From Phaeacidiphilus oryzae TH49 (GTDB lineage: Bacteria; Actinomycetota; Actinomycetes; Streptomycetales; Streptomycetaceae): 64,000 nt of DNA. Positions 1-64,000 of this stretch are shown piece by piece (position 1 is the first letter of the stretch; the number at the start of each line of letters is the position of its first letter). The notes under the pieces are model-generated. The model was not told where the DNA came from. It searched no databases and saw nothing but the letters and a program-made list of their open reading frames with translations. The position numbers were made by a program, and so were the translations under genes. Location of the stretch: the NCBI RefSeq assembly GCF_000744815.1, contig NZ_JQMQ01000004.1, positions 186,001 through 250,000 on the forward strand. The letters run 5' to 3'.

Positions 1-48
1 GTGGTCCGGTTCGAGCCTGATGGATACGAGAGCCGGATGCGGGTGCGG

Positions 49-333
49 CTACACGTGATTCTTGAGCCAGTCATTCCCCGAGGGCTTCAGGCCGGCGGAC
101 GCCCAGTCCATGCCCGTGACCTCCATGACGAGCAGCTTGTCATCCTGGTCGATGTGCTGCTTGAGCTTGTCGCGGATGGCGCCCGCGGCCTGAGTGCTCT
201 GGATGAACCACGTGGAGTCCAGGTTGTGCCACCACCGCCCGCCCGAAAGGCTCTTGATCGCCTCGTGGAGGGACGTGTAGTTCTGACCGGGCTGGTCCAG
301 GTCGTAGCCGATCATGTGCGTCTTGTACGGCAA
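49..333 (-). CDS. SinR-family / Cas2-like small protein
   Basis: A protein of about 94 residues with the profile of the SinR-like family, which has a Cas2-like ferredoxin fold. It has an N-terminal beta strand ending in IGYDLDQPGQNY, a central RWWHNLDSTWFI segment and a C-terminal LLVMEV strand. The ATG at 342 is unlikely to be the start because an AGAAGGAG box touches it directly. The TTG at 333 lies 9 nt after GGAG and gives MPYKTHMIGYDL, the expected start for the family. No CRISPR array or cas1 is present, so this is not evidence of CRISPR. Function is unknown; such proteins often sit in accessory regions of actinomycetes. It is transcribed away from the palindrome at 669-824. Confidence 0.7.
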   Translation of the reverse strand: MPYKTHMIGYDLDQPGQNYTSLHEAIKSLSGGRWWHNLDSTWFIQSTQAAGAIRDKLKQHIDQDDKLLVMEVTGMDWASAGLKPSGNDWLKNHV

Positions 334-342
334 GGTGCTCAT

Positions 343-1176
343 CTCCTTCTGGGACGAGCACCCCGATGGACGCAGGCTTGGGTAAGTCCACGTCTCGCAG
401 TAGGGTCGCAGGGCGGTAGCAACGCACTGGCCCCCGCCGGGGTGCTCGATCTCAACTCGAAGCCCCGGTGTGGGGCCTTCGTCTTCGAACGGAAAAAGTA
501 GAGCACCACGTATGGCCCATGGGCAAATCCCTAACCACAACATGTGGTACGTGTACATCCGCATGGGCACAACATCTTGTGATCGCCTCTGACGTGGCGT
601 CAAATCTTTCAGTCTAGCGGGCTGTTCCGACAATCGGCCCTGAGCTGGGCGAATGCCGCACCTTCCGCCGTCTGCCATCCCGTCTGCCGTCGACCCACAC
701 GCAGTGGTATCGGGCGTGGCCTTCCCGGTCCAGATGGAGCGCGCCACTGTACGAACGATCTGGACCGGGAAGGCCACGGCTGATACGGCTTGTCCTGGGT
801 CGTCGGCAGGCGGGATGGCAGACACCCCACCCCTGACCACTGATCGACGGTCACGTGTGCACGATCTTGGCCATCCTGGAGCCGGAGATCCCCGCCGGAG
901 GCATCCCAATCGCCGGCCCGCGGGGTCGGGCTCTACCTTCATGCCCTCGGGCCTATCCAGCGGGCGGGCGTAGGCCGGCGGCGCGCCGAGCGGGCCGAAG
1001 GCAGGAGCGCGGGCGCGCCAAGAGGCCGTGAGCCCGCCCGGCGGAGCGTAGCGACGCCGGGTGCCTTGATGAAGCAGAGAAACTCTAATCCAACCGGTTG
1101 AGGAGCCTCCGCTCATCGAGAGCTTGACTGATCCTGGCCTGGGCCGTTGTGCAACGGATGGCTTACGGTGGACCGC
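343..1176. other. 834-bp intergenic region without a convincing gene
   Basis: Open frames across this stretch on both strands have poor codon bias and no recognisable motif. It holds the long nested palindrome at 669-824, a short inverted repeat ccaca-aca-tgtgg near 534-546 upstream of the SinR-like gene, and GC-rich sequence from 960 to 1070. A TTGACT box at 1124 could be the -35 of the HD-domain gene, but the -10 is unclear. It may include decayed element DNA. Confidence 0.5.
669..824. repeat. 156-bp nested imperfect palindrome (MITE-like or giant hairpin)
   Basis: The outer arms 669-695 and 798-824 are complementary at 25 of 27 positions. The inner arms 715-735 and 758-778 are perfectly complementary over 21 bp. 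The connecting segments match at about two thirds of positions. The unpaired centre is only about 22 nt (736-757). No open reading frame inside looks coding. The immediate flanks show no clear target duplication. It is much longer than a normal terminator, so a non-autonomous mobile element, a replication or transfer site of the AICE, or an extended regulatory hairpin are all possible. Confidence 0.75.
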
Positions 1177-1737
1177 ATGTCCTCTGACCTGGATGCGCCG
1201 AGCGCTGCGGCTGAACTCGCCGAGTCGTTGTTGCCCCCGCTCGGAGACCGCTGGTTGCACACGCAGGCTGTGGCACGGCGTGCACAGGAGATCGCAACTG
1301 CGGTACCTAAGGAAGATCGGGACCTGCTGGTGTCGGCGGCCTGGCTACATGATCTGGGCTACGCGGCCGAGCTACGGCGGACAGGCTTCCATCCCCTCGA
1401 TGGCGCGCGGCATCTGGAGTCGCTCGGTGCCCCTGAGCGCCTGGTCCGCCTCGTGGCCCATCATTCAGGAGCCGAGTACGAGGCTGCACAACGCGGATTG
1501 ACGGCTGAGCTGGCAGCGTACGCGCGTGAGGATGGGCCGGTCCTCGATGCGTTGATCTGGGCAGATATGACGACGGGGCCGGCCGGCCAGTCATTCGACT
1601 TCGACCAGAGGATGGACGAGATCCTGACACGGTACGAGCCGGGGAGCGAGGTGCACACCGCCATCTCGAAGGCTCGTCCCTATCTCGGTGCTGCGATCGC
1701 TCGCGCGCAAGAGCGGATGTTGCCTCAGCCGATGTAG
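1177..1737 (+). CDS. HD-domain phosphohydrolase-like protein
   Basis: A 186-residue protein with the HD metal-binding pattern: His28 in RWLHTQ, His58-Asp59 in AAWLHDLGY and the His95-His96 pair in VAHHSG, followed by a helical C-terminal half with a possible distal Asp in LIWADMTTG. These residues are the usual metal ligands of HD hydrolases, which cleave phosphomonoesters or phosphodiesters of nucleotides; the substrate here is unknown. The ATG at 1177 was chosen because GGTGGA lies just upstream; a TTG at 1147 in the same frame would add ten residues. It converges with the Nudix gene, overlapping it by 13 bp. It lies in the left accessory part of the AICE, so a role in element maintenance or defence is only inferred. 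Confidence 0.85.
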   Translation: MSSDLDAPSAAAELAESLLPPLGDRWLHTQAVARRAQEIATAVPKEDRDLLVSAAWLHDLGYAAELRRTGFHPLDGARHLESLGAPERLVRLVAHHSGAEYEAAQRGLTAELAAYAREDGPVLDALIWADMTTGPAGQSFDFDQRMDEILTRYEPGSEVHTAISKARPYLGAAIARAQERMLPQPM

Positions 1738-2195
1738 GGGTGGTCCCGCCTGGTCAGGCCGTGTTCGATGCGCAGTCGCATGGACGGATGGATGTTGAGC
1801 TGGTCCAGCTTGTCCGGGTGGACGAACGCTACTTCCTTCGTCTCGCTGCTCGTGCGCAGTTGACCACCGGTTACCCGGGTGGTGAAGCAGATCGAGAACT
1901 GCTGACGGACCTCGCCGTCGTCGTACTTCATGACGTGGTGGGGGTTCGTGTAGATCCCCACGAGACCGGTGACCTCGACGTCGATGCCGGTCTCTTCCTT
2001 CGTCTCACGTACCGCAGCATCCGGCGCGGACTCGCCTACGTCGATGCCACCCCCGGGCAGTGCCCACAGGTCGTTGTCGGTCTTGTGGACGAGAAGGAGT
2101 TCTCCCGCCTCGTTGCATGCAATCGCGGTGACCGAGGGAACGATGCTGTTCGCAGCCGGGGCGTTCGGGTCGTTGAAGTAGTCGATGCGAGCCAT
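1725..2195 (-). CDS. Nudix hydrolase, possibly AICE immunity factor (Pif-like)
   Basis: A 156-residue Nudix protein. The box is complete: GGIDVGES, then REtkEETGI at about residues 49-71, giving GX5EX7REUXEEXGU. Nudix enzymes hydrolyse nucleoside diphosphates linked to another group; the substrate cannot be read from this sequence. It lies 24 nt downstream of the XRE/PLD gene on the same strand, so the two are probably co-transcribed. In the related element pSAM2, the Nudix protein Pif blocks redundant transfer between cells that already carry the element. Its position at the edge of this AICE suggests the same job, but this is inference and common metabolic Nudix paralogues look similar. Confidence 0.88.
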   Translation of the reverse strand: MARIDYFNDPNAPAANSIVPSVTAIACNEAGELLLVHKTDNDLWALPGGGIDVGESAPDAAVRETKEETGIDVEVTGLVGIYTNPHHVMKYDDGEVRQQFSICFTTRVTGGQLRTSSETKEVAFVHPDKLDQLNIHPSMRLRIEHGLTRRDHPYIG

Positions 2196-2219
2196 GGTGC
2201 AAGCCTCGCACGATCGCGT

Positions 2220-2957
2220 CTAAGCGGGCACGGGTACAGCCTGCTCCCAAACGAGGTCGACGCTCTTCATGTAGTGCCGGAAGGTTCGACCGCCGGGCAC
2301 GTAGCGGAGGTGCATCACGGGGTTCTGACCGGCCGGCGCACCAAAGACGTGCGGGTTGACCAACACGTCGTCGTCGAACCGGTAGATCGAGTTGTACAGC
2401 GGAGTGGTGTGCTGTCTGATCTCTACGCCCGGGGTCTCCGCCGCCGGCCGCAGGTACCTCAGGCTGAGTCGTGCTCGGGCGGCAAGGTCCTCCCCGATCC
2501 CTTCCTCTTCGCCCCGCTGGGCCACAGCTTCTGAGGTCGGGTCGCCAAGCAGGATCCGGACCTGGGCGCCGGCCGCGGCCTTGTCTGCGAGTTGCTCGGC
2601 CAGGTCGGGGTGGCTGTCGAACAGGAAGAGCCCTGCGTAGACGAGGATATCGATCTGGCTCACCGCGTTGTCGATCAGGGATGACCAGAGGGCGGCAGGC
2701 ACTGCTCCGCGGTGCGGGTAGAAGGTCACGAGCTCTGCACCGCTCGTGGTGTTGGTCTCGGTGTCCACCGCAGGCCAGAGGTAGAGCTCGTCCACTCCAA
2801 GCAACTGGGCGGTCTTCCAGCGGTGCGTGCGATGAGGCGTTCGGTCCTTGGTGATCCAGCGTTCGACCGTCTTCGGGTCCACCGTGACGTGATCGGCTAC
2901 GGATTGGATGGTCTGGCCCTTGGCAGAGATCGTCGCGCGCAGTCGCTCATTCGGCAT
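2220..2957 (-). CDS. XRE-family HTH regulator with PLD-like (DUF5919-type) domain
   Basis: A 245-residue protein. Residues 1-60 form a helix-turn-helix of the XRE type (QSVADHVTVDPKTVERWI, then TAQLLGVDE). The rest resembles the DUF5919 phospholipase D-like domain: a strand IDILVYAGLFLFD, a helix LAEQLADKAAAGAQVRILLGDP, and the C-terminal FDDDVLVNPHVFGAPAGQNPV segment. The second half lacks a clear HxK motif, so catalysis is doubtful. The ATG is preceded by GGGAGG at 6 nt. It is divergent from the transfer operon across a gap rich in GGACGT motifs, so it is probably an autoregulated repressor of the tra genes, taking the place of KorSA. That role is inferred from position. Confidence 0.8.
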   Translation of the reverse strand: MPNERLRATISAKGQTIQSVADHVTVDPKTVERWITKDRTPHRTHRWKTAQLLGVDELYLWPAVDTETNTTSGAELVTFYPHRGAVPAALWSSLIDNAVSQIDILVYAGLFLFDSHPDLAEQLADKAAAGAQVRILLGDPTSEAVAQRGEEEGIGEDLAARARLSLRYLRPAAETPGVEIRQHTTPLYNSIYRFDDDVLVNPHVFGAPAGQNPVMHLRYVPGGRTFRHYMKSVDLVWEQAVPVPA

Positions 2958-2976
2958 CGGTGCCTCCCGGGACGCA

Positions 2977-3016
2977 GGGGACGTTTTGACGGTACATCAG
3001 ACGTCCCTAAACGTCC
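2977..3016. promoter_or_regulatory. Candidate operator cluster between XRE regulator and transfer operon
   Basis: Three copies of a GGACGTYT-like motif lie within 40 bp: GGACGTTTTG on the plus strand at 2978-2987, and on the minus strand GGACGTTTAG reading from 3016 and GGACGTCTGA reading from 3007. They sit between the divergent starts of the XRE/PLD gene and the SCO3933-like gene, as expected for a repressor controlling both directions. Which protein binds is inferred from position. Confidence 0.5.
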
Positions 3017-3112
3017 ATGGCGGCCGTGATAGGTCCAAGGCCCTAGGCGGTTCCCTTGTTCTGTCGGGATCACTCGACATCAACTTCCCCTAGCAACAAG
3101 GGAGTAGACGGG

Positions 3113-3460
3113 ATGCCGTCCTTCAAGATCGACACCACTACGGCCGTTGTCTTCGTGGCGGTTCCGCCGGCGCCGAAGGTTGCCAACCGGCAGACCGGAG
3201 AGATCGCAACCGACCGGGAGACCGGCGCCAAGCTGATGACCCTTGGCCTGACCGTGGCCGATGAGGGAGAGGCTAACCTGCTGACCGTTTCCGTTCCGGA
3301 GACCGGGATCGCGGGGGAGCTTCAGCCGGGGATGCCGGTGATGGTCACCGGCCTGCGGGCGCGGGACTGGGAGAACGAGTTCAACGGGCAGAAGCGGCAC
3401 GGGATCTCCTTCCGCGCCGTCGCGGTGACCGCGCAGTCCGCGGTGAACGGGAAGGCCTGA
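3113..3460 (+). CDS. SCO3933-family protein, first gene of transfer operon
   Basis: A 115-residue soluble protein that resembles the small SCO3933-type proteins found before the translocase gene in Streptomyces integrative elements. It begins PSFKIDTTTAVVFVAVPPAP and ends in a segment FNGQKRHGISFRAVAVTAQ; the alternating hydrophobic pattern suggests a beta-rich, OB-like fold. The ATG has AAGGGAG 8 nt upstream. The next gene, the TraB-like translocase, begins 5 nt after its stop. It is called a regulatory protein in the family, but the molecular function is not established from sequence. It is the first gene rightward from the GGACGT operator cluster. Confidence 0.75.
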   Translation: MPSFKIDTTTAVVFVAVPPAPKVANRQTGEIATDRETGAKLMTLGLTVADEGEANLLTVSVPETGIAGELQPGMPVMVTGLRARDWENEFNGQKRHGISFRAVAVTAQSAVNGKA

Positions 3461-3465
3461 TCGCC

Positions 3466-4851
3466 GTGTCCGAACTGGCCTCACTGCTGGAGGTGGCCGG
3501 CCCGCTGGCTGCGGGTGGCGCGGGTGCGGCCTACGCCAAGGTCAAGGTGCCCCGGGCGCATTGGGCCGCGATCGGCCTGCCGGTCACGCTGGGTCGGATC
3601 ATGCACTCCTACGCGGAGGACATGGAGGCCTGCGGGCTGACGGTGGAACCGCCGCTGTGGAAGGCCATGGCCGCGCGGATGGGTGGCGACATGCGCCAGC
3701 TCAAGCCGGCCCCGCCGCGCATCACCCGGGTCACGCCCACTACCACCGGGCTGCGGGTCCGGCTGCGGCTGCGTCCGGGGCAGTCCCCCGCGGACGTGAC
3801 GGAGGCGGCCGAGCGGCTTCAGCACGCCTGGTCCGTGCACGCGGTGCGGGTGGTCGAGCTGGCCCCGCGGACCGTGGAACTGCGCCTGACGGGCTTCGAC
3901 CTGCTGCGCCGGGTGCACCTGCCGGCCCGCCAGGTGGCCAAGGTGTCGGGCCTGCTGCGGGTGCCGGTGGCGCTGTGCGAGGACGGCTCGATCTACGTGC
4001 GCGACTTCCGCAAGCGGCCCAACGGGCTCACGGTCGGCGCGCTGGGCACCGGCAAATCCATGTACGGGCGCAACCTCGTGGTGGGTCTGGCTCCGCAACC
4101 GGTGGCCCTGGTGGGCATCGACTGCAAGCGCGGGGTGGAACAGGGGCCCTTCGCACCCCGGCTCTCCGCCCTGGCCACCGATCCGGATACCGCGTTGGAC
4201 CTGCTGCGGGTGCTGGTCGGCGAGGTGATGGAGGAGCGCTACGACCTGATCTGCGCGCAGAACAGCATCTCCGGGCGGGTGGACAAGGAAGACATCACCT
4301 CCGACATCTGGTCACTGCCCGAGGAGATCCGCCCGGCCCCGGTGGTGATGGTGATCGATGAGATCGCCGAACTGTTCCTCGCCGGCTCCAAGGCGGAGGA
4401 GGCCCGGCGGATGGAGCTGGTGACCCTGTTGATCCGCTATGCCCAACTCGCCCGCGCGGCGGGGATGTTCATCGAGGTGATGGGGCAGCGCTTCAGCTCG
4501 GAGTTGGGCAAGGGCGCGACCATGCTGCGCGCGCAGTTGACCAACCGGATCGCGCACCGGGTCAACGACCTGGGCACGGCGGGGATGACGTTCGGCGAGA
4601 TCGCCCCGCAGGCCGTGATGTCCGCCGTGGGCATTAAGGCCGATCGGCCCGGCACCGCGGTCGCCGGGGACACCTCCGGGGCCTGGTCGCGTATCCGCAC
4701 CCCGGAGTTGAAGCTGGCCGATGCCGCCGCCGCGTGCGCCCGATACGCGCACCTGGTCCCGGAGCTGCCCGCCCTGGCCCCCTTCCGCCCGATCACCGGC
4801 ATCCCCGCGACGCCGGAGGAGATCGCTGACGGCACGCCCGCCGTCGTCTAA
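3466..4851 (+). CDS. tra: FtsK/SpoIIIE-type conjugal DNA translocase (TraB-like)
   Basis: A 461-residue ATPase starting at GTG. Walker A is GALGTGKS at about residues 190-197, Walker B is VVMVIDEIAEL near 291-301, and the FtsK-like sensor region VMGQRFSSELG follows near 340. In actinomycete elements a single FtsK-like hexameric ATPase moves double-stranded DNA between hyphae, without relaxase or type IV secretion. The N-terminal 180 residues carry no clear transmembrane helix; only a mildly hydrophobic Ala/Gly-rich start is seen. The winged-helix gamma domain of long TraB proteins is not obvious, so the DNA-recognition part may be reduced or diverged. It is coupled to the upstream SCO3933-like gene and followed by the small spread-type genes. 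Confidence 0.88.
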   Translation: MSELASLLEVAGPLAAGGAGAAYAKVKVPRAHWAAIGLPVTLGRIMHSYAEDMEACGLTVEPPLWKAMAARMGGDMRQLKPAPPRITRVTPTTTGLRVRLRLRPGQSPADVTEAAERLQHAWSVHAVRVVELAPRTVELRLTGFDLLRRVHLPARQVAKVSGLLRVPVALCEDGSIYVRDFRKRPNGLTVGALGTGKSMYGRNLVVGLAPQPVALVGIDCKRGVEQGPFAPRLSALATDPDTALDLLRVLVGEVMEERYDLICAQNSISGRVDKEDITSDIWSLPEEIRPAPVVMVIDEIAELFLAGSKAEEARRMELVTLLIRYAQLARAAGMFIEVMGQRFSSELGKGATMLRAQLTNRIAHRVNDLGTAGMTFGEIAPQAVMSAVGIKADRPGTAVAGDTSGAWSRIRTPELKLADAAAACARYAHLVPELPALAPFRPITGIPATPEEIADGTPAVV

Positions 4852-4945
4852 GGACCAGCGCCCCCCACGGTCGGCGTGACCGCCTCACGCCACGTCCCTA
4901 CCCCGCCCATGCCTGGTGCCGGGGCCAGATCGAAGGAGGAATGCC

Positions 4946-5155
4946 ATGTTCGGCCGCCACACCTACGACCCCACCGATGAGGAGTGGGACAACGACTGCC
5001 GGCGCTGGGAGCAGATCGAGCAGATCCGCGAGCTGGACAACCTGCCCGACCGCTTCCACAGCGTCGTCAAGGGCGCCTTGAACACCGAGGAGCGCCAGAG
5101 CCGGCGCGGCAAGTACCCGCCCAAGGGCCACAGCTACCCGAGCAAGAGCCGGTGA
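4946..5155 (+). CDS. Small hypothetical AICE protein
   Basis: A 69-residue acidic-then-basic protein with no transmembrane segment (FGRHTYDPTDEEWDNDC at the start, SRRGKYPPKGHSYPSKSR at the end). A strong GAAGGAGGA box lies 5 nt before the ATG. Its stop overlaps the GTG of the next gene (GTGA), so translation is likely coupled. The family is not recognised; similar tiny charged proteins occupy this place in Streptomyces integrative elements. Confidence 0.7.
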   Translation: MFGRHTYDPTDEEWDNDCRRWEQIEQIRELDNLPDRFHSVVKGALNTEERQSRRGKYPPKGHSYPSKSR

Positions 5156-5337
5156 AGGCCATGGCGCCCCGCCAACGCCGCACTGCCCCGGCCCCCGAGC
5201 CACCTGCATGCACCGCGTGCAAGGGCACGGGCGCTGTCGCCAAGTCCGTCCGGGTCGGCCGCCGGCAACGCGTCGTCGGCGCGCAGGAAGGCATCTGTCT
5301 GCGCTGCTGGGGCACCGGCACCGAACCCACCGAGTAA
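5152..5337 (+). CDS. Small DnaJ-type zinc-finger-like protein
   Basis: A protein of about 61 residues with two Cys-rich knuckles, CTACKGTG and CLRCWGTGTE, separated by about 27 residues. The repeated CxxCxGTG pattern is that of DnaJ central zinc fingers and would bind one zinc ion. The GTG at 5152 overlaps the previous stop; an ATG at 5161 would give a start three residues shorter. A related Cys-rich gene lies at 7243. A nucleic-acid or protein binding role in the element is possible but not shown. Confidence 0.65.
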   Translation: MKAMAPRQRRTAPAPEPPACTACKGTGAVAKSVRVGRRQRVVGAQEGICLRCWGTGTEPTE

Positions 5338-5401
5338 CCCACCCGCCGGCCCGGGCCACAGCACCAACCACCCGGGCCGGCCTCGAGAAGGGAGAGGAAC
5401 G

Positions 5402-5614
5402 ATGGAGCCCGAGTACCTGGCAGAGGATGACCCGCGCCGCGACGACGCGAATCGGCTCGGTGTCTTGTACGAGACCCTGCACCACGAGCTGTATGACGGC
5501 GCCGTCGGGGGACGGTTCGCTTCGGTCCTGCACAGCGCGTTCGAGGCGGAGTTCATCGCCCGCGGTCACGGCGCCTACCCGCCGGCCGGCCACGGCTACC
5601 CGCGGCAGGACTGA
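5402..5614 (+). CDS. Small hypothetical AICE protein
   Basis: A 70-residue acidic protein with a strong AAGGGAGAGGA box upstream. It has a helical middle (DANRLGVLYETLHHELYDGAV) and ends in GHGAYPPAGHGYPRQD. No known domain is recognised. The next gene starts 3 nt after its stop, so it belongs to the transfer/spread operon. Confidence 0.7.
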   Translation: MEPEYLAEDDPRRDDANRLGVLYETLHHELYDGAVGGRFASVLHSAFEAEFIARGHGAYPPAGHGYPRQD

Positions 5615-5617
5615 GCC

Positions 5618-6304
5618 ATGCGCCGCAACCTACTCCCACGCCTGGACCTGGTGCTGGTGCAGGCCGTGATCGCCGGGGCACTGTCCTTCGCCCACCTGCA
5701 CGACATCGCCGACGCAGCCGGCCAGCACGGCTGGAAAGGCTGGGCCTACCCCGTCAGCGTGGACCTGCTCCTGGTCGCCGCATGGCGCCGACTGCGGACC
5801 CTGCGCCGGTCGGGGGCCCCGGCCCGGGCCGCCTGGGTGTGGTTCGCCGTGGCGCTGACCGCCTCGCTCGGGGCCAACGTGGCAACCGCCGGACTGCTCG
5901 ACTTGGGCCACGTTCCGGCGCTGCTGCGGATCGTGGTCGCCGGCTGGCCCGCCGTCGCCTTCCTCGGCGGCACTCTCCTCGCGCACGCCACCCCGGCGCC
6001 GACCGTGAGCGAGCCGACCGAGCACAGCCCGCAGAGCCCGGCCGGTGAACAGGGCTCGGTCTACCTCGACCGCTCCCCCGAACCTGCCGCGGCACCGGAG
6101 GACGGCCCGGCCGAACTGCCCGCCCCCGAACCTGAGCCGCCGGCCGCGCCCGTGGCCGTGCCACCGGCGCTGGTGGACCACGCCCGCAAGCTCACCGCCG
6201 CCCACCGGGCCCGCACCGGCACCGAGCTGCCGATCGAAGCCCTGCGCTCCGCTCTGGGCGTCCCGCCGGCCATGGCCGACGCGATCGCCGCCCAACTGAC
6301 CTGA
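5618..6304 (+). CDS. DUF2637-type membrane protein (SpdB-like spread protein)
   Basis: A 228-residue protein with four hydrophobic segments in the first 125 residues: VLVQAVIAGALSFAHL, YPVSVDLLLVAAW, AWVWFAVALTASLGANVATA, and AFLGGTLLAHA. A Pro/Glu-rich linker (about 125-185) follows, then a C-terminal helical domain with LVDHARKLTAAHRARTGTELP that may be a winged helix. This is the architecture of DUF2637 proteins, which are linked to intramycelial plasmid spread in Streptomyces elements. It would act in the membrane with the translocase. It lies between small genes of the same operon. Confidence 0.75.
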   Translation: MRRNLLPRLDLVLVQAVIAGALSFAHLHDIADAAGQHGWKGWAYPVSVDLLLVAAWRRLRTLRRSGAPARAAWVWFAVALTASLGANVATAGLLDLGHVPALLRIVVAGWPAVAFLGGTLLAHATPAPTVSEPTEHSPQSPAGEQGSVYLDRSPEPAAAPEDGPAELPAPEPEPPAAPVAVPPALVDHARKLTAAHRARTGTELPIEALRSALGVPPAMADAIAAQLT

Positions 6305-6319
6305 AAGGACTGACCCGCT

Positions 6320-6508
6320 GTGAGCGTGCACCTTCCGCTGATTTTTGTCCTGGGAGCGCTCGCCTTCGCGTTCATCAAGTTCCACCGGGTGCGCTGGTGG
6401 GGCGTGATCGCCCTGGTCCTGTTCGGCTTCCTGCTCGCACACACCTTCCTCGGCCCCGCCATCAACGACGGGACCAATTCCGGAACACAAATCGTCAACG
6501 GCCACTGA
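6320..6508 (+). CDS. Small two-helix membrane protein
   Basis: A 62-residue protein starting at GTG. It consists mainly of two transmembrane helices (LPLIFVLGALAFAFIKF and WGVIALVLFGFLLAHTFLG) joined by a basic HRVRWW turn, with a short polar tail. No catalytic motif is seen. Its size and place match the small membrane components of spread operons, so a helper role in DNA spreading is inferred. Confidence 0.7.
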   Translation: MSVHLPLIFVLGALAFAFIKFHRVRWWGVIALVLFGFLLAHTFLGPAINDGTNSGTQIVNGH

Positions 6509-6528
6509 ACCCGAAGGGAGCACCACCG

Positions 6529-6855
6529 ATGATCCGCCCGAAGTACCCCGAGCCCGTGTACGTCATCACCCAACCCACCCCGCCGGCCCCGAACGCGGCC
6601 CCGGTCGCCCCGTGCTCGTGCGGGCACCAGACCCCGGCCGCACCGCAGTACCAGGCCCCGGCGCCGGCGCAGACCGGCCGTCCGATCGGCCTGTACCTCG
6701 CCGTGGGCGTCGGGGCCGTCGCCGGCACGGTCGCGCTCGCCATCGCGGTGACCGCGCTGTTCCTGGCCATCGCTGTGACCGCCATCTCGGTCACCGTGGC
6801 CGCGGTCGTCCTGCGCTCCCTGCTCGCCGACTACCAGCGCGACCACCGGCGGTGA
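6529..6855 (+). CDS. Spread-type membrane protein with Pro-rich N-terminus
   Basis: A 108-residue protein. The first 50 residues are Pro/Ala-rich with a PCSCGH motif that could bind metal. Two adjoining hydrophobic stretches follow at about 50-95 (LYLAVGVGAVAGTVALAIAV and LFLAIAVTAISVTVAAVVL), then a basic tail. AAGGGAG lies 8 nt before the ATG. The stop codon is within a few bases of the next gene's start. Similar proteins follow the DUF2637 gene in Streptomyces elements; function is inferred as part of the spread apparatus. Confidence 0.7.
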   Translation: MIRPKYPEPVYVITQPTPPAPNAAPVAPCSCGHQTPAAPQYQAPAPAQTGRPIGLYLAVGVGAVAGTVALAIAVTALFLAIAVTAISVTVAAVVLRSLLADYQRDHRR

Positions 6856-6860
6856 GAGTC

Positions 6861-7148
6861 GTGACGGTCTACGTGGACGAGATCACCGACTATGGCGCCA
6901 TTGCCCGGGCCGTTGGCCTGCGCACCACCAAGTGGGCGCACCTGACCGCCGACACCCGCGAGGAACTGCACGCCTTCGCCGCCCGGATCGGACTGCGCCG
7001 CGCTTGGTTCCAGCACGCCCACGACTACCGGTGGCACTACGACGTGACCCCCAGCAAGCGCGCCGCCGCCCTACGTGCGGGCGCCCAGAGCATCGACCGC
7101 GCCGGACTGGCCGCGCTCATGGCCCGCCGCCGCGCCGCTCAAGCGTGA
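6861..7148 (+). CDS. DUF4031-type protein
   Basis: A 95-residue protein that begins VTVYVDEITDYG, the typical start of DUF4031 proteins, and contains a central HLTADTREELHAFAARIGL segment and WFQHAHDYRWHYDVTPSKR. The GTG at 6861 was chosen over the GTG at 6852 because it gives this family start and has GGTGAG upstream. The His-rich core suggests a metal-binding or nuclease-like fold, but no activity is established. Genes of this family are common in Streptomyces integrative elements. Confidence 0.75.
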   Translation: MTVYVDEITDYGAIARAVGLRTTKWAHLTADTREELHAFAARIGLRRAWFQHAHDYRWHYDVTPSKRAAALRAGAQSIDRAGLAALMARRRAAQA

Positions 7149-7242
7149 CTTCGCCCCGGGGCGACCGCCATCCCGGCCAAGGAACACCCGGCCGCCCCGG
7201 GCCCTCGATCCCGCACCAAGACGACACCGAGAGGACCCCATC

Positions 7243-7428
7243 ATGCCCGCCACCACCCCGGCCCGTGTCTGCGGACACTGCGACGGTCACCCGACCGTGG
7301 CCATCAGCACCGGCCCCCGCCGCCCGGACGGCACCCTGCCCACCCTGCGGGTGACCTGCCCGGTCTGCCACGGCACCGGCACCACCACCCCGAACCGGTC
7401 GGCCGCGCTGGCCGGCGCCCGGAGGTGA
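7243..7428 (+). CDS. Small Cys-rich zinc-finger-like protein
   Basis: A 61-residue protein with two knuckles, CGHCDGH and CPVCHGTGT, about 30 residues apart. It is related in design to the product of 5152-5337 and again recalls a DnaJ zinc finger. A GAGAGGA box precedes the ATG. It is followed after a 6-nt gap by another tiny Cys-containing gene. Zinc binding is likely from the motif; its partner is unknown. Confidence 0.65.
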   Translation: MPATTPARVCGHCDGHPTVAISTGPRRPDGTLPTLRVTCPVCHGTGTTTPNRSAALAGARR

Positions 7429-7434
7429 CCCGCG

Positions 7435-7614
7435 GTGTCCCTCCTGAACTGGCGCGACCACTCCCACTGGAACGAGAGGGAAGCGGACTGCGTGCTGTGC
7501 GCGAACCCGACCCACCTGCGCTCCGACCGCGGACGGCCCGTCCACAAGGTCTGTGCCGAGCAGTGGACCGACGCCCACACCCCGAGTGACGAGAAGAAGG
7601 GAGAGCGCCGGTGA
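7435..7614 (+). CDS. Tiny Cys/His protein upstream of rep
   Basis: A 59-residue protein starting at GTG. It has ADCVLCANPTHLRSDRG followed by PVHKVCAEQW, giving CxxC, His and Cys ligands that could form a small zinc ribbon; the tail is charged (SDEKKGERR). GGAGG lies upstream. Its TGA overlaps the GTG of the rep gene (GTGA), and AAGGGAGAG inside its end serves as the rep ribosome site, so it is positioned to couple translation of the initiator. No family recognised. Confidence 0.65.
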   Translation: MSLLNWRDHSHWNEREADCVLCANPTHLRSDRGRPVHKVCAEQWTDAHTPSDEKKGERR

Positions 7615-8984
7615 CCCTGCCGGCCCTGGATGAGGCCACCCTCGCCGACCTGGTGAAGGTGGCCTCCGCCCCCAACCATGAACGCTGGCTCCGGCAGATC
7701 CGCGCAACCGGCGGATGCTCTGCCCCGATCCGGCTGCGCGGCTGGTCCAAGATCCTCGACCGCACCACACGGCAAGTTCTGCACAGCTACGCCACCGACA
7801 CCGAACCCGGCGGGGTACTCCGGCTGGCCTGCGGCAACCGCCGCGCCTCGCGCTGCCCCTCCTGCGCCGCCACCTACGCCGCGGACACCTACCACCTGGT
7901 GCGGGCCGGCCTGGTCGGCGACAACACCAAAGGCGTGCGAGCGGAAGTGCGGGATCACCCGCGGGTGTTCGCCACCTTCACCGCCCCCTCGTTCGGGCCA
8001 GTGCACAACCGTCCCGTTAGCGGGCGCTGCCGTTGCGGACGCCAGCACGCCGAAGACGCTGTTGAGTTGGGCACGCCGCTGGATCCGGACCGCTACGACT
8101 ACCCCGGGGCGGTGCTGTGGAATAACCACGCTGGCGACCTGTGGAACCGCTTCACGGTCCAACTCGGCCGCAGCATCGCTGAGCGCGTCGGCCTGCCCCG
8201 CTCCCGGCTGCGCGAGCACCTGCGGATCTCCTACGCCAAGGTCGCCGAGTTCCAGCGCCGCGGGGCCGTCCACTTCCACGCGATCATCCGACTAGACGGG
8301 CCAGAGGGCACCGACGATCCGCCGCCGGCCTGGGCCACCCCGGAGCTGCTGACCGAGGCGATCCTCACGGCCGCGCCCCGGGCGCACATCACCATCCCCG
8401 GCACCGCCGACCAGCCGGGCACGCTCGCGCGCTGGGGCCGGCAGCTCGACATCCGGCCCGTGCGGGCCTTCGGCGACGGCTCCGAGCTCACCGAACAGGC
8501 CGTGGCCTCCTACGTCGCCAAATACGCCACCAAGGCGGCCGAGACCACCGGCACCGTGGACCGCCCGATCGGCAACCGGGAAGCACTTGACCTGCTCAAG
8601 GTGCCCGCACACGCCCGCCGACTGATCGAAACCTGCCTCGACCTGGATGCCGCCTACCCCGGGCGCCGCCTGGGGGCCTGGGCCCACATGCTCGGCTTCC
8701 GCGGGCACTTCGCCTCCAAGTCTCGCCGCTACTCCGTCACCCTCACCTCGATCCGGGACGAACGAGCTGCCTACCGGGCCGCAGAGCAGCGGGCCGCACT
8801 CGGACTGCCCGACCCCGACGAGGACGACACCACGCTCACGCTCGCCCACTGGATCTACGCCGGACAGGGGCTCAGCCCGGGGGAGTCGGTGTTCGCCGCG
8901 ACGGTCGCGCGGGAGCGGGAGTTCGGACGAGAGATCAGAGCACAACTACGAGCCGACCAAGAGGAGGAGAAGGCATGGCTGTGA
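7611..8984 (+). CDS. repSA: RepSA-like replication initiator (HUH, rolling circle)
   Basis: A 457-residue protein of the pSAM2 RepSA type. Residues about 69-85 contain a Cys motif (ACGNRRASRCPSCAATYAAD), as in these initiators. The HUH motif is AVHFHAIIRLD at about residues 220-230, and the likely catalytic tyrosines are in VASYVAKYATK at about 297-307. Such proteins nick the element's double-strand origin and start rolling-circle replication after excision. It starts at GTG overlapping the previous gene and its 3-prime end overlaps the excisionase gene by 10 bp. The origin was not located; in this family it often lies near or inside the rep gene. Confidence 0.85.
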   Translation: MTLPALDEATLADLVKVASAPNHERWLRQIRATGGCSAPIRLRGWSKILDRTTRQVLHSYATDTEPGGVLRLACGNRRASRCPSCAATYAADTYHLVRAGLVGDNTKGVRAEVRDHPRVFATFTAPSFGPVHNRPVSGRCRCGRQHAEDAVELGTPLDPDRYDYPGAVLWNNHAGDLWNRFTVQLGRSIAERVGLPRSRLREHLRISYAKVAEFQRRGAVHFHAIIRLDGPEGTDDPPPAWATPELLTEAILTAAPRAHITIPGTADQPGTLARWGRQLDIRPVRAFGDGSELTEQAVASYVAKYATKAAETTGTVDRPIGNREALDLLKVPAHARRLIETCLDLDAAYPGRRLGAWAHMLGFRGHFASKSRRYSVTLTSIRDERAAYRAAEQRAALGLPDPDEDDTTLTLAHWIYAGQGLSPGESVFAATVAREREFGREIRAQLRADQEEEKAWL

Positions 8985-9193
8985 CCTCAGCGGAGCTTCC
9001 CACCCGCTACCTCACTGCGGAGGAGGTTGCCGAACTGCTCGGGGACATTCCTGTCCAGACGCTGTACCAGTGGCGTCGCAAGCGCACCGGACCGCCGGCC
9101 TTCCGAGTCGGCCGTCACCTACGGTACGACCCTGCCGACCTGCAACAGTGGATCGCCGGTCTCAAGGCCGCAGACACGGGCGAGGTGGCCTGA
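8975..9193 (+). CDS. xis: Excisionase (MerR-type HTH)
   Basis: A 72-residue DNA-binding protein with the HTH_17 pattern: YLTAEEVAELLGDIPVQTLY, then WRRKRTGPPAFRVGRHLRYD and DLQQWI. This is the standard AICE and phage excisionase, which bends DNA at the att site so that the integrase excises rather than integrates. A strong AGGAGGAG box inside the end of rep precedes the ATG. Its TGA overlaps the ATG of int, so the two are translationally coupled. Confidence 0.88.
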   Translation: MAVTSAELPTRYLTAEEVAELLGDIPVQTLYQWRRKRTGPPAFRVGRHLRYDPADLQQWIAGLKAADTGEVA

Positions 9194-10431
9194 TGGCCGG
9201 ACACGTCCAAGATCGCTGGTACAAGACCGAGACCGGGCCGGACGGCAAACCGCGGCGAGTGAAGACCGACCGCTACGGCACCGGCATGCGCTACCGCGCG
9301 CGCTATGTCGGGCCGGATGGGACGGAGAAGAGCCAGTCATTCCCGGACCGCAAGAAGCGGGAGGCGGACGCCTGGTTGGTGAAGATCGCGGCTGACATGG
9401 AAAGCGGTCGGTACGTCGATCCGCGGAGCGGGCGTGTGACGTTCCGTCAGTACGCGGAGCAGTGGATGGCGGCGCAGACCACGGATAAGAAGACGCAGGC
9501 CAACATCGCGTCGCAGATGCGGCGGCACGTGATCCCGTACCTCGGCCCGCGCTCCATGGCTGCCTTCACCCCGACCCACATCCGAGAGTGGCTGACCGAG
9601 TTGGAGAAGGTGCTGCCGGCTTCGTCCTACCGGCGGATCATCTTCGGGAACGTCTCGGGCATCTTCGCTGCCGCGATGGATGACGGGCTACGCACGTCGA
9701 ATCCGTGTCGGGCCAAGTCGGTGAAGGCGCCGAGTCCTGCGCCCGCTCGGGTGAAGCCGTGGACACCGGAGCGGACGTTCGCCATGCGGGCTGCCTTGCC
9801 GGAGCGGTACCGCGCGATGATCGATGTGGGCGGCGGTTGCGGTCTTCGACAAGGTGAGATCTTCGGCTTGCCGGTGGACGAAATCGCCTTAGACGCGGGG
9901 TGGTTGCACGTCGGGGTGCAGGTCAAGATGGTGCCCGGGGTCGGGCAGGTCTTCGCGCCGCCGAAGCGGGGCAAGGAGCGTGATGTACCGCTCTCGGACA
10001 GCGTGGCTGCGGCGCTCAAGCTGCACATGGCGGTGTTCCCGCCGGTGGATGTCACGCTTCCTTGGGAGCGTGCTGGTGGAGCGCTGATTACCAAGCGGCT
10101 GCTCTTCACGCGGTCGTGCGGTGATGCGCTCTGGCGCAGCGACTTCAACGGGTACGTATGGAAGCCGGCTCTGGCTGCGGCTGGCGTCATCCCGTCCCGG
10201 GAGAAGGGGAAGCGCTACGCCGCGGCGCGCGAGCATGGCATGCACGCGCTGCGGCACTTCTACGCTTCGGTGCTGCTCGATGCCGGCGAGAACGTCAAGG
10301 CGTTGAGTCAGTACCTCGGGCACAGTGACCCCGGGCTCACGCTCCGGGTGTACGCGCACCTGATGCCGAGTAGCGAGGGGCGGGCGCGCTCGGCGATGGA
10401 TCGGCTCTATCGGAAGGTCGCCGGAAGCTGA
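9193..10431 (+). CDS. int: Tyrosine site-specific integrase
   Basis: A 412-residue tyrosine recombinase. An N-terminal arm-type DNA-binding part (about 1-70) precedes a core-binding SAM-like domain (about 75-160, VTFRQYAEQWMA). The catalytic domain shows Arg in CGLRQGEIFGL (about 217), HALRH (about 350-354), LGHSDPG (about 375) and the nucleophile Tyr in LRVYAHLMP (about 386). It integrates and excises the element by strand exchange at att. It is the last gene of the operon. Two 11-bp direct repeats follow its stop and may be arm-binding sites. The att core and the target tRNA could not be recognised. Confidence 0.93.
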   Translation: MAGHVQDRWYKTETGPDGKPRRVKTDRYGTGMRYRARYVGPDGTEKSQSFPDRKKREADAWLVKIAADMESGRYVDPRSGRVTFRQYAEQWMAAQTTDKKTQANIASQMRRHVIPYLGPRSMAAFTPTHIREWLTELEKVLPASSYRRIIFGNVSGIFAAAMDDGLRTSNPCRAKSVKAPSPAPARVKPWTPERTFAMRAALPERYRAMIDVGGGCGLRQGEIFGLPVDEIALDAGWLHVGVQVKMVPGVGQVFAPPKRGKERDVPLSDSVAAALKLHMAVFPPVDVTLPWERAGGALITKRLLFTRSCGDALWRSDFNGYVWKPALAAAGVIPSREKGKRYAAAREHGMHALRHFYASVLLDAGENVKALSQYLGHSDPGLTLRVYAHLMPSSEGRARSAMDRLYRKVAGS

Positions 10432-10451
10432 GACGGCCCAGAGACGGCCCA
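10430..10451. repeat. Two tandem copies of gagacggccca after int
   Basis: Perfect 11-bp direct repeats (10430-10440 and 10441-10451) overlap the last bases of int. The place where attP is expected next to int makes them candidate integrase arm sites or part of attR. No matching core was seen near the left of the window. Confidence 0.55.
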
Positions 10452-10461
10452 GAGGGGGAAA

Positions 10462-10504
10462 CGCCGGAGGGGCGAGCAGTGGACTGCTGCTCGCCCCTCC
10501 GGCG
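10462..10504. terminator. Bidirectional hairpin terminator between int and glcP
   Basis: Perfect 18-bp arms (10462-10479 and 10487-10504) with a 7-nt loop. It serves the convergent int and glcP-like genes. No T-run follows, which is usual in this GC-rich group. Confidence 0.8.
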
Positions 10505-10564
10505 GTGTTGGTGCGCGGAGCGGTTCTGAGCTGGGGGAACGATCCCGGCGTCGACCGCTCCGGC

Positions 10565-11980
10565 TCAGCCCATCTCCTCCAGTGCCTTGCCCTTCGTCTC
10601 CTTGACGAAGAAGTAGACGAAGGGGATGGAGAGGAGGGCGAAGCAGGCGTAGATGACGTACGTCGCCGAGAGGTTCCAGTCCGACATGGTCGGGAAGGAC
10701 TCGGTGATCGCCCAGTTGGCGATCCACTGGGCGCAGGCCGCGACCGACAGGGCCAGGGCCCGGATGTGGTTGGGGAACATCTCGCCGAGCAGCACCCAGA
10801 CCACCACGCCCCAGGAGAAGGCGAAGCAGAGGACGAAGATGTGCGCGGCGACCAGCGCCAGCGTGGCCCAGCCGCTGCTGAGCGAGGCGTTGCTGCCGCT
10901 GCCGGTCCGCTGGGCGAAGGCCACCGCGGCCAGGGCCAGCGACACCGCCATGCCGGCCGAGCCGACCAGCGCCAGGGGCCGCCGTCCGACCCGGTCGACC
11001 AGCACCATCGCGATCACCGTACCGATGATGTTGACCAGTGAGGTGGAGACGCTGATCAGCAGCGAGTTGCTGGCGTTGATGCCGACCGACTGCCAGAGGA
11101 AGGAGGAGTAGTAGAAGATCACGTTGATGCCGACGAACTGCTGGAAGACAGAGGCGCCGATACCGATCCAGACGATCGGGATGAAGCCGGCCCTTCCACC
11201 CCATAGGTCCTTGAGGCTGGGCTTGTACTCGGTCGCCAGCACGTTGCGGATCTCGGTGATGCGGGCGTCCAGGTTGGTGCCGGTCGGCTCGACGTCGGCG
11301 AGGACGCGGCGGGCCCGGTCCTCGTGGCCCGAGGCGATGAGGAACCGCGGCGACTCCGGGATCATGAAGGACATCAGCCCGTAGATGATGGCCGGAATGG
11401 TCTCGATGCCGAGCATCCACTGCCAGGCCTGGATGCCGGCGATGTGGTCGTTGGGATTGCCGCCCGCGCCCTGGTTCACCGCGTAGTTGACGAGCTGTGA
11501 GATGAAGATCCCGAGGACGATCGCGCCCTGCTGGAAGGATGCCAGCCGGCCGCGGTAGGCCGGCGGGGAGACCTCCGCGATGTAGGCGGGCGCGACCACC
11601 GAGGCGATACCGATGGCGATGCCGCCGACCACGCGCCAGAGCGCCAGCACGGCGTCGTTGGGCGGGAACATCGAGCCGACGCCGCTGATGGCGAAGAGGA
11701 TCGCGGCGATCTGCATCACCCGGATCCGGCCCAGCCGGTCGGAGAGCCAGCCGGCGATGAGCGCGCCGAGTGCGGAGCCGAGCAGCGCCGAGGCGACGAT
11801 GGTGGCGGTGGTTCCGCTGCCGACATTGAAGTGCTTCTGGATGCCGGTGACCGCGCCGTTGATGACGGAACTGTCGTACCCGAAGAGGAAACCGCCCATC
11901 GCGGCCGCCGCCGCGATGAAGACGACATGCCCGAGGCTGCCCTCTGCGGTGTGCTGCGGGGTGGGATTGGTCCTGGACAG
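10565..11980 (-). CDS. glcP: Glucose permease-like MFS sugar porter (GlcP family)
   Basis: A 12-helix sugar porter of about 471 residues, very close in length to Streptomyces GlcP. Family motifs are present: FLFGYDSSVINGAV in helix 1, SDRLGRIR after helix 2, AYIAEVSPPAYRGRL, PESPRFL before the central loop, QQFVGIN in helix 7, VDRVGRRPLAL, and the C-terminal FVKETKGKALEEMG. It would import glucose or a similar hexose by proton symport. No ATG or GTG lies between the first helix and the upstream sequence; CTG at 11980, preceded by GGGAG, gives a normal GlcP N-terminus and is taken as start. Longer in-frame sequence upstream has no family similarity. It is divergent from the MocR regulator. Confidence 0.85.
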   Translation of the reverse strand: MSRTNPTPQHTAEGSLGHVVFIAAAAAMGGFLFGYDSSVINGAVTGIQKHFNVGSGTTATIVASALLGSALGALIAGWLSDRLGRIRVMQIAAILFAISGVGSMFPPNDAVLALWRVVGGIAIGIASVVAPAYIAEVSPPAYRGRLASFQQGAIVLGIFISQLVNYAVNQGAGGNPNDHIAGIQAWQWMLGIETIPAIIYGLMSFMIPESPRFLIASGHEDRARRVLADVEPTGTNLDARITEIRNVLATEYKPSLKDLWGGRAGFIPIVWIGIGASVFQQFVGINVIFYYSSFLWQSVGINASNSLLISVSTSLVNIIGTVIAMVLVDRVGRRPLALVGSAGMAVSLALAAVAFAQRTGSGSNASLSSGWATLALVAAHIFVLCFAFSWGVVVWVLLGEMFPNHIRALALSVAACAQWIANWAITESFPTMSDWNLSATYVIYACFALLSIPFVYFFVKETKGKALEEMG

Positions 11981-12283
11981 GGGAGGCTCCCGGGTTGTGG
12001 CGGACGGGATCGCGGACCCGGATGGATCTTCGCCGGGTCCTGGCCCCAGGCTAGGGAGGCGGACCCCGTTCCGCCGGTCAGCGACGGGAGGTGATGACCC
12101 GTCAGAGTGAGCGCTGCGCCCGGGCGGGGGACGGCGGGTGGCCGGGACCGGCGCTCGGGGTACGGGGCGGGGCGAGAAGCCGGGGGAGGGGTGCCCGACC
12201 GTCCGCCGGCCGCGGTCCGCCCCTCCGTCCACCGCTCCCCGCTGCTACTGGTTGTACTAGTGCAACCGTGCGGCCGTGAGAGG
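11981..12283. other. Divergent promoter region glcP / mocR
   Basis: About 300 bp between the two divergent starts. It holds the 18-bp palindrome at 12250-12267 next to the mocR start. Open frames crossing it have no family support. No riboswitch or small gene was recognised. Confidence 0.5.
12250..12267. promoter_or_regulatory. Probable MocR/GntR operator ggttgtactagtgcaacc
   Basis: An 18-bp near-perfect palindrome (two mismatched bases, centre actagt) lies 17 bp upstream of the MocR-type regulator start. GntR/MocR proteins bind short palindromes near their own promoters. Autoregulation is inferred. Confidence 0.6.
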
Positions 12284-13855
12284 ATGGCGCCCGTGCGGAA
12301 CGAGCCGAGTGAGCCGAACGGGCCGAGTGAGCCGAACAGGCCGAACGAGCCGAGCGAGCGCGGGGGCCAGGCCGGCCCCGCCGGCGCCGGCACGCCGATC
12401 CGGGGCCGGCGGGCGGCCGACATCGCCGCCGACGTCGAGCGCGCGGTCGGCGCGGGGGAGCTGGCACCGGGCGCCGCGCTGCCGCCGCTGCGCGAGCTGG
12501 CCGGTGAGCTCGGCGTCAACCCCAACACCGTGGCCGCCGCCTACCGCCTGCTGCGCGACCGCGGTGTGATCGAGACCGCCGGGCGCCGGGGCACCCGGGT
12601 GCGGCCCAAGCCGGCGGTCACCTCGCGGGACGAGCCGGCGATGCCGGTCCCCGAGGGCGTCCGCGACCTCTCCACCGGGAACCCCGCCGTCGACCTGCTG
12701 CCGGATCCGGCCCCCGCGCTCGCCGCGGCGGCGGCCGCGCAGGCCGGGGCGCCGGTGCGGTACGGGGCGCCGGCCGCTGATCCGCGTCTGGTCCAGCTCG
12801 CCCGCGAGTCCTTCCGCGCCGACGGCATCCCGAACGCCGACTCGGCCGCCCGCGCGGACGCCCACCCGAACTCCCGCCCGGACGCGGGCTCCGAAGCGGG
12901 CCCCGACGCCGCCCCGGGCACGCCCCCCGGCGGCCCCAAGGGCCCGCCGATCGCGGTCGCCTCCGGCACCCTGGACGGGATCGAGCGGATCCTCGCCGCC
13001 CGGCTCCGCCCCGGCGACGCGGTCGCGGTCGAGGACCCCGGCTGGGCCAGCCTCCTCGACCTGCTGCCCGCCCTCGGCCTGCGCACCGTACCGGTCGCCG
13101 TGGACGACCAGGGGCCGCTGCCGGAGGCGGTCGGGCAGGCACTGGGCCCCGGGCGGGCCCGCGCGCTGATCGTCACCTCGCGGGCGCAGAACCCGACCAG
13201 CGCGGCGCTGAGCGCGGAGCGCGCGGAGGAGCTCCGCGCCCTGCTGAGGGAGCATCAGCGCTCCGGCGGCGAGCTGCTGCTGCTCGAGGACGACCACGGG
13301 CACGGGATCGTCGACCTGCCCTTCCACCCCCTCGCCTGGGCGCCGGGAGAGGACGGCGGCCCGCTCGTACGGCACTGGGCGGTGGCCCGCTCGGCGGCCA
13401 AGGCGCTCGGGCCCGACCTCCGGGTGGCGGTGATCACCGGGGACGCCGACACGGTGGAGCGGCTGCGCGGACGGCAGCGCCTCGGTCCTGGCTGGGTCAG
13501 CCACCTCCTCCAGCGCGCCACCGCCGAACTGTGGGCGGCCTCCGATCCGGCCGCCGTGGCCGCCGAGTACCGGCGGAGGGCGGCCGGACTGCTCGATCCG
13601 CTGGCCGCGGCGGGCGTGCGGGCGCACGGGCGGAGCGGGCTCAACGTCTGGATCCCGGTGGCGGACGAGACCCGGGCGGTGACCGGGCTGCTGCAGCGCG
13701 GCTGGGCGGTGGCGGCCGGGGCCCGTTTCCGGCTCTCCTCCGGTCCCGGCATCCGGGTCACCACGGCCGAACTCGCGGAGCCGGAGGCGGCCCGGCTGGC
13801 CGCGGACCTGGTGGCGGTGCTGACCGGCCGGGCGCCGGTAAGCCGCGGCGTCTGA
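12284..13855 (+). CDS. MocR/GntR-family regulator with aminotransferase-like domain
   Basis: A 523-residue protein. A GntR winged helix at about 40-110 (LPPLRELAGELGVNPNTVAA, YRLLRDRGVIETAG) is followed by a fold-type I PLP aminotransferase domain with NPTSAALSAERAEELRALL, LLLEDDHGH and the probable PLP lysine in ARSAAKALGPDLRVAV. MocR regulators sense PLP or amino compounds. Two low-complexity tracts are unusual: an N-terminal Glu-Pro-Ser/Asn repeat, and a 40-residue Asp/Pro/Ala-rich insertion near 180-220. ATG 12284 was chosen because it follows the palindromic operator closely; a GTG at 12293 is possible. The 3-prime end of the gene is the first unit of a 32-bp tandem repeat. Confidence 0.85.
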   Translation: MAPVRNEPSEPNGPSEPNRPNEPSERGGQAGPAGAGTPIRGRRAADIAADVERAVGAGELAPGAALPPLRELAGELGVNPNTVAAAYRLLRDRGVIETAGRRGTRVRPKPAVTSRDEPAMPVPEGVRDLSTGNPAVDLLPDPAPALAAAAAAQAGAPVRYGAPAADPRLVQLARESFRADGIPNADSAARADAHPNSRPDAGSEAGPDAAPGTPPGGPKGPPIAVASGTLDGIERILAARLRPGDAVAVEDPGWASLLDLLPALGLRTVPVAVDDQGPLPEAVGQALGPGRARALIVTSRAQNPTSAALSAERAEELRALLREHQRSGGELLLLEDDHGHGIVDLPFHPLAWAPGEDGGPLVRHWAVARSAAKALGPDLRVAVITGDADTVERLRGRQRLGPGWVSHLLQRATAELWAASDPAAVAAEYRRRAAGLLDPLAAAGVRAHGRSGLNVWIPVADETRAVTGLLQRGWAVAAGARFRLSSGPGIRVTTAELAEPEAARLAADLVAVLTGRAPVSRGV

Positions 13856-13980
13856 CCGGCCGGACCTCGGTGGGCCGCGGCGTCTGACCGGCCGGCCCCC
13901 GGCCCACCGGGGCCTGTGACCGGCCGGCCCCCGGTGGACCGGTGCCTGTGACCGGCCGGGCCTCGGCGTCTGACCGGGCC
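13821..13980 (+). repeat. 32-bp tandem repeat crossing the mocR stop codon
   Basis: The word tgaccggcc recurs at 13821, 13853, 13885, 13917 and 13949 (exact 32-bp spacing), then once more at 13971 in a truncated unit. The mocR TGA at 13853-13855 is the start of the second unit. Units are degenerate between anchors. It lies before apbE. Confidence 0.8.
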
Positions 13981-14051
13981 GGGCACGGAACCACCGCAAT
14001 CCTCTGAGCGGGTCGGCCGGAAGACACAGGAATCCCGGCGACAATGGCCGG

Positions 14052-14804
14052 ATGCGCGTGGTCGAGCAGGTCATGGGGACGGTGGTGTCCATCGAGGCGC
14101 CGCACGCCGCGGCGGCGGACACGGCCCGTGCGGTGGAGTGGCTGCACCGGGTGGACGAGGTGTTCTCCACCTACCGCCCGGAGAGTGAGATCTCCCGGCT
14201 CGGCCGCGGCGAGCTGACGCCGGATCAGTGCGTGCCGGAGGTCCGCGAGGTGCTCGCGCTGTGCGAGCTGGCCGAGCGGGAGGGCGCCGGCTGGTTCAGC
14301 GCCCGGGCCGGCGGCGGCCTCGACCCGTCCGGGGCGGTCAAGGGCTGGGCGGTGCAGCGGGCGGCGGAGCTGATCGGCGGTGACTGCCTGGTCAACGGCG
14401 GCGGCGACGTCCAGGCCTACGGACGCCCGGAGCCCGGGCGCGGCTGGAGCGTGGCGGTCGCCCATCCACTGCACCCCGGCGGCATCGCCACCGTGGTCAC
14501 CGGGGACGGTGCGGCGCCGCTCGCCGTGGCCACCTCGGGCAGCGCCGAGCGCGGCGGCCACGTCATCGATCCGCACACCGGGCGCCCGGCCCGCGCGCTG
14601 GCCTCGCTCACGGTGGTGGGCGCCGAGCTCACCGAGGTGGACATCGCGGCGACCACGGCGTACGCGATGGCCGCGGGCGACCAGGCGCGGGCCCGCGCCT
14701 GGATCGAGGAGAGGCCCGGCCTGGAGGGGTTCGCGATGCTCCCCTCCGGCCGGGCCTGGTGGACCTCCGGATTCCCGAAACACGGGCTGGTGCCGGGCGG
14801 CTGA
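14052..14804 (+). CDS. apbE: FAD:protein FMN transferase (ApbE)
   Basis: A 250-residue ApbE-family protein. It shows MGTVVSIEA at the start, DEVFSTYRPESEISRL, the GAVKGWAVQRAAELI helix, LVNGGGDVQAYG, and the characteristic SGSAERGGHVIDPHTGRPA followed by TEVDIAATTAYAM with the Asp/Thr metal-site residues. The enzyme transfers FMN from FAD to Thr of target flavoproteins, using magnesium. There is no signal peptide or lipobox, so it may act in the cytoplasm. It is somewhat shorter than the typical 300-350 residues. It converges with the type II NADH dehydrogenase gene; a direct functional link is not implied. Confidence 0.9.
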   Translation: MRVVEQVMGTVVSIEAPHAAAADTARAVEWLHRVDEVFSTYRPESEISRLGRGELTPDQCVPEVREVLALCELAEREGAGWFSARAGGGLDPSGAVKGWAVQRAAELIGGDCLVNGGGDVQAYGRPEPGRGWSVAVAHPLHPGGIATVVTGDGAAPLAVATSGSAERGGHVIDPHTGRPARALASLTVVGAELTEVDIAATTAYAMAAGDQARARAWIEERPGLEGFAMLPSGRAWWTSGFPKHGLVPGG

Positions 14805-14818
14805 TAGGCCGCCCCGGA

Positions 14819-14890
14819 CGCGCGCCGCCCGCCCGGCGCGCGCCGCCCGCCCGGCGGACGCGGCCCGCCCGGTGGACGCGGCCCGCCCGG
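14819..14890. repeat. Four tandem 18-bp GC-rich repeats
   Basis: Units at 14819, 14837, 14855 and 14873 share the ending cccgcccgg; the first two are identical. They fill the gap between the convergent apbE and ndh stops. They may form a structured transcript end; no coding role is likely. Confidence 0.75.
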
Positions 14891-14893
14891 CTG

Positions 14894-16258
14894 CTAGCTC
14901 TTCGGGGTGGCGACCAGATGCCCGGTGTACTGCTTGACCTGGTCCGCCGACAGATACCGGTCGGTGTACTCGAAGTCCCGCAGGCTGGCGGGCCGGCGGT
15001 ACTGGAAGCCGATCCGCACGAAGTCGTCGCCCGCGGTGGCGTTCAGCATCCAGTTCGCGGCGGTGCGGAAGCGCGCGGTCAGCGTCCGCATCGCCATCAG
15101 GTGGTAGCCGCGGGCGACCAGCTGGGCCGGGAAGCCGGTCAGCTCCACGCCCATCGGCTTGGACACCGCGTCCGCGCCGCCCAGGTCCACCACCAGGCCC
15201 AGGTCCTTGTGCCGGTACGGGGTCAGCGGCTGGCCGCGCAGCGCCGCGACCACGTTGCGGGCCACCGCCTTGCCCTGGCGCATCGAGTGCTGGGCGGTGG
15301 GCGGGCAGATCGCGCCGTCGCCCTTGGCCAGGTCGGGGACCGCGGCGGCGTCGCCGAGCCCGAAGACGCCGTCCATCCGGGGCACGGACATGTCGGCGTC
15401 GACGACCAGCCGGCCCTTGACCGTCTCCGCGTCCATGGTGCCGATCAGCGGGCTGGCGGCGACGCCGGCGGTCCAGATCAGCGTCCGGCAGGGGAGGACC
15501 CGGCCGTCGGTGAACTTCACGCTGTCCTCGCCGACCTCGGCCACCGACACCCCGAGCGAGATCTCGATGCCGCGCTTCTGCAGCAGCTCCATGGCGTCCT
15601 TGCCGAGCTTGTCGCCCAGCTCCGGCATCAGCTTCGGCGCGATGTCGATCAGGTGCCAGTGGATGTCGTCGGGGTTGAGGTTCGGGTAGCGCTTGCAGGC
15701 GGCCTTGGTGACCAGCTGCAGCGAGGCCGCCGTCTCGGTGCCCGCGTAGCCGCCGCCGACCACCACGAAGCGCAGCCGCGCCTCGCGCTCCACCGGGTCC
15801 TGGCTCTCCGAGGCCAGGTCGAGCTGGGCGATCACATGGTCCCGGATGTACGCGGCCTCGGCGAGGGTCTTGACGCCTCGCGCGTAGTCCGGCAGGCCGG
15901 GGATGTCGAAGGTCCGGGTCACGCTGCCGGGGGCGAGCACCAGGTAGTCGTAGCGTTCCACGCTCAACTCATCGGTGATCTTGCGGACCACCACGGCCTT
16001 GGCCTTGGTGTCCACGCCCACGGCTCCGCCGGGGATGATCAGCGCCCGGCCGAGGGCCCGACGCAGCGAGATGGCCACCGACTGCGGGGTCACCACGCCG
16101 GCCGCCACCTGTGGCAGCAGCGGGAGGTAGAGCTGGTAGCTGAACGGGGTGATCAGAACGATCTCTGCCTCGGCTGGGGTGAGCTGCTGCTCCAGCCGGC
16201 GCACGCATTCGACGCCGGCGAAGCCGCCGCCGACGACGAGGATCCGGGGTCGTCCCAT
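14894..16258 (-). CDS. ndh: Type II NADH dehydrogenase
   Basis: A 454-residue FAD-dependent oxidoreductase. The N-terminal FAD-binding fold is ILVVGGGFAG, the second NAD(P)H-binding fold is LRFVVVGGGYAGTETAA at about 165-181, and the conserved FGLGDAAA and AQHSMRQGKAVARNV segments follow. The C-terminal part has a membrane-associating amphipathic region. It would oxidise NADH and reduce menaquinone without proton pumping. Conserved SGxGG-type motifs are replaced by the form usual in actinomycete NDH-2. ATG 16258 starts directly at the Rossmann strand and has GAGGG upstream. Monocistronic; divergent from the HipA-like gene across 339 bp. Confidence 0.9.
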   Translation of the reverse strand: MGRPRILVVGGGFAGVECVRRLEQQLTPAEAEIVLITPFSYQLYLPLLPQVAAGVVTPQSVAISLRRALGRALIIPGGAVGVDTKAKAVVVRKITDELSVERYDYLVLAPGSVTRTFDIPGLPDYARGVKTLAEAAYIRDHVIAQLDLASESQDPVEREARLRFVVVGGGYAGTETAASLQLVTKAACKRYPNLNPDDIHWHLIDIAPKLMPELGDKLGKDAMELLQKRGIEISLGVSVAEVGEDSVKFTDGRVLPCRTLIWTAGVAASPLIGTMDAETVKGRLVVDADMSVPRMDGVFGLGDAAAVPDLAKGDGAICPPTAQHSMRQGKAVARNVVAALRGQPLTPYRHKDLGLVVDLGGADAVSKPMGVELTGFPAQLVARGYHLMAMRTLTARFRTAANWMLNATAGDDFVRIGFQYRRPASLRDFEYTDRYLSADQVKQYTGHLVATPKS

Positions 16259-16597
16259 GAATGGCCATCCCTCAGAGCTTGCTGTTCGGTTCTGGCAGTT
16301 CGCTGTCGAGCGGTCGGCTGTCGGGCGCTCTGCTGTCGGCCGGCAACCGGGCGCGTGAGGGCGCCCGGCGACCTTGTCCGCCACCCTGGCATGGGCCCGG
16401 GAGGCCCGCCACCGCTGAGATCCGTCCGCCTACCCGCTCCTACGCGGCTGAAGCCCTGCGGTCGGGAAGTGCCGGGTGAGGCGGAGGGGAACCGGGTGGG
16501 GCGGACGAGAGCGGCGGAGGACGGCCGGGCGGGCGGCGGAGGACGGCCGGACGGGCGGCGGAGCGGTGCGGATCATGGCGCCGGTAGGCTGTGCCGC
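16259..16597. other. Divergent intergenic region ndh / hipA-like
   Basis: No gene is supported in these 339 bp. The part next to ndh contains a degenerate repeated word, gctgtcgg-like, at about 16300-16340. The part next to the kinase gene contains a run of cgggcggcgga-type units at about 16515-16565. No clear promoter was assigned. Confidence 0.45.
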
Positions 16598-17356
16598 ATG
16601 CTGCGAGAGGTGACGGCCGTCCGGTATGTGACGCCGTTTCGGGAAGGCGGGTCGCTGCCCGGCCTGATGGAGGCCTGCGACCTCGGGACGTACGTCGCCA
16701 AGTTCACCGGTGCCGGGCAGGGACGGAAGGCGCTGGTCGCGGAGATCGTCTCCGGCGAGCTGGGCCGGCGTCTCGGCCTGCGGGTGCCGGAGCTGGTGCT
16801 GCTCGACGTGGACCCGGTGCTGGGTCTGGCCGAGCCGGACCAGGAGGTGCAGGAGCTGGTCAAGGCGTCCGGCGGGGTCAACCTCGGCATGGACTTCCTG
16901 CCGCGCTCGCTCGGCTTCGACCCGCTGGCCTTCGAGGTGGACGCGGAGCTGGCCGGGCGGGTCCTCTGGTTCGACGCGCTGATCGGCAACGTGGACCGGT
17001 CCTGGCGGAACCCCAACATGCTGATGTGGCACGGCGACCTGTGGCTGATCGACCACGGCGCCTCGCTGATCTGGCACCACAACTGGCCGCGGGCGGCCGC
17101 GTCGGCGCGCAAGGGGTACGACGCGTCGGACCACGCGCTGCTCTCCTTCCGGCCGGACCTGGCGGCGGCGGACGCGGTGCTGGCCCCGCTGGTCACCGAG
17201 GAGCTGCTGAACGAGGTGCTGGCGCTGGTGCCGGACGCCTGGCTGGCGGACGAGCCGGGCTTCGAGAGCCCCGAGGACGTGCGCGCCGCGTACGTCGGAC
17301 AACTGGCCGAGCGGATGCGCGGTCCGCGGGACTGGCTGCCGGAGGTGCCGCGATGA
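16598..17356 (+). CDS. HipA-like kinase
   Basis: A 252-residue protein of the short HipA-like kinase type. It has TYVAKFTGAGQGRKALVAEI (ATP-binding strand and Lys), then ALIGNVDRSWRNPNML, which corresponds to the HipA catalytic loop GNxDRHxxN with Ser-Trp in place of His, and LWLIDHGASLIWHHNW, which corresponds to the metal-binding Asp motif. The long N-terminal HipA domain and a HipB antitoxin partner are absent. Its ATG leads into an operon in which the next gene overlaps by 4 bp (ATGA). The HipA/DUF3037 pair is common in actinomycetes; substrate and toxicity are unknown. Confidence 0.82.
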   Translation: MLREVTAVRYVTPFREGGSLPGLMEACDLGTYVAKFTGAGQGRKALVAEIVSGELGRRLGLRVPELVLLDVDPVLGLAEPDQEVQELVKASGGVNLGMDFLPRSLGFDPLAFEVDAELAGRVLWFDALIGNVDRSWRNPNMLMWHGDLWLIDHGASLIWHHNWPRAAASARKGYDASDHALLSFRPDLAAADAVLAPLVTEELLNEVLALVPDAWLADEPGFESPEDVRAAYVGQLAERMRGPRDWLPEVPR

Positions 17357-17763
17357 GCGCGACGAGCGGCTGCGAGGAGAACGTGGAGCGGCGGGTCTTC
17401 GAGTACGCGGTGCTGCGGGCGGTGCCGCGGGCCGAGCGCGAGGAGCAGATCAACGTGGGCGTGCTGGTGTACTGCCACACCGCGTCCTGGGTGCGGGCGC
17501 TGACCCATCTGGACGCGGACCGGCTGCGGGCGCTGGACCCGCAGGCCGACGCGGACGGGGTGCGGCGGGCGCTGCGGGCGATCGAGGGGATCTGCGCGGG
17601 GGGCGCGGCGGCGGGGCAGGCGGCGAAGGAGTCCGCCGGGCAGCGGTTCCGCTGGTTGACCGCGCCACGGAGCACGGTGGTGCGGGCCGGGCCCGTGCAT
17701 TCCGGCCTGACGTCCGATCACGAGGCCGAGGCAGAGCGCTTGTTCGCACTGCTGGTGCGCTGA
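17353..17763 (+). CDS. DUF3037 protein, partner of HipA-like kinase
   Basis: A 136-residue protein with the DUF3037 pattern FEYAVLRAVPRAEREEQINV followed by GVLVYC, then a Leu/Asp helix HLDADRLRALDPQADADGV and FRWLTAPRSTVV near the end. No catalytic motif is known for the family. Its ATG overlaps the kinase stop as ATGA, so the two products are made together and probably act as a pair, either as a substrate, inhibitor or scaffold. That relation is inferred from gene order. Confidence 0.85.
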   Translation: MSATSGCEENVERRVFEYAVLRAVPRAEREEQINVGVLVYCHTASWVRALTHLDADRLRALDPQADADGVRRALRAIEGICAGGAAAGQAAKESAGQRFRWLTAPRSTVVRAGPVHSGLTSDHEAEAERLFALLVR

Positions 17764-17848
17764 GACAGCGACGCTTCTCGCCGCCACCCGCCCACCCACC
17801 CTTCCCGTCCTGCGGACGACGGCGACTGCGGGACCGTAGCGGGCTGGG

Positions 17849-17963
17849 CGCGCAGTTCCCCGCGCCCCTCAGGTGGCCCTTCGGGCCTGGGGAGGGTGGG
17901 GCCGGCCTGCCGTGGGCCGCTGCGGCGTCGGTGGGTGGCTGGCCGCGCAGTTCCCCGCGCCCC
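17849..17963. repeat. Two copies of the Streptomyces intergenic word cgcgcagttccccgcgcccc
   Basis: Exact 20-bp copies at 17849-17868 and 17944-17963, 95 bp apart. They frame a GC-rich spacer. The word is familiar from Streptomyces intergenic DNA; its function is unknown. Confidence 0.75.
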
Positions 17964-18026
17964 CAGATCACCCTTGGTCCGGGGCGAAAAAACCGTGTGC
18001 GGGGGGACGGACAGCTCCTCTACGGT

Positions 18027-18049
18027 GTACAGGTAGCGATTACTTGTAC
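18027..18049. promoter_or_regulatory. Candidate TetR operator upstream of MFS exporter
   Basis: A 23-bp inverted repeat, gtacaggta-gcgat-tacttgtac, with 8 of 9 complementary arm positions. It lies 18 bp before the MFS start and within the likely promoter. The tetR gene follows the exporter, so repression by that protein is likely. Confidence 0.65.
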
Positions 18050-18067
18050 GGCGTAGAGGAGTCATGG

Positions 18068-19579
18068 ATGAGTAGCCGGGCCGGGTCGCGATGGTGGGTG
18101 CTGGGCGTGCTCTGCCTGGCGCAGCTCACCGTCGTGTTGGACAACACGGTGCTGAACGTCGCGATCCCGACCCTCACCGAGCGGCTGGGGGCGACCACCG
18201 CCGACGTGCAGTGGATCGTCGGGGCGTACTCGCTCGCGCAGGCGGGGCTGCTGGTCACAGCCGGTGGGCTGGCAGACAGGTATGGACGGCGGAAGGTGCT
18301 GCTGATCGGTCTCGCGCTGTTCGGCATCGGCTCGGCCGGCGCCGCGCTGGCCGGCGGCCCGGCCGAGCTGATCGCCGCGCGTGCCGGGATGGGCGTCGGC
18401 GGCAGCATGATCCTCGCCACCGCCATGGCGGTGCTGGTGCGCACCTTCACCGGGCCCGACCAGGCCAAGGCGATCGGCGCGCTGAGCGGCGTGATGATGC
18501 TCGGCTTCGCCCTCGGGCCGCTGATCGGCGGCGCGCTGCTGGACTCCTTCTGGTGGGGGTCGGTCTTCGTGGTCAACATCCCCGTCTCGCTGCTCGCGCT
18601 GGTGGCGGTGGCCTGGCTGGTGCCGGAGTCCAGTGACCCCCGTGGCGACCGGCCGGACCTCCTCGGCGCGGTGCTCTGCACCGTCGGCATGGTCGGGGTG
18701 GTCTACGGGATCACCTCGGGGCCCGGATACGGCTGGGGGAGCGGGCGGACGCTGCTGCCCGGGATCGTCGGTCTCCTCGTGCTGACCGCGTTCGTGCTGT
18801 GGGAGCGGCGGATCGAGCACCCGCTGCTGGACATGGGCTTCTTCCGCAACCCAGCCTTCCGCGGGTCGGTCTCCGGCGGGGTGCTGGTCGCCTTCGGAAT
18901 GGGCGGTTCGTTGTTCCTTCTCACGCAGTACCTGCAGTTCGTGCTGCGGTACGACCCGCTGGAGGCGGGGATCAGGACCCTGCCGATGGCGCTCACCGTG
19001 GTGGCGATCAACCTCACCGGGCTCGGCGCCAAGGCCGGCCAGAGGACCGGCACGCCGGCCGCCATCGCGATCGGGATGGCGGCGATGGCCGCGGGACTGG
19101 CGGCGATCGCCCTCTCCGGGCACGCCCATTCGTACCCCGGCACGGCCGGCGGGCTGGTGCTGATGGGCGTCGGCGTGGGGCTGGCGCAGCCGGCCATGGC
19201 CGGGGCGCTGATGGGCTCGATCCCGCCGGAGAAGGCGGGCGTCGGATCGGGGCTCTTCGGGACGCTGAGCGAGCTAGGCAACTCGCTGGGGGTGGCGGTG
19301 CTGGGCGCGGTGCTGACCGCGCGCTTCGCGGTCGTCCTGCACGGGCCGCTGGCGGGGCACTCCGGCTCGCTGGCGGAGGCGCTCGGCGTGGCGCACGGCG
19401 ACCCGGCGCTGACCGGCCAGGCCCGGCGGGCCTTCGCCGACGGACTGACGATCAGCCAGCTGATCGGCGCGGCGGCGGTGCTGCTCGGCGGCCTGGTCGC
19501 GGCCCGGCTGCTGAGCCGGGCGCTGCCGCCGGCCCCGGCAGGAGGCGCGCCCGCAGAGCGGGAGGCCGTGGCCGGCTGA
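18068..19579 (+). CDS. MFS drug exporter, DHA2 (14-helix) family
   Basis: A 503-residue polytopic membrane protein of the DHA2 type. It has the helix-1 motif LDNTVLNVAIPTL, motif A GGLADRYGRRKVLL, motif B near RAGMGVGGSMILATAMAV, and GFALGPLIGGAL (motif C) in helix 5. It would export drugs or metabolites using the proton gradient. ATG 18068 has GAGGAG 6 nt upstream; an ATG at 18064 is out of frame and stops at once. The gene is followed by a 17-bp repeat array and then tetR. Substrate cannot be predicted. Confidence 0.9.
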   Translation: MSSRAGSRWWVLGVLCLAQLTVVLDNTVLNVAIPTLTERLGATTADVQWIVGAYSLAQAGLLVTAGGLADRYGRRKVLLIGLALFGIGSAGAALAGGPAELIAARAGMGVGGSMILATAMAVLVRTFTGPDQAKAIGALSGVMMLGFALGPLIGGALLDSFWWGSVFVVNIPVSLLALVAVAWLVPESSDPRGDRPDLLGAVLCTVGMVGVVYGITSGPGYGWGSGRTLLPGIVGLLVLTAFVLWERRIEHPLLDMGFFRNPAFRGSVSGGVLVAFGMGGSLFLLTQYLQFVLRYDPLEAGIRTLPMALTVVAINLTGLGAKAGQRTGTPAAIAIGMAAMAAGLAAIALSGHAHSYPGTAGGLVLMGVGVGLAQPAMAGALMGSIPPEKAGVGSGLFGTLSELGNSLGVAVLGAVLTARFAVVLHGPLAGHSGSLAEALGVAHGDPALTGQARRAFADGLTISQLIGAAAVLLGGLVAARLLSRALPPAPAGGAPAEREAVAG

Positions 19580-19583
19580 GAAC

Positions 19584-19702
19584 GCGCGCCCCCGCCCCTT
19601 CCGCGCGCTCGCCCTTTCCGCGCGCCCGCCTCGTCCGCGCGCCCGCCCTTTCCGCCCACTCGCCCCGTCCGCGCGCCCGCCCCTTCCGCCCGCCGTCGCC
19701 GG
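19584..19702. repeat. 17-bp tandem repeat array between MFS gene and tetR
   Basis: Units starting at 19584, 19601, 19618, 19635, 19652, 19669 and 19686 share the form ccgcgcgcccgcccytt with a few substitutions. The array begins four bases after the MFS stop. It has no start codon or ribosome site of its own. Confidence 0.8.
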
Positions 19703-19775
19703 TGGGGCGGGCCGCAGCTCCCGCCCGATACGGCACTAGCATCTGACGGGGGCGAGCATCGCTGGGAGGCGTGGC

Positions 19776-20537
19776 GTGGCGGAGTCGGCTCGGCGGCTGA
19801 GCGTGTGGCTGGCGGAGGAGGGCGAGCGCCCTCGCCGGCGCGGCAGGGCGCCCGGCGGGCTGACCAGGGAGCGGATCGTCCGCACCGCGATGAAGCTGCT
19901 AGACCGCGAGGGACTGGACGCCTTCTCGATGCGCAAGCTCGCCGCCGAGCTGGGCGTCACCCCGATGTCCGTCTACTGGTACGTGGACAACCGGGGCGAG
20001 CTGCTGGAGCTGGCGCTGGACGAGGTGCACGGCGAGCTCCGGCTGCCGGACCCCGCGGTGGGCAGCTGGCAGGAGCAACTCCGCGCTCTGGCACGGGAGA
20101 TGAGGCGGGTGCTGAGTCTCCACCCATGGGCCGTCCTCCTCCGCGGGGCCTACCTCGGCCTGGGTCCCCACACCCGGACGATGTCCCAGCGGGCGATCGA
20201 GGTGATGCTGCTCAGCCGGCTGGCGCCGGACCGGATCCCCTCGGCGCTCTCGCTGGTGGTGCACTTCGTCCACGGCACGGTGGGGGTGGACGCGCGCTGG
20301 CGGCAGCGGGCCGCCGAGTCCGGCATAGACCAGCAGGAGTTCTACGCGCTGGCGATCCGCACCGCCGAACGGGTGGACCCCGGACTGATCGCGGTGGCCC
20401 GGGAGTTGGAGCCGGACCTGGACGCGGTCGGCATCGAGGCCGCCGGTGACCGGGACTTCGAGCACGCCCTGGACTGCGCGGTACTCGGAATCGAGGCGAT
20501 GATCGCCGCCGGCCCGCCGGAGGCGCAACGCGCGTAG
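19776..20537 (+). CDS. TetR-family regulator of the MFS exporter
   Basis: A 253-residue TetR protein. A basic N-terminal extension of about 30 residues precedes the HTH (RERIVRTAMKLLDREGLDAF, SMRKLAAELGVTPMSVYWYV). The C-terminal domain resembles the TetR_C tetracycline-repressor type, with helices around HPWAVLLRGAYLG and SLVVHFVHGTVG. It starts at GTG 19776 with GGGAGG upstream. It follows the exporter gene and probably represses it at the 18027 palindrome. The effector is unknown. Confidence 0.87.
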   Translation: MAESARRLSVWLAEEGERPRRRGRAPGGLTRERIVRTAMKLLDREGLDAFSMRKLAAELGVTPMSVYWYVDNRGELLELALDEVHGELRLPDPAVGSWQEQLRALAREMRRVLSLHPWAVLLRGAYLGLGPHTRTMSQRAIEVMLLSRLAPDRIPSALSLVVHFVHGTVGVDARWRQRAAESGIDQQEFYALAIRTAERVDPGLIAVARELEPDLDAVGIEAAGDRDFEHALDCAVLGIEAMIAAGPPEAQRA

Positions 20538-20588
20538 CGTCTGAGCTGCGGAAATGTCGGGGCCGACGGGCTGTTAGGCTTGCCGAAC

Positions 20589-22019
20589 GTGAGCGCTAAG
20601 CCCGTCATCCCCGATGTCCTGGCCGCCCGGTACGCCTCCGGAGCCCTGGCCCACCTCTGGTCCCCCGAGCACAAGGTGGTGCTGGAGCGCCGCCTCTGGC
20701 TGGCCGTGCTCAAGGCCCAGGCCGACCTCGGCATCGACGTGCCGGAAGGCGCGGTCGAGGCCTACGAGGGTGTGCTGGACCAGGTCGACCTGGCCTCCAT
20801 CGCCGCCCGCGAGCGGGTCACCCGGCACGACGTGAAGGCCCGGATCGAGGAGTTCAGCGAACTCGCCGGGCACGAGCAGATCCACAAGGGGATGACCTCC
20901 CGCGATCTCACCGAGAACGTCGAGCAGCTGCAGATCCGGCAGTCCCTGGAGCACGCCCGGGACCGCACGGTGGCGGTCCTGGTCCGGCTCGGCCGGCTGG
21001 CCGCGCAGTACTCGGACCAGGTGATGGCCGGCCGCTCGCACAACGTCGCCGCGCAGGCGACCACGCTGGGGAAGCGCTTCGCGACGGCCGCCGACGAGAT
21101 GCTGGTCGCCTATCACCGCCTGGAGGAGCTCCTCGCCCGCTATCCGCTGCGCGGGATCAAGGGCCCGGTCGGCACCGCCCAGGACATGCTGGACCTCCTC
21201 GGCGGGGACCAGGGGAAGCTGGCCGAGCTGGAGCGCCGGGTCTCCGCCCACCTCGGCTTCGAGGAGACGCTGACCAGCGTCGGCCAGGTCTATCCGCGCT
21301 CGCTGGACTTCGAGGTGCTGTCGGCGCTGGTGCAGCTGGCCGCGGGGCCCTCCTCGCTGGCCAAGACGATCCGGCTGATGGCCGGTCAGGAGCTGGTGAC
21401 CGAGGGCTTCAAGCCCGGCCAGGTCGGCTCCTCGGCGATGCCGCACAAGATGAACACCCGCTCGGCCGAGCGGATCAACGGCCTGACCGTGATCCTCCGC
21501 GGCTACCTGTCGATGACCGGCGAGCTGGCCGGCGACCAGTGGAACGAGGGCGACGTCTCCTGCTCGGTGGTCCGCCGGGTGGCCCTGCCGGACGCCTTCT
21601 TCGCCTTCGACGGACTGATCGAGACCCTGCTGACGGTGCTCGACGAGTTCGGTGCCTTCCCCGCGGTGATCGAGACCGAGCTCGACCGCTACCTGCCGTT
21701 CCTGGCCACCACCAAGGTGCTGATGGCCTCGGTGCGGGCGGGCGTCGGCCGGGAGACCGCCCACGAGGTCATCAAGGAGCACGCGGTGGCCTCCGCGCTG
21801 GCCATGCGCGAGGGCGCCAAGACCAACGAGCTGCTGGACCGGCTGGCCGCCGACGAGCGGATCCCCCTCGGCCGGGCCGAGCTGGACGCCCTGCTGGCCG
21901 ACCGGCTCTCCTTCACCGGCGCCGCCGGAGCGCAGGTCGCCGAGGTGGTGCGGCGGATCGAGGAGATCGCCGGGCAGCACCCGGAGGCCGCCAAGTACAC
22001 GCCGGGCGCCATCCTCTGA
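20589..22019 (+). CDS. purB: Adenylosuccinate lyase
   Basis: A 476-residue fumarase/aspartase-superfamily enzyme. The signature loop is GSSAMPHKMNTRSAERI at about 279-295. Catalytic His is expected in AGRSHNVAAQATT, and the MTSRDLTEN segment also matches PurB. It removes fumarate from SAICAR and adenylosuccinate in purine synthesis. GTG 20589 gives SAKPVIPDVLAARYAS, the usual PurB start; a TTG at 20580 is in frame. A TAGGCT -10 box at 20573 suggests the mRNA begins almost at the start codon, so it is probably leaderless. It stands alone between tetR and a methyltransferase gene. Confidence 0.95.
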   Translation: MSAKPVIPDVLAARYASGALAHLWSPEHKVVLERRLWLAVLKAQADLGIDVPEGAVEAYEGVLDQVDLASIAARERVTRHDVKARIEEFSELAGHEQIHKGMTSRDLTENVEQLQIRQSLEHARDRTVAVLVRLGRLAAQYSDQVMAGRSHNVAAQATTLGKRFATAADEMLVAYHRLEELLARYPLRGIKGPVGTAQDMLDLLGGDQGKLAELERRVSAHLGFEETLTSVGQVYPRSLDFEVLSALVQLAAGPSSLAKTIRLMAGQELVTEGFKPGQVGSSAMPHKMNTRSAERINGLTVILRGYLSMTGELAGDQWNEGDVSCSVVRRVALPDAFFAFDGLIETLLTVLDEFGAFPAVIETELDRYLPFLATTKVLMASVRAGVGRETAHEVIKEHAVASALAMREGAKTNELLDRLAADERIPLGRAELDALLADRLSFTGAAGAQVAEVVRRIEEIAGQHPEAAKYTPGAIL

Positions 22020-22076
22020 CGGCCGGAACAGCCGGGGGCGGAGCGAGGTCCTCCGCGGGCGTGGGATGATCGGCCC

Positions 22077-22907
22077 GTGGAGGACAGCGACGCGCGTGAC
22101 GAAGTGATGACGAGCCGGCTGCGCACCGACGTGGCGCACTCGGCCCGGATCTACGACTACCTGCTCGGCGGCAAGGACAACTTCCCCGCGGACCGTGCGG
22201 CCGCCGCCGACATCCACCGGGTGTGGCCCAGCCTGCCGGTGTCGATGCGGGCCAACCGGCGGTTCCTGGCCCGGGTGGTGCGCTGGCTGGCCGCCGAGCG
22301 CGGCGTGCGGCAGTTCCTGGACGTCGGCACCGGACTGCCCACCGAGCCCAACCTCCACCAGGTCGTCCAGCGCGTCCACCCGGACGCCCGGGTGCTGTAC
22401 GTGGACAACGACCCGATGGTGCTGGTGCACGCGCGGGCGCTGCTCACCGGGACCCGCGAGGGCGTCACCCGCTATCTGGACGCGGACCTCCGCGAGCCGC
22501 GGGCGATCCTGGAATCCGCGGCCCTCGCCGAGACCCTGGACCGCTCGCGGCCGGTCGCGGTCAGCCTCTTCGCCATCCTCCAGTTCGTCACCGACGAGTC
22601 GGTGGCGGCCGGGATCATCGGCACGCTGATGGACGCCATGCCGTCCGGGAGCTTCCTCGCGCTGTCCACGGTGACCGCGGACAGCAACCCGGAGGAGGTC
22701 GCGAACGGCCTCGCCGTCTACGCCGAGCGGGGCATCCCCGAGCTGGCCCGCGACCGGGCCGCGGTGGAACGCCTCTTCACCTGCGCCGGGCTCGAACTCG
22801 TCGAGCCCGGCGTGCAGTTGGTCCACCGCTGGCGTCCGGCCGACGGCTCGGACGAGCTGCCGGACGCCCAGGTGCAGATGTACGGCGGGGTGGCGGTCAA
22901 GCCCTGA
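22077..22907 (+). CDS. SAM-dependent methyltransferase, DUF574 family
   Basis: A 276-residue protein of the actinomycete DUF574 (Methyltransf_19) family. It starts with SARIYDYLLGGKDNFPADR, the family hallmark, and has a Rossmann motif FLDVGTGLPTEPN, an acidic strand VLYVDNDPMV, and SLFAILQFVTD. Streptomyces genomes usually carry many paralogues, often near regulatory genes; substrates are unknown. Start is GTG 22077 with little leader. It converges with the sugar isomerase gene. Confidence 0.88.
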   Translation: MEDSDARDEVMTSRLRTDVAHSARIYDYLLGGKDNFPADRAAAADIHRVWPSLPVSMRANRRFLARVVRWLAAERGVRQFLDVGTGLPTEPNLHQVVQRVHPDARVLYVDNDPMVLVHARALLTGTREGVTRYLDADLREPRAILESAALAETLDRSRPVAVSLFAILQFVTDESVAAGIIGTLMDAMPSGSFLALSTVTADSNPEEVANGLAVYAERGIPELARDRAAVERLFTCAGLELVEPGVQLVHRWRPADGSDELPDAQVQMYGGVAVKP

Positions 22908-22919
22908 GCCGCGTCCGCC

Positions 22920-23942
22920 TCACTCGGCCTTCTCCGGCGCGCCGCTGGAGAAGGCCGCGTCGAAGGCGGCCTCGGAGGGCTCGATCCGCACCAGTTCCCG
23001 GACCCGGGCCAGCGCGTCCGGCGCGCCGATCAGGCGGTCCATGCCGGCGTCCTCCCACTCGACCGAGATCGGGCCCTGGTAGCCGATCGAGTTGAGGACC
23101 CGGACGCAGCCCTCGAAGTCGATGTCGCCGTGGCCGAGCGAGACGAAGTCCCAGCCGCGCCGCGGATCGGCCCAGGGCAGGTGGGAACCCAGCCGGCCGT
23201 TGCGGCCGTTGAGGTTCTTCTTGGCGTCCTTGAAGTCGACGTGGGCGATCCGGTCCCGGAAGTCCCAGGCGAAGCCGAGGTAGTCGAGGTCCTGCCAGAC
23301 GAAGTGGCTGGGGTCGAAGTTGAGGGCGAAGGCCGGGCGGTGGTCCACCGCCTCCAGCGCGCGGACCGTGGTCCAGTAGTCGTAGGCGATCTCGGACGGG
23401 TGGACCTCGTGGGCGAAGCGGACGCCCTCGGCGTCGAAGACGTCCAGGATCGGGTTCCAGCGCTCGGCGAAGTCCGCGTAGCCGGCCTCGATCATGGCCG
23501 CAGGGGCCGGCGGGAACATCGCCACGGTGTGCCAGATCGAGGAGCCGGTGAAGCCGGTGACCACGGTGGCCTCCAGGGCGGCGGCCACCCGGGCGGTGTC
23601 CTTGAGCTCCTCGGCGGCCCGTCGGCGGACGCCCTCGGCCTCCCCGTCGCCCCAGATCCTGGGGGAGAGGATGGCCCGGTGCCGCTGGTCGATCGGGTGG
23701 TCGCAGACCGCCTGGCCGGTCAGGTGGTTGGAGATGGCGAAGACCTGGAGGCCGTGCTCGGCCAGCAGGCGGCGCTTGGCCGGCAGGTAGTCGGGCTCGG
23801 AGAGCGCCCGGGCGACGTCCAGATGGTCGCCGGAGCAGGCGATCTCCAGGCCGTCGTAGCCCCACTCGGCGGCCAGCCGGACCACCTCGGCGAACGGCAG
23901 GTCGGCCCACTGGCCGGTGAACAGGGTGACGGGGCGGGGCAT
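22920..23942 (-). CDS. Sugar phosphate isomerase/epimerase (xylose isomerase-like TIM barrel)
   Basis: A 340-residue AP-endonuclease-2/xylose-isomerase-like barrel. It begins [20 protein letters not shown] and has [24 protein letters not shown]-type strand, [16 protein letters not shown] with metal-binding Glu-His, [13 protein letters not shown] with Asp-His, [10 protein letters not shown], and ISVEWEDAG with a terminal Glu. These are the divalent-metal ligands of the family. It lies 8 nt after the oxidoreductase gene in the same operon. Such pairs act on oxidised sugars or inositols; the exact substrate is unknown. Confidence 0.87.
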
Positions 23943-23950
23943 CGTCGGCT

Positions 23951-25129
23951 TCAACTCCTGTGCGAGGGCTGCTGGTTGACGGGACTGGCGGCGCCGGTCG
24001 GGACGGCCGTCGGCCGGGAGCCGGCCTCGGCGCTGGACTGGATCGCCGCGAGGACGCGCTGCACCTGGAGCCCGTCCTCGAAGCTCGGGCTGGGTGCGCG
24101 CCCCTTCGCCAGATCGGTGACCAGGTCGCGGATCTGGTGGCTGAAGGTGTGCTCGTAGCCGAGGCCGTGGCCCGGCGGCCACCAGCCCTCCAGGTACGGG
24201 TGGTCGGGCTCGGTGGCCAGGATGCGGCGGAAGCCCGCCTCGGCGGCCGGCAGCGTGGCGTCGTGGAAGCTCAGCTCGTTGAGCGACTCCAGATCGAAGG
24301 CGACCGCGCCCAGTTCGCCGCTGATCTCGACCCGCAGGGCGTTCTTGCGGCCGGTGGCGCAGCGGCTGGCCTCGTAGACGCCGAGGGCCCCGCCGGCGAA
24401 CCGGGCGGTGGCCGCCACCGCGTCGTCCACGGTGACCTCCCGCTCCTCGCCGTCGGCGGTGCGGCGCACCGGGGTGAAGGTCTCGGTGCGGGCGGAGACC
24501 TCGGTGATGGCGTCGCCGATCAGATACTGGGTCAGATCGACCAGGTGGGCGCCGAGATCGCCGAGGGCGCCTGAGCCCGCCCGCTCCCGGTCCATCCGCC
24601 AGGTGTACGGAGCGGCCGGATCGGCCAGCCAGTCCTGCAGGTACGCGGCCCGGACATGCCGGATCGCGCCGAGGCGGCCCTCCGCGATCAGCCGGCGGGC
24701 CAGGGCCAGGGCGGGCACCCGGCGGTAGTTGAAGCCGACCATGGCGTGGACGCCGCGCTCCCGGGCCCGGCGGGCCGCGGCGGCCATCGCCTCGGCCTCC
24801 TCCACGGTGTTGGCCAGCGGCTTCTCGCACAGCACGTGCTTGCCGGCGTCCAGGGCGGCGATGGCGATCTCGGCATGGGAGTCGCCTGGGGTGCAGATGT
24901 CCACCAACTGCACGTCGGGGCGGTGGAGTACGCTCCGCCAGTCGTCCGTGGAGTCCTCCCAGCCGAGCCGCTCTGCGGCCGCGGCGGCGGCGTCCGCGCG
25001 GCGCCCGGCGAGGACGCTCAGCCGCGGCGACAGCGGCAGGTCGAAGGCGCGCGGCGCGGTGCGCCAGGCCTGCGAGTGGGCGGCGCCCATGAAGGCGTGC
25101 CCGATCATGGCTATGCCGAGGGATGGCAC
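23951..25129 (-). CDS. Gfo/Idh/MocA-family oxidoreductase
   Basis: A 392-residue NAD(P)-dependent dehydrogenase. The N-terminal Rossmann domain starts [17 protein letters not shown], and the family motif [11 protein letters not shown] lies at about 92-102. The C-terminal alpha/beta domain carries [19 protein letters not shown], the GDLGxHxxD signature with the catalytic His/Asp. It starts at GTG with GAGGAG upstream. It is first in a two-gene operon with the sugar isomerase. Together they could oxidise and isomerise a sugar or cyclitol. Confidence 0.88.
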
Positions 25130-25353
25130 AGGACGGTTCTCCTCAGAGGTCTGCGGTCACGGCCGCCGCTCGGACGGCGTCGGCGATCAGTCAAGAAGGC
25201 GCACCGGCCCGCGTCAAGGCCCGGCCCGGGAGCTGGCGGCGACCGGCCAGGGAGTCGTGGTGCGACGGTTTCGCAGCGTGGGGCGAACCGGGCCGGAGCG
25301 CGGGCGGCGGCCCGGCCCCGGGAGCCCGCGGCGCCGCGGCCGGCCCGCGCTCC

Positions 25354-25986
25354 CTAGGGCCCGTCGGGGGCGGTGCCGTACCTGCGGCGGCCGGACCAGA
25401 CCGGCTCGGTGCGGGCCCAGTCCGCCGTCCAGGCCCTCAGCGCCCTGCGGTCCAGCAGGCGGCTCGCGGCGGAGGAGAGGAGGGTCAGCGCGGCGGCCCC
25501 GCCGAGGAGGGTGCCGACGCCGGCCAGCGCCGCGGAGCCGGTGACCTCGCCCTGGGTCCGCGGGGGCTCGGCCGTCCGGCCCACGTCGTCCACCCAGATC
25601 GCGGTGCGCTCGCCCGCGCTGGCGGAGACGGGGACCGGGATGGTGCCGGTGTGCCGGACCGAGCCGGGGTAGTACCAGACCGCCGGGGCCGGCGCGGAGT
25701 CCGAACCGCCGTCGATGTCCGGGGCGATGTAGGCCGGGGCGGCCGGCGCGGCCAGCGTGACGGCCTCGATCCGGTGGCGGTGCGGACGGTCCCGCGCGGC
25801 GGTCGCCAGCCCCGAGTGGAGCGCGACCAGGCCGATGAGCCAGCCGGCGGCCGCCGCCGCGAGGAGCAGTGGCACCAGCGCGAGCAGCAGGGCCGCCCGC
25901 AACCGGTCGACAGGGCGGCAGAGTGGACTTCGCTCGACCCCGGCGGCGCGGCGCAGTGTCGACCGCAGGGGTGGGACGAGGGACAT
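25354..25986 (-). CDS. Rv1733c-family membrane protein
   Basis: A 210-residue protein with two transmembrane helices: AALLLALVPLLLAAAAAGWL at about 32-51, and a second at about 148-168 (GSAALAGVGTLLGGAAALTL). The extracytoplasmic part between them contains APAYIAPDIDGG, VWYYPGSVRHTGTIPVPV and GERTAIWVDDVG, typical of the Rv1733c family in actinobacteria. GGAGG lies 7 nt before the ATG. Function is unknown. It is divergent from the GT39 genes. Confidence 0.8.
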   Translation of the reverse strand: MSLVPPLRSTLRRAAGVERSPLCRPVDRLRAALLLALVPLLLAAAAAGWLIGLVALHSGLATAARDRPHRHRIEAVTLAAPAAPAYIAPDIDGGSDSAPAPAVWYYPGSVRHTGTIPVPVSASAGERTAIWVDDVGRTAEPPRTQGEVTGSAALAGVGTLLGGAAALTLLSSAASRLLDRRALRAWTADWARTEPVWSGRRRYGTAPDGP

Positions 25987-26177
25987 CGAGCACCTCCGGA
26001 CGGCTGTCTCAGAGGTCAACTCCCGCCACCGCGCCGGGGTTCCCGGGGTGCGACCGGCCGGTGACGGTCAGTGGAGTTAAGAGAAGGGCAGGGGGTTGGT
26101 CAATAAGCCATGTGAGCCGGGTTCTTTGTCAGGATATGCCGTAATCACCCCTCATCGGATGGCCGAGACTTGCTGCC

Positions 26178-28424
26178 ATGCCCAGCAGCCCGCCGACCGC
26201 CGCACCAGGCCCCGCCGCGCGCCTCGGCGGCCGGGCGCGGGCGGGGTCGCGGCAGCGCACCGGCATCCGCCGGGGCATCCGGTTCGGCGACGGGCTCGGC
26301 GACCGCCTCGGCGACCGGGGCCGGCGGCTGCTCGGCGAGCCCCGCTGGGCGCGGCCCGCGCTCCTCGGCATCGCCGTGCTGGCGGCCGTCCTCTACGCCT
26401 GGGGCCTCGGGCGGAGCCAGTACGAGCCGTTCTACGCGGGCGCCGTACGGAGCATGACGGAGAGCTGGAAGGCGTTCTTCTTCGGTTCCTCCGACCCCGG
26501 CAACACCATCACCCTGGACAAGCTCCCCGGCTTCCTGTGGCCGCAGGCGCTCTCCGCCCGCGTCTTCGGCTTCCACCCCTGGTCGGTGATGCTCCCTCAG
26601 ATCGCCGAGGGCGTCCTCAGCGTCCTGGTGCTCTACCGGGCGGTGCGGCGCTGGACCGGTCCTGCGGCCGGGCTGATCGCGGCGGCCGCGTTCGCCTTCA
26701 CCCCCGCCGTGGTGGGGCTCTTCCGCGGCGCCACCGAGGAGCCGGTCTTCACCCTGCTCCTGCTGCTCGCCGCGGAGGCCGCGCTGCGGGGCACCCGGGA
26801 GGGGCGGCTGCGGCCGCTCGCCGCCGCCGGGCTGTGGGTCGGCCTCGCCTTCCAGGCGAAGATGCTGGAGGCCTGGGCGGTGCTGCCGGTGCTGGCCGCG
26901 GTCCACCTGGCGGCCGCTCCGGGACGGTTCGGCCAGCGGCTGCGCCAGGTGCTGGCGGCCGGGGCGGTGGCCGTCCTGGTCTCGGCGTCCTGGATGCTGG
27001 CGGTGGCCGCCGTACCGCAGCAGGACCGGCCCTATCTGGACGGGACCACGGACGACTCCCCGGTCAGCCTGGTGGTGCAGAACGACTTCCTCAACCGCTT
27101 CACCGCGGGCGGGGCCGGGAGCACGGCCCTCGGGCACGGCCTGGTCGACTCTCCGCCGGTCCCGGGCTCGTTCCCGGCCTCGGGCTGGTTCCCGTCCTCG
27201 TCCTCGTCCTGGGCGTCCGCCCGGGCGGACGAAGGCGGGCTGGGGAAGCTCTTCGGCTCCCCGCTCTCCGCCCAGGCCGGCTGGCTGTACCCGTTCGCCG
27301 GGCTGGCCGCGGTCGGCGGGCTGGCCGCCCGGCGGCGGCGCCCGCGCACCGATCCGGAGCGGGCCGGATGGCTGCTGTGGACGGGCTGGCTGGGGGTGTT
27401 CGCGGCGGCCTTCAGCCTCGGCGCGGTCGGCGGGCACAGCTACTACCTCGGGGTGCTCGCCGCGGCCCCGGCTGCGCTCACCGGCGCCGGGGCGATGCTC
27501 TTCTGGCGGGCCCTCGGCGGCAGCGGGGCCGGATCCCGACCCGCTGCGGCCACCGGTCGGACCCGGGCCTGGAGCTGGGCCGCGCTGCCGGTCGCCCTCG
27601 GCTCGACCGTGGTCTGGGACCTGGTGGTGGCCCGCCGCTTCCCCGGCTTCCTGCCCTGGATCGGCCCGGCGGCGCTGCTGCTGGGAGCGGTCGCGCTCGG
27701 ACTGCTGGTGCTGGGCCGGGGGACGCTCCGCCGGTCCGGCGGACGGCCCGGGCGGGGCCGCCGGGTGGCGGTCACCGGGCTGGCCGCCGCGCTGGCCGCG
27801 GTGCTGCTGGCGCCCACCGCCTGGGCGTCCAGCGTGCTGCTGCCGCGGTACGAGCACCGCAGCGGCGTCGGCGGGGTGGGCCCGTTCGCGGCGAACGCGC
27901 CGGCGGCCGCACGGACGGCGGCCGCCGGCGGCTCCGGCCGCACGGACGGCGGGGCCGGCGCCGCATCCCCGGCCGGCTCGCCCTCGGGCGCCGCGGCCCG
28001 CTCCGCCACCGGCGACAGCGCCCACCGGCAGACCGGGCAGCGGGAGCTGACGGCGGCTCAGCACCGCCTCCTCGACTACACCAGGCAGCACGCGGACGGC
28101 GCCCGGTACGACTTCGCCACCGCCAGCTGGGCCGGCGCCGAGCCGTACATCCTGGCCGCCGGGGCGCCGGTGCTGCCGATGGGCGGCGTCACCGGCCAGG
28201 CGCCGGCCCCGCGGCTGGCGGACTTCGAGGACCTGGTCGGGGACGAGGAACTGCGCTACGTCCTCCTCGGCCCCGACGATCCCGCCCCCGGGGCCGCCGA
28301 CAACACCGGCCGGATCATCTCCTGGGTGCGGATCGCCTGCCTCGCCGTCCCGCCGCAGGAGTACGGCGACGGCGGCTCCGCCTGGGACGGCGAGCAGCTG
28401 TACGACTGCATCCCGCACAGCTGA
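26178..28424 (+). CDS. GT39-family membrane glycosyltransferase (first of tandem pair)
   Basis: A 748-residue integral membrane protein of the ArnT/PMT-like GT39 type. The first luminal loop has EPFYAGAVRSMTESWKAFF with the conserved acidic region, then TITLDKLPGFLWPQAL, a family signature. Ten or more helices follow (for example VVGLFRGATEEPVFTLLLLL). A long C-terminal extracytoplasmic domain carries an Ala/Gly-rich stretch and YDFATASWAGAEPYILAAGA, ending with a Cys-containing tail. It would use polyprenyl-phosphate sugar to glycosylate cell envelope lipid or protein. The next gene is a close paralogue. The ribosome site is weak. Confidence 0.85.
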   Translation: MPSSPPTAAPGPAARLGGRARAGSRQRTGIRRGIRFGDGLGDRLGDRGRRLLGEPRWARPALLGIAVLAAVLYAWGLGRSQYEPFYAGAVRSMTESWKAFFFGSSDPGNTITLDKLPGFLWPQALSARVFGFHPWSVMLPQIAEGVLSVLVLYRAVRRWTGPAAGLIAAAAFAFTPAVVGLFRGATEEPVFTLLLLLAAEAALRGTREGRLRPLAAAGLWVGLAFQAKMLEAWAVLPVLAAVHLAAAPGRFGQRLRQVLAAGAVAVLVSASWMLAVAAVPQQDRPYLDGTTDDSPVSLVVQNDFLNRFTAGGAGSTALGHGLVDSPPVPGSFPASGWFPSSSSSWASARADEGGLGKLFGSPLSAQAGWLYPFAGLAAVGGLAARRRRPRTDPERAGWLLWTGWLGVFAAAFSLGAVGGHSYYLGVLAAAPAALTGAGAMLFWRALGGSGAGSRPAAATGRTRAWSWAALPVALGSTVVWDLVVARRFPGFLPWIGPAALLLGAVALGLLVLGRGTLRRSGGRPGRGRRVAVTGLAAALAAVLLAPTAWASSVLLPRYEHRSGVGGVGPFAANAPAAARTAAAGGSGRTDGGAGAASPAGSPSGAAARSATGDSAHRQTGQRELTAAQHRLLDYTRQHADGARYDFATASWAGAEPYILAAGAPVLPMGGVTGQAPAPRLADFEDLVGDEELRYVLLGPDDPAPGAADNTGRIISWVRIACLAVPPQEYGDGGSAWDGEQLYDCIPHS

Positions 28425-28531
28425 CCGGTCGGCCGGGCCGCGGATGAGGAGAGCGTAAGGAAGCGGCCTGTTCGGTTGGGAATCAGCTGAAGAGCGGCGG
28501 TTTCCGGGGTTTCGCCGGAAGCGGCGCCCCG

Positions 28532-30871
28532 ATGATGTTCGCCATGGCAACCTCCGTCATCGACGCGGGCCCCGGCCCAGGTTCCCGACCCGCGCACCCC
28601 CCGTACTCCGGCGCGGCGCGGCTGCGCGACCGGCTGCCCGCGGGCCTGCGGCGCGCCCCCTGGCGCTCCCCGGCCGGGCAGCCCGGCTACGCGCGCCCGG
28701 CGCTGCTCGGCATCGCCGCGCTGGCCGCGGTCCTCTACGCCTGGCGGATCGGCGGCAGCACCTACCACGCGTTCTACGCGGACGCGGCCCGCAGCATGTC
28801 CGAGAGCTGGAAGGCCTTCTTCTTCGGCTCCTTCGACCCGGGCAGCACCATCACCATCGACAAGCTGCCGGGCTTCCTGTGGCCGCAGGCGCTGTCGGCC
28901 CGGCTGTTCGGCTTCCACCCCTGGTCGGTGACGCTGCCTCAGGTGATCGAGGGCGTGCTGAGCGTCCTGGCGCTGTACCGGCTGGTGCGGCGGTGGGCCG
29001 GTGCGCCGGCCGGGCTGCTGGCGGCGGGGGCCTTCGCGGTGACGCCGGCGGTGGTCGGACTCTTCCGGGGACAGAGCGAGGACGCCCTCTTCACCCTGTG
29101 CATGCTGCTGGCGGCGGACGCGGCGCTGCGCTCCACAGCGGACGGCGGGCGGCTGCGGCCCCTCCTCGCGGCCGCGGTGTGGGTCGGCGTCGGCTTCCAG
29201 GCCAAGATGCTGGAGGCCTGGGCGATCCTGCCCGCGCTGGCGCTGGTCCACCTGGTGGCGGCGCCCGGGCCGGTGCGCCGCCGGCTCGGGCGGACGCTGG
29301 TGGCCGGGCTGGTGGCGGTGGCCGTGTCGGCCTCCTGGATGCTGGCGGTCACCGCGGTGCCGGCCGCCGATCGGCCGTGGATCGACGGCACCAAGGACAA
29401 CTCCCCGTTCAGCATGGTCGTCGGCTACAACTTCCTGACCCGCTTCTCCTCGCTCGGCGTCAGCGCCTCCGCCACCGGCAGCGTCCCGACCGGCGGGTTC
29501 GGGGGCGGCACCGCCGGTGCCGGGGCGCGGCCTGCGGCGGGCACTCAGGCGCCGGTGCACGGAACGGTGCAGGGGACGGCGCCGCATACCGCCGCCGCGG
29601 CTCCGGCCGGTGGCGCCGTCCGCGCGGCCCGTGGCGGCGGCCAGAACGGCTGGGGGAAGATGTTCGGCGCCCCCCTCGCCTCGCAGACCGGCTGGTGGTA
29701 CCCGTTCGCCGGGCTGGCCGCGGTCTGCGGCCTGGTCTGGCTGCGGCGCCGGCCGCGTACGGACCGGGTCCGGGCCGGCCACCTCCTGTTCAGCACCTGG
29801 CTGGCGGTCTTCTTCCTGGTCTTCAGCGCCGGAAGCGTGGGCGGCCACATCTACTACATGGGCGTCGTCGCCGCCCCGCTGGCCGGCCTCACCGGCGCCG
29901 GGGCGGTGCTCTTCTGGCGCGCCTTCAGGGCCGGGCGGCGCGGCGCCTGGGCGCTGCCGGCCGGCGTCGCCGGGACGGCGGTCTGGAGCGAGGTGCTGGC
30001 CGCCGACTACCCGGGCTACCTGCCGTGGCTGCGGCCGCTGCTGGCCGTCGCGACGCTCGCGGCCGTGGCGGCGCTGCTGCTGGCGCTGCTCAGGCGCCGA
30101 CGCGGGCTCGGCCAGCGGGAGGTCGGCCCGATCGGCCGCGCGGCGCTGCGCCCGGCGGCGGTCGGTGCGGTCGCCGGCGCGCTGGCGCTGATCTCCCCGT
30201 CCCTGGCCTGGGCCGGATCGGTCGTCGAGGGCGGAGCGGCCTCGGCCCGCGGCGCGATGATGGGCTCGGTCGGACCGACCGCCCAGGGCGGCGGCTACGG
30301 CCGCGGCGGCGGGCTCGGCGGCGGGTTCCGCGGCGGGTTCCGCGGCGGCTTCGGCGGGGCGGCCGGCCATGCCGGCGGCGGTTTCGTCCGCCAGGACGGG
30401 CCGGCCGGCCGCTTCCGCCCGGGAGCCGGCGCCGGCGGTCCCGGCGCCGCCTTCGCGGGCGCCTTCGGCGGTGGGCAGCGGCTGACCGCCGACCAGCGCG
30501 CGATCCTCGCCTACACCGTGGCGCACCGCGGCCGGTCCGCCCGGTACGACTTCGCGACCACCAGCTGGACCGCGGCCTCCCCGTACATCCTGGCGGCGGG
30601 GGCGCCGGTGATGCCGATGGGCGGGTTCACCGGCCTCGCGCCCGCCCCGACGCTCGGCCGCTTCCACGAGGAGGTGGGCACCGGCCGGCTGCGCTTCGTC
30701 CTCCTGGACGGCGTACCGGGCCGGGCGTCCGCGCAGACCGCCGCGATCGTCCGGTGGGTCCGCGCCGCCTGCCAGTCCGTACCGCCCGCTCGTTACGGGC
30801 GGTCGTCGGGAGCGGCGGCGGATTCGTATGAGTTGTATGACTGCCAGCCGGGGGAGTCCGCCCGTTCCTGA
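28532..30871 (+). CDS. GT39-family membrane glycosyltransferase (second of tandem pair)
   Basis: A 779-residue paralogue of the preceding gene, with the same signatures: HAFYADAARSMSESWKAFF, STITIDKLPGFLWPQAL, and C-terminal YDFATTSWTAASPYILAAGA followed by PVMPMGGFTG. The luminal region differs by a Gly/Arg/Phe-rich repeat tract at about 590-620 (GGGFRGGFRGGFGG). The similarity to its neighbour over the whole length shows a tandem duplication. GGAAG precedes ATG 28532; ATG 28544 is also possible. A 107-bp gap with GCGTAAGGAAG separates the two genes, so the second may have its own promoter. Confidence 0.85.
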   Translation: MMFAMATSVIDAGPGPGSRPAHPPYSGAARLRDRLPAGLRRAPWRSPAGQPGYARPALLGIAALAAVLYAWRIGGSTYHAFYADAARSMSESWKAFFFGSFDPGSTITIDKLPGFLWPQALSARLFGFHPWSVTLPQVIEGVLSVLALYRLVRRWAGAPAGLLAAGAFAVTPAVVGLFRGQSEDALFTLCMLLAADAALRSTADGGRLRPLLAAAVWVGVGFQAKMLEAWAILPALALVHLVAAPGPVRRRLGRTLVAGLVAVAVSASWMLAVTAVPAADRPWIDGTKDNSPFSMVVGYNFLTRFSSLGVSASATGSVPTGGFGGGTAGAGARPAAGTQAPVHGTVQGTAPHTAAAAPAGGAVRAARGGGQNGWGKMFGAPLASQTGWWYPFAGLAAVCGLVWLRRRPRTDRVRAGHLLFSTWLAVFFLVFSAGSVGGHIYYMGVVAAPLAGLTGAGAVLFWRAFRAGRRGAWALPAGVAGTAVWSEVLAADYPGYLPWLRPLLAVATLAAVAALLLALLRRRRGLGQREVGPIGRAALRPAAVGAVAGALALISPSLAWAGSVVEGGAASARGAMMGSVGPTAQGGGYGRGGGLGGGFRGGFRGGFGGAAGHAGGGFVRQDGPAGRFRPGAGAGGPGAAFAGAFGGGQRLTADQRAILAYTVAHRGRSARYDFATTSWTAASPYILAAGAPVMPMGGFTGLAPAPTLGRFHEEVGTGRLRFVLLDGVPGRASAQTAAIVRWVRAACQSVPPARYGRSSGAAADSYELYDCQPGESARS

Positions 30872-30925
30872 ACGGATCCCGGCCCAGGGCACCGGATCGG
30901 CGCTGGCAGCGGTAGCGTCGGGGGC

Positions 30926-31693
30926 ATGGCGGACGTGAAGGACGTACCAGGATTGCTGCGTAGGGGGCAGGGCAAGCTGCTCCGGGTCGCGGTCGAGGTC
31001 CGCAACGCGGGGGGCGCGGGCGATCGTCACCGCGCGCCCGGCGCGACCGGCCTGCGCGCCCTGGTGGTGGCGGATGTCCTGCGCCGGGTGGCGGAGGAGC
31101 ACCGGGGGCAGGCGATGATCAGCCTCTCCGCTCCCGGCCTGAGCCCGGACCAGCTCGCGGCTCTCGGGCTGGCGGCCCGGGCCCTCTCGGTGCCGCCGTG
31201 GGAGGAGGCCAACGGCCGTACCGACGGGCGGGCCGCGGACATCCGGATCGGCCCCTCGCCCGACGTGCGGGCGGCCGGCGGGTCGGACTCCGCGGACGCC
31301 CCGGCCGAGCTGCCGGTCGGCCCGGTGGAGGGCAGCGCCGAGCTGCCGACCGGGGCGGACCCCCTGGTGCTCCGCTATGTGCTGCTGGACGCCGAGCCCG
31401 AGCAGCCGGTGGAGCTCACCCCCGAGCGGCTCGCCGACGCCTCGGGCACGCTGGAGCGCTGGCGCCGGAAGGTCGCCCGCTGGGCGGAGAGTCCTTCCCA
31501 GCCGGTGCCCGTGGCACTCACCGCCGAGGTCCGCGCGGCTCTCGCGGAGCGGCTCGGCACGCCCGCCGTCCTCGCCGTGCTGCGCCGGATCGAGGAGGAC
31601 GCCGAGCTTCCGGACGGCGCGCGGTTCGAGGCCTTCGCCCAGTTCGACCGCGCGCTCGCCCTCGACCTCACCCGTTCGATCGGCCTGCTGTGA
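30926..31693 (+). CDS. Cysteinyl-tRNA synthetase-like protein without catalytic motifs
   Basis: A 255-residue soluble protein. The last 60 residues (VRAALAERLGTPAVLAVL, then FEAFAQFDRALALDLTRSIGLL) resemble the C-terminal helical domain of CysS. The N-terminal half has ALVVADVLRRVAEEHRGQAMIS, which recalls the start of the CysS Rossmann domain, but HIGH and KMSKS motifs and the zinc ligands are missing and the protein is about half the normal length. It is probably a non-catalytic relative conserved in actinomycetes. Its stop codon is inside the left arm of the terminator at 31688. The family assignment is tentative. Confidence 0.6.
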   Translation: MADVKDVPGLLRRGQGKLLRVAVEVRNAGGAGDRHRAPGATGLRALVVADVLRRVAEEHRGQAMISLSAPGLSPDQLAALGLAARALSVPPWEEANGRTDGRAADIRIGPSPDVRAAGGSDSADAPAELPVGPVEGSAELPTGADPLVLRYVLLDAEPEQPVELTPERLADASGTLERWRRKVARWAESPSQPVPVALTAEVRAALAERLGTPAVLAVLRRIEEDAELPDGARFEAFAQFDRALALDLTRSIGLL

Positions 31694-31715
31694 CGCCCCG
31701 CACGGGGCGTCACAG
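31688..31715. terminator. Bidirectional terminator overlapping a stop codon
   Basis: Perfect 12-bp arms (31688-31699, 31704-31715) with a 4-nt loop. The TGA of the upstream gene lies in the left arm. It ends both the CysS-like gene and the convergent TPR gene. Confidence 0.8.
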
Positions 31716-31727
31716 CGGCCGTACCCC

Positions 31728-32078
31728 CTACTCGGGGGCGTGCTCCGGGGCCAGCTCGGGGTCGAGCACCGCGGCCAGCCGCAGATGCCGGGCGGCCTCC
31801 TCGCCCCGGCTCTGCCGCTGCAGCGTCCGGCCCAGCATCAGGTGGGCGTAGGCCTCGACCGGCTCGCGCTCCACGATCTCGCGGAGCTGCTCCTCGGCCC
31901 GCCGCAACTGGGCGGAGTGGAAGTAGGAGCGGGCCAGCAGCATCCGTACCGACAGCTGCTCGGGGACCTGCTCGAGCAGTTCGGCCAGCACCCGTGCGGC
32001 GCCGGCGTAGTCCTTGGCGTCGAAGTACATCTGAGCCCTGGACCACATCAGGGTCTGCGGCTCGGCGGACATCGTCAT
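31728..32078 (-). CDS. Small TPR protein
   Basis: A 116-residue protein made of about three tetratricopeptide repeats: WSRAQMYFDAKDYAGAARVL, LARSYFHSAQLRRAEEQLRE and LMLGRTLQRQSRGEEAARHL. TPR folds bind other proteins; no enzymatic domain is present. GAGGAG lies 8 nt before the ATG. A palindrome ttgaaccttcaa (32119-32130) is located upstream between this gene and the divergent GNAT gene. Confidence 0.83.
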   Translation of the reverse strand: MTMSAEPQTLMWSRAQMYFDAKDYAGAARVLAELLEQVPEQLSVRMLLARSYFHSAQLRRAEEQLREIVEREPVEAYAHLMLGRTLQRQSRGEEAARHLRLAAVLDPELAPEHAPE

Positions 32079-32118
32079 GCCCGGTTCTCCTCTCGGGGCT
32101 GCCTTGCGGTGCAGGTGG

Positions 32119-32130
32119 TTGAACCTTCAA
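32119..32130. promoter_or_regulatory. Short palindrome ttgaaccttcaa between TPR and GNAT genes
   Basis: A perfect 5+5 bp inverted repeat with a 2-bp centre in an AT-richer patch 41 bp upstream of the TPR start. It could be an operator or part of a promoter. No regulator gene is adjacent. Confidence 0.35.
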
Positions 32131-32222
32131 TACACAGGGTTTGTTCCACCGGCGTGTCCGGATAGCGGACCACGCCCCAGGGCCGCAGGATGCCAGGGGG
32201 AACCGCTTGCAAGGAGTACGCA

Positions 32223-32519
32223 GTGAAGGTCACCGTCGAGGACGTCGCCCAGGCCGGCCGCTACGAGGCGCACGTCGCCGGAACCGGTCAGCTGGCCGGC
32301 TTCGCCCGCTACGAGCGCGGCGAAGGGCAGATCACCTTCGTCCACACCGAGGTCTTCCCGGCCTTCGAGGGCCACGGGGTCGGGTCCGCACTGGCCCGGA
32401 CCTCTCTGGAGGAGGCCCGGATGGAAGGGCTCCAGGTACTGCCCCTCTGCTCCTTCTACCGGGGCTATCTCGAACGCCACCCGGAGTACGCGGAGCTCGC
32501 GGAGGGCGATCCGGCGTGA
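32223..32519 (+). CDS. GNAT-family N-acetyltransferase (YjdJ-like, short)
   Basis: A 98-residue protein of the small GNAT type. It has GQLAGFARYERGEGQITFVH, TEVFPAFEGHGVGSALARTS with the acetyl-CoA-binding pattern (compare Q/RxxGxG/A), and PLCSFYRGYLERHPEYAEL near the C-terminus. Proteins of this kind are close to yeast YjdJ/GTNC-like acetyltransferases; substrate unknown. GTG 32223 has AAGGAG at 6 nt; an upstream in-frame ATG at 32190 lacks such a site. Confidence 0.83.
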   Translation: MKVTVEDVAQAGRYEAHVAGTGQLAGFARYERGEGQITFVHTEVFPAFEGHGVGSALARTSLEEARMEGLQVLPLCSFYRGYLERHPEYAELAEGDPA

Positions 32520-32694
32520 GCGGGAGCGCGAGCGGGCGTCGGCGCCGCCGGCCCGCGGGCGGACGGGATCGAACCGGCCCGCTGCCGGCCGCTCCGGGAG
32601 ACCCGGGTGGTGCCGTGCGGCCGAGACGCCGACGGCGCCCAGCCCTACGGCGACCACTCGGCCCCCGTGGCGGTCGGTGAAGCGCGGTGAGGTC

Positions 32695-33087
32695 TCAGGC
32701 CTCTTCCGGCGCCTCGCCGGTCTGGCCGTTCTGCGCGGCGTTGATCTGGGCCCGGACGTCGTCCATGTCGACCGCCTGGGCCTGCTCGATCACCTGCTCC
32801 AGAGCGGCCGGCGGCAGTGCGCCCGGCTGGGCGTAGAGGGCGACCTTCTCGCGGATCACCATCAGTGTCGGAATGGAGGTGATCTCGAAAGCCGCCGACA
32901 GCTGCTGCTGCGACTCGGTGTCGACCATGGCGAAGACGATGTCGGGGTGCTCTTCCGAGGAGGCCTCGAAGACCGGTGCGAACTGCTTGCAGGGCCCGCA
33001 CCAGTCGGCCCAGAAGTCGATGAGCACCATCGCGTTGTTGTCCACGAGATCCTCGAAGTTCTCCGCGGTCATTTCCATCGTGGCCAT
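32695..33087 (-). CDS. trx: Thioredoxin
   Basis: A 130-residue thioredoxin with the redox motif WADWCGPCKQFAP at about 28-40, the cis-Pro in ITSIPTLMVI, and a C-terminal extension of about 20 residues (DMDDVRAQINAAQNG). It reduces disulfides in cytoplasmic proteins; no signal peptide is present. The ATG has GAGGAG upstream. It is a monocistronic gene; no thioredoxin reductase lies nearby. Confidence 0.93.
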   Translation of the reverse strand: MATMEMTAENFEDLVDNNAMVLIDFWADWCGPCKQFAPVFEASSEEHPDIVFAMVDTESQQQLSAAFEITSIPTLMVIREKVALYAQPGALPPAALEQVIEQAQAVDMDDVRAQINAAQNGQTGEAPEEA

Positions 33088-33358
33088 GCTGTGCTCCTCG
33101 CTGTCGTGCGATACGTGCAATATCCGGCAGGTCCGGCCGGTCGTCGGGGAACCACCGCGATGGTCCACGCTATTCCACCCGGCGGCGGGGCCGGGGCGCA
33201 CGGGCGTGCGCGTGTCGCGGGGGAGAAGCGACCGGCTCGCGAAGGCGGTGGTCGGGCGCCGGATCGGCGGACTCCCGGGTGCCGGGGACGGGGCCCTGTG
33301 GTGACCTGGGGGCGTTCGCGGCAGAGCAGCCGCGGCGGGATCCACGAGGAGAACAGCC

Positions 33359-33631
33359 ATGGACCTCCGACACCCCCGAGGGCGCTTCGGCCTGCTGGCC
33401 GGTGCCGCCGTGCTCGCGCCGGCCGCGCTGCTGGCCGGTGCCGGCCCTGCTGCCGCCGGCCCCGCCGCCCTCCGTGCCCTCCAGGCCCCGGCGGGACTGG
33501 CCGGGCACGCTCCCGCCAGGGTCACCGCGCAGTCCTGTATGGGGGGCGGCGGCTCGATCGGCCGGATCGACAGCGGGGTCTGGATCTGCCTGGGCGGCCG
33601 CTACGGCGGCAGCACGGTCAGCGATCTCTGA
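33359..33631 (+). CDS. Small secreted Cys-pair protein
   Basis: A 90-residue precursor. The N-terminal signal peptide has RHPRGR, a hydrophobic Ala/Leu core and a probable cleavage after PAAAG (about residue 34). The mature part is about 55 residues and ends with SCMGGGGSIGRIDSGVWICL and GGRYGGSTVSDL, in which two Cys could form one disulfide within a Gly-rich hairpin. No family is recognised. GAGGAG lies 8 nt before the ATG. Its last 14 bp overlap the convergent hydrolase gene. Confidence 0.7.
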   Translation: MDLRHPRGRFGLLAGAAVLAPAALLAGAGPAAAGPAALRALQAPAGLAGHAPARVTAQSCMGGGGSIGRIDSGVWICLGGRYGGSTVSDL

Positions 33632-34409
33632 TCGTCCCCGCCGTTCCGGAGGCTCCGGCCGGGCCGCTCCCCGCCTCCCGCCGGTCCGCCTCGTCGAGGA
33701 AGGCCAGCGCGGACTTCTTGAGGGTGTTGGCGGAGACCGCGTTGCGGTGGTCGCGGCCGGGGATGCGGAGCAGCCGGGCGGAGGCCAGGCCCTCCGCCAA
33801 CTCCTCGACGCCGTCCGCGAGCCCGTCCTCGGTGCCGGCCGCCAGCAGGACCGGGCAGTCCGGGGCGGGCTCGGCCCGGAACGGGTCGGCCGCGGTGCCC
33901 CGGACGCAGGCGTTCAGCGCCTCCACGTCGTGGGCGGGCGGGGCACCGAGGGCGGCGGATCGCGCGGACAGCCGGACCAGCTCGCGCAGCACCTCCTCGG
34001 CGCCGTCCTGGGCGCGCGGGCCGAAGCCGGCCAGCACCGCGGTGCGCACCCTGGCCGGGTGACGCACCGCCAACTCCCAGGCAAGCCGCGCCCCCAGGGA
34101 GTACCCGATGACGTCCACCCGCCCGCCGCCGGGGTCGCTCAGCGGGGGGAGGGTGGCCAGCAGGTCGGCGACCAGCAGCGGGATCCGGTAGCGCTCCGGG
34201 TCACGGGGGGCCGGGCCGGGGCCGCCTCCGTGGCCGGGCAGGTCGGGGGCGATCACCGTGCGGCCGGCCTTGTGGAGGGCGCGGATCCAGCCGGTGGCCT
34301 CGAAGGTGGCGCGGTGGTCCGCGCCGAGCCCGTGGAGCAGCAGCACCGGTGGCCGCTCGGCGGCCAGGACCGGTGCGCTGCCGGGGTGGAGAGCGGTGGG
34401 GGCGGGCAT
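33618..34409 (-). CDS. Alpha/beta hydrolase, AcoC-core-like, last gene of the bkd-type operon
   Basis: A 263-residue alpha/beta hydrolase. It shows PPVLLLHGLGADHRATF (oxyanion loop), the nucleophile elbow VIGYSLGARLAW at about 110-121, an acid in LLAAGTEDGLAD and the catalytic His in GRDHRNAVS. It follows the lipoyl-domain gene by 7 nt on the same strand. In acetoin dehydrogenases the E2 subunit AcoC is one chain made of a lipoyl domain plus such a hydrolase fold, so this gene and its neighbour look like a split AcoC. An unrelated esterase activity remains possible. Confidence 0.82.
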   Translation of the reverse strand: MPAPTALHPGSAPVLAAERPPVLLLHGLGADHRATFEATGWIRALHKAGRTVIAPDLPGHGGGPGPAPRDPERYRIPLLVADLLATLPPLSDPGGGRVDVIGYSLGARLAWELAVRHPARVRTAVLAGFGPRAQDGAEEVLRELVRLSARSAALGAPPAHDVEALNACVRGTAADPFRAEPAPDCPVLLAAGTEDGLADGVEELAEGLASARLLRIPGRDHRNAVSANTLKKSALAFLDEADRREAGSGPAGASGTAGTIRDR

Positions 34410-34416
34410 GGCCTGC

Positions 34417-34833
34417 TCAGTCCTCCTTCGGCGGGGTGAGCCGGACCCGGCGGCGGGGGGCCCGGTCGGCGGGGACGGTGCCGACGATGCCGGGGGAGGG
34501 GGCCGGGGCGGCGTCCGCGGTCTGCCCCGTCTCGGGCGCCTGCGGCGTCCCGGCCGCATCGGCGGGGTCCGCCGCCGCGCCCTCCACGGCGAGGGTGATC
34601 AGCGGCCTGCCGACGTCCAGCCGCTCGCCGGGCTCGGCGTGCCGGGTGAGGACCCGCCCGGTCCACGGGGAGGGGATCTCCACCGCGGACTTGGCGGTCT
34701 CCACCTCCACCAGCGGGTCCCCGCGCTCGACCGTCTCGCCGTCCTCGACCAGCCAGTCCAGCACCTTGGCGTCGACCAGGCCCTCGCCGAGGTCGGGCAG
34801 CAGCAGGGTCCGTGATGCGTTCGGATCGGTCAT
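34417..34833 (-). CDS. Free-standing lipoyl-domain protein (truncated or split E2)
   Basis: A 138-residue protein. Residues 8-85 form a lipoyl domain with the modified Lys in VEVETAKSAVEI; ahead is LPDLGEGLVDAKVL, a normal E2 start. The remaining 50 residues are a Pro/Ala-rich linker and a basic end. The peripheral-subunit-binding domain and the catalytic acyltransferase domain of a normal E2 are absent; the gene stops there and the next gene is an alpha/beta hydrolase. It sits directly after E1-beta (6 nt). It should carry the swinging arm for the E1 reaction; who accepts the acyl group is open. Confidence 0.87.
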   Translation of the reverse strand: MTDPNASRTLLLPDLGEGLVDAKVLDWLVEDGETVERGDPLVEVETAKSAVEIPSPWTGRVLTRHAEPGERLDVGRPLITLAVEGAAADPADAAGTPQAPETGQTADAAPAPSPGIVGTVPADRAPRRRVRLTPPKED

Positions 34834-34839
34834 GGCGGG

Positions 34840-35883
34840 TCAGTTCTCCAGTACGTTCTGCACGGCGAGGAGGATGCGGTCGGCGTCGGGGAGGTAGTGC
34901 TCCTCCAGCGGGCCGGCCGGGGTGGGGACGTCGTAGCCGGTGACCCGGCGGACCGGCGAGCGGAGGTCGGCGAAGCAGCGCTCCATCAGCAGCGCGGAGA
35001 TCTCGGCGCCGAGCCCCGCCGTGCGCGGGGCCTCGTGCACCACCACCGCCCGGCGGGTCCGGCGCACCGCGGCGGCCAGGCCGTCCGCGTCGACCGGCTT
35101 CAGCCAGCGCAGGTCGACCACCTCCAGGTCCACGCCGTCCGCGGCGGCCAGTTCGGCCACCTGCAGGCAGCGGCGGACCATCGCGCCCCAGGTGACCAGG
35201 GTGGCGTGCCGGCCGGGGCGGGCGATCCGCAGCCGCGGCTCGTCCTCCGGCCCGTCCTCGGCGGCGCCGGCGGCGGAGTCGACCGGGCCGCGGTCCCAGT
35301 AGCGGGACTTGGGCTCCATGAAGACCACCGGGTCGGGGTCCCGCACCGCGGTCTTCAGCAGCCGATAGGCCTCGCCCGGGGTCGAGGGGGAGACCACCTT
35401 GAGGCCGGGGACGTGGGCGAAGACCGCCTCCAGCGACTCGCCGTGGTGCTCCGGGGCCTGGATGCCGCCGTAGCTGGGCACCCGCAGGGTCACCGGCATC
35501 GGCAGCGCGCCCCGGCTGCGGTAGCGCATCCGGGCCAGCTGGTTGACGATCTGGTCGATCGCCGGATAGGCGAAGCCGTCGAACTGCAGCTCGGGGATGG
35601 GCTTCCAGCCGGCCATGGCCAGGCCGACGGACATCCCGACGATCGCCGACTCGGCGAGCGGGGTGTCCATCACCCTGCGGCGGCCGAACCGCTGCTGCAG
35701 CCCGTCGGTGACCCGGAAGACGCCGCCGAGCCGGCCGACGTCCTCGCCGAGGACCAGCGTGCGCGGGTCCTCCTCCAGCAGTTCGGCGAGCGCGCGGTTG
35801 ATCGCCTGCTGCATCGTCAGGCCGGTGGTGGCGGGCGGCTCCCCGGGCAGTGCCCCGGGCTCGGTGGTCAGCAGGTCAGCCAT
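34840..35883 (-). CDS. bkdB: 2-oxoacid dehydrogenase E1 component, beta subunit
   Basis: A 347-residue transketolase-like E1-beta subunit. It has LTMQQAINRALAELL, VLGEDVGRLGGVFRVTDGLQ, the conserved PLAESAIVGMSVGLAMAGWK, and the C-terminal transketolase domain with VVHEAPRTAGLGAEI. It pairs with E1-alpha to decarboxylate a branched-chain 2-oxoacid or pyruvate/acetoin using ThDP. Start overlaps the E1-alpha end by 8 bp. The similarity fits the branched-chain type common in Streptomyces, but the lipoyl/hydrolase genes behind it point towards acetoin-like use. Symbol given by likely family only. Confidence 0.88.
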   Translation of the reverse strand: MADLLTTEPGALPGEPPATTGLTMQQAINRALAELLEEDPRTLVLGEDVGRLGGVFRVTDGLQQRFGRRRVMDTPLAESAIVGMSVGLAMAGWKPIPELQFDGFAYPAIDQIVNQLARMRYRSRGALPMPVTLRVPSYGGIQAPEHHGESLEAVFAHVPGLKVVSPSTPGEAYRLLKTAVRDPDPVVFMEPKSRYWDRGPVDSAAGAAEDGPEDEPRLRIARPGRHATLVTWGAMVRRCLQVAELAAADGVDLEVVDLRWLKPVDADGLAAAVRRTRRAVVVHEAPRTAGLGAEISALLMERCFADLRSPVRRVTGYDVPTPAGPLEEHYLPDADRILLAVQNVLEN

Positions 35884-36955
35884 TCTCCGCGACCTCCCAG
35901 TCGGCGCGGTACCCGTGCCACTCCCGCCACTCCTCCTGCTGCTCGCGCAGGGCCGCGGTGGGGTGCTCCAGTACCTGGGTGAACATCTCCTCGCCGGAGG
36001 GCTCCGGCAGCGCGGCGACCTCGTCGGCGTGCCGGCGGGCGCGCAGCGCGGCCGCCCGGTCGGTCCGGTCCAGCCATTCCGGGTCCGCCGCGCCCTCGGC
36101 CAGCAGCAGGCGGCGGGCCAGCTCCAGCGGGTCCCGCCCGGCCCACTCCGCCTCCTCCGCGGCCTCCTCGGGGGTGCCCCGGTAGCGGGTGGGGTCGTCG
36201 GAGGTGGAGTGCGGGGCGCGGCGGTAGGTGAGCGCCTCGACGACGGTCGGGCCGCCGCCCTCGCGGCCCCGCCGGACCGCCTCGGCGACGGCGGTGTGGA
36301 CGGCCAGCACGTCGTTGCCGTCCACCTGGACGCCGGGCATCCCGTAGCCGGCCGCGCGGGCCGCCACCGAGCCGCCGGCCACCTGCTCGCGCAGCGGGAC
36401 GGAGAGCGCCCAGCGGTTGTTCTGGCAGAAGAAGACCACCGGCAGCCGGAACACCCCGGCGAAGTTCATCGCCTCGTGGATGTCGCCCTGCGAGCTGGCG
36501 CCGTCCCCGAAGTAGGCCAGGGCGCAGCCGCCGGTGCCGTCCAGTTGCGCGCCCATCGCCCAGCCGACGGCGTGCGGCACCGGGCCGCCGACCACCGCGT
36601 TGAGCGGGGCGAGCCCGCACTCCCGGGGGTTCCACAGGCCGCCGTGCCACAGCGCCCGGTGGGAGGCGAGGTAGCCGGTGAGGTCGGCGTCCAGGGCGAC
36701 CGCGGCGCCCAGTTCCCGGTAGGTGGGGAAGGCGAAGTCCCGGCCCCGCTCCAGCGCGGCGGCGCTGCCGACCTGGGCCGCCTCCTGGCCGAGCACCTGG
36801 ACGTAGGCCGGGAAGACGCCCTGCCGCTGCAGGGCCAGCGACTCGCGGTCGATCGCGCGGGTGAGGGCCAGGTCGCGGTAGAGCCGCCGGAGCAGCCCGG
36901 GGTCCGGGGGCCCCGGCGGGGTCCCGCGCCCGGGCGAGGCAGAGTTGGTGTCCAC
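35876..36955 (-). CDS. bkdA: 2-oxoacid dehydrogenase E1 component, alpha subunit
   Basis: A 359-residue E1-alpha. The ThDP motif runs from GDGASSQGDIHEAMNFAGVF to CQNNRWALS (about 160-197). The phosphorylation-loop sequence YRRAPHSTSDDPTRYR is conserved. It forms a heterotetramer with the adjacent beta subunit and decarboxylates a 2-oxoacid. The start is GTG 36955, with a weak ribosome site, in a 118-bp divergent gap shared with an Lrp/AsnC gene. That arrangement is typical of actinomycete bkd loci and suggests control by an amino-acid-responsive regulator. Confidence 0.88.
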   Translation of the reverse strand: MDTNSASPGRGTPPGPPDPGLLRRLYRDLALTRAIDRESLALQRQGVFPAYVQVLGQEAAQVGSAAALERGRDFAFPTYRELGAAVALDADLTGYLASHRALWHGGLWNPRECGLAPLNAVVGGPVPHAVGWAMGAQLDGTGGCALAYFGDGASSQGDIHEAMNFAGVFRLPVVFFCQNNRWALSVPLREQVAGGSVAARAAGYGMPGVQVDGNDVLAVHTAVAEAVRRGREGGGPTVVEALTYRRAPHSTSDDPTRYRGTPEEAAEEAEWAGRDPLELARRLLLAEGAADPEWLDRTDRAAALRARRHADEVAALPEPSGEEMFTQVLEHPTAALREQQEEWREWHGYRADWEVAENG

Positions 36956-37073
36956 GAACGGAAGCTTGCTCAGAACTGGACACAGTGACTAGCGTGGCGA
37001 TCCATCTTCGGACGCTTTTCTCCTGCCGCCCAGGATCGCCCGGCAGAGTGTCGAATCAGCTGGGGAGTGTGGC

Positions 37074-37640
37074 ATGCCCGACCGGACGAGTCGTCAACTG
37101 CCCGTGCAGCCGCGTCAGACGCCCCCGGCGGCGGGCGCCGGACCGGTGCTGCCGGCGGCTCCCGCGCCGCCCGCCCCGCCGCCGGTGCCCGAGCTGGACG
37201 AGACGGACCGCCGGATCCTGGCCGCGCTGGCCCGGGACGGCCGGGCGCCGATCAGCCGGGTCGCCACCGCCTGCAACATCGCCCGGGCGACGGCGTACGC
37301 GCGGATCGACCGGCTGATCGAACTCGGCGTGATCCGCGGCCACTCGGTGGTGATCGACCACGCCCGGGCCGGCCTCGGGCTCACCGTCATGGTGCTGGTC
37401 TCCGGGGCGCAGCCGGACTGGCAGGACACCCGGCGGATCATCAGCGCCTTCCCCGAGGTCGAGTACGCCTGGTTCGTGGCCGGCTCCGCGGACATCGTGG
37501 TGCTGCTGCGGCTGCGGGACACCCGGGAGTTGCGCGAGGTGATCCTCTCCCGGCTGCAGTCCATCCCCGGCGTCACCCGCACCGAGACCCTGCTGGTCAT
37601 CGACGAGATCGCGCACCGCCCCGCGGTGCTGCCGCGGTGA
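37074..37640 (+). CDS. Lrp/AsnC-family regulator
   Basis: A 188-residue regulator. A Pro-rich N-terminal extension of about 40 residues precedes the HTH (LDETDRRILAALARDGRAPI, RVATACNIARATAYARIDRL). The C-terminal RAM (ligand-sensing) domain includes FPEVEYAWFVAGSADIVVLL and VTRTETLLVID. GGGGAG precedes ATG 37074. It is divergent from the E1 operon and likely regulates it with an amino or oxo acid as effector. Its TGA overlaps the GTG of the GH114 gene. Confidence 0.88.
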   Translation: MPDRTSRQLPVQPRQTPPAAGAGPVLPAAPAPPAPPPVPELDETDRRILAALARDGRAPISRVATACNIARATAYARIDRLIELGVIRGHSVVIDHARAGLGLTVMVLVSGAQPDWQDTRRIISAFPEVEYAWFVAGSADIVVLLRLRDTRELREVILSRLQSIPGVTRTETLLVIDEIAHRPAVLPR

Positions 37641-38512
37641 GCAGGACCGGGCGCCGGGCGCTGCTCGGCGGCGCGGCGGTGCTGGCGGTGCTCTGCGCGG
37701 TGGCGGCGGCGCTGCTGCTGCCCGGACGGGGCGGCGGGGGGCCGGAGCGCGGGGCGGCGGCGGGGCGCGGGGCGGCGTCGGGGCGCGCCGCCGTGCGGCT
37801 GCCCGCGGCCCACGCCGGGTTCGACTACCAGATCGGCGGCGCCTACCCGCCGGCCGCCGGCGTCCGCGTGGTCTCCCGGGACCGCTCCGATCCGCCCCCC
37901 GCCGGGCGGTACGGGATCTGCTACGTCAACGCCTTCCAGGCCCAGCCGGACGAGCTCGGCTGGTGGCGGCGCCACCATCCGGAGCTGCTGCTGCGCGGGG
38001 CCGACGGGACGCCGGTGATCGACCGGGACTGGAACGAGGCGCTGCTGGACGTCTCCAGCCGGGCCAGGCGGACCCGGCTGGCGGCGGTGGTCGGCGCCTG
38101 GATCGACGGCTGCGCCAGGGACGGCTACCAGGCGGTCGAACCCGACAACCTGGACTCCTACCAGCGCTCCCAGGGCCGGCTCAGCGCCTCGGACAACGCC
38201 GCCTTCGCCCGGCTGCTGGCCGCCCGCGCCCACGCGGACGGCCTGGCGATCGGCCAGAAGAACACCGCCGAACTCCTCGGCCGCCGGGCCGGGATCGGCT
38301 TCGACTTCGCCGTCACCGAGGAGTGCGGGCGGTACGGGGAGTGCGCCGCGTACGCCTCGGCCTACGCCGACCGGGTCTTCGACGTCGAGTACGATCCGGC
38401 GGGCCTCGCCGCGGCCTGCCGCTCGGCCGCCGGCCGGGCGATCTCGATCGTCCTCCGCGACCGCGACGTCGCCCCGGCGGGCGAGCCGGGGCACGTCTAC
38501 CGGACCTGCTGA
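37637..38512 (+). CDS. Secreted GH114-type glycoside hydrolase
   Basis: A 291-residue protein with an N-terminal signal or anchor (ALLGGAAVLAVLCAVAAALL) and a TIM barrel of the endo-alpha-1,4-polygalactosaminidase (GH114) family. Recognisable parts are AGFDYQIGGAYPPAAGV, ICYVNAFQAQPDE, GYQAVEPDNLDSYQ with the catalytic acid region, GLAIGQKNTAEL and AVTEECGRYGEC. It would cleave galactosamine-containing surface or biofilm polymers outside the cell. It starts at GTG overlapping the Lrp stop (GTGA). The functional link to Lrp is unclear. Confidence 0.87.
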   Translation: MSRTGRRALLGGAAVLAVLCAVAAALLLPGRGGGGPERGAAAGRGAASGRAAVRLPAAHAGFDYQIGGAYPPAAGVRVVSRDRSDPPPAGRYGICYVNAFQAQPDELGWWRRHHPELLLRGADGTPVIDRDWNEALLDVSSRARRTRLAAVVGAWIDGCARDGYQAVEPDNLDSYQRSQGRLSASDNAAFARLLAARAHADGLAIGQKNTAELLGRRAGIGFDFAVTEECGRYGECAAYASAYADRVFDVEYDPAGLAAACRSAAGRAISIVLRDRDVAPAGEPGHVYRTC

Positions 38513-38536
38513 TCCGCCGCCGGCGGCCCGGGTCGG

Positions 38537-39550
38537 TCAGCCGAGGCCGTCCGCGCCGACCCGCACCGCGGACTCGTCCAGGAGGCTGTTCGAGGTGGGC
38601 AGCGGTTCGCCGTCGAGGCCGAGCACCGGAGTCGCCTCCTTGTACCAGGACTCGATGACGGCGTTGCCCCAGAAGTCCCGCCGTCGGTCGTCGTGGACGC
38701 TCCAGCGGTAGGTCTCGTGGTCGGGGTCGCCGGTGTAGTAGTCCGAGGTGTACACCTCCACCCGGTGGCCGTCCGGGTCGCGGAGGTAGACGTAGAAGGC
38801 GTTGGAGACGCCGTGCCGGCCGGGCCCGCGCTCGATGTGCCGCTCCAGGTGCTGGGCGCCCAGGATGTCCGCGATCCGCAGCACCTGGTGGGACTCGTGG
38901 GTGGCCACCCCGAGATGGTGCAGCCGGGGGCCGGCGGCACCGGTGAAGGCGACGTCGTGGACGGTCTGCTTGCGGTACATCCAGGCCGCGTAGAGCTGGT
39001 GCTCGTCGCCCTCGATGGTCTCCGAGCAGCCGAAGCCGAGCGAGCGGTAGTGGGCGTAGGCGGCCGGCACGTCGGGGGTGCAGATGTTGAAGTGGTCAAG
39101 CCGGGCGATCTGCGCGCCCCGGTGGAGGTCGTAGCGCTGGATCAGTCGCTCGCCGCGCTCGATCCGGTGGAAGAACTCCACCGGGAAGCCCAGCGGGTCG
39201 ATCACCCGGACCGCGTCGCCGACCCCGGGGGCGCCCTGGCCGGCCGGCACCCGGCGGACCGGGCGGCGCAGCGCGGTGAAGAACTCCTCGGCCCGGTCGA
39301 CGTCCTCCGGGGTCCGCACCCGGTAGGCGAGATGGTGGAGGGCGGCGACCCGACCCTCGGTCAGCACCAGGTTGTGGTGGGTGAGTTCGTCGGTCCCGCG
39401 CAGGCAGAGGGCGCCGGCGCCCTCGTACTGGACGTGGAGGCCCAGGACGTCCACCCAGAACCAGCGGGCCCGGGCCAGGTCGGTCACCACCAGGTGCGCG
39501 TACGCCGAGCGCACCACGTCGGGGGCGGGCGGGAACGTCCGCTCGGTCAC
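38537..39550 (-). CDS. hpaD: 3,4-Dihydroxyphenylacetate 2,3-dioxygenase (extradiol, VOC type)
   Basis: A 337-residue type I extradiol dioxygenase with two vicinal-oxygen-chelate modules. The metal ligands can be seen: His153 in LDHFNICTPD, His212 in LHHLGVATHE and Glu265 in HRVEVYTSDYY, close to positions 155, 214 and 267 of Brevibacterium HPCD. YYTGDPDHETYRW also fits. It opens the ring of homoprotocatechuate with O2 to give 5-carboxymethyl-2-hydroxymuconate semialdehyde. The metal may be Fe or Mn. It starts at GTG overlapping the hpaE stop and is the last gene of the operon. Confidence 0.93.
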   Translation of the reverse strand: MTERTFPPAPDVVRSAYAHLVVTDLARARWFWVDVLGLHVQYEGAGALCLRGTDELTHHNLVLTEGRVAALHHLAYRVRTPEDVDRAEEFFTALRRPVRRVPAGQGAPGVGDAVRVIDPLGFPVEFFHRIERGERLIQRYDLHRGAQIARLDHFNICTPDVPAAYAHYRSLGFGCSETIEGDEHQLYAAWMYRKQTVHDVAFTGAAGPRLHHLGVATHESHQVLRIADILGAQHLERHIERGPGRHGVSNAFYVYLRDPDGHRVEVYTSDYYTGDPDHETYRWSVHDDRRRDFWGNAVIESWYKEATPVLGLDGEPLPTSNSLLDESAVRVGADGLG

Positions 39551-41052
39551 TTCGACTCGCCTCCCTCGCCGAACCTCGGGGTGTGCGGCGGCTCCAGGGC
39601 CACGTGGACGATCTTCGTCTCGGAGTAGAAGTCGATGCTGTGCGCCCCGCCCTCGCGCCCGAGGCCGGAGGCCTTCACCCCGCCGAAGGGGGTGCGGAGG
39701 TCGCGGACGTTGTGGGAGTTGATCCAGAGCATCCCGGACTCCACGGCGTGGGCGATCCGGTGGCCCCGGGCGAGATCGGAGGTCCAGACGTAGGCGGCCA
39801 GCCCGTACGGGGTGGCGTTGGCCAGCTCCACGGCCTCCTCCTCGGTGTCGAAGGGGGCCGCGCAGACCACCGGGCCGAAGATCTCCTCCTGGAAGATCCG
39901 GGCGTCCCGGGGGACGTCGGCGAAGACCGTCGGCTGGAGGTAGTTGCCCTCCGGGAGGTGCTCCGGGCGGCCGCCCCCGGCCAGCAGCCTCGCCTCCTTG
40001 CGGCCGAGTTCGAGGTAGCCCTGCACCCGGGCGTAGTGCTCGGGGTGGACCAGCGCGCCGACCTCGGTGGCGGGGTCCTGCGGCGGGCCGACCCGGACCC
40101 GGGACGCCCGCTCGGCCAGCCGCGCGGTGAACTCCTCGTACACCGGGCGCTCCACCAGCACCCGCGAACCGGCGGTGCAGCGCTCGCCGTTGAGCGAGAA
40201 GACGCCGAAGACCACCGAGTCCAGGGCCGCGTCCAGGTCGGCGTCGGCGAAGACGACGGCCGGGGACTTGCCGCCGAGCTCCATGGAGAGGGTCTTCAGA
40301 TGCTCGGCGGAGGAGCGGACGATGTGCCGGCCGGTCGCAGTGGAGCCGGTGAAGGAGATCCGCGGCACCTCCGGATGGTCGACCAGGGCCTGCCCGGCCT
40401 CCTCGCCGATCCCGTGGACGATGTTGACCGTGCCGTCCGGGAGCCCGGCCTCGGCGAAGATCTCCGGCCACAGGGAGGCGGAGAGCGGGGTCCACTCGGC
40501 CGGCTTGAGCACCAGCGTGCAGCCGGCCGCAAGCGCCGGGGCGAGCTTCCAGCTCTCCAGCATGAAGGGGGTGTTCCACGGGGTGATCAGCCCGGCGACG
40601 CCGGCCGGGCGGCGGACCGTGTAGCTGATCTGCGAGCTGCCCTGCCGGAAGGCCTCCCCGCCGAGGGCCACCAGCACGTCCGCGAAGTACCGGAAGTTCT
40701 CCGCCGCCCGCCGGGCCTGGCCGCGGGACTGGGTGACCGGAAGACCGGTGTCGAAGGTCTCGAAGGCGGACAGCCGCTCGTGGCGGGCCTCGACGGCGTC
40801 CGCGATCCGGTTCAGCGCGGTGGCCCTGGCCCGGTCGCCGAGCGCGGACCAGGCGGGGAAGGCCGCCTTGGCGGCCTGGACGGCCGCGTCCACATCGGCG
40901 GCCGAGCCGCGCGACGCGGTGGCGTACGGGGTGTTGCCGACCGGCTCGGACACCTCGAAGACGGCCCCGTCGAGGGAGGGCGCCGGGCGCCCGCCGATCC
41001 AGTGCGGGATGGTCTTCGGCAGGCCCTCCGGCCGTGTGCTCGTGTCGCTCAT
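39547..41052 (-). CDS. hpaE: 5-Carboxymethyl-2-hydroxymuconate semialdehyde dehydrogenase
   Basis: A 501-residue aldehyde dehydrogenase. NAD-binding helix FTGSTATGRHIV, catalytic Glu in LSMELGGKSP, nucleophile Cys in NGERCTAGSRVLVERP, and EEIFGPVVCA are all present. It oxidises the ring-cleavage semialdehyde with NAD. Gene order with hpaD supports the specific assignment over a generic ALDH. It follows the DapA-like gene by 62 nt and overlaps hpaD by 4 bp. Confidence 0.92.
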   Translation of the reverse strand: MSDTSTRPEGLPKTIPHWIGGRPAPSLDGAVFEVSEPVGNTPYATASRGSAADVDAAVQAAKAAFPAWSALGDRARATALNRIADAVEARHERLSAFETFDTGLPVTQSRGQARRAAENFRYFADVLVALGGEAFRQGSSQISYTVRRPAGVAGLITPWNTPFMLESWKLAPALAAGCTLVLKPAEWTPLSASLWPEIFAEAGLPDGTVNIVHGIGEEAGQALVDHPEVPRISFTGSTATGRHIVRSSAEHLKTLSMELGGKSPAVVFADADLDAALDSVVFGVFSLNGERCTAGSRVLVERPVYEEFTARLAERASRVRVGPPQDPATEVGALVHPEHYARVQGYLELGRKEARLLAGGGRPEHLPEGNYLQPTVFADVPRDARIFQEEIFGPVVCAAPFDTEEEAVELANATPYGLAAYVWTSDLARGHRIAHAVESGMLWINSHNVRDLRTPFGGVKASGLGREGGAHSIDFYSETKIVHVALEPPHTPRFGEGGESK

Positions 41053-41114
41053 CGTGCAGTCCGATCTTCTCGCTGGTGGTGGGCGGGCCGGGCCCGCGGG
41101 TCAGATCCGCGCCG

Positions 41115-42035
41115 TCAGATCTGTGCCGTCAGATCGCCGCCGGCGGCGAGCAGCCGGCGGACCTTCCCCTCGCCCTCCGAGGTCAGTCCGATCAGCGGCG
41201 GCCGTACGTGGTCCGAGGCGATCCGGCCCTGGCGGTGGAGCACCCATTTGGCCGGGGCCGGGTTGGTCTCCACGAAGAGGAGGTCGACCAGCGGGTGCAG
41301 CCGGTAGTGGAGATCGCGGGCCGTCTCGAGGTCGCCGGCCTGCCAGGCCTCGTACATCCGGGCCACCGCCGCCGGGGCCAGGTTGGCCACCGCCGAGACG
41401 AAGCCCGCCCCGCCGAGGGCCAGCAGCGGCAGGCACAGCAGCTCGATCCCGGACCAGACCAGCAGCTCGCGCCCGCAGGCGTGGAGGACGCGGGAGAAGT
41501 GCTCGAAGTCCTTGGTGGTCTCCTTGACGCCGACGAAGTTGTCGAAGTCCGAGAAGAGCCGCCGGACCGTCTCCGGCGCGATGTCCACCGCCGTCCGGGA
41601 CGGCACGTTGTACGCCACGATCGGCAGGTCGGGGAACTCCCGCGCCACCGTGGCGTACCAGCGGTACAGCGCCTCCTGGGTCGGGCGGGCGTAGTACGGC
41701 GTGATCACCAGCGCCGCGTCCGCGCCCGCCTCCCGGGCCGCCGCCGTGACCTCCAGGGTCTCGTCCAGCTTGTGGGAGCCGGTGCCGGGCAGGAAGGGCA
41801 CCCGGTCGCCGACGGCCTCGGCGGCCACCCGGATCGCGGCGATCCGCTCCGCTGCGCTCTGCGCGCTGGGCTCGCCGGTGGAGCCGCCCAGCGAGACGCC
41901 GTGCGAGCCGGACTCCAGCTGGAACCGGATCAGCCGGCGCAGCGACTCGTGGTCCACCGAGCCGTCCTCGGCGAACGGGGTGACGACGGGGGCGATCGAG
42001 CCGCGGATCGCGGACGGGTCACTGCGGAACTTCAC
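41115..42035 (-). CDS. hpaI: DapA-family aldolase, probable 2,4-dihydroxyhept-2-ene-1,7-dioate aldolase
   Basis: A 306-residue DHDPS-like TIM barrel. It has GGSTGEPSAQSAAERI, the Tyr in VAYNVPSRTAVDI and the Schiff-base Lys in FVGVKETTKDFEHF. A DapA-related aldolase (the HpaI-not-DapA group) is known to replace class II HpaI in some 4-hydroxyphenylacetate clusters, because the substrate differs from the DapA product only by an amino group. It would split the C7 acid to pyruvate and succinic semialdehyde. GTG 42035 overlaps the upstream fusion gene stop. A true DapA is unlikely here because of the catabolic context. Confidence 0.83.
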   Translation of the reverse strand: MKFRSDPSAIRGSIAPVVTPFAEDGSVDHESLRRLIRFQLESGSHGVSLGGSTGEPSAQSAAERIAAIRVAAEAVGDRVPFLPGTGSHKLDETLEVTAAAREAGADAALVITPYYARPTQEALYRWYATVAREFPDLPIVAYNVPSRTAVDIAPETVRRLFSDFDNFVGVKETTKDFEHFSRVLHACGRELLVWSGIELLCLPLLALGGAGFVSAVANLAPAAVARMYEAWQAGDLETARDLHYRLHPLVDLLFVETNPAPAKWVLHRQGRIASDHVRPPLIGLTSEGEGKVRRLLAAGGDLTAQI

Positions 42036-43468
42036 TGACCTTCTCCCTTGCACCAGTTCTCGTACCGGGCACGCCACTTGGGCCCGAGCGGGTACAGTCC
42101 GTCGACGCTCTCGCCGGCCGCCACCCGCTCGGTGATGAAGCGCTCCTGCCGCTCCTGCTCCCGGCAGTCCGCGATCAGCTCCTCGGCGAGCTCCGGCGGC
42201 ACCACCACCACCCCGTCGGCGTCCCCGACCAGCAGGTCGCCCGGCTGCACCAGGGCCCCGCCGCAGGCGATCGGCACCCCGGAGTCCCATGGGACGTGCC
42301 GCCGGCCCAGCACCGACGGGTGCGCCCCCGCGTGGTAGACCGGCAGGTCCAGGGCGGCCACCGGCTCGCTGTCCCGCAGCCCGCCGTCGGTGACCACGCC
42401 GGCCGCCCCGCGCTTGAGGGCGCGGAGCGCCAGGATGTCGCCCAGCGTCCCGGCCGAGGCGTCCCGGCGGGCGTCCATCACCAGCACCTGGCCCGGCCGG
42501 ATCTCCTCGATCGCCCGCTTCTGCGCGTTCATCCCGTTGCCGTGACGGGCGAACAGGTCCTCGCGCAGGGGGAGGTAGCGGAGGGTGTGGGCGGCCCCGA
42601 CGAGGCGGAGGTCCGGACGGGTCGGGCGGACGCCGTCCACGGACATGTGCGGCAGGCCGCGCCTGCGCAGCTGCGCGCTGAGGGTGGCCACCGCCACCGA
42701 GCGGAGTCCCGCCTCGATCTCGGGGGCGACGGCCGGGGCGGGGCGGTAGCCGGCGCCCCAGGCGGCCGCCCGCTCGGCCTCGTCGGCGCGCGGGCCCGCG
42801 CCCCAGCCGGCCAGCTCGCGCGCGTCCTCGACCACCGGGGAGCGCAGCCGGCCGGTCGTCGACTCCGCGCCGGCGGAGACCTCGACCTCCACCAGGTCGC
42901 CGGGCCGGGCCACCGAGGCGCCGGCCGGGGTGCCGGTGAGGACGACGTCCCCCGGCTCCAGGGTCATCAGCCGGGAGAGGTCCGCGACCAGCAGGCCGAA
43001 CGGGAAGAGGAGGCCGTCGGTGGTGTCGTCCTGCACCAGCTCGCCGTTGAGCCAGGTGCGCAGGCGCAGCCCGGCCGGGTCGACCTGCCGGGCGTCCAGC
43101 AGCCGCGGGCCGAGCGGGGTGAAGCCGTCGGCGCCCTTGGAGCGGAGGTTGGAGCCGCGGTCGGCGTAGCGGAGGTCGTAGACCCCGGCGTCGTTGGCCG
43201 CGGTGACGAAACCGACGTGCCGCCAGCCGTCCTCGGGCGTCACCCGGTGCGCCCGCTCGCCGATGACGAGCGCGATCTCGCCCTCGAAGCCGAGGAGTTC
43301 GCAGCCGTGCGGGCGGGGGATCGGGTCGCCGGAACCGGCCAGCGAGGAGGGCGGCTTGAGGAAGTAGGAGGGCTGGGCCGGGGTGCGGCCGCGCTCGGCG
43401 GCCCGGCCGCGGTAGTTGAGGTGCACCGCCACGATCTTCGACGGGGTGCGCCCCAGCGGATGCGTCAT
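42032..43468 (-). CDS. hpaG: FAH-RraA fusion protein (HpaG-like isomerase/decarboxylase)
   Basis: A 478-residue two-domain protein. Residues 1-240 are a fumarylacetoacetate hydrolase fold (IVAVHLNYRGRAAERG, FEGEIALVIG with metal Glu residues, DVVLTGTPAG). Residues 250-478 are an RraA-like fold (GAAHTLRYLP, GDILALRALKRGAAGVVTDG, GLRDSE, GDLLVGDADGVVVVP). E. coli HpaG has two FAH halves that do decarboxylation and isomerisation; here the second half is replaced by RraA, a fold that includes oxaloacetate decarboxylases/aldolases. It likely covers these steps, with the RraA half as decarboxylase. The start is 2 nt after hpaB. Confidence 0.85.
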   Translation of the reverse strand: MTHPLGRTPSKIVAVHLNYRGRAAERGRTPAQPSYFLKPPSSLAGSGDPIPRPHGCELLGFEGEIALVIGERAHRVTPEDGWRHVGFVTAANDAGVYDLRYADRGSNLRSKGADGFTPLGPRLLDARQVDPAGLRLRTWLNGELVQDDTTDGLLFPFGLLVADLSRLMTLEPGDVVLTGTPAGASVARPGDLVEVEVSAGAESTTGRLRSPVVEDARELAGWGAGPRADEAERAAAWGAGYRPAPAVAPEIEAGLRSVAVATLSAQLRRRGLPHMSVDGVRPTRPDLRLVGAAHTLRYLPLREDLFARHGNGMNAQKRAIEEIRPGQVLVMDARRDASAGTLGDILALRALKRGAAGVVTDGGLRDSEPVAALDLPVYHAGAHPSVLGRRHVPWDSGVPIACGGALVQPGDLLVGDADGVVVVPPELAEELIADCREQERQERFITERVAAGESVDGLYPLGPKWRARYENWCKGEGQ

Positions 43469-43470
43469 CC

Positions 43471-44922
43471 TCAGTCACGCTCCAGGAAGGCCCGCACCCG
43501 GGCCTTGTAGGGCTCGCGGTCGTAGGACTTGACGTAGGCGCCGGCCATCCGCACCGGGTCGCCGAAGAAGTAGTACTCGTACAGCGCCTGGCGGGAGGAG
43601 AAGGCCGAGATGCAGGTGTCCCAGACCAGCCGGAAGAGCCGCAGCCGCTCGGGGCCGGTGAGGGTCGCCGACTGCAGGTAGTCCTCGATGTCCTGGGCCG
43701 CCGGGCCGTGGACGTCGGCCTCGGTGGGGGTGGCCATCAGCCCGGAGGCGCCGAACTTGCGGAGGATCTCCGGGAAGCGCTGGTAGAGCCTGGGGTAGAG
43801 GTTGCGGGCCGCGTTCAGCGGCGCCCAGGCGGGGGTGAGGACGCCGTACTCGTTGACCTCGGCGTCCGCCTCGGCGGCCCGGAGGAAGGCGCGCAGGGTC
43901 TCCAGGGTGGAGATGATCTCGGCGACGTCCTGCTGGACGTGCTGGAACTGCTCGATCCCGATCGCCTCGGTGAGCAGCGAGACCAGGCCGAGGACGTACT
44001 CGGTCTTGGCGGTGGTGCGGGTGACCACCTGGTGGGTCATGTGCACCACGGCCGAGGTCTCGCTGTAGAAGCCGTTGCACAGCTCCGGCTCGCCCAGCAC
44101 GAAGCAGCGCTCGTACGGGACATGGACGTCGTCGAAGACCACCACCGCGTCCGGCTCCTCGAAGCGGGAGGAGAGCGGGTGGTCGAAGGACGGGCGGTTG
44201 TAGTCGAGCGGCTCGCGGGCCAGGTAGCGCAGCCCGGGGGCGTCGCTGGGGAGGGCGAAGGCGAAGGAGTACGGCTTGTCCTCGGGGGTGCCGCGGAGCA
44301 CCGTCGAGGGGAAGACCAGCAGCTCGTCGGCGAAGGGCGCGATGGTGGCCAGCATCCGCGCCCCGCGCACCACCACCCCGTTGTCGTCCTCCCGCACCAC
44401 CCGGGCGGTGAGCTTGCCGCCGGCCTGCTGGGTGCCTGACAGCGCCCGGTTGACCTGCGGCGGGATCAGGGTGTGGGTGGTGAGGAGGTCCTCCTCGCGG
44501 ACCTTCTCGTAGTACCGGCGGATGTTCTCGCCGAAGGCAGGGTTGGCCTGGCCGAACCAGTCGGCGGCCGAACTCAGCGCCATCAGCGAGGAGTTGAGGT
44601 AGTCCCCGGTGCGCCCGAGCATCCCCATGCTGTGGTCGGCCCAGACCTTGAACGCCTGGCGGCGCTTGCGGAGGTCCTCCGGGGTGGCGGGGGCCAGGAA
44701 CGAGGTGCCGACGCGCTCACCGCTGGAGGGGGAGGGGTAGGTCAGCACGTCGCGGTGCTCGGGCGCGTGCTGCAGGTCGTACAGCTCGGCGTAGCTGCGG
44801 ACGACGTTGCGGTACGCCGGGTGCTCGGCGATGCCGCCGGTCAGCCTCTCGCCCTGCACCTCCACGACGGTGCGGGTGTCGGCGAGCCGGTCCAGGAACT
44901 GCTTGCCGGTACGTGCGGCCAT
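43471..44922 (-). CDS. hpaB: 4-Hydroxyphenylacetate 3-monooxygenase, oxygenase component
   Basis: A 483-residue flavin-dependent hydroxylase of the HpaB/PheA1 family. N-terminal RTGKQFLDRLADTRTVVEVQ, the segment YPSPSSGERVGTSFLAPATP, FKVWADHSMGMLGRTGDYLN and YEYYFFGDPVRMAGAY match the family. It uses reduced FAD delivered by HpaC to hydroxylate 4-hydroxyphenylacetate to homoprotocatechuate. Gene order with the downstream pathway supports this over chlorophenol hydroxylase. It lies 88 nt after hpaC on the same strand. Confidence 0.92.
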   Translation of the reverse strand: MAARTGKQFLDRLADTRTVVEVQGERLTGGIAEHPAYRNVVRSYAELYDLQHAPEHRDVLTYPSPSSGERVGTSFLAPATPEDLRKRRQAFKVWADHSMGMLGRTGDYLNSSLMALSSAADWFGQANPAFGENIRRYYEKVREEDLLTTHTLIPPQVNRALSGTQQAGGKLTARVVREDDNGVVVRGARMLATIAPFADELLVFPSTVLRGTPEDKPYSFAFALPSDAPGLRYLAREPLDYNRPSFDHPLSSRFEEPDAVVVFDDVHVPYERCFVLGEPELCNGFYSETSAVVHMTHQVVTRTTAKTEYVLGLVSLLTEAIGIEQFQHVQQDVAEIISTLETLRAFLRAAEADAEVNEYGVLTPAWAPLNAARNLYPRLYQRFPEILRKFGASGLMATPTEADVHGPAAQDIEDYLQSATLTGPERLRLFRLVWDTCISAFSSRQALYEYYFFGDPVRMAGAYVKSYDREPYKARVRAFLERD

Positions 44923-45010
44923 GCTGGGACTCCTGTTGCGGGTGGTGGGTTGACGAGCGCCGCCAGAGCTCTGCGGTCCTTGTGGGGGCGGGGCTCTGGG
45001 AGGGTTCGGT

Positions 45011-45544
45011 TCAGATGAGGTACTCCATGCCCTCGGCCGCCTCGGCGATGCCGCCGAACCGGCTCCAGGCGTAGGTGAGGGCGTCCCCGTCCCGGTGGCC
45101 CAGGGCCGTCACCAGGCCCAGGACCAGGGTGTGGTCCCCGCCGTCGTACGTCCGCCAGGGGTCGCACTCCACCCAGGCCAGCGGGGTCGCCAGGCGCGGC
45201 ACCCGGGCCCGCGGCGCCCACTCCGGTTCGCCGGGGACCGGCGCGCCGGCGAAGCGCCGCGCGACGGCCTCCTGCTCGGCGCCCAGCACATTGACGCAGA
45301 ACGGGATGCCGGAACCGAGCGGACCGTGGCAGCGCGCCCGGCGCGCCACGCTCACCAGGACCAGTGGCGGCTCGGCCGAGACCGAGGTGAAGGAGTTCAT
45401 GGTCGCCCCGCGCGGGCCCTCGGGGGTGTCGTAGGTGACCACGGTGACCCCGGTCGCGAACCGGGAGAGGCAGGCGCGGAGGGCGCCGGGGGTGGGCGGC
45501 GGCTGGGAGGCGTGGATCTCCATCGACGGCAGGGGGTCTGGCAT
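45011..45544 (-). CDS. hpaC: Flavin reductase component of HPA monooxygenase
   Basis: A 177-residue flavin reductase-like protein. It has RFATGVTVVTYDTPEGPRG, TMNSFTSVSAEPPLVLVSV (FMN/FAD site) and FCVNVLGAEQEAVARRFAG. It reduces FAD with NADH and passes it to HpaB. ATG 45544 was chosen for an AGGTGA box; ATG 45523 is also possible. First gene of the operon, 46 bp from the MarR-type operator. Confidence 0.9.
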   Translation of the reverse strand: MPDPLPSMEIHASQPPPTPGALRACLSRFATGVTVVTYDTPEGPRGATMNSFTSVSAEPPLVLVSVARRARCHGPLGSGIPFCVNVLGAEQEAVARRFAGAPVPGEPEWAPRARVPRLATPLAWVECDPWRTYDGGDHTLVLGLVTALGHRDGDALTYAWSRFGGIAEAAEGMEYLI

Positions 45545-45582
45545 CGCGGCGGTCACCTGTTTCGGAAGGTGCGGGCCGGGAA

Positions 45583-45604
45583 GATGGTCAAAGCTTTGAT
45601 TATC
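45583..45604. promoter_or_regulatory. hpaO: Probable MarR/HpaR operator with core tcaaagctttga
   Basis: The core 45588-45599 is a perfect 12-bp palindrome; including the flanking gat/atc the symmetry extends over 22 bp. It lies in an AT-rich island between the divergent hpaC and marR starts, as expected for HpaR-type repression relieved by the phenylacetate inducer. Confidence 0.7.
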
Positions 45605-45707
45605 TGCCCGTGTTCCGCACGGTACGCCTGCCGCAGCGCCTTGGGAACCCCTCGTGCGCGGTTTCGCGGCTCCCGGGTCCGGCCGGCGCACCGCCTAGAC
45701 TCCGGAC

Positions 45708-46343
45708 GTGTCCAAGGACGTGTCCAACGAGCAGCGCAGGGACCCGGAGGAGCTCGACTTCTGGTCCTTCATCGACTACGCCATCGGCCGCTCGGGCCGC
45801 GAGCTCCCCGGCCTCGACCCGCTGGCGATGCGACTGGTGCTCACCCTCACCCGGGCCGCGAGCATGATCGTCTACGACCTGGAGTCCGGCGTCCACCGGC
45901 CGCGCGGCCTCTCCTGGCCGGGCTTCCGGGTGCTCTTCGCGATCTGGCACACCGGACCGGTCGAGGCCCGCAAGGTCGCCGAGCTCACCGGGATGAGCCG
46001 GGCCGCCGTCTCCGCCCTGGTCAACACCCTCGACCGGGACGGCCTGGTGGAGCGCCGGCGGGCCCCGCACGACGGCCGGGCGGTCCTCCTCGACCTCACC
46101 GACGCGGGCCACGACGCCATCACCGACGCCTTCGCCGCCCAGAACGAACGCGAGCAGGAATGGGCGTCCTCCCTCACCCCGGACGAAAGCCGCACCCTGG
46201 CCGCCCTGTTGAACAAGCTGGCCGCCGGCTCGGCCGGCTTCCAGGCCCGCCGCCGCGACCGCGACCGGGCCGACCGGCCCGGCGGCCGACGGCTGGCGGC
46301 GGGCCGCGGCCCCGCAGAGAATGGGGCCCATGAGCCAGAATGA
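45708..46343 (+). CDS. hpaR: MarR-family regulator of HPA catabolism (HpaR-like)
   Basis: A 211-residue MarR protein. The winged helix is at about 85-150 (WPGFRVLFAIWHTGPVEARK, TGMSRAAVSALVNTLDRDGL, RRRAPHDGRAVLLDLT). The C-terminus ends in a charged, low-complexity tail. A TAGACT box at 45695, about 7 nt before GTG 45708, suggests a leaderless transcript. It is divergent from the hpa operon with a palindrome between, so it most likely represses it. Its 3-prime end overlaps the DUF2630 start by 14 bp. Confidence 0.87.
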   Translation: MSKDVSNEQRRDPEELDFWSFIDYAIGRSGRELPGLDPLAMRLVLTLTRAASMIVYDLESGVHRPRGLSWPGFRVLFAIWHTGPVEARKVAELTGMSRAAVSALVNTLDRDGLVERRRAPHDGRAVLLDLTDAGHDAITDAFAAQNEREQEWASSLTPDESRTLAALLNKLAAGSAGFQARRRDRDRADRPGGRRLAAGRGPAENGAHEPE

Positions 46344-46617
46344 CCAGACCGGGAACGCTCCCTCGCGCCGCAGCGGCGACGCGGACATCATCTCCGACAT
46401 CGGCGCCATGGTGGAGCGCGAACGCGCCCTGCGGGCGGAGATCTCGGCCGGCGGCGCCGGCGAGGAAGGCGCCCGCGAGGAGCTGCTCGGCATCGAGGTC
46501 CGCCTCGACCAGTGCTGGGACCTCCTCCGCCAGCGGCGGGCCCGCCAGGAGTTCGGCGAGAACCCCGACGACGCCCAGGTCCGCCCGGCCGACGAGGTGG
46601 AGAACTACCGAAGCTGA
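46330..46617 (+). CDS. DUF2630 family protein
   Basis: A 95-residue protein with the DUF2630 features IISDIGAMVERERALRAEI, then a heptad-like helix EELLGIEVRLDQCWDLLRQR and RRARQEFGENPDDAQVRPADEVENY. It is a short helical protein, probably dimeric, of unknown function, conserved in actinobacteria. ATG 46330 overlaps the end of marR. A terminator hairpin follows at 46638. Confidence 0.85.
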   Translation: MSQNDQTGNAPSRRSGDADIISDIGAMVERERALRAEISAGGAGEEGAREELLGIEVRLDQCWDLLRQRRARQEFGENPDDAQVRPADEVENYRS

Positions 46618-46637
46618 CGCCGGCGCGGAGACGGCAT

Positions 46638-46674
46638 GAGTCCGCCCCGGGAGCCTCGGCTCCGGGGCGGACTC
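46638..46674. terminator. Hairpin terminator after DUF2630 gene
   Basis: Arms gagtccgccccgg-gagcc and ggctccggggcggactc pair over 17 bp with one bulged base and a short tcg-type loop. Confidence 0.75.
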
Positions 46675-46787
46675 CGTCGGTGGGGCGGCCGGTCGGCGTG
46701 AGCGGTTCCGGCGGCTTGCGGCTCGCGGCTCGCCGCCAGTGGCTCGCGGCCTGCGCGGACTACGCGGCCCGCGGCGGGCGGCGCGGG

Positions 46788-47621
46788 TCAGAGCCGGTGC
46801 GGCAGGTCCTTGGCGCGGTTCCGCACCCGGAAGGCGGCGAACACCTCGCTGAACCCGAGGACGATCAGCCAGATGCCGGCCACCAGCGTCAGCACCGCGA
46901 TCGAGCGGAACGGCGACACCATCAGCACCACACCGGCCAGCGCGCTCACCACGCCGACGAAGCCCTGCCAGCCGCGGGCCGGCATCGCCGGGTCGGAGAA
47001 CGACGCCATCGCCAGCGAGATGCCCCGGAAGAGCCAGCCGATCCCGATCCAGATCGCCAGCAGGAAGATCGACTCCAGCGTGCCGCGGAAGCAGAACAGG
47101 CCCAGCACGATGGAGAGGGCGCCGCTGATGAACGCCAGCGCCCGCATCCCGCCGCCGCCGTGCGTGCCGAAGGCGGTGAACAGCTGGAAGACGCCGGTGA
47201 CCACCAGGTACACGCCGAACAGCACGCCCACCACGACCAGCGTCTCGCCCGGCCAGGCGAGCACCAGACTGCCGAGGACGATCGCCGCCACACCGGTCAC
47301 CAGCAGGCCCTGCCAGCCGCGTCGGACCAGGTAGTTGATCGGCCCCGGGGGTTCCTGCCGGGATTCCCGCCGCTCGTGCTCCGAGCCCGGCGCGGTGCCG
47401 TGTGCAGAGCCCGGCGCGGTGCCGTGCGCAGTGCCATGCGCGGTGCCGTGCGGAGCGCCCTGCGCGTGGCCCGGTCCGGCAGCCTGCTCCTGGTCCCGCG
47501 CGAAGTCCTGGGTGTACTGCGGACCGGTGTCCGCACCGGGGGCGGAGCCGGCGCCGGCTCCGGCGCCCGCTCCGGCGTCCGCCCGGTGGTCGGGATCGCT
47601 GGCCTGGTGTTGAGAGCTCAT
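46788..47621 (-). CDS. HdeD-family membrane protein with repeat-rich N-terminus
   Basis: A 277-residue protein. The first 95 residues are a low-complexity tail, including Ala/Gly and HGTA/PGSA repeats. Then six transmembrane helices follow (for example LLVTGVAAIVLGSLVLAWP and LVVVGVLFGVYLVVTGVFQL), typical of HdeD/DUF308 proteins, which occur in pairs of three helices. HdeD has been linked to acid resistance in enterobacteria, but the role in actinomycetes is unknown. Stop is 114 bp downstream of the 46638 hairpin on the other strand. Confidence 0.85.
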   Translation of the reverse strand: MSSQHQASDPDHRADAGAGAGAGAGSAPGADTGPQYTQDFARDQEQAAGPGHAQGAPHGTAHGTAHGTAPGSAHGTAPGSEHERRESRQEPPGPINYLVRRGWQGLLVTGVAAIVLGSLVLAWPGETLVVVGVLFGVYLVVTGVFQLFTAFGTHGGGGMRALAFISGALSIVLGLFCFRGTLESIFLLAIWIGIGWLFRGISLAMASFSDPAMPARGWQGFVGVVSALAGVVLMVSPFRSIAVLTLVAGIWLIVLGFSEVFAAFRVRNRAKDLPHRL

Positions 47622-47702
47622 GCCCGATTCTCAGCGCGCGCGGAACGCGTCCGCCAACGCACCGGCCCAACGGGGTGACCCGTCGTCAGCTCGGGCCGCT
47701 CG

Positions 47703-48332
47703 TCAGCCGCCGAGCTGCTCCCCGGCCCAGGACAGCGCCTTCCAGCCCGCCCCGGGGCTGCCCTCGAGGACCACCACGCCGGTGTTGGGGACACCGTGCT
47801 CGGCGATGAAGACCGGGTCCACGTTCTCCGCCCGGGCCGCCGTCCAGGTGCGGATCGCCGCGCCGTGGCTGACCAGCGCCACCGCGCCGGTGTCGCCCGC
47901 CCCCTCCGCGCCGGCCCGGTCCGCGGCCTCCTCCACCACCGCGTCGTAGCGGGCCAGGAACTCGTCGCCGGTCTCGGCGCCCGGCATCCGGTCCGCGGTG
48001 TCCCCGCTCGCCCAGGCCAGCACCGTCCGCATGTAGATCCGGATGGACTCGGGGTCGTCGGCCATCTCCAGGTCGCCGGCCGCTATCTCCCGCAGGCCGC
48101 CGCGGATCCGCGTCTCCAGGCCGCGCTCGGCGGCCAGCGGCGCGATCGTCTGCTGGGTCCGGATCAGGTCGGAGGCGTAGACCGCCGCTATCCGCTCGTC
48201 GGCCAGGGTGCCGAGAAGGGCCTCCGCCTGCCCCTGGCCGAGCTCGGTCAGGGGCGCGCCCGGCACGGCGGTGTCCAGGGAGTGGCTCACGTTCGACGAG
48301 GTCTGGCCATGTCGGATCAGCAGCAGGCGCAT
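47703..48332 (-). CDS. Histidine phosphatase family protein
   Basis: A 209-residue phosphoglycerate mutase-like phosphatase. It starts with the RHG motif (MRLLLIRHGQTSSNV), has VYASDLIRTQQTIAPLA, and the second catalytic His in VALVSHGAAIRTW. It acts on phosphomonoesters via a phosphohistidine; substrate unknown. It stands alone and converges with nothing close; the 5-prime gap to DoxX holds a short palindrome. Confidence 0.9.
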   Translation of the reverse strand: MRLLLIRHGQTSSNVSHSLDTAVPGAPLTELGQGQAEALLGTLADERIAAVYASDLIRTQQTIAPLAAERGLETRIRGGLREIAAGDLEMADDPESIRIYMRTVLAWASGDTADRMPGAETGDEFLARYDAVVEEAADRAGAEGAGDTGAVALVSHGAAIRTWTAARAENVDPVFIAEHGVPNTGVVVLEGSPGAGWKALSWAGEQLGG

Positions 48333-48470
48333 GGGTGTGCGGTTCTCCCGTCTCCCGTCCCGTCCGCCGCCGGGGGCGGGGAGCGGGACTCCGGATGATC
48401 TCGCCCCATCCTCTCAAACGGTTGTTCGCCGCCAACGGCCGCGACCACTCGTGGACGCCCTCACCCCGGA

Positions 48471-48485
48471 CTGACGATACGTCAG
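48471..48485. promoter_or_regulatory. Palindrome ctgacgatacgtcag upstream of DoxX gene
   Basis: A perfect 6+6 bp inverted repeat with 3-bp centre, 79 bp before the DoxX start and about 140 bp before the divergent histidine phosphatase start. It may be an operator or part of a sigma-factor promoter. No regulator is adjacent. Confidence 0.4.
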
Positions 48486-48564
48486 ATTCGGCCGGATGCC
48501 CCTTGTCCCGTCGGGCTCGCGCTGATATCAAGCAGGCGTCAGGGCGGTGGAAGGGGAGCGCACC

Positions 48565-49119
48565 ATGTCGGAGACGGCCTCGCTGGTACTGCGCGGAACT
48601 CTGGGACCGATGCTTTTCGTGCACGGCTGGAACAAGGTCACCGGGCCGGGCGGCCTGGAGGGCACCGGCAAGTGGTTCGACGCGCTCGGGCTGCGGCCGG
48701 GCGCGGTGCACGCCCGGATGGCCGCCGGCACCGAGATGGCCGCGGGCGCCGGGCTCACCCTCGGCCTGGGCAACCCGCTGCCCGCGGCCGCGGCGGTGGG
48801 CCTGATGGCCGTGGCGGCCAGGACCGACCACCGGGGCAAGGGCTTCTTCGTCTTCAAGGGCGGCTGGGAGTACACCGGGATGGTCGCCGCGGGTGCGCTG
48901 GCCGCCGCGGCGCTGGGCCCCGGCCGGCTGTCGGTGGACCGCGCGATCGGCCGCAGGGGCCGCCTGGCCTCCGGGCCGCTCGCGGCGCTGGCCGCCGCCG
49001 GCATCGGCGCGGCGGCGGCCGGCGGGCTGCTCCGCGCCTTCTACCGCCCGGAGCCGCCGAAGCCGAAGCCCGCGCCGGAGACGGGGGACGAGGACGCCAA
49101 GGCGACGGCGGACGCCTGA
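48565..49119 (+). CDS. DoxX-family membrane protein
   Basis: A 184-residue protein with four hydrophobic helices and the DoxX pattern GPMLFVHGWNKVTGPGGLEG, then ALGLRPGAVHARMAAGTEM, and WEYTGMVAAGALAAAALG. A basic/Pro-rich tail (PEPPKPKPAPETGDED) follows. DoxX proteins have been tied to thiol/oxidative stress complexes and quinone metabolism. AAGGGGAG lies 6 nt before ATG. It converges with the DUF6343 gene (stop codons adjoin). Confidence 0.86.
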   Translation: MSETASLVLRGTLGPMLFVHGWNKVTGPGGLEGTGKWFDALGLRPGAVHARMAAGTEMAAGAGLTLGLGNPLPAAAAVGLMAVAARTDHRGKGFFVFKGGWEYTGMVAAGALAAAALGPGRLSVDRAIGRRGRLASGPLAALAAAGIGAAAAGGLLRAFYRPEPPKPKPAPETGDEDAKATADA

Positions 49120-49569
49120 TCAGCGGGGGCGAGCGCCCCTCCTCGACCGGTTGCGGTCGTCGCCGTCGTTGCGGGCGTTGCGGGCGTTGCCGTCATTCCT
49201 GTTGCCGCCGTCGTCTCCGGTGCCGGCGCCCCGCCAGGCGCTGCGTTCCCGGATCCGACGCGCGACCAGGACCAGGTCGGCCAGCGCCAGCACGGCGAAG
49301 GCGGCGCAGAGCGCGGCGAAGGCGACGTACGCGGTCCGGGCGTAGCCGCTGTGCGCGTCGGCGTCGGCGGCGAGAACGGAGAACGCCACCGTCCCGGCCA
49401 GGAAGAGCGGGGCGAAGAGCCGGGAGAGCGCCCGGCGCAGGGGCAGGTCGCTCATCGCCGTCACCGGTTCCGTGCCGGTCCGCGACCAGCGCCGGCCCTC
49501 CGCGCGGGAGGGCGTGCGGGGCCGCGTCCGCTCGCGGAGGCGGTGACTGCCGTGGGTGGGGGTGGTCAT
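49120..49569 (-). CDS. DUF6343-like small membrane protein
   Basis: A 149-residue protein. A basic N-terminus with RTGTEPVTAMSDLPLRRALS, a DUF6343-like feature, is followed by two helices (LFAPLFLAGTVAFSVLAADA and FAALCAAFAVLALADLVLVA) and an Asn/Asp/Arg-rich tail. Function unknown. Its stop touches the end of the convergent DoxX gene. Confidence 0.7.
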   Translation of the reverse strand: MTTPTHGSHRLRERTRPRTPSRAEGRRWSRTGTEPVTAMSDLPLRRALSRLFAPLFLAGTVAFSVLAADADAHSGYARTAYVAFAALCAAFAVLALADLVLVARRIRERSAWRGAGTGDDGGNRNDGNARNARNDGDDRNRSRRGARPR

Positions 49570-49636
49570 CGGGGTCGCCTCCCGCAACGCGAAGAGTGCT
49601 GAGGGCTCTCCCTCCAGTGTCGCGCTCGGGTGGAGG

Positions 49637-50365
49637 TCAGCCCGCCTTACGGTGCCCGGCGCTCCCGGCGCTCCCGGCGGCCCCGGGGGCTGAGGGCGCT
49701 CCGGCGGCCTCGGACAGGAGGGCGACCACCTCGCCGTCGCCGGTCTGCCGGAAGTCCTGGTAGAACTGGCCGATCCCGTAGAACTCGTCCGCCACGTGGA
49801 CGCAGACCAGCTCGTCGGCCGCCTCGGAGAGGCGGCGGGTCCAGTCGCTCGGAGCGACGGGAGCGGCCAGCACGATCCGGGCGGCGCCGGCCGCGCGCAC
49901 CACCCGGCAGGCCGCGTTCGCGGTCGCTCCGGTGGCGATGCCGTCGTCCACCACCACGGCCGTACGGCCGGCCAGCGGAACCCGCGGCCGGTCACCGCGG
50001 TAGCGGCGGGCGCGCCGGGCCAGCTCGGCGGCTTCCGCCTCACGCACGGCGGCGAGCTCCTCGTCGGAGACCCCGCCCTGTTCCAGCACCTCGGGGTTGA
50101 GCACCTCGACCCCGCCCTCGCCCAGGGCGCCCATGGCCAGCTCGGGCTGGGCGGGCAGACCGAGTTTGCGCACCAGGACGACGTCGAGCGGGGCGCCCAG
50201 CGCCCGGGCGACCTCGGCGGCCACCGGGACCCCGCCGCGGGGGAGTCCCAGGACGACCGGGGCGGGGCCGCGCCGCGGATCCGCGACCCGCAGGGAGGAG
50301 GACTCCACCAGGCGGGCGGCGAGTCGGCGGCCTGCATCGGTGCGGTCGGTGAACTGGAGATCCAT
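49637..50365 (-). CDS. Phosphoribosyltransferase family protein
   Basis: A 242-residue PRTase-fold protein. The PRPP-binding motif is AVVVDDGIATGATANAA at about 142-158; upstream are VVLGLPRGGVPVAAEVA and VVLVRKLGLPAQPELAMGAL. This group often sits near dienelactone-hydrolase or stress genes and is not a known purine/pyrimidine salvage enzyme. The end is Ala/Gly/Ser-rich. ATG 50365 was chosen over upstream in-frame starts, which lie in weakly coding sequence. Confidence 0.87.
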   Translation of the reverse strand: MDLQFTDRTDAGRRLAARLVESSSLRVADPRRGPAPVVLGLPRGGVPVAAEVARALGAPLDVVLVRKLGLPAQPELAMGALGEGGVEVLNPEVLEQGGVSDEELAAVREAEAAELARRARRYRGDRPRVPLAGRTAVVVDDGIATGATANAACRVVRAAGAARIVLAAPVAPSDWTRRLSEAADELVCVHVADEFYGIGQFYQDFRQTGDGEVVALLSEAAGAPSAPGAAGSAGSAGHRKAG

Positions 50366-50470
50366 GGTGGGCGCTCCCTGACGGCGTTCCGGGGCTGCCC
50401 TGACTGTTCCTGCCCTCGTCCTCCAGGCTACGCGCGCAGCCGGAACGCGCACACGCGCCCGACACACGAA

Positions 50471-50508
50471 CAGAGGGCCTGCCGCACGGGGGAACGGCAG
50501 GCCCTCTG
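50471..50508. terminator. Hairpin terminator downstream of ABM gene
   Basis: Perfect 14-bp arms (cagagggcctgccg at 50471-50484 and its complement at 50495-50508) with a 10-nt loop. It lies between the PRTase start and the ABM stop on the minus strand, so it would end the ABM transcript. Confidence 0.75.
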
Positions 50509-50628
50509 GGGTGAATCCTAGAACGCCTCGAACTCACTTCCTGCACATCCGGACGTCACAGTTCACTGTGCCATCGAATGATGGTGAGATCGCGGTGATT
50601 GTGCCCGTGGTGTGTGCGCTTCGTCGGC

Positions 50629-50964
50629 TCAGCCGGCCTTGGGCGAGGCCTGCTGGACCACCTCGAAGGACCAGAGAGTGGAGTTGGAGGCGGCCGGCCG
50701 GCGCGCTGCCCCCTCGCCCTGTCCGGAGCCCCCGCCCTGGTGGGCCGCCTGCATCGGGCCCTCCATCCATGTGCGGAAATCCTCCTCGGAACGCCAGCGG
50801 GTGTACACGAGGTACTGGTCGGTGCCCTCGACGGGGCGCAGCAGCTCGAACCACTCGAAGCCGTCGGAGGACTCCACGGCCCCGGCCCGGGAGGCGAACC
50901 GCTGCTCCAGCACCTCGCGCGCCTCGGTCGGAACGGTCAGGACGTTGATCTTCACAACACTCAT
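50629..50964 (-). CDS. Antibiotic biosynthesis monooxygenase (ABM) domain protein
   Basis: A 111-residue dimeric alpha-beta barrel type protein. It shows VVKINVLTVPTEAREVLEQR, FEWFELLRPVEGTDQYLVYT, RWRSEEDFRTWMEGPM, as in IsdG/HtsM-like ABM proteins. Some such proteins degrade haem; others are quinone monooxygenases. A Gly-rich insertion (QGGGSGQGEG) is unusual. ATG 50964 was preferred because AGGA is 8 nt upstream; the ATG at 50973 lacks spacing. Confidence 0.85.
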   Translation of the reverse strand: MSVVKINVLTVPTEAREVLEQRFASRAGAVESSDGFEWFELLRPVEGTDQYLVYTRWRSEEDFRTWMEGPMQAAHQGGGSGQGEGAARRPAASNSTLWSFEVVQQASPKAG

Positions 50965-51159
50965 GGTGTTCATCCTGCTACATGTCCGCCGGTAGGCAGG
51001 TCAGGGGTCCGGGGTGGCGTACATGACATGTTCACCGGAAGTCTCTTCCTCGGGGTCTACGCGCGTGGTGTGCTGGATTCGGCCGTCGGCCCGATCGGCT
51101 GACGGAGCGTCAACTTCCAGGAACCACCGGACTCACAGGACTCCCACAGGAGAAACCCG

Positions 51160-52149
51160 ATGTCGCGTACTTCCCCCTCGATACGCCGGGCCGCCGCCGC
51201 GGTGGTGGCCGCCGGGGCCGCGGTGTTCACCGCCGCGGCCCCCGCCCACGCCGCCACCTACACGGGCTTCGCCTTCGACCTCGGCAGCAGCGAGCCCACG
51301 ATCTACTCCTTCATCAATTCGGCCACCACCTCGCTCGACATGACGATGTACGAGCTGAGCGACTCCACCGTGGTGAACGACCTGATCGCACTGAAGAACA
51401 AGGGCGTGAAGGTCAGGGTGATCCTTGACGGCACCCGGACCACCGTCAACGACACCGACTACAACGACCTCAAGTCGGCCGGGGTGGGCATCGTCTGGTC
51501 GTCCTCCTCGTACGTCTACACCCACCAGAAGACCATCACGGTGGACGGCGCCAAGTCGCTGGTCCTGACCGGGAACCTGACCGCGAAGTACTACCCGACC
51601 AGCCGGGACTACGGCGTCTTCGACGACGACAGCGCCGACGTCAAGGCGATAGAGGCGGTCTTCGACGCGGACTACGCGCACAGTGCGGTCACCCCCTCGG
51701 ACGGCGACAACCTGCTGTGGTCGCCCACCGACTCCCGGTCCCGGCTGCTCTCGGTGATCAACGGGGCGACCAAGACCCTGGACGTCGAGGAGGAGGAGTT
51801 CGGCGACAGCAGTGTGGTCTCCGCGATCGCGGCCCGGGCCAAGGCCGGGGTGGCCGTGCGGGTGGTGCTGGAGAAGCCGTCCAGCTACTCCAGCGAGGTG
51901 TCCGAGGTGAAGGCCGCCGGCGCCAAGGTGGTCGGCTACTCCTCCAGCACCGGCTTCTACATCCACGCCAAGGCGCTGGTCGCGGACTACGGACTGAGCA
52001 CCCAGAAGGTGGAGGCGGGCTCGATGAACGTCTCCAGCAACTCGCTGGACAACAACCGGGAGTTGGGGATCATCCTCACGGACAGCGGCGTAGCCTCGGT
52101 GATCGAGAACGCCTTCGCCTCCGACTACTCCGGCGGCACGGCGGCCTGA
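51160..52149 (+). CDS. Secreted phospholipase D-like protein
   Basis: A 329-residue exported protein. The signal peptide has Arg residues, the Ala/Val-rich core VVAAGAAVFTAAAPA and an AHA cleavage site near residue 32. Two HKD-type half sites are visible: YTHQKTITVDGAKSLVLTGN and YIHAKALVADYG, the second followed by GSMNVSSNSLDNNRE. Bacterial PLD-like nucleases or lipases have this pattern. It may cleave nucleic acid or phospholipid outside the cell. CAGGAG lies 8 nt before ATG. Confidence 0.88.
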   Translation: MSRTSPSIRRAAAAVVAAGAAVFTAAAPAHAATYTGFAFDLGSSEPTIYSFINSATTSLDMTMYELSDSTVVNDLIALKNKGVKVRVILDGTRTTVNDTDYNDLKSAGVGIVWSSSSYVYTHQKTITVDGAKSLVLTGNLTAKYYPTSRDYGVFDDDSADVKAIEAVFDADYAHSAVTPSDGDNLLWSPTDSRSRLLSVINGATKTLDVEEEEFGDSSVVSAIAARAKAGVAVRVVLEKPSSYSSEVSEVKAAGAKVVGYSSSTGFYIHAKALVADYGLSTQKVEAGSMNVSSNSLDNNRELGIILTDSGVASVIENAFASDYSGGTAA

Positions 52150-52236
52150 GGCCTGCTCTCGTCCGGTCGCTGGCGCGGTGACGGGCTGACACGGTGATGC
52201 GCGGACCCGGTGACGCGGCGACGTGGTGACCCGGCG

Positions 52237-54207
52237 TCAGCGGCCGGACGAGGGCTGCTGCCCGGTGGGGTTGGTGCCGCTGGGCAGGCCGCCCGTTCCG
52301 CCGGTGGAGCCGCCGGTGCCTCCGCCCGTCGAACCACCGGTGGTGCCGGTGGTGGGTGCGGTCGGCGGCGGGGTGGTGGCCGTGGTGGGGGCGGGGAGTT
52401 CGGTGTGGTCGGCGCGGTGGTCGGCGGGGTGCCGGCCCCGGAGCAGCCGGAGGGCTGGGCGGTGAGGGTGATCGGGGTGAAGGGGCGCAGGGCGGCGTAA
52501 CCGCCGGGTGCGGGGGACTGCGACTCGACCGTGCCGGCCGGGTCCGAACCCGAACAGCCGCTCGCGGTAAGGGTGCTGACCGAGGTGAAGCCCAGGCCGG
52601 CGAGGTCCGAGCGGGCGGTGGAGGCCGGGCGGCCGGTCTCGTCGGGGTAGCGCAGGCAGTCGGTGGCCTCCGCGGTGAGGGAGATCGAGGAGCCGCCGGC
52701 GACGTCGGCGCCGGCGGCGGGCGACTGGTCCAGTACGCCGCTGCGGCCGGCGGAGTAGCCGGAGCAGGTGCGGTGGACGCTGATCGCCGAGGCGGTGAAG
52801 CCGGCGCGGACCAGCCGCTGCCGGGCGGTGGCCTCGGAGTCGCCGGTGACGTCGGGGACGGTGATCCGCGCGGCGGAGGCCGAGGAGGACGGGCCGCTGG
52901 AGGCGGACGGCGGCGGGGTGCGACTGGGGGAGTGCCCGCCGGAGGACTTCGCCAGGGCGTAGACCGCGTAGCCGAGGAGCCCGAGGAGCAGCAGTGCGGC
53001 CAGGATCAGCAGCGCGATCCGGCGGTTCTGGTGCCGGGTGGTGGCGGCGGGCCGGTGGCGGGCGGGCCGGTCGGAGGGCGGCCGGTCGGGCTTGGGCCGG
53101 TGGCGGGGCCGGTGGTGGGGCCGGTGGCGGTGGGGACGGCTCCGCCGGTCCAGGGCGGGGGTGGGCCGCCCGGAGAGGGCCGGGGGTGCCGGCCGGGCCG
53201 GTGGCGTTCGGGTCCGCCCAGGTCGGGGCGGGGTGGGGCAGTGCGGCGGTGGGCGGGGTGCCGGTGGTGGGGCCGGCCGGACCGGCGGTCTGGGTGCGGG
53301 GGTAGGCGAGCGAGCCGGGGAGGTCGGCCGCGACCTGGGTGATCATTCCGGTGACGGCCACCGGGAGCCAGCCGGCCTGGGTGCGGGCGGCGTCCGCGGC
53401 GTTCTCCAGATGGTCGAGGAGGGCGTCGGGGGAGGGGCGCGCGGCCGGGTCCTTGGCCAGGCAGGCTTCGATCAGCGGGCGCAACTCCGGTGGCACCTGT
53501 TCCAGCCGGGGTTCGCTGTGGACCACCCGGTAGAGCATCGCGGGAGTGGCGCCCTCGCCGAACGGCGGGGCGCCACTGGCCGCGAAGGCGAGCACCGCGC
53601 CCAGCGCGAAGACATCGGTGGCCGGAGTGACCGGTCCGCCCTCGATCTGCTCCGGGGACATGAAGCCGGGGGATCCGACCACCATGCCGGTGCCGGTCAC
53701 GCCCTGGGAGAGGGCGGTGGCCTCGGCCGCCCGGGAGATCCCGAAGTCGATCACCCGCGGGCCGTCCATCGCGAGCAGCACGTTGGAGGGCTTGAGGTCG
53801 CGGTGGATCACCCCGGCGCGGTGGATGGCGGCCAGTGCCTCGGCGAGCCCCGCCGCCAGTGCCCGCACCGACTGCGGGGGCAGCGGACCCTGCCCGCGGA
53901 CCGCGGCGGAGAGCGAGGGGCCGGCCACGTACTCGGTGGCCAGCCAGGGGATCGGTCCGTTCGGGTCGGCGTCCACCACGGCCGCGGTGAAGACCCCGCT
54001 CACCGCGCGGGCGGCGGCGACCTCACGGGCGAAGCGGGCCCGGAAGGACTCGTCCTCGGCCAGGTCCGGGCGGATGACCTTGAGCGCGACCGCGCGGCCG
54101 CCGCGCGAGCGGGCCAGATAGACCCGGCCCATCCCGCCCGCGCCGAGCCGGCGGAGCAGGCGGTAGCCGCCCAGTTGCGGCGGATCCTCAGGTTCCAGCG
54201 CGGTCAT
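52237..54207 (-). CDS. pkn: PASTA-type Ser/Thr protein kinase with frame-shifted middle
   Basis: The kinase domain (about residues 12-280) has LGAGGMGRVYLARS, the ATP Lys in VALKVIRPD, IHRDLKPSNVLLAM, IDFGISRA and SPGFMSPEQIEG. From about 53185 down to about 52390 the coding signal moves to another frame: there lie a membrane helix (RRIALLILAALLLLGLLGYA) and PASTA-like modules (VTVPDVTG-type start, CSGYSAGRSGVLDQSPAAG). The C-terminal TG/ST-rich tail returns to the kinase frame. Both switch points lie at runs of five G, so two compensating single-base errors or a real broken gene are possible. Such kinases sense peptidoglycan. Confidence 0.8.
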   Translation of the reverse strand: MTALEPEDPPQLGGYRLLRRLGAGGMGRVYLARSRGGRAVALKVIRPDLAEDESFRARFAREVAAARAVSGVFTAAVVDADPNGPIPWLATEYVAGPSLSAAVRGQGPLPPQSVRALAAGLAEALAAIHRAGVIHRDLKPSNVLLAMDGPRVIDFGISRAAEATALSQGVTGTGMVVGSPGFMSPEQIEGGPVTPATDVFALGAVLAFAASGAPPFGEGATPAMLYRVVHSEPRLEQVPPELRPLIEACLAKDPAARPSPDALLDHLENAADAARTQAGWLPVAVTGMITQVAADLPGSLAYPRTQTAGPAGPTTGTPPTAALPHPAPTWADPNATGPAGTPGPLRAAHPRPGPAEPSPPPPAPPPAPPPAQARPAALRPARPPPARRHHPAPEPPDRAADPGRTAAPRAPRLRGLRPGEVLRRALPQSHPAAVRLQRPVLLGLRRADHRPRRHRRLRGHRPAAAGPRRLHRLGDQRPPHLLRLLRRPQRRTGPVARRRRRRRRRLLDLPHRGGHRLPALPRRDRPPGLHRPLGPRRPGLHLGQHPYRERLFGFGPGRHGRVAVPRTRRLRRPAPLHPDHPHRPALRLLRGRHPADHRADHTELPAPTTATTPPPTAPTTGTTGGSTGGGTGGSTGGTGGLPSGTNPTGQQPSSGR

Positions 54208-54555
54208 GCCGTCCCCGCCCTCCCCCCGGGCTCCGGTGGCGCCTCCCCGCACCGCCGGGTCCAGGTCTCCAGGGAAACACCCGGGACGGCCGTTGCCCAG
54301 CCCCGGCGCCGCCGGAGGGGCGGGCGGCGGCCAGTGGGGCGGCCGAGGCGGGGATCGTGCGGGTGGCGGGTGGCGGGTGGCGGGTCGTCGGTGTGGGCGG
54401 GGCGGGGGCGGGCACCCGGCTGAGGGCTGCGGCTGCGCCCAGCGGGTGACGGGGCGTACGGTCCCGCGCGGGGCAGCGGGTCCGGCCAGGTGCCGGGGGT
54501 TAGCCTCGGTGCGGAGGCGGCCGAAGCGGGAGGCGGCGAAAGCGGGAGGCGCGGA

Positions 54556-55407
54556 GTGCGCGACGGAGGGCGCATGGGGCCGGTCCTGCGCTGGGGCGCC
54601 GGGCTGTGGCAGCGCGGCCAGCAGCTGGAACTGCTCCACCGGGGCATGGGCTTCGCGGCGCTCGGCGTGGTGACCATGATGCCGCTGCTGGTACTGGTCG
54701 CGGACGCGATCCCCACCGAGCACGCCAGTTTCGCGCAGTGGCTGATCGACGGAATGGGCCTTGAGGGGCAGCCGGCGGAGTCGGTCCGGAGCCTCTTCGC
54801 CTCCCCGGGCCGGGTGCTGGGCACCACCAGTGTCCTCTCGCTGGTGGTGCTCTGGTTCTTCGGTCTGTCCTTCGCGGGCAGCGTGCAGACCGGCTACGAG
54901 AAGATCTGGGGGCTGCCGAGCGGGCCCTGGCACAAGGTGTGGCGGCAGGCGCTCTGGCTGGTCCTGGTCACCCTCTACCTGGACGCCACGGCGCAGAGCT
55001 GGAACCTCCTCGGCAACTCGAACTGGGAGGAGAGCCTGCGCTTCCTCTCCACTGTGGGCACGGGGGTGCTGTTCTTCTGGTGGGGGCCGCACTTCCTGCT
55101 GGGCGGCCGGGTGCCGTGGCGCTCGCTGTGGTGGGGGGCGGTCGCCACCGTGCTGGGGCTGATCGGGCTGCGGGGGTTCTCGGTACTGGTCTTCTCCCCG
55201 CTGCTGGTCTCCAACGCGGTGACGTACGGGGCCGCGGGGGTGCTGCTGGTGGTGCAGTCCTGGCTGGTCGGAGTCGGCTTCGTGGTGTACGGCGGGGCAC
55301 TGGTGGGGGAGCGGCTGAGCCGCCGCGGGGTGCGGGTCGACGAGCAGGGGCGGGAGATCCCCGAGGAGGTCGACGCCTCACCGGGCGACGGTGCTTCGGA
55401 CGAGTGA
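54556..55407 (+). CDS. YihY/BrkB-like membrane protein
   Basis: A 283-residue polytopic protein. Helices include GFAALGVVTMMPLLVLVADA, VLSLVVLWFFGLSFAGSVQT, LWLVLVTLYLDATAQSW and a late pair ending in VLLVVQSWLVGVGFVVYGGA; a basic/acidic tail follows. The pattern is that of YihY/virulence-factor BrkB-like proteins, though shorter in motif content. Function is unknown. GTG 54556 has GGGAGG at 6 nt; ATG 54574 is a shorter alternative. It is divergent from the kinase gene. Confidence 0.78.
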   Translation: MRDGGRMGPVLRWGAGLWQRGQQLELLHRGMGFAALGVVTMMPLLVLVADAIPTEHASFAQWLIDGMGLEGQPAESVRSLFASPGRVLGTTSVLSLVVLWFFGLSFAGSVQTGYEKIWGLPSGPWHKVWRQALWLVLVTLYLDATAQSWNLLGNSNWEESLRFLSTVGTGVLFFWWGPHFLLGGRVPWRSLWWGAVATVLGLIGLRGFSVLVFSPLLVSNAVTYGAAGVLLVVQSWLVGVGFVVYGGALVGERLSRRGVRVDEQGREIPEEVDASPGDGASDE

Positions 55408-55524
55408 CGGTGCCTGCCGGGGGCGAGTGAGCGCCGGACTGACGGGGCGCCGGACCGCTGGACCGCTGGACTGTCGGGCCGTCGGGTCGGCCGCCGGGCC
55501 CGCAGGTTCGGGGCCGGCGGGCCG

Positions 55525-56349
55525 TCAGACCAGCAGCCGGGTGCGGAGGTCGTCGACGGTGCTCGCGGGGACGCCGAGTCGTTCGGCGAATCCGTGGAGG
55601 GAGCCGTAGTCGGTGTCCAGTCGGTTCAGGAAGCGGGTCATGGTGTGGCGTTTGGCCTCGCGGATGGAGCGGGGGATGCGGTCCCAGTGGCCGTTGCCGG
55701 TGTCGTCGCCCGTGTCGTCGCCGGACTGGCCGGCGCGGATGCTCGCGGCCCAGCGGGCGGTGGCCTCGTCGCTGAGCGCGTAGTCCTCGATCAGGTCCCG
55801 GTTGGGCACCCCGAGGAGACCGAGGACCAGGGCGGCCAGGATGCCGGTGCGGTCCTTGCCGGCCGCGCAGTGGAAGAGGGCCGGGAGGTTGTGCGGGGAG
55901 GAGAGCAGCTCGATCGCCGAGCGGAAGGCGGTCGCGCCCTCCTCGCTGTGCACCAGGTCGTAGTAGTGGTCGGCGGCGACGTCCTCGCCGTCCATCTCCT
56001 CGGGGCTGAGGGCCGACCAGTCCGGCAGGACGGTGAAGACCGGGAGGTGGTGGCGGCGGCCGGTCCAGGCCGGGGGCGGGGACCAGGCGCGCTGCTCCAC
56101 CTCGGCGACGCTGCGGAGGTCGACGACGGTGGCGATCTCCAGGGAGAGGAAGGAGGGGGCGCCGTCGTCGGTGATCCGGTGGAGGCCGTCCGAGCGGAAG
56201 AGGGTGCGCCAGGCGACGGTTCGTCCGTCGCGGGTCTGGTAGCCGCCCAGGTCACGGAAGTTGAAACAGCCGTCCACCGGGACGAATCGGGTGCCGGCCT
56301 CCGGTTCGGAGGCCGGCGGCGCTTGGGTGGGGAACGCTTGCTCGACCAT
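55525..56349 (-). CDS. Tyrosine-protein phosphatase (dual-specificity type)
   Basis: A 274-residue phosphatase of the IphP/PtpB-like family. The P-loop is FHCAAGKDRTGILAALV (CX5R) at about 163-179. Upstream are CFNFRDLGGYQTRDGR and VVDLRSVAEV, typical of this group in actinomycetes. It has no signal peptide. It may remove phosphate from Tyr/Ser or lipids. It is divergent from the SRPBCC/ArsR operon. Confidence 0.88.
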   Translation of the reverse strand: MVEQAFPTQAPPASEPEAGTRFVPVDGCFNFRDLGGYQTRDGRTVAWRTLFRSDGLHRITDDGAPSFLSLEIATVVDLRSVAEVEQRAWSPPPAWTGRRHHLPVFTVLPDWSALSPEEMDGEDVAADHYYDLVHSEEGATAFRSAIELLSSPHNLPALFHCAAGKDRTGILAALVLGLLGVPNRDLIEDYALSDEATARWAASIRAGQSGDDTGDDTGNGHWDRIPRSIREAKRHTMTRFLNRLDTDYGSLHGFAERLGVPASTVDDLRTRLLV

Positions 56350-56425
56350 TCCGGGAGGCTATGCGGCCGGGGGCCGCGCGGTCCAGGGTGCACCCTCTGC
56401 CGGGGCGGTCGGGGAGAAGGGATGT

Positions 56426-56475
56426 GCAACCTCGGGGTTGCGTTTCGGCGAGGTGATGTGCAACCATGAGGTTGC
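56426..56475. promoter_or_regulatory. Twin ArsR-type operators gcaacc-N4-ggttgc
   Basis: Two perfect 16-bp inverted repeats, 56426-56441 and 56460-56475, with centres 34 bp apart (about three helical turns). They lie 37 bp before the SRPBCC start. They are the likely binding sites of the ArsR protein encoded in the same operon. Confidence 0.75.
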
Positions 56476-56511
56476 GAATGGACGACCTGACTGTGAAGGG
56501 GTGTGGTCGTG

Positions 56512-56991
56512 ATGGCTGACCAGGGCGGCCGACGGGACGGGATCGAGCGGGAGATCACGATCGGGGCCCCGCTGGACCGGGTGTGGGAGCTGGTCTCCCA
56601 GCCCGGCTGGTTCATCGGCGGGCCGGACGGCGGCACCGCCGGTCAGAAGCGCTCCCGCGAGGGCGGTCTGGACATCGTCGAGGACCCCCGCTACGGGCGG
56701 TTCGGGGGCCGGCTGGAGGCCTCGGACCCGCCCAGGTACCTCGCCTACCGCTGGGCGGCCCTCAAGCCCGGCGAGGCGCTGGACCGGAGCAAGGGAACCC
56801 TCGTGGAATTCTGGGTGGAGGAGAGCGGCGAGGGCACCACCGTCCGGGTCCTGGAGACCGGCTTCGAGGAGCTGGACCTCTCCGACGAGGAGCGGCGGAA
56901 GGCCGTCGAGGGCAATGCCGAGGGCTGGCGGATCATGATGGACGTGCTGCGAAAGCGGGCCCTCTCGGGGGTGGGGGAGGACGCGGAGTGA
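56512..56991 (+). CDS. SRPBCC (AHSA1-like) protein
   Basis: A 159-residue START-like protein. It has IEREITIGAPLDRVWELVSQ, PGWFIGGPDGG, GRLEASDPPRYLAYRWAA and VRVLETGFEELDLSDEERR, as in AHSA1-domain proteins. These have a hydrophobic pocket; the ligand is unknown. AAGGGG lies 10 nt before ATG; GTG 56509 is an alternative. The stop overlaps the ArsR start as GTGA. Confidence 0.88.
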   Translation: MADQGGRRDGIEREITIGAPLDRVWELVSQPGWFIGGPDGGTAGQKRSREGGLDIVEDPRYGRFGGRLEASDPPRYLAYRWAALKPGEALDRSKGTLVEFWVEESGEGTTVRVLETGFEELDLSDEERRKAVEGNAEGWRIMMDVLRKRALSGVGEDAE

Positions 56992-57323
56992 CCGAGTCGA
57001 CCGGCGAGGACGGGATAGGAGCCGTCTTCTCGGCGCTGGCCGATCCGACCCGGCGCCGGCTGCTCGACTTCATCGCGACCCTGGGCGAGGCGAGCGCGAC
57101 CCGGCTGGCCGAGCGGCTGCCGGTCTCCCGGCAGGCCGTGGTCAAGCACCTGGTCGCGCTGGAGGCGGCCGGTCTGGTCGAGGCGCGGAAGAGCGGACGT
57201 GAGGTCCGCTACCGGGTGCTGCCGGAGCGGCTCACCGCCTCCGCGCAGTGGCTCGCCGCCCGGGCGGAGGCCTGGGACGCCCGGCTCGCGCTGCTCAAGC
57301 GCGCGGCGGAGGAGGCCGGTTGA
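56988..57323 (+). CDS. ArsR/SmtB-family regulator
   Basis: A 111-residue ArsR-type winged helix protein: VFSALADPTRRRLLDFIATL, then LAERLPVSRQAVVKHLVAL and GREVRYRVLPERL. The Cys metal ligands of ArsR/SmtB are missing, so it senses something other than metal. It is coupled to the SRPBCC gene, a known pairing. It probably binds the twin palindromes upstream of the operon. Confidence 0.9.
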   Translation: MTESTGEDGIGAVFSALADPTRRRLLDFIATLGEASATRLAERLPVSRQAVVKHLVALEAAGLVEARKSGREVRYRVLPERLTASAQWLAARAEAWDARLALLKRAAEEAG

Positions 57324-57503
57324 CGGTACGTCGGCGGTGGCTCGGCGGGAGCTCGGCGGTGCGTCCGACGGTACGTCGGACCGTAGGTCATGCGGCACGT
57401 CGGGCGGTACGTCCGGCGGTACGTCCGGCGGCGCGGTGATCGCGTCGGGGAGGGGCCGTGCCGCTCGCGGCGGGCCCGGCCCGGGGGCCGTATCGTGCGG
57501 GGT

Positions 57504-58913
<1,410 letters not shown>

Positions 58914-58987
58914 CGGGGGGCGAGGCGTCAGGCAGCCGGGCGTCAGACGTCAGGCCGTCAGGCGTCGGGGCGTCGGGGCGTCTGCTG

Positions 58988-60001
58988 TCAGGGCGCCCAG
59001 CGCTCCTCGGGGCCGGACTCCCCCGGAGCGTCCGGCCCCGAGGCCTTCGCGCGGGCGCTCGCTCCCGGGTTCGCTTCGGTGGGCGCGTCGGTGGTGGCCT
59101 CGGCGCTCGCGTCGGCGTCGGGGGAGATCACCGAGGCGAGCGGGGAGCGGGAGAGGATGACGCAGCCGACCGCGATCACCCCCAGCGCGACCACGATCGG
59201 CAGCAGCCACCAGCCGGTGCGGACGGTCTCCCCGAAGAGGGTGACGCCGTAGGCCACGCTGATCACCGGGTCGCCCAGGGAGAGCACCGGCTGGGAGACC
59301 GCCAGCGATCCTGCCTGCAGCGCGTTCTGCAGCAGGAAGAGCGCCCCCACGCCGGCCGCCGCGGTGGCGTAGAGCTGCCAGGCGGAGAAGAGGGCGGCCG
59401 GCCCACGGCCCTCGTCCAGCAGGGCCATCGCGTCCTTCATCAGCGCGGCGGTCAGGGCGTAGCCGCAGGCGGCGCCTAGGGCGAGGAGGGCCGCCCGGGA
59501 GCGGGAGCTTCCGCGCATCGCCGCCGACACCACCAGGAACTCGAAGCCGAGGGTGACCACCAGGGTGGGGATCCAGATCCACCCGCTGCTCACCGACTCG
59601 CTGCCGCCGCCGGGCGCCGCCATCGCCATCGCCGCGGCCAGTCCGCCGGCGATCAGCACCACCCCGGTCCAGGTGCGCCGGGAGACGCGGCGGTGGAAGA
59701 CGAAGCCGGCCAGCAGCAGGGTGGCGGGCAGTTCCACCACGAAGATCGGCTGTACCACCGCGATCGGTCCGGTGGCCAGCGCCACCGCCTGGCAGATCGC
59801 GGCCAGGATGGTCATCGCGATCCCGCCCAGCCAGACCCGCTGCCGCAGCAGGTCCCGGATCAGCGACAGCCGCATCGCGTCCGAGCTCGGTGTGTTCGCC
59901 GCGGCACGGCGCTGGAGCACCGAGGCGGTCCCGTTGGCCACGGCGGTGAGCAGGGCGAAGACGACACAGATCACCACCCCATCATGCGGAACCACCCGCA
60001 C
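58988..60001 (-). CDS. DMT-family (EamA-like) membrane protein
   Basis: A 337-residue protein with about nine or ten helices (VVFALLTAVANGTASVLQRR, IAMTILAAICQAVALATGPI, and others) ending in an Ala/Asp-rich tail. It resembles EamA/DMT transporters of small molecules. The gene starts at GTG 60001 or at GTG 59977/59974, which is nearer the first helix; ribosome sites are weak. Substrate unknown. Stop region shows repeated gcgtcag-like words. Confidence 0.82.
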   Translation of the reverse strand: MRVVPHDGVVICVVFALLTAVANGTASVLQRRAAANTPSSDAMRLSLIRDLLRQRVWLGGIAMTILAAICQAVALATGPIAVVQPIFVVELPATLLLAGFVFHRRVSRRTWTGVVLIAGGLAAAMAMAAPGGGSESVSSGWIWIPTLVVTLGFEFLVVSAAMRGSSRSRAALLALGAACGYALTAALMKDAMALLDEGRGPAALFSAWQLYATAAAGVGALFLLQNALQAGSLAVSQPVLSLGDPVISVAYGVTLFGETVRTGWWLLPIVVALGVIAVGCVILSRSPLASVISPDADASAEATTDAPTEANPGASARAKASGPDAPGESGPEERWAP

Positions 60002-60041
60002 CGCTCCGCTTCTGGCGCGCCGTCAGGTGCGCCGTACGCCG

Positions 60042-60377
60042 TCAGCCGGGCACCACCCGCAGGGTGAAGGCGCGGGCGGGGGAGGCCTCCCAGGGGCGGC
60101 GGTACTGGAGGAGCAGTTCCGAGGGGGCCCGGCTGTCCGGCAGCACCCGCAGCCGGACCGCCCGCTCACCGGTGGGCGGGCCCGGCCGCGGGGCGCCGCC
60201 GCCCGGCAGGGCCGCGGGCGGAGTGAAGAACTCCTCCAGGACCTCGAGGCCGCGCCCGACCGAGGTGACCGCCCAGCGGTAGCCGGTACCGGAGTTCTCC
60301 GGAACCCGCACCACGATCTCGTCCCCGGCCGCCGCCGTCACCTCGGTGTCGTTCTGGGTCACCTGATGCACCGTCAT
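60042..60377 (-). CDS. Chagasin-like (I42) cysteine protease inhibitor homologue
   Basis: A 111-residue all-beta protein. It has the I42 pattern: VRVPENSGTGYRWAV (loop NxGTGY), a middle Gly/Pro-rich insertion (ALPGGGAPRPGPP), and LLLQYRRPWEASPARAFTLRV (RPW loop). These loops insert into papain-like active sites in chagasin. No signal peptide is present, so it acts inside the cell, unlike most inhibitors. Start ATG 60377. Confidence 0.83.
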   Translation of the reverse strand: MTVHQVTQNDTEVTAAAGDEIVVRVPENSGTGYRWAVTSVGRGLEVLEEFFTPPAALPGGGAPRPGPPTGERAVRLRVLPDSRAPSELLLQYRRPWEASPARAFTLRVVPG

Positions 60378-60491
60378 CGCCGCGCGCCTCCCGCACCATG
60401 CCGCACCGCGCCGCTCCCCCACTGGGAAGGCTAACCTCCGAGGCGGGGGCGCGGGGGCCGAACGCGGGCGGCCGCGGCGGGCAGACGGTGC

Positions 60492-61667
60492 TCAGAGCGC
60501 GCCCCAGACCTCCGTGGCGGTCTCCACGATCAGCTCCAGCTTGCGGCGCTGGTCGTCCGCGGTGAGCTTGTTGCCCTCGACGGTCGAGGAGAAGCCGCAC
60601 TGCGGGGAGATGCACAGCTGGTCGAGGTCGACGTAGCGGGCGGCCTCGTCGATCCGCCGCTTCAGGGCGTCCTTGCTCTCCAGCTCCGGTCGCTTCGTGG
60701 TGACCAGGCCCAGCACCACCCGCTTGCCCTTGGGCACGAACCGCAGCGGGGCGAAGTCGCCGGACCGCTCGTCGTCGTACTCCAGGAAGAAGCCGTCCAC
60801 GTCCAGCCCGCCGAAGAGGGCCTCGGCGACGAAGTCGTAGCCGCCGCTGGCCACCCAGGAGGAGGCGAAGTTGCCCCGGCACATGTGGGTGGTGACGGTC
60901 AGGTCCGAGGGCCGGCCGGCCAGCGCGCGGTTGATGGTGGCGATGTAGGTCTCGTGCTGGTGCTCGGCGTCGCCGCCCAGTCCGGCGACGTACTGCCGCT
61001 GCTCGGGGTCGTTGAGGTAGGCCAGGCTGGTGTCGTCCAGCTGGAGGTAGCGGCAGCCGAGGCGGTGGACCCCCTGGATCTGCGCGGCGTAGGCGGCGGA
61101 CAGGTCGGCCCAGAAGCCCTCCAGCTCGGGGTAGACGTCGGCGGAGATGGCGGTACGTCCGCCGCGGTAGTGCACCATGCTCGGCGAGGGGATGGTCAGC
61201 TTGGGCGTGACGCCGCTGCCCGCGGTGTCCCGGAGGAACTCGAAGGCCTCCGCGAAGACCGTCCTCGGCAGCGAGATCCGTTCGGTGACGTGGGCGGCCG
61301 GCGGGTTGAACTCGATGTCTCCCTCCGGGTTGTGGAAGGTGACGTGCAGCCCCTCCTCCTCGACGCGTTCGATGCCGCCGAGGGAGTAGATGAAGTCCAT
61401 GTGCCAGCTGGCGCGCCGGAACTCGCCGTCGGTCGCGGTGCGCAGTCCGGCCTCCCGCTGCATCGCCACCACCTCGCGGATGGCGGTGTCCTCGGCGGCG
61501 CGCAGCCCTGCCGCGTCCAGCTTGCCCGCGGCGTACTCCTCGCGGGCGCGTTTGAGCTCGGCCGGTCGCAGCAGGCTGCCGACGTGGTCGGCGCGGAACG
61601 GCGGCCGGGCGGAGGGCGTACCGGCGGGCTGGGCGGAAGCGGCGGATGATCCATTCGTCTCAACCAT
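60492..61667 (-). CDS. MetE-like methionine synthase family protein (short, C-terminal domain type)
   Basis: A 391-residue TIM barrel of the cobalamin-independent methionine synthase family, lacking the N-terminal half. Motifs: RADHVGSLLRP, TDGEFRRASWHMDFIY, LQLDDTSLAYLND, the zinc ligands in TTHMCRGNF and ISPQCGFSSTVEGN. Similar short proteins are YxjG/YxjH type methyltransferases, which use other methyl donors. A Ser/Ala-rich leader of about 25 residues precedes the fold. It lies 53 nt downstream of a large membrane gene and could be co-transcribed. Confidence 0.88.
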   Translation of the reverse strand: MVETNGSSAASAQPAGTPSARPPFRADHVGSLLRPAELKRAREEYAAGKLDAAGLRAAEDTAIREVVAMQREAGLRTATDGEFRRASWHMDFIYSLGGIERVEEEGLHVTFHNPEGDIEFNPPAAHVTERISLPRTVFAEAFEFLRDTAGSGVTPKLTIPSPSMVHYRGGRTAISADVYPELEGFWADLSAAYAAQIQGVHRLGCRYLQLDDTSLAYLNDPEQRQYVAGLGGDAEHQHETYIATINRALAGRPSDLTVTTHMCRGNFASSWVASGGYDFVAEALFGGLDVDGFFLEYDDERSGDFAPLRFVPKGKRVVLGLVTTKRPELESKDALKRRIDEAARYVDLDQLCISPQCGFSSTVEGNKLTADDQRRKLELIVETATEVWGAL

Positions 61668-61719
61668 GCCCGCCACCCTGCCCCGGGAGCAGCCGCCGGA
61701 CAAGTGCCCTGACGGCGGG

Positions 61720-63753
61720 TCACTCGCCGTGGAAGCCGCCCTCCTCGCCGCCGATGCCGCCGTGCTCCCCCTCGCCGGGCTGCGGGAGGTGGACGCAGCC
61801 GGTGCAGGGGTGGCTGCCGGTCTCCACCCCCTGCGACTGCTGCGCCAGGTGGACCGCCCCGGCCAGCGGCGCCTCGCCGTCGGCGCGCTTCTGCTCGGGG
61901 TCGGTGCCGGTCAGGTCGTGGGCGGCCATCAGGTCGTCGGTCAGCTGGGCGTCGGCGGCCAGGCGCAGCGCGGTCGGGTCGGGATCGACCAGGGTGTCCG
62001 CGGCCGGCGGGCGGCGGATCCCACTCGCGCGGACCGCCCGCTCGACCCGGGCGGTCCAGGCCAGGAAGCGGTCCCGCAGCGGCGACTCGGCCAGCCCGTC
62101 CAGATACTCGCGGACCACGCCGAGCGCCTCGCTGCGGCCGAGCGGGAGGGAGTCCAGCGCGCTGGTGACCGCCGTCGCGGTCAACTCGGCGGCGAGGTCG
62201 CGTAGTTCGTCCCGCTCGTGCTCCTGCTGTGCGGCCCGGCGCTGCTCGGCCCGGTCCCCGGCCAGCCGGGTGTCCAGCTGGCCGACGCCGGGCGGGGGGT
62301 CGGCGTAGGGGGCGGTCTCCTGGCGGAGGACGGCGTCCGAGGCCGGCTCCTGCGGGGCCGGGGGGCGGTTGGTGATGCTCTCCGGCAGCTGGTCGTACGC
62401 CGTCGGGTCGGCGGCCCGGGCGGCGAGGAGGCCCAGCCGATGGGCGAGCAGCAGCTCGGCCGGGGCGGCGCCGTCCCGGCCGTGGTCGGGGGCCGGCTCC
62501 GTCTCGTGGATCTCCAGCACCATCTGGGCCAGGACGGCGGGCCGGGGCGCGCGGGGGGCGAAGCGGGCGATGACCGAGCGGTAGAACGCGGACTCGCCCT
62601 CGGCCTGGAGCTCCTTGCGCAGGGAGACCGTGTAGTGGGCGCGGGCCTGGCGGGCGAGGAGCCCGCCGACGGCCGGCGGCGCGGCCAGTCCCACGAAGAC
62701 CACCAGGACCAGGGCGATCCGGGTCACGGTGAGGCCGCGGTGGAGGGCGTTGACCGCGGGGGTGACCCGTCGGGTGCGGCGGCCGGTCAGGGCGCGCAGG
62801 GCCGCGCGGCCGAGTGCCCGGCCCGGCAGCAGAAGGGCCGTCAGATATCCGGCGGCCAGCAGGGCGTAGCAGAGCGCCCAGGCCCACCAGGGCAGGTCGG
62901 CCAGCGCCGCCGCGTGCTCGGCGACCCCGTGCACCAGGGTCATCTCGGCGGGGGCGAGGTCCAGCAGGTTGCCGAGCCAGACCAGCAGCAGCACCAGCAC
63001 CGCGCCGAGCAGCAGGGCCAGCACCACGTCCGCGGCGGCGGAGAGGGCCGCCCGCTCCGAGGCGGCGAGTCGGCGCCAGAGCGCGACGCTGTACCAGACC
63101 ATCAGCAGGAAGAGCGGCGCCTCCCAGACGCCGCCGAGGATCTGGCCGGCGAAGAGGAGGAACGCCGGGAAGGCCACCGCGGGGAGTTCGATGGTGGCGC
63201 GGGCGCGTACCGCGAGAGCCTGCGGGGAGGCGGCGGCCAGGCGGTCGATGCGGGTGCGCAGCCCGTGGGCGGTGCCGATGGCGAAGACCAGGGCGGCGGC
63301 CGTCCCGCCCAGCCAGTGGAGGGCACCGCCGAGGTTCTGGGCCAGCCGGTCGGGGGTGTCCCGACCGAGCTGGATCAGCAGGATCAGCCAGACGGCCGCC
63401 GGTATCGCGCCCGCCACGTGGGCCACGGCGAAGACGCTGGTGCGGCTGGGGATCAGCAGGATCAGGAACCACACGCACAGTACGACCAGCGCACCGCTGG
63501 TCAGCCGCTGCCCGACGTCGCCGGTGCGGGGGAGGAGGAGCAGCAGCAGAGCGGCCGTCAGATATCCGGCGGGGACGGCGGCCAGGACCCAGGCGATCCG
63601 GCGGCGGCCGGCCGCGCGGACGGCCTCTCGGTCGGCCTCTCGGGCGGCCTCTTGAACAGGCCTCTGAGCTGCTCCTTGTGCGGCTTGTGCAGATTGTGCG
63701 GCCCCTTGACGGACTCCTCGGCCGGGCCCTGGGCCCGCCGCCGGATCGGCCAC
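61720..63753 (-). CDS. Large polytopic membrane protein, C-terminal part (frameshift suspected)
   Basis: The open frame to 63753 encodes 677 residues. From about 63600 down it has about ten helices (RIAWVLAAVPAGYLTAALLL, LVVLCVWFLILLIPSRTSVF, and others) and then a soluble domain of about 270 residues ending in CTGCVHLPQPGEG. The first 50 residues (from 63753 to about 63600) have poor third-position bias; the real N-terminus lies in the overlapping frame at 63558-64000. No family could be named. Confidence 0.75.
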   Translation of the reverse strand: MADPAAGPGPGRGVRQGAAQSAQAAQGAAQRPVQEAAREADREAVRAAGRRRIAWVLAAVPAGYLTAALLLLLLPRTGDVGQRLTSGALVVLCVWFLILLIPSRTSVFAVAHVAGAIPAAVWLILLIQLGRDTPDRLAQNLGGALHWLGGTAAALVFAIGTAHGLRTRIDRLAAASPQALAVRARATIELPAVAFPAFLLFAGQILGGVWEAPLFLLMVWYSVALWRRLAASERAALSAAADVVLALLLGAVLVLLLVWLGNLLDLAPAEMTLVHGVAEHAAALADLPWWAWALCYALLAAGYLTALLLPGRALGRAALRALTGRRTRRVTPAVNALHRGLTVTRIALVLVVFVGLAAPPAVGGLLARQARAHYTVSLRKELQAEGESAFYRSVIARFAPRAPRPAVLAQMVLEIHETEPAPDHGRDGAAPAELLLAHRLGLLAARAADPTAYDQLPESITNRPPAPQEPASDAVLRQETAPYADPPPGVGQLDTRLAGDRAEQRRAAQQEHERDELRDLAAELTATAVTSALDSLPLGRSEALGVVREYLDGLAESPLRDRFLAWTARVERAVRASGIRRPPAADTLVDPDPTALRLAADAQLTDDLMAAHDLTGTDPEQKRADGEAPLAGAVHLAQQSQGVETGSHPCTGCVHLPQPGEGEHGGIGGEEGGFHGE

Positions 63754-64000
63754 AGGGTTCGGCCCCAGGCCGGCGCCACCCCCGGCCCGGCGGTTGCGCC
63801 GGCCGCGCAGGCGGGCCCCGCCCGGCGGCGCCGGGGGCGGCCGAGGAGCTCGGGCCAGAGGGCCGCCAGCACCGGCACCCAGGCCGCGGCTATGGCGGCC
63901 AGGCTGCGCAGCACCCAGCCGGCCCCGGTCGCGGCCGCCGAGCCGGGCCAGTTGTCCAGCGCGACCCAGCAGGCCAGCACCAGTATCAGCAGGCCGGTCA
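63558..64000 (-). CDS. N-terminal part of the large membrane protein, cut by window edge
   Basis: Open from the window edge to a stop at 63558. Coding bias is strong down to about 63600. It encodes two helices (LLILVLACWVALDNWPG; GWVLRSLAAIAAAWVPVLAAL) and a basic linker ending KRPPERPTERPSARPAAAG, where the next frame continues with RRRIAWVLAAV. It is probably one protein with the gene above, joined across a one-base frame change near 63600. Partial. Confidence 0.65.
   Translation of the reverse strand, partial: TGLLILVLACWVALDNWPGSAAATGAGWVLRSLAAIAAAWVPVLAALWPELLGRPRRRRAGPACAAGATAGPGVAPAWGRTLWPIRRRAQGPAEESVKGPHNLHKPHKEQLRGLFKRPPERPTERPSARPAAAGSPGSWPPSPPDI

Follow-up and report, generated by a model that had tools for sequence, protein, structure and literature searches.

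Among the described systems closest to the operon reported here is the acetoin dehydrogenase E2, AcoC (PRK14875/NF011457 type), in which a lipoyl domain and an alpha/beta hydrolase take the place of the 2-oxoacid_dh acyltransferase beside E1-alpha and E1-beta. That AcoC is a fusion of these two parts, as an earlier note on this DNA stated, is borne out by the NCBIfam model NF011457, which spans both over 372 positions. Two further systems invite comparison, namely the branched-chain BkdABC complexes of actinomycetes, and the H-protein of glycine cleavage, which by analogy offers a precedent for a free lipoyl shuttle working without an E2 core. In the open-licence PMC literature, none of the titles found under CoA-independent or stand-alone-lipoyl oxoacid dehydrogenases, nor under phenylpyruvate dehydrogenase with a lipoyl protein or thioesterase, AcoC, or a link between hpa genes and E1, was recognised as a four-gene system of the kind described below.

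On the substrate side, the conversion of 4-hydroxyphenylpyruvate to 4-hydroxyphenylacetate in the tyrosine catabolism of Gram-positive bacteria has been known since the 1970s, and an Arthrobacter 4-hydroxyphenylpyruvate oxidase (EC 1.2.3.13) was reportedly described by Blakley in 1977 as an O2-using oxidase. Excerpts of a review credit an industrial group with the cloning of a 4-HPPO from A. globiformis (PMC9338888), and an excerpt of the A. arilaitensis genome paper gives the gene for the oxidase as 'not located' (PMC2991359). Arthrobacter sp. Rue61a, according to excerpts of PMC3534580, grows on tyrosine and 4-hydroxyphenylacetate and shows no growth on phenylacetate despite having paa genes; its closest sequenced relative is given there as A. 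aurescens TC-1, a strain in which we find the operon (locus L113).

Gene content and conservation of the operon

The window, a 64,000-nucleotide stretch of the Phaeacidiphilus oryzae TH49 genome, carries four open frames in series on the minus strand between 36955 and 33618 (Table 1). Frames and family searches confirm the earlier reading, in which E1-alpha and E1-beta precede a protein of 138 residues with a lipoyl domain only, then an alpha/beta hydrolase, with no acyltransferase. The E1-alpha and E1-beta frames share 8 bases, and gaps of 6 and 7 bases separate E1-beta from the lipoyl gene and the lipoyl gene from the hydrolase. The interval given in the earlier note ends at 34417, and the hydrolase falls just beyond it.

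Table 1. Operon, regulator, hpa and lpdA genes of the window, with the family matches behind each name.
Feature	Position	Strand	Basis
E1-alpha	35876..36955	-	359 aa; PF00676 248 bits
E1-beta	34840..35883	-	347 aa; PF02779 + PF02780
Lipoyl protein	34417..34833	-	138 aa; PF00364 56.6 bits, residues 10-81
Alpha/beta hydrolase	33618..34409	-	263 aa; PF00561 72.1 bits
Lrp/AsnC-type regulator, divergent	37185..37640	+	PF01037, PF13412; start codon approximate
hpaD, homoprotocatechuate 2,3-dioxygenase	38537..39550	-	TIGR02295 374.1 bits, cut-off 321.4
hpaE, CHMS dehydrogenase	39547..41052	-	TIGR02299 653.6 bits, cut-off 638.35
DHDPS-family gene in hpa cluster	41115..42035	-	PF00701 286.4 bits
hpaG-like FAA hydrolase fused to RraA-like domain	42032..43468	-	PF01557 + PF03737
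hpaB, 4-hydroxyphenylacetate 3-monooxygenase	43471..44922	-	PF11794 + PF03241
hpaC-like flavin reductase	45011..45556	-	PF01613
lpdA, lipoamide dehydrogenase	57504..58913	+	TIGR01350 539.8 bits, cut-off 408.8

The E1 pair matches the families of thiamine-dependent 2-oxoacid dehydrogenases (PF00676, PF02779, PF02780). E1-alpha is of the BKD/PDH 'x' type, with a GDG...NN motif that is intact by eye and a score of 350.1 bits against TIGR03181, under the cut-off of 411.35. The lipoyl protein bears the lipoyl-lysine motif ETAKSA and a conserved C-terminal tail, GIVGTVP...RRVRL; family searches (E up to 0.001) gave no match to an E2 catalytic or E3-binding (subunit-binding) domain in it, nor to the acyltransferase core PF00198 in the operon.

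Among the 80 best-matching named loci, 77 carry E1-alpha, E1-beta, lipoyl protein and hydrolase in this fixed order, which is more than chance, and the other three are cut by contig ends. The expectation that lipoyl gene and hydrolase always occur together holds, both accompanying this E1 at 77 of 77 uncut loci. No fusion of the two was found in these 77, and all 95 complete rows (window included, seven loci counted twice) have them as two genes. A search for a full-length E2 nearby in this type of operon, which the earlier note named as grounds for giving up its view, gave E2 catalytic domains at just one of the 80 loci (L085), where they lie within a separate, divergent branched-chain operon. 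Overlaps of 8 bases are typical (E1-alpha/E1-beta, 36/77; E1-beta/lipoyl, 54/77), the lipoyl lysine motif is present in all 79 lipoyl genes found, and the tail motif in 78, the sole miss (L106) being truncated. E1-beta proteins of related operons, for which a tree was also built, are 61-75% identical over most of their length, and E1-alpha forms its own score class at 555.8-661.7 bits versus at most 370.2 for all others. An operon that joins E1, lipoyl protein and hydrolase and has no E2 acyltransferase is real and conserved, and is spread over soil actinomycetes of several families.

Within its own family the operon looks isolated: of 150 genomes searched, five have the hydrolase and one has E1-alpha, the genome of origin being included in both counts, and the four other hydrolases (L011-L014) stand alone in the regions compared, with neither an E1 nor a lipoyl match beside them. 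A search of plasmid DNA gave partial E1 matches only. An Lrp gene occurs at 59-62 of the 80 loci and an amino-acid permease at 28; the divergent Lrp of Nocardiopsis-type loci is 57-61% identical to that of the window, and the Lrp/AsnC-type gene is, judging from sequence, the probable regulator of the operon.

Relation of the carrier and hydrolase to known proteins

Positions 4-101 of NF011457 match the lipoyl protein (62.6 bits) and 131-228 the hydrolase (49.6 bits), both far under the 307-bit cut-off; in these and several other profile and homology searches the hydrolase query started at 34412, one codon early, and so carried 1 extra residue. Where AcoC is a single polypeptide, the window and its related loci have two separate genes, with a BKD-like E1 and hpa linkage. 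A split AcoC, as the earlier note put it, describes a parts list with no demonstrated origin. As a statement of descent it finds no support, since the lipoyl protein resembles the branched-chain E2s of its own genome up to the first linker and then ends, and the hydrolase scores higher against the PcaDC model (60.3 bits) than against AcoC. From its sequence, the carrier looks like a branched-chain E2 ended past the first linker: its lipoyl domain and VG...RRRV linker resemble the BKD E2 of the same genome, and E1-alpha and E1-beta are 45-56% identical to two BKD-type operons there. Unlike BkdABC, the operon lacks the E2 subunit-binding and catalytic domains, includes a hydrolase and has an E1 in a separate score class. 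The likeness to the glycine cleavage H-protein is one of analogy, as the lipoyl protein belongs to a different family (PF01597, 20 bits, under the 22.2 cut-off).

The hydrolase has a Ser-Asp-His triad and an alpha/beta hydrolase fold. All 45 sequences aligned keep the triad (S104-D195-H221 in the 263-residue protein) unchanged, and the AF2 model (pLDDT 85.9) superposes on the enol-lactonase 2xua with Z 23.7 over 224 residues (rmsd 3.0). Ester and enol-lactone hydrolases head its fold matches, with a polyketide thioesterase domain lower in the Foldseek list; no lipoyl thioesterase is named among the fold matches listed, which excludes nothing. We propose that the hydrolase is an acyl-lipoyl thioesterase, a role of which triad and fold are no proof.

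Nested within the operon clade of Arthrobacter are two hydrolases that stand alone (L065, L066), which indicates that in these two genomes the hydrolase outlived E1 and carrier. On their evidence the hydrolase may work independently of the complex, the other outcome that the earlier note would have counted against itself. Other close hydrolases, read from sequence, pair with a nicotinamidase-like gene. Hydrolases near hpaD in family f36 (L180-L185), in regions chosen for the nearness of hydrolase and HpaD matches, were considered as extra linkage and not counted, L180-L184 adjoining a nicotinamidase-like gene by the same kind of reading.

Linkage to 4-hydroxyphenylacetate genes

Of all the clues to function, linkage to hpa genes weighs most. 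In the window, the end of hpaD lies 1.6 kb from E1-alpha, and 25 of the 80 named loci have hpa genes within 9 kb (47% identity or more across 100 residues or more, a threshold of our choice): 23 of 35 Micrococcaceae loci, which are mutually related, Acrocarpospora L118 and Rhodoglobus L128, a count that includes one locus with a flavin reductase only (L127) and has no background rate. For the remaining 12 Micrococcaceae loci, the sequence examined contains no hpa gene. Arrangements differ among the four lineages (window, Micrococcaceae, Acrocarpospora and Rhodoglobus). At L125, L142, L147 and L149, hpaG follows 0.2-0.7 kb past the hydrolase on the same strand, then hpaE and hpaD, and at L125 hpaH and hpaI lie further along this run. 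Across the genomes of the class sample, HpaD and the operon do not co-occur significantly: HpaD exceeds the cut-off in 4 of 22 genomes with the operon and in 28 of 372 without it (Fisher p 0.09). HpaD is present in 30 of 41 named operon genomes, a figure confounded by family, and is common in operon-free genomes of families f36 and f3.

HpaB, the first hpa enzyme, requires free 4-hydroxyphenylacetate, and because of this requirement we infer oxidative decarboxylation of 4-hydroxyphenylpyruvate with release of the free acid by the hydrolase. Release by hydrolysis, and not to CoA, is a reasonable expectation that the hpa linkage strengthens.

Proposed reaction and its alternatives

Building on the observed gene anatomy, conservation, absence of E2 domains, catalytic residues and hpa linkage, we posit a substrate, carrier shuttling, hydrolytic release, regulation and an E3 supply for what may be an aromatic-2-oxoacid dehydrogenase in pieces: an E1, a free lipoyl shuttle, a hydrolase that releases the free acid and a shared E3 (probability about 0.48). 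E1-alpha/E1-beta would decarboxylate an aromatic 2-oxoacid, with 4-hydroxyphenylpyruvate the likeliest substrate and phenylpyruvate perhaps a second, and would reductively acylate the lipoyl protein, which would shuttle much as the H-protein does. The hydrolase serine would accept the arylacetyl group that the carrier bears as a dihydrolipoyl thioester and hand it to water, yielding free 4-hydroxyphenylacetate (or phenylacetate), and a lipoamide dehydrogenase common to other complexes would reoxidise the carrier. Within the window, this product would enter the adjoining hpaBC-hpaD-hpaE-hpaG cluster, and the Lrp-type regulator would sense the amino acid. The lone lpdA at 57504 that the earlier note had singled out does exist; it lies about 20 kb away, unlinked, and is a candidate E3, as is, from its sequence, another gene of the genome (L018), which encodes 462 residues and neighbours an E2 gene with two lipoyl domains. 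The net reaction, 4-hydroxyphenylpyruvate to 4-hydroxyphenylacetate and CO2, would be that of the EC 1.2.3.13 enzyme in Arthrobacter; that enzyme is said to be an oxidase, whereas the operon is expected to use NAD+ via lipoamide dehydrogenase. Counting against the proposal are the non-significant HpaD co-occurrence, the lack of HpaD in 18 of 20 Nocardiopsis-type operon genomes, the lone hydrolases, the ester and enol-lactone fold matches and the presence of HPPD in the genome of origin, which implies another tyrosine route there.

It is unlikely, if the best of the alternatives, that the hydrolase is an AcoC-like acyltransferase whose serine passes the acyl group to CoA, in a compact complex free of an E2 core that makes arylacetyl-CoA (or a branched acyl-CoA). 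The two halves of NF011457 do fall on the lipoyl protein and the hydrolase respectively, at scores far under the cut-off, and the fold matches include 5v7o (Z 22.1), which we take to be NosK, an acyl-transferring relative. Direct formation of phenylacetyl-CoA would spare ATP, and PaaA, a phenylacetyl-CoA enzyme whose distribution counts in favour of the dehydrogenase in pieces as well, is found in 22 of 22 sampled operon genomes and in 40 of 41 named ones (the genomes of 41 of the 80 loci were queried). In a sample of the class, 17 operon genomes among them, the figure is 148 of 335; this contrast, like that for HPPD, compares clades, and one event each could explain it. PaaA is also carried by four of five operon-free f3 genomes. 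The hpa linkage, with an HpaB that takes the free acid, argues against transfer to CoA.

We consider it improbable that E1 and the lipoyl protein borrow the branched-chain E2 cores of the genome to make branched acyl-CoA, with the hydrolase either a passenger or a thioesterase in an accessory or editing role. The genome does hold two three-gene branched-chain-type operons with full E2, the E1 is BKD-like, Lrp regulators often govern branched-chain genes, and the hydrolase is retained alone in L065 and L066; yet it is kept at every uncut locus, E1-alpha stands in its separate score class and the carrier has no subunit-binding domain. Less probable again is a different oxoacid, such as indolepyruvate or a branched-chain oxoacid, with hpa linkage as a capture specific to Micrococcaceae. 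Nocardiopsis-type loci adjoin what are, by sequence reading, genes of nucleoside uptake and salvage, 18 of 20 operon genomes of this type are without HpaD, and the Leifsonia operon L093 adjoins an aldehyde dehydrogenase and a thiolase, but hpa linkage recurs in varied arrangements in four lineages, and L082 has a PRK03321-type (HisC-like) aminotransferase directly past the hydrolase.

Returning to the dehydrogenase in pieces, we hold more tentatively a wider version of it, namely that the operon represents a CoA-free class of lipoyl oxoacid dehydrogenases in several actinomycete families, with a docking-tail carrier and a hydrolase replacing the E2 core, and that it catalyses an orphan arylacetate step. 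The carrier tail would then be a dedicated docking tail, and the step would serve the breakdown of both tyrosine and phenylalanine.

Textbook 2-oxoacid dehydrogenases are organised around an E2 core that stores acyl-bond energy in acyl-CoA, and the family described here is conserved without that core. With a hydrolase substituting for it, the oxidation would need no CoA, and its product would suit a free-acid pathway. The operon may thus fill the step from the oxoacid of tyrosine to 4-hydroxyphenylacetic acid, and is a concrete candidate for the tyrosine-catabolism gene missing, according to the excerpt noted above, from the Arthrobacter genome paper (PMC2991359).

Anatomy and distribution of the operon

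The earlier note, which likened the operon to a split acetoin dehydrogenase E2 (AcoC, a lipoyl domain fused to an alpha/beta hydrolase), was right that the E1 genes are accompanied by a lipoyl-only protein and a hydrolase, and its observation is more general than the window alone could reveal. All four genes keep their order and strand in 77 of the best 80 named loci, drawn from at least 573 relatives confirmed in a one-genome-per-species collection, while in the other three (L074, L106 and L131; L numbers denote loci from other genomes) a contig end falls before the hydrolase. None of the 80 has a lipoyl-hydrolase fusion. The E2-less, hydrolase-bearing anatomy is firm, and complete lipoyl proteins of related loci have 105–119 residues versus 138 in the window.

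Features of the window
Feature	Position	Strand	Basis
E1-alpha	36955-35876	minus	Pfam domains
E1-beta	35883-34840	minus	Pfam domains
Lipoyl protein, 138 residues, one lipoyl domain, no other domain recognised	34833-34417	minus	Pfam
Alpha/beta hydrolase, 263 residues	34409-33618	minus	Pfam
Lrp/AsnC-type regulator, divergent	37185-37640	plus	
DHDPS-family gene of the hpa cluster	41115-42035		
Integrated-element-like genes	3466-10431		by eye
Recombinase-like ORF among these	9259-10431		by eye

Taxonomically, the 80 loci span Nocardiopsis and relatives, Amycolatopsis, Saccharopolyspora, Saccharomonospora, Arthrobacter and relatives, Cryobacterium, Leifsonia, Rhodoglobus, Subtercola and Acrocarpospora, plus a single Glycomyces-named record and a single MAG carrying an Acidobacteria label. 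The L111 operon, from a contig placed in an Acidobacteria bin, groups with Sinomonas in the hydrolase tree, reflecting either a mis-binned contig or transfer. Across 394 genomes of the class, the best E1-alpha profile scores were 555.8–661.7 bits in 22 genomes and at most 370.2 in all others, the profile comprising the window's sequence and 13 from genomes of the same sample (14 in all), which raises the scores of those genomes. Among 150 sampled genomes of its own family, P. oryzae included, no other has an E1-alpha match at E ≤ 1e-90.

Origin of the lipoyl protein and nature of the hydrolase

Elsewhere the genome has five E2 catalytic genes, of which two belong to branched-chain-type E1-alpha/E1-beta/E2 operons. 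Aligned with the N-terminal regions of these two E2s, the lipoyl protein shows 48% and 42% identity (30% with a third E2), and it stops just past the linker that reads VGYG...RRR in the two. A tail GIVGTVP...RRVRL occupies the linker place in 78 of 79 stand-alone lipoyl proteins of the best 80 named loci, the sole miss being truncated. From these alignments we infer a truncated branched-chain-type E2 in which the subunit-binding and catalytic domains would be gone and the linker retained, possibly as a docking element. In the E1-beta tree, a branch with modest support (67/72) separates the 33 operon sequences from the branched-chain 2-oxoacid dehydrogenase type.

Ser104, Asp195 and His221 of the hydrolase are invariant in all 45 aligned operon hydrolases, and its best NCBIfam matches are PcaDC (60.3 bits), AcoC (49.6) and MenH (45.4). 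The AlphaFold2 model (mean pLDDT 85.9) aligns with enol-lactonase 2xua at Z 23.7 over 224 residues (rmsd 3.0), many esterases being nearly equal, and also with NosK (5v7o, Z 22.1) and, by Foldseek, a curacin thioesterase domain; since all of these match, fold cannot separate a thioesterase from an acyltransferase. Two lone hydrolases (L065, L066) nest inside the Arthrobacter operon clade of the hydrolase tree and adjoin nadA-like and nudix-like genes as Arthrobacter operons do, and have no E1-alpha, E1-beta or lipoyl match within their 14 kb. The hydrolase can therefore persist without its partners, an argument against its role being strictly obligate.

Association with hpa genes and arylacetate pathways

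In the window, an hpa (4-hydroxyphenylacetate catabolism) cluster on the operon's strand ends 1.6 kb from E1-alpha, with the regulator and one more plus-strand gene between; from the operon side it reads hpaD, hpaE, DHDPS-family gene, hpaG-like gene, hpaB and flavin reductase. The earlier note draws no link between operon and cluster, yet such linkage is the chief pointer to the substrate. Calling hpa genes at ≥47% identity over ≥100 residues (our own threshold) within 9 kb of the operon, and taking families from organism names, linkage was found in 25 of the best 80 named loci, namely 23 of 35 Micrococcaceae (kin, hence not independent linkage events), Acrocarpospora L118 and Rhodoglobus L128; in L127 it consists of an hpaC-like gene alone. 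In one arrangement hpaB, followed by hpaC, lies on the opposite strand 1.2–4.5 kb downstream of the hydrolase. In another, hpaG, a GntR regulator, hpaE and hpaD share the operon's strand, hpaG being about 0.2 kb away in L125 (which continues into hpaH and hpaI), L142 and L149, 0.7 kb in L147 and 1.6–3.1 kb in five other loci, where hpaD is not always inside the stretch examined. In L118 the genes between operon and hpaD include a P450, a ferredoxin reductase and a LysR gene. Conversely, none of 12 hpaD-bearing stretches of 18–19 kb, non-randomly chosen from 12 genomes (L180–L191), has an E1 match.

These twelve stretches hold either a DHDPS-family gene (L180, L188, L189, L191) or the hpaH-hpaI pair (L181–L187), never both, and L190 has neither; the DHDPS-family protein may stand in for HpaH/HpaI in a variant lower pathway. 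Relatives of the hydrolase adjoin a nicotinamidase-like gene, so named by sequence look, in L180–L184 and overlap it in L181–L183. An Lrp gene occurs in 59 of the best 80 named loci by clustering, or in 62 counting tblastn hits too, and an amino-acid permease in 28, every one from Micrococcaceae; a HisC-type aminotransferase directly follows the hydrolase in L082. In L093 (Leifsonia sp. CL147, 12762-15330), beyond the operon and an Lrp-like gene lie genes for an SSADH-like aldehyde dehydrogenase and for a thiolase, a different context that may indicate another substrate.

Against a role in supplying the hpa pathway, HpaD exceeded the cut-off in 4 of 22 operon genomes of the class sample versus 28 of 372 others, a non-significant difference (p 0.09). 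It is present in 30 of the 41 named operon genomes asked (41 of the best 80 loci: Nocardiopsis-type 0/5, Pseudonocardiaceae 7/12, Micrococcaceae 17/18, Microbacteriaceae 5/5, Acrocarpospora 1/1), counts that say little in families f36 and f3 of the sample because operon-free genomes there often have HpaD. PaaA belongs to the phenylacetate pathway; in family f17 it is found in 20/20 operon genomes and over cut-off in 5/20 operon-free ones, and 4-hydroxyphenylpyruvate dioxygenase (HPPD) in 2/20 versus 18/20. PaaA is also in 40 of the 41 named genomes, the exception being Acrocarpospora with hpaD near its operon, and its class rate is 148/335 (17 of the 335 being operon genomes). This fits the phenylacetate pathway as an alternative outlet in the Nocardiopsis type, but the PaaA and HPPD contrasts are suggestive only, because they follow clade lines, 4/5 operon-free f3 genomes have PaaA, and Arthrobacter sp. 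Rue61a has paa genes and still shows no growth on phenylacetate (PMC3534580). P. oryzae itself carries both HPPD and PaaA.

Proposed free acid release and possible role in tyrosine catabolism

HpaB hydroxylates free 4-hydroxyphenylacetate. An ordinary complex would yield 4-hydroxyphenylacetyl-CoA and then need a thioesterase, whereas a hydrolase in the acyltransferase's place would give the free acid, the form HpaB uses, in one go. Release as free arylacetate is our best inference, and for the lineages with hpa linkage an aromatic substrate is probable. The hydrolase could instead be an AcoC-like acyltransferase giving phenylacetyl-CoA directly, a reading that stays alive because this route would be thriftier than one through the free acid if phenylpyruvate is the substrate. 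The system is a variant of the known 2-oxoacid dehydrogenases with an AcoC-like parts list; among open-licence PMC papers, we recognised none describing this operon system.

Rue61a grows on tyrosine and 4-hydroxyphenylacetate, and the closest sequenced relative given for it is A. aurescens TC-1 (PMC3534580), which has the operon (L113) and has HpaD in its genome but not within the 9 kb examined. A. arilaitensis uses tyrosine, yet according to its genome paper neither the gene for 4-hydroxyphenylpyruvate oxidase (4-HPPO) nor that for the 4-hydroxyphenylacetate monooxygenase could be located (PMC2991359). The oxidase step may or may not still be an orphan: a review reports that an industrial group cloned a 4-HPPO from A. 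globiformis into plants (PMC9338888). There is a real chance that the operon encodes the missing step of this tyrosine pathway.
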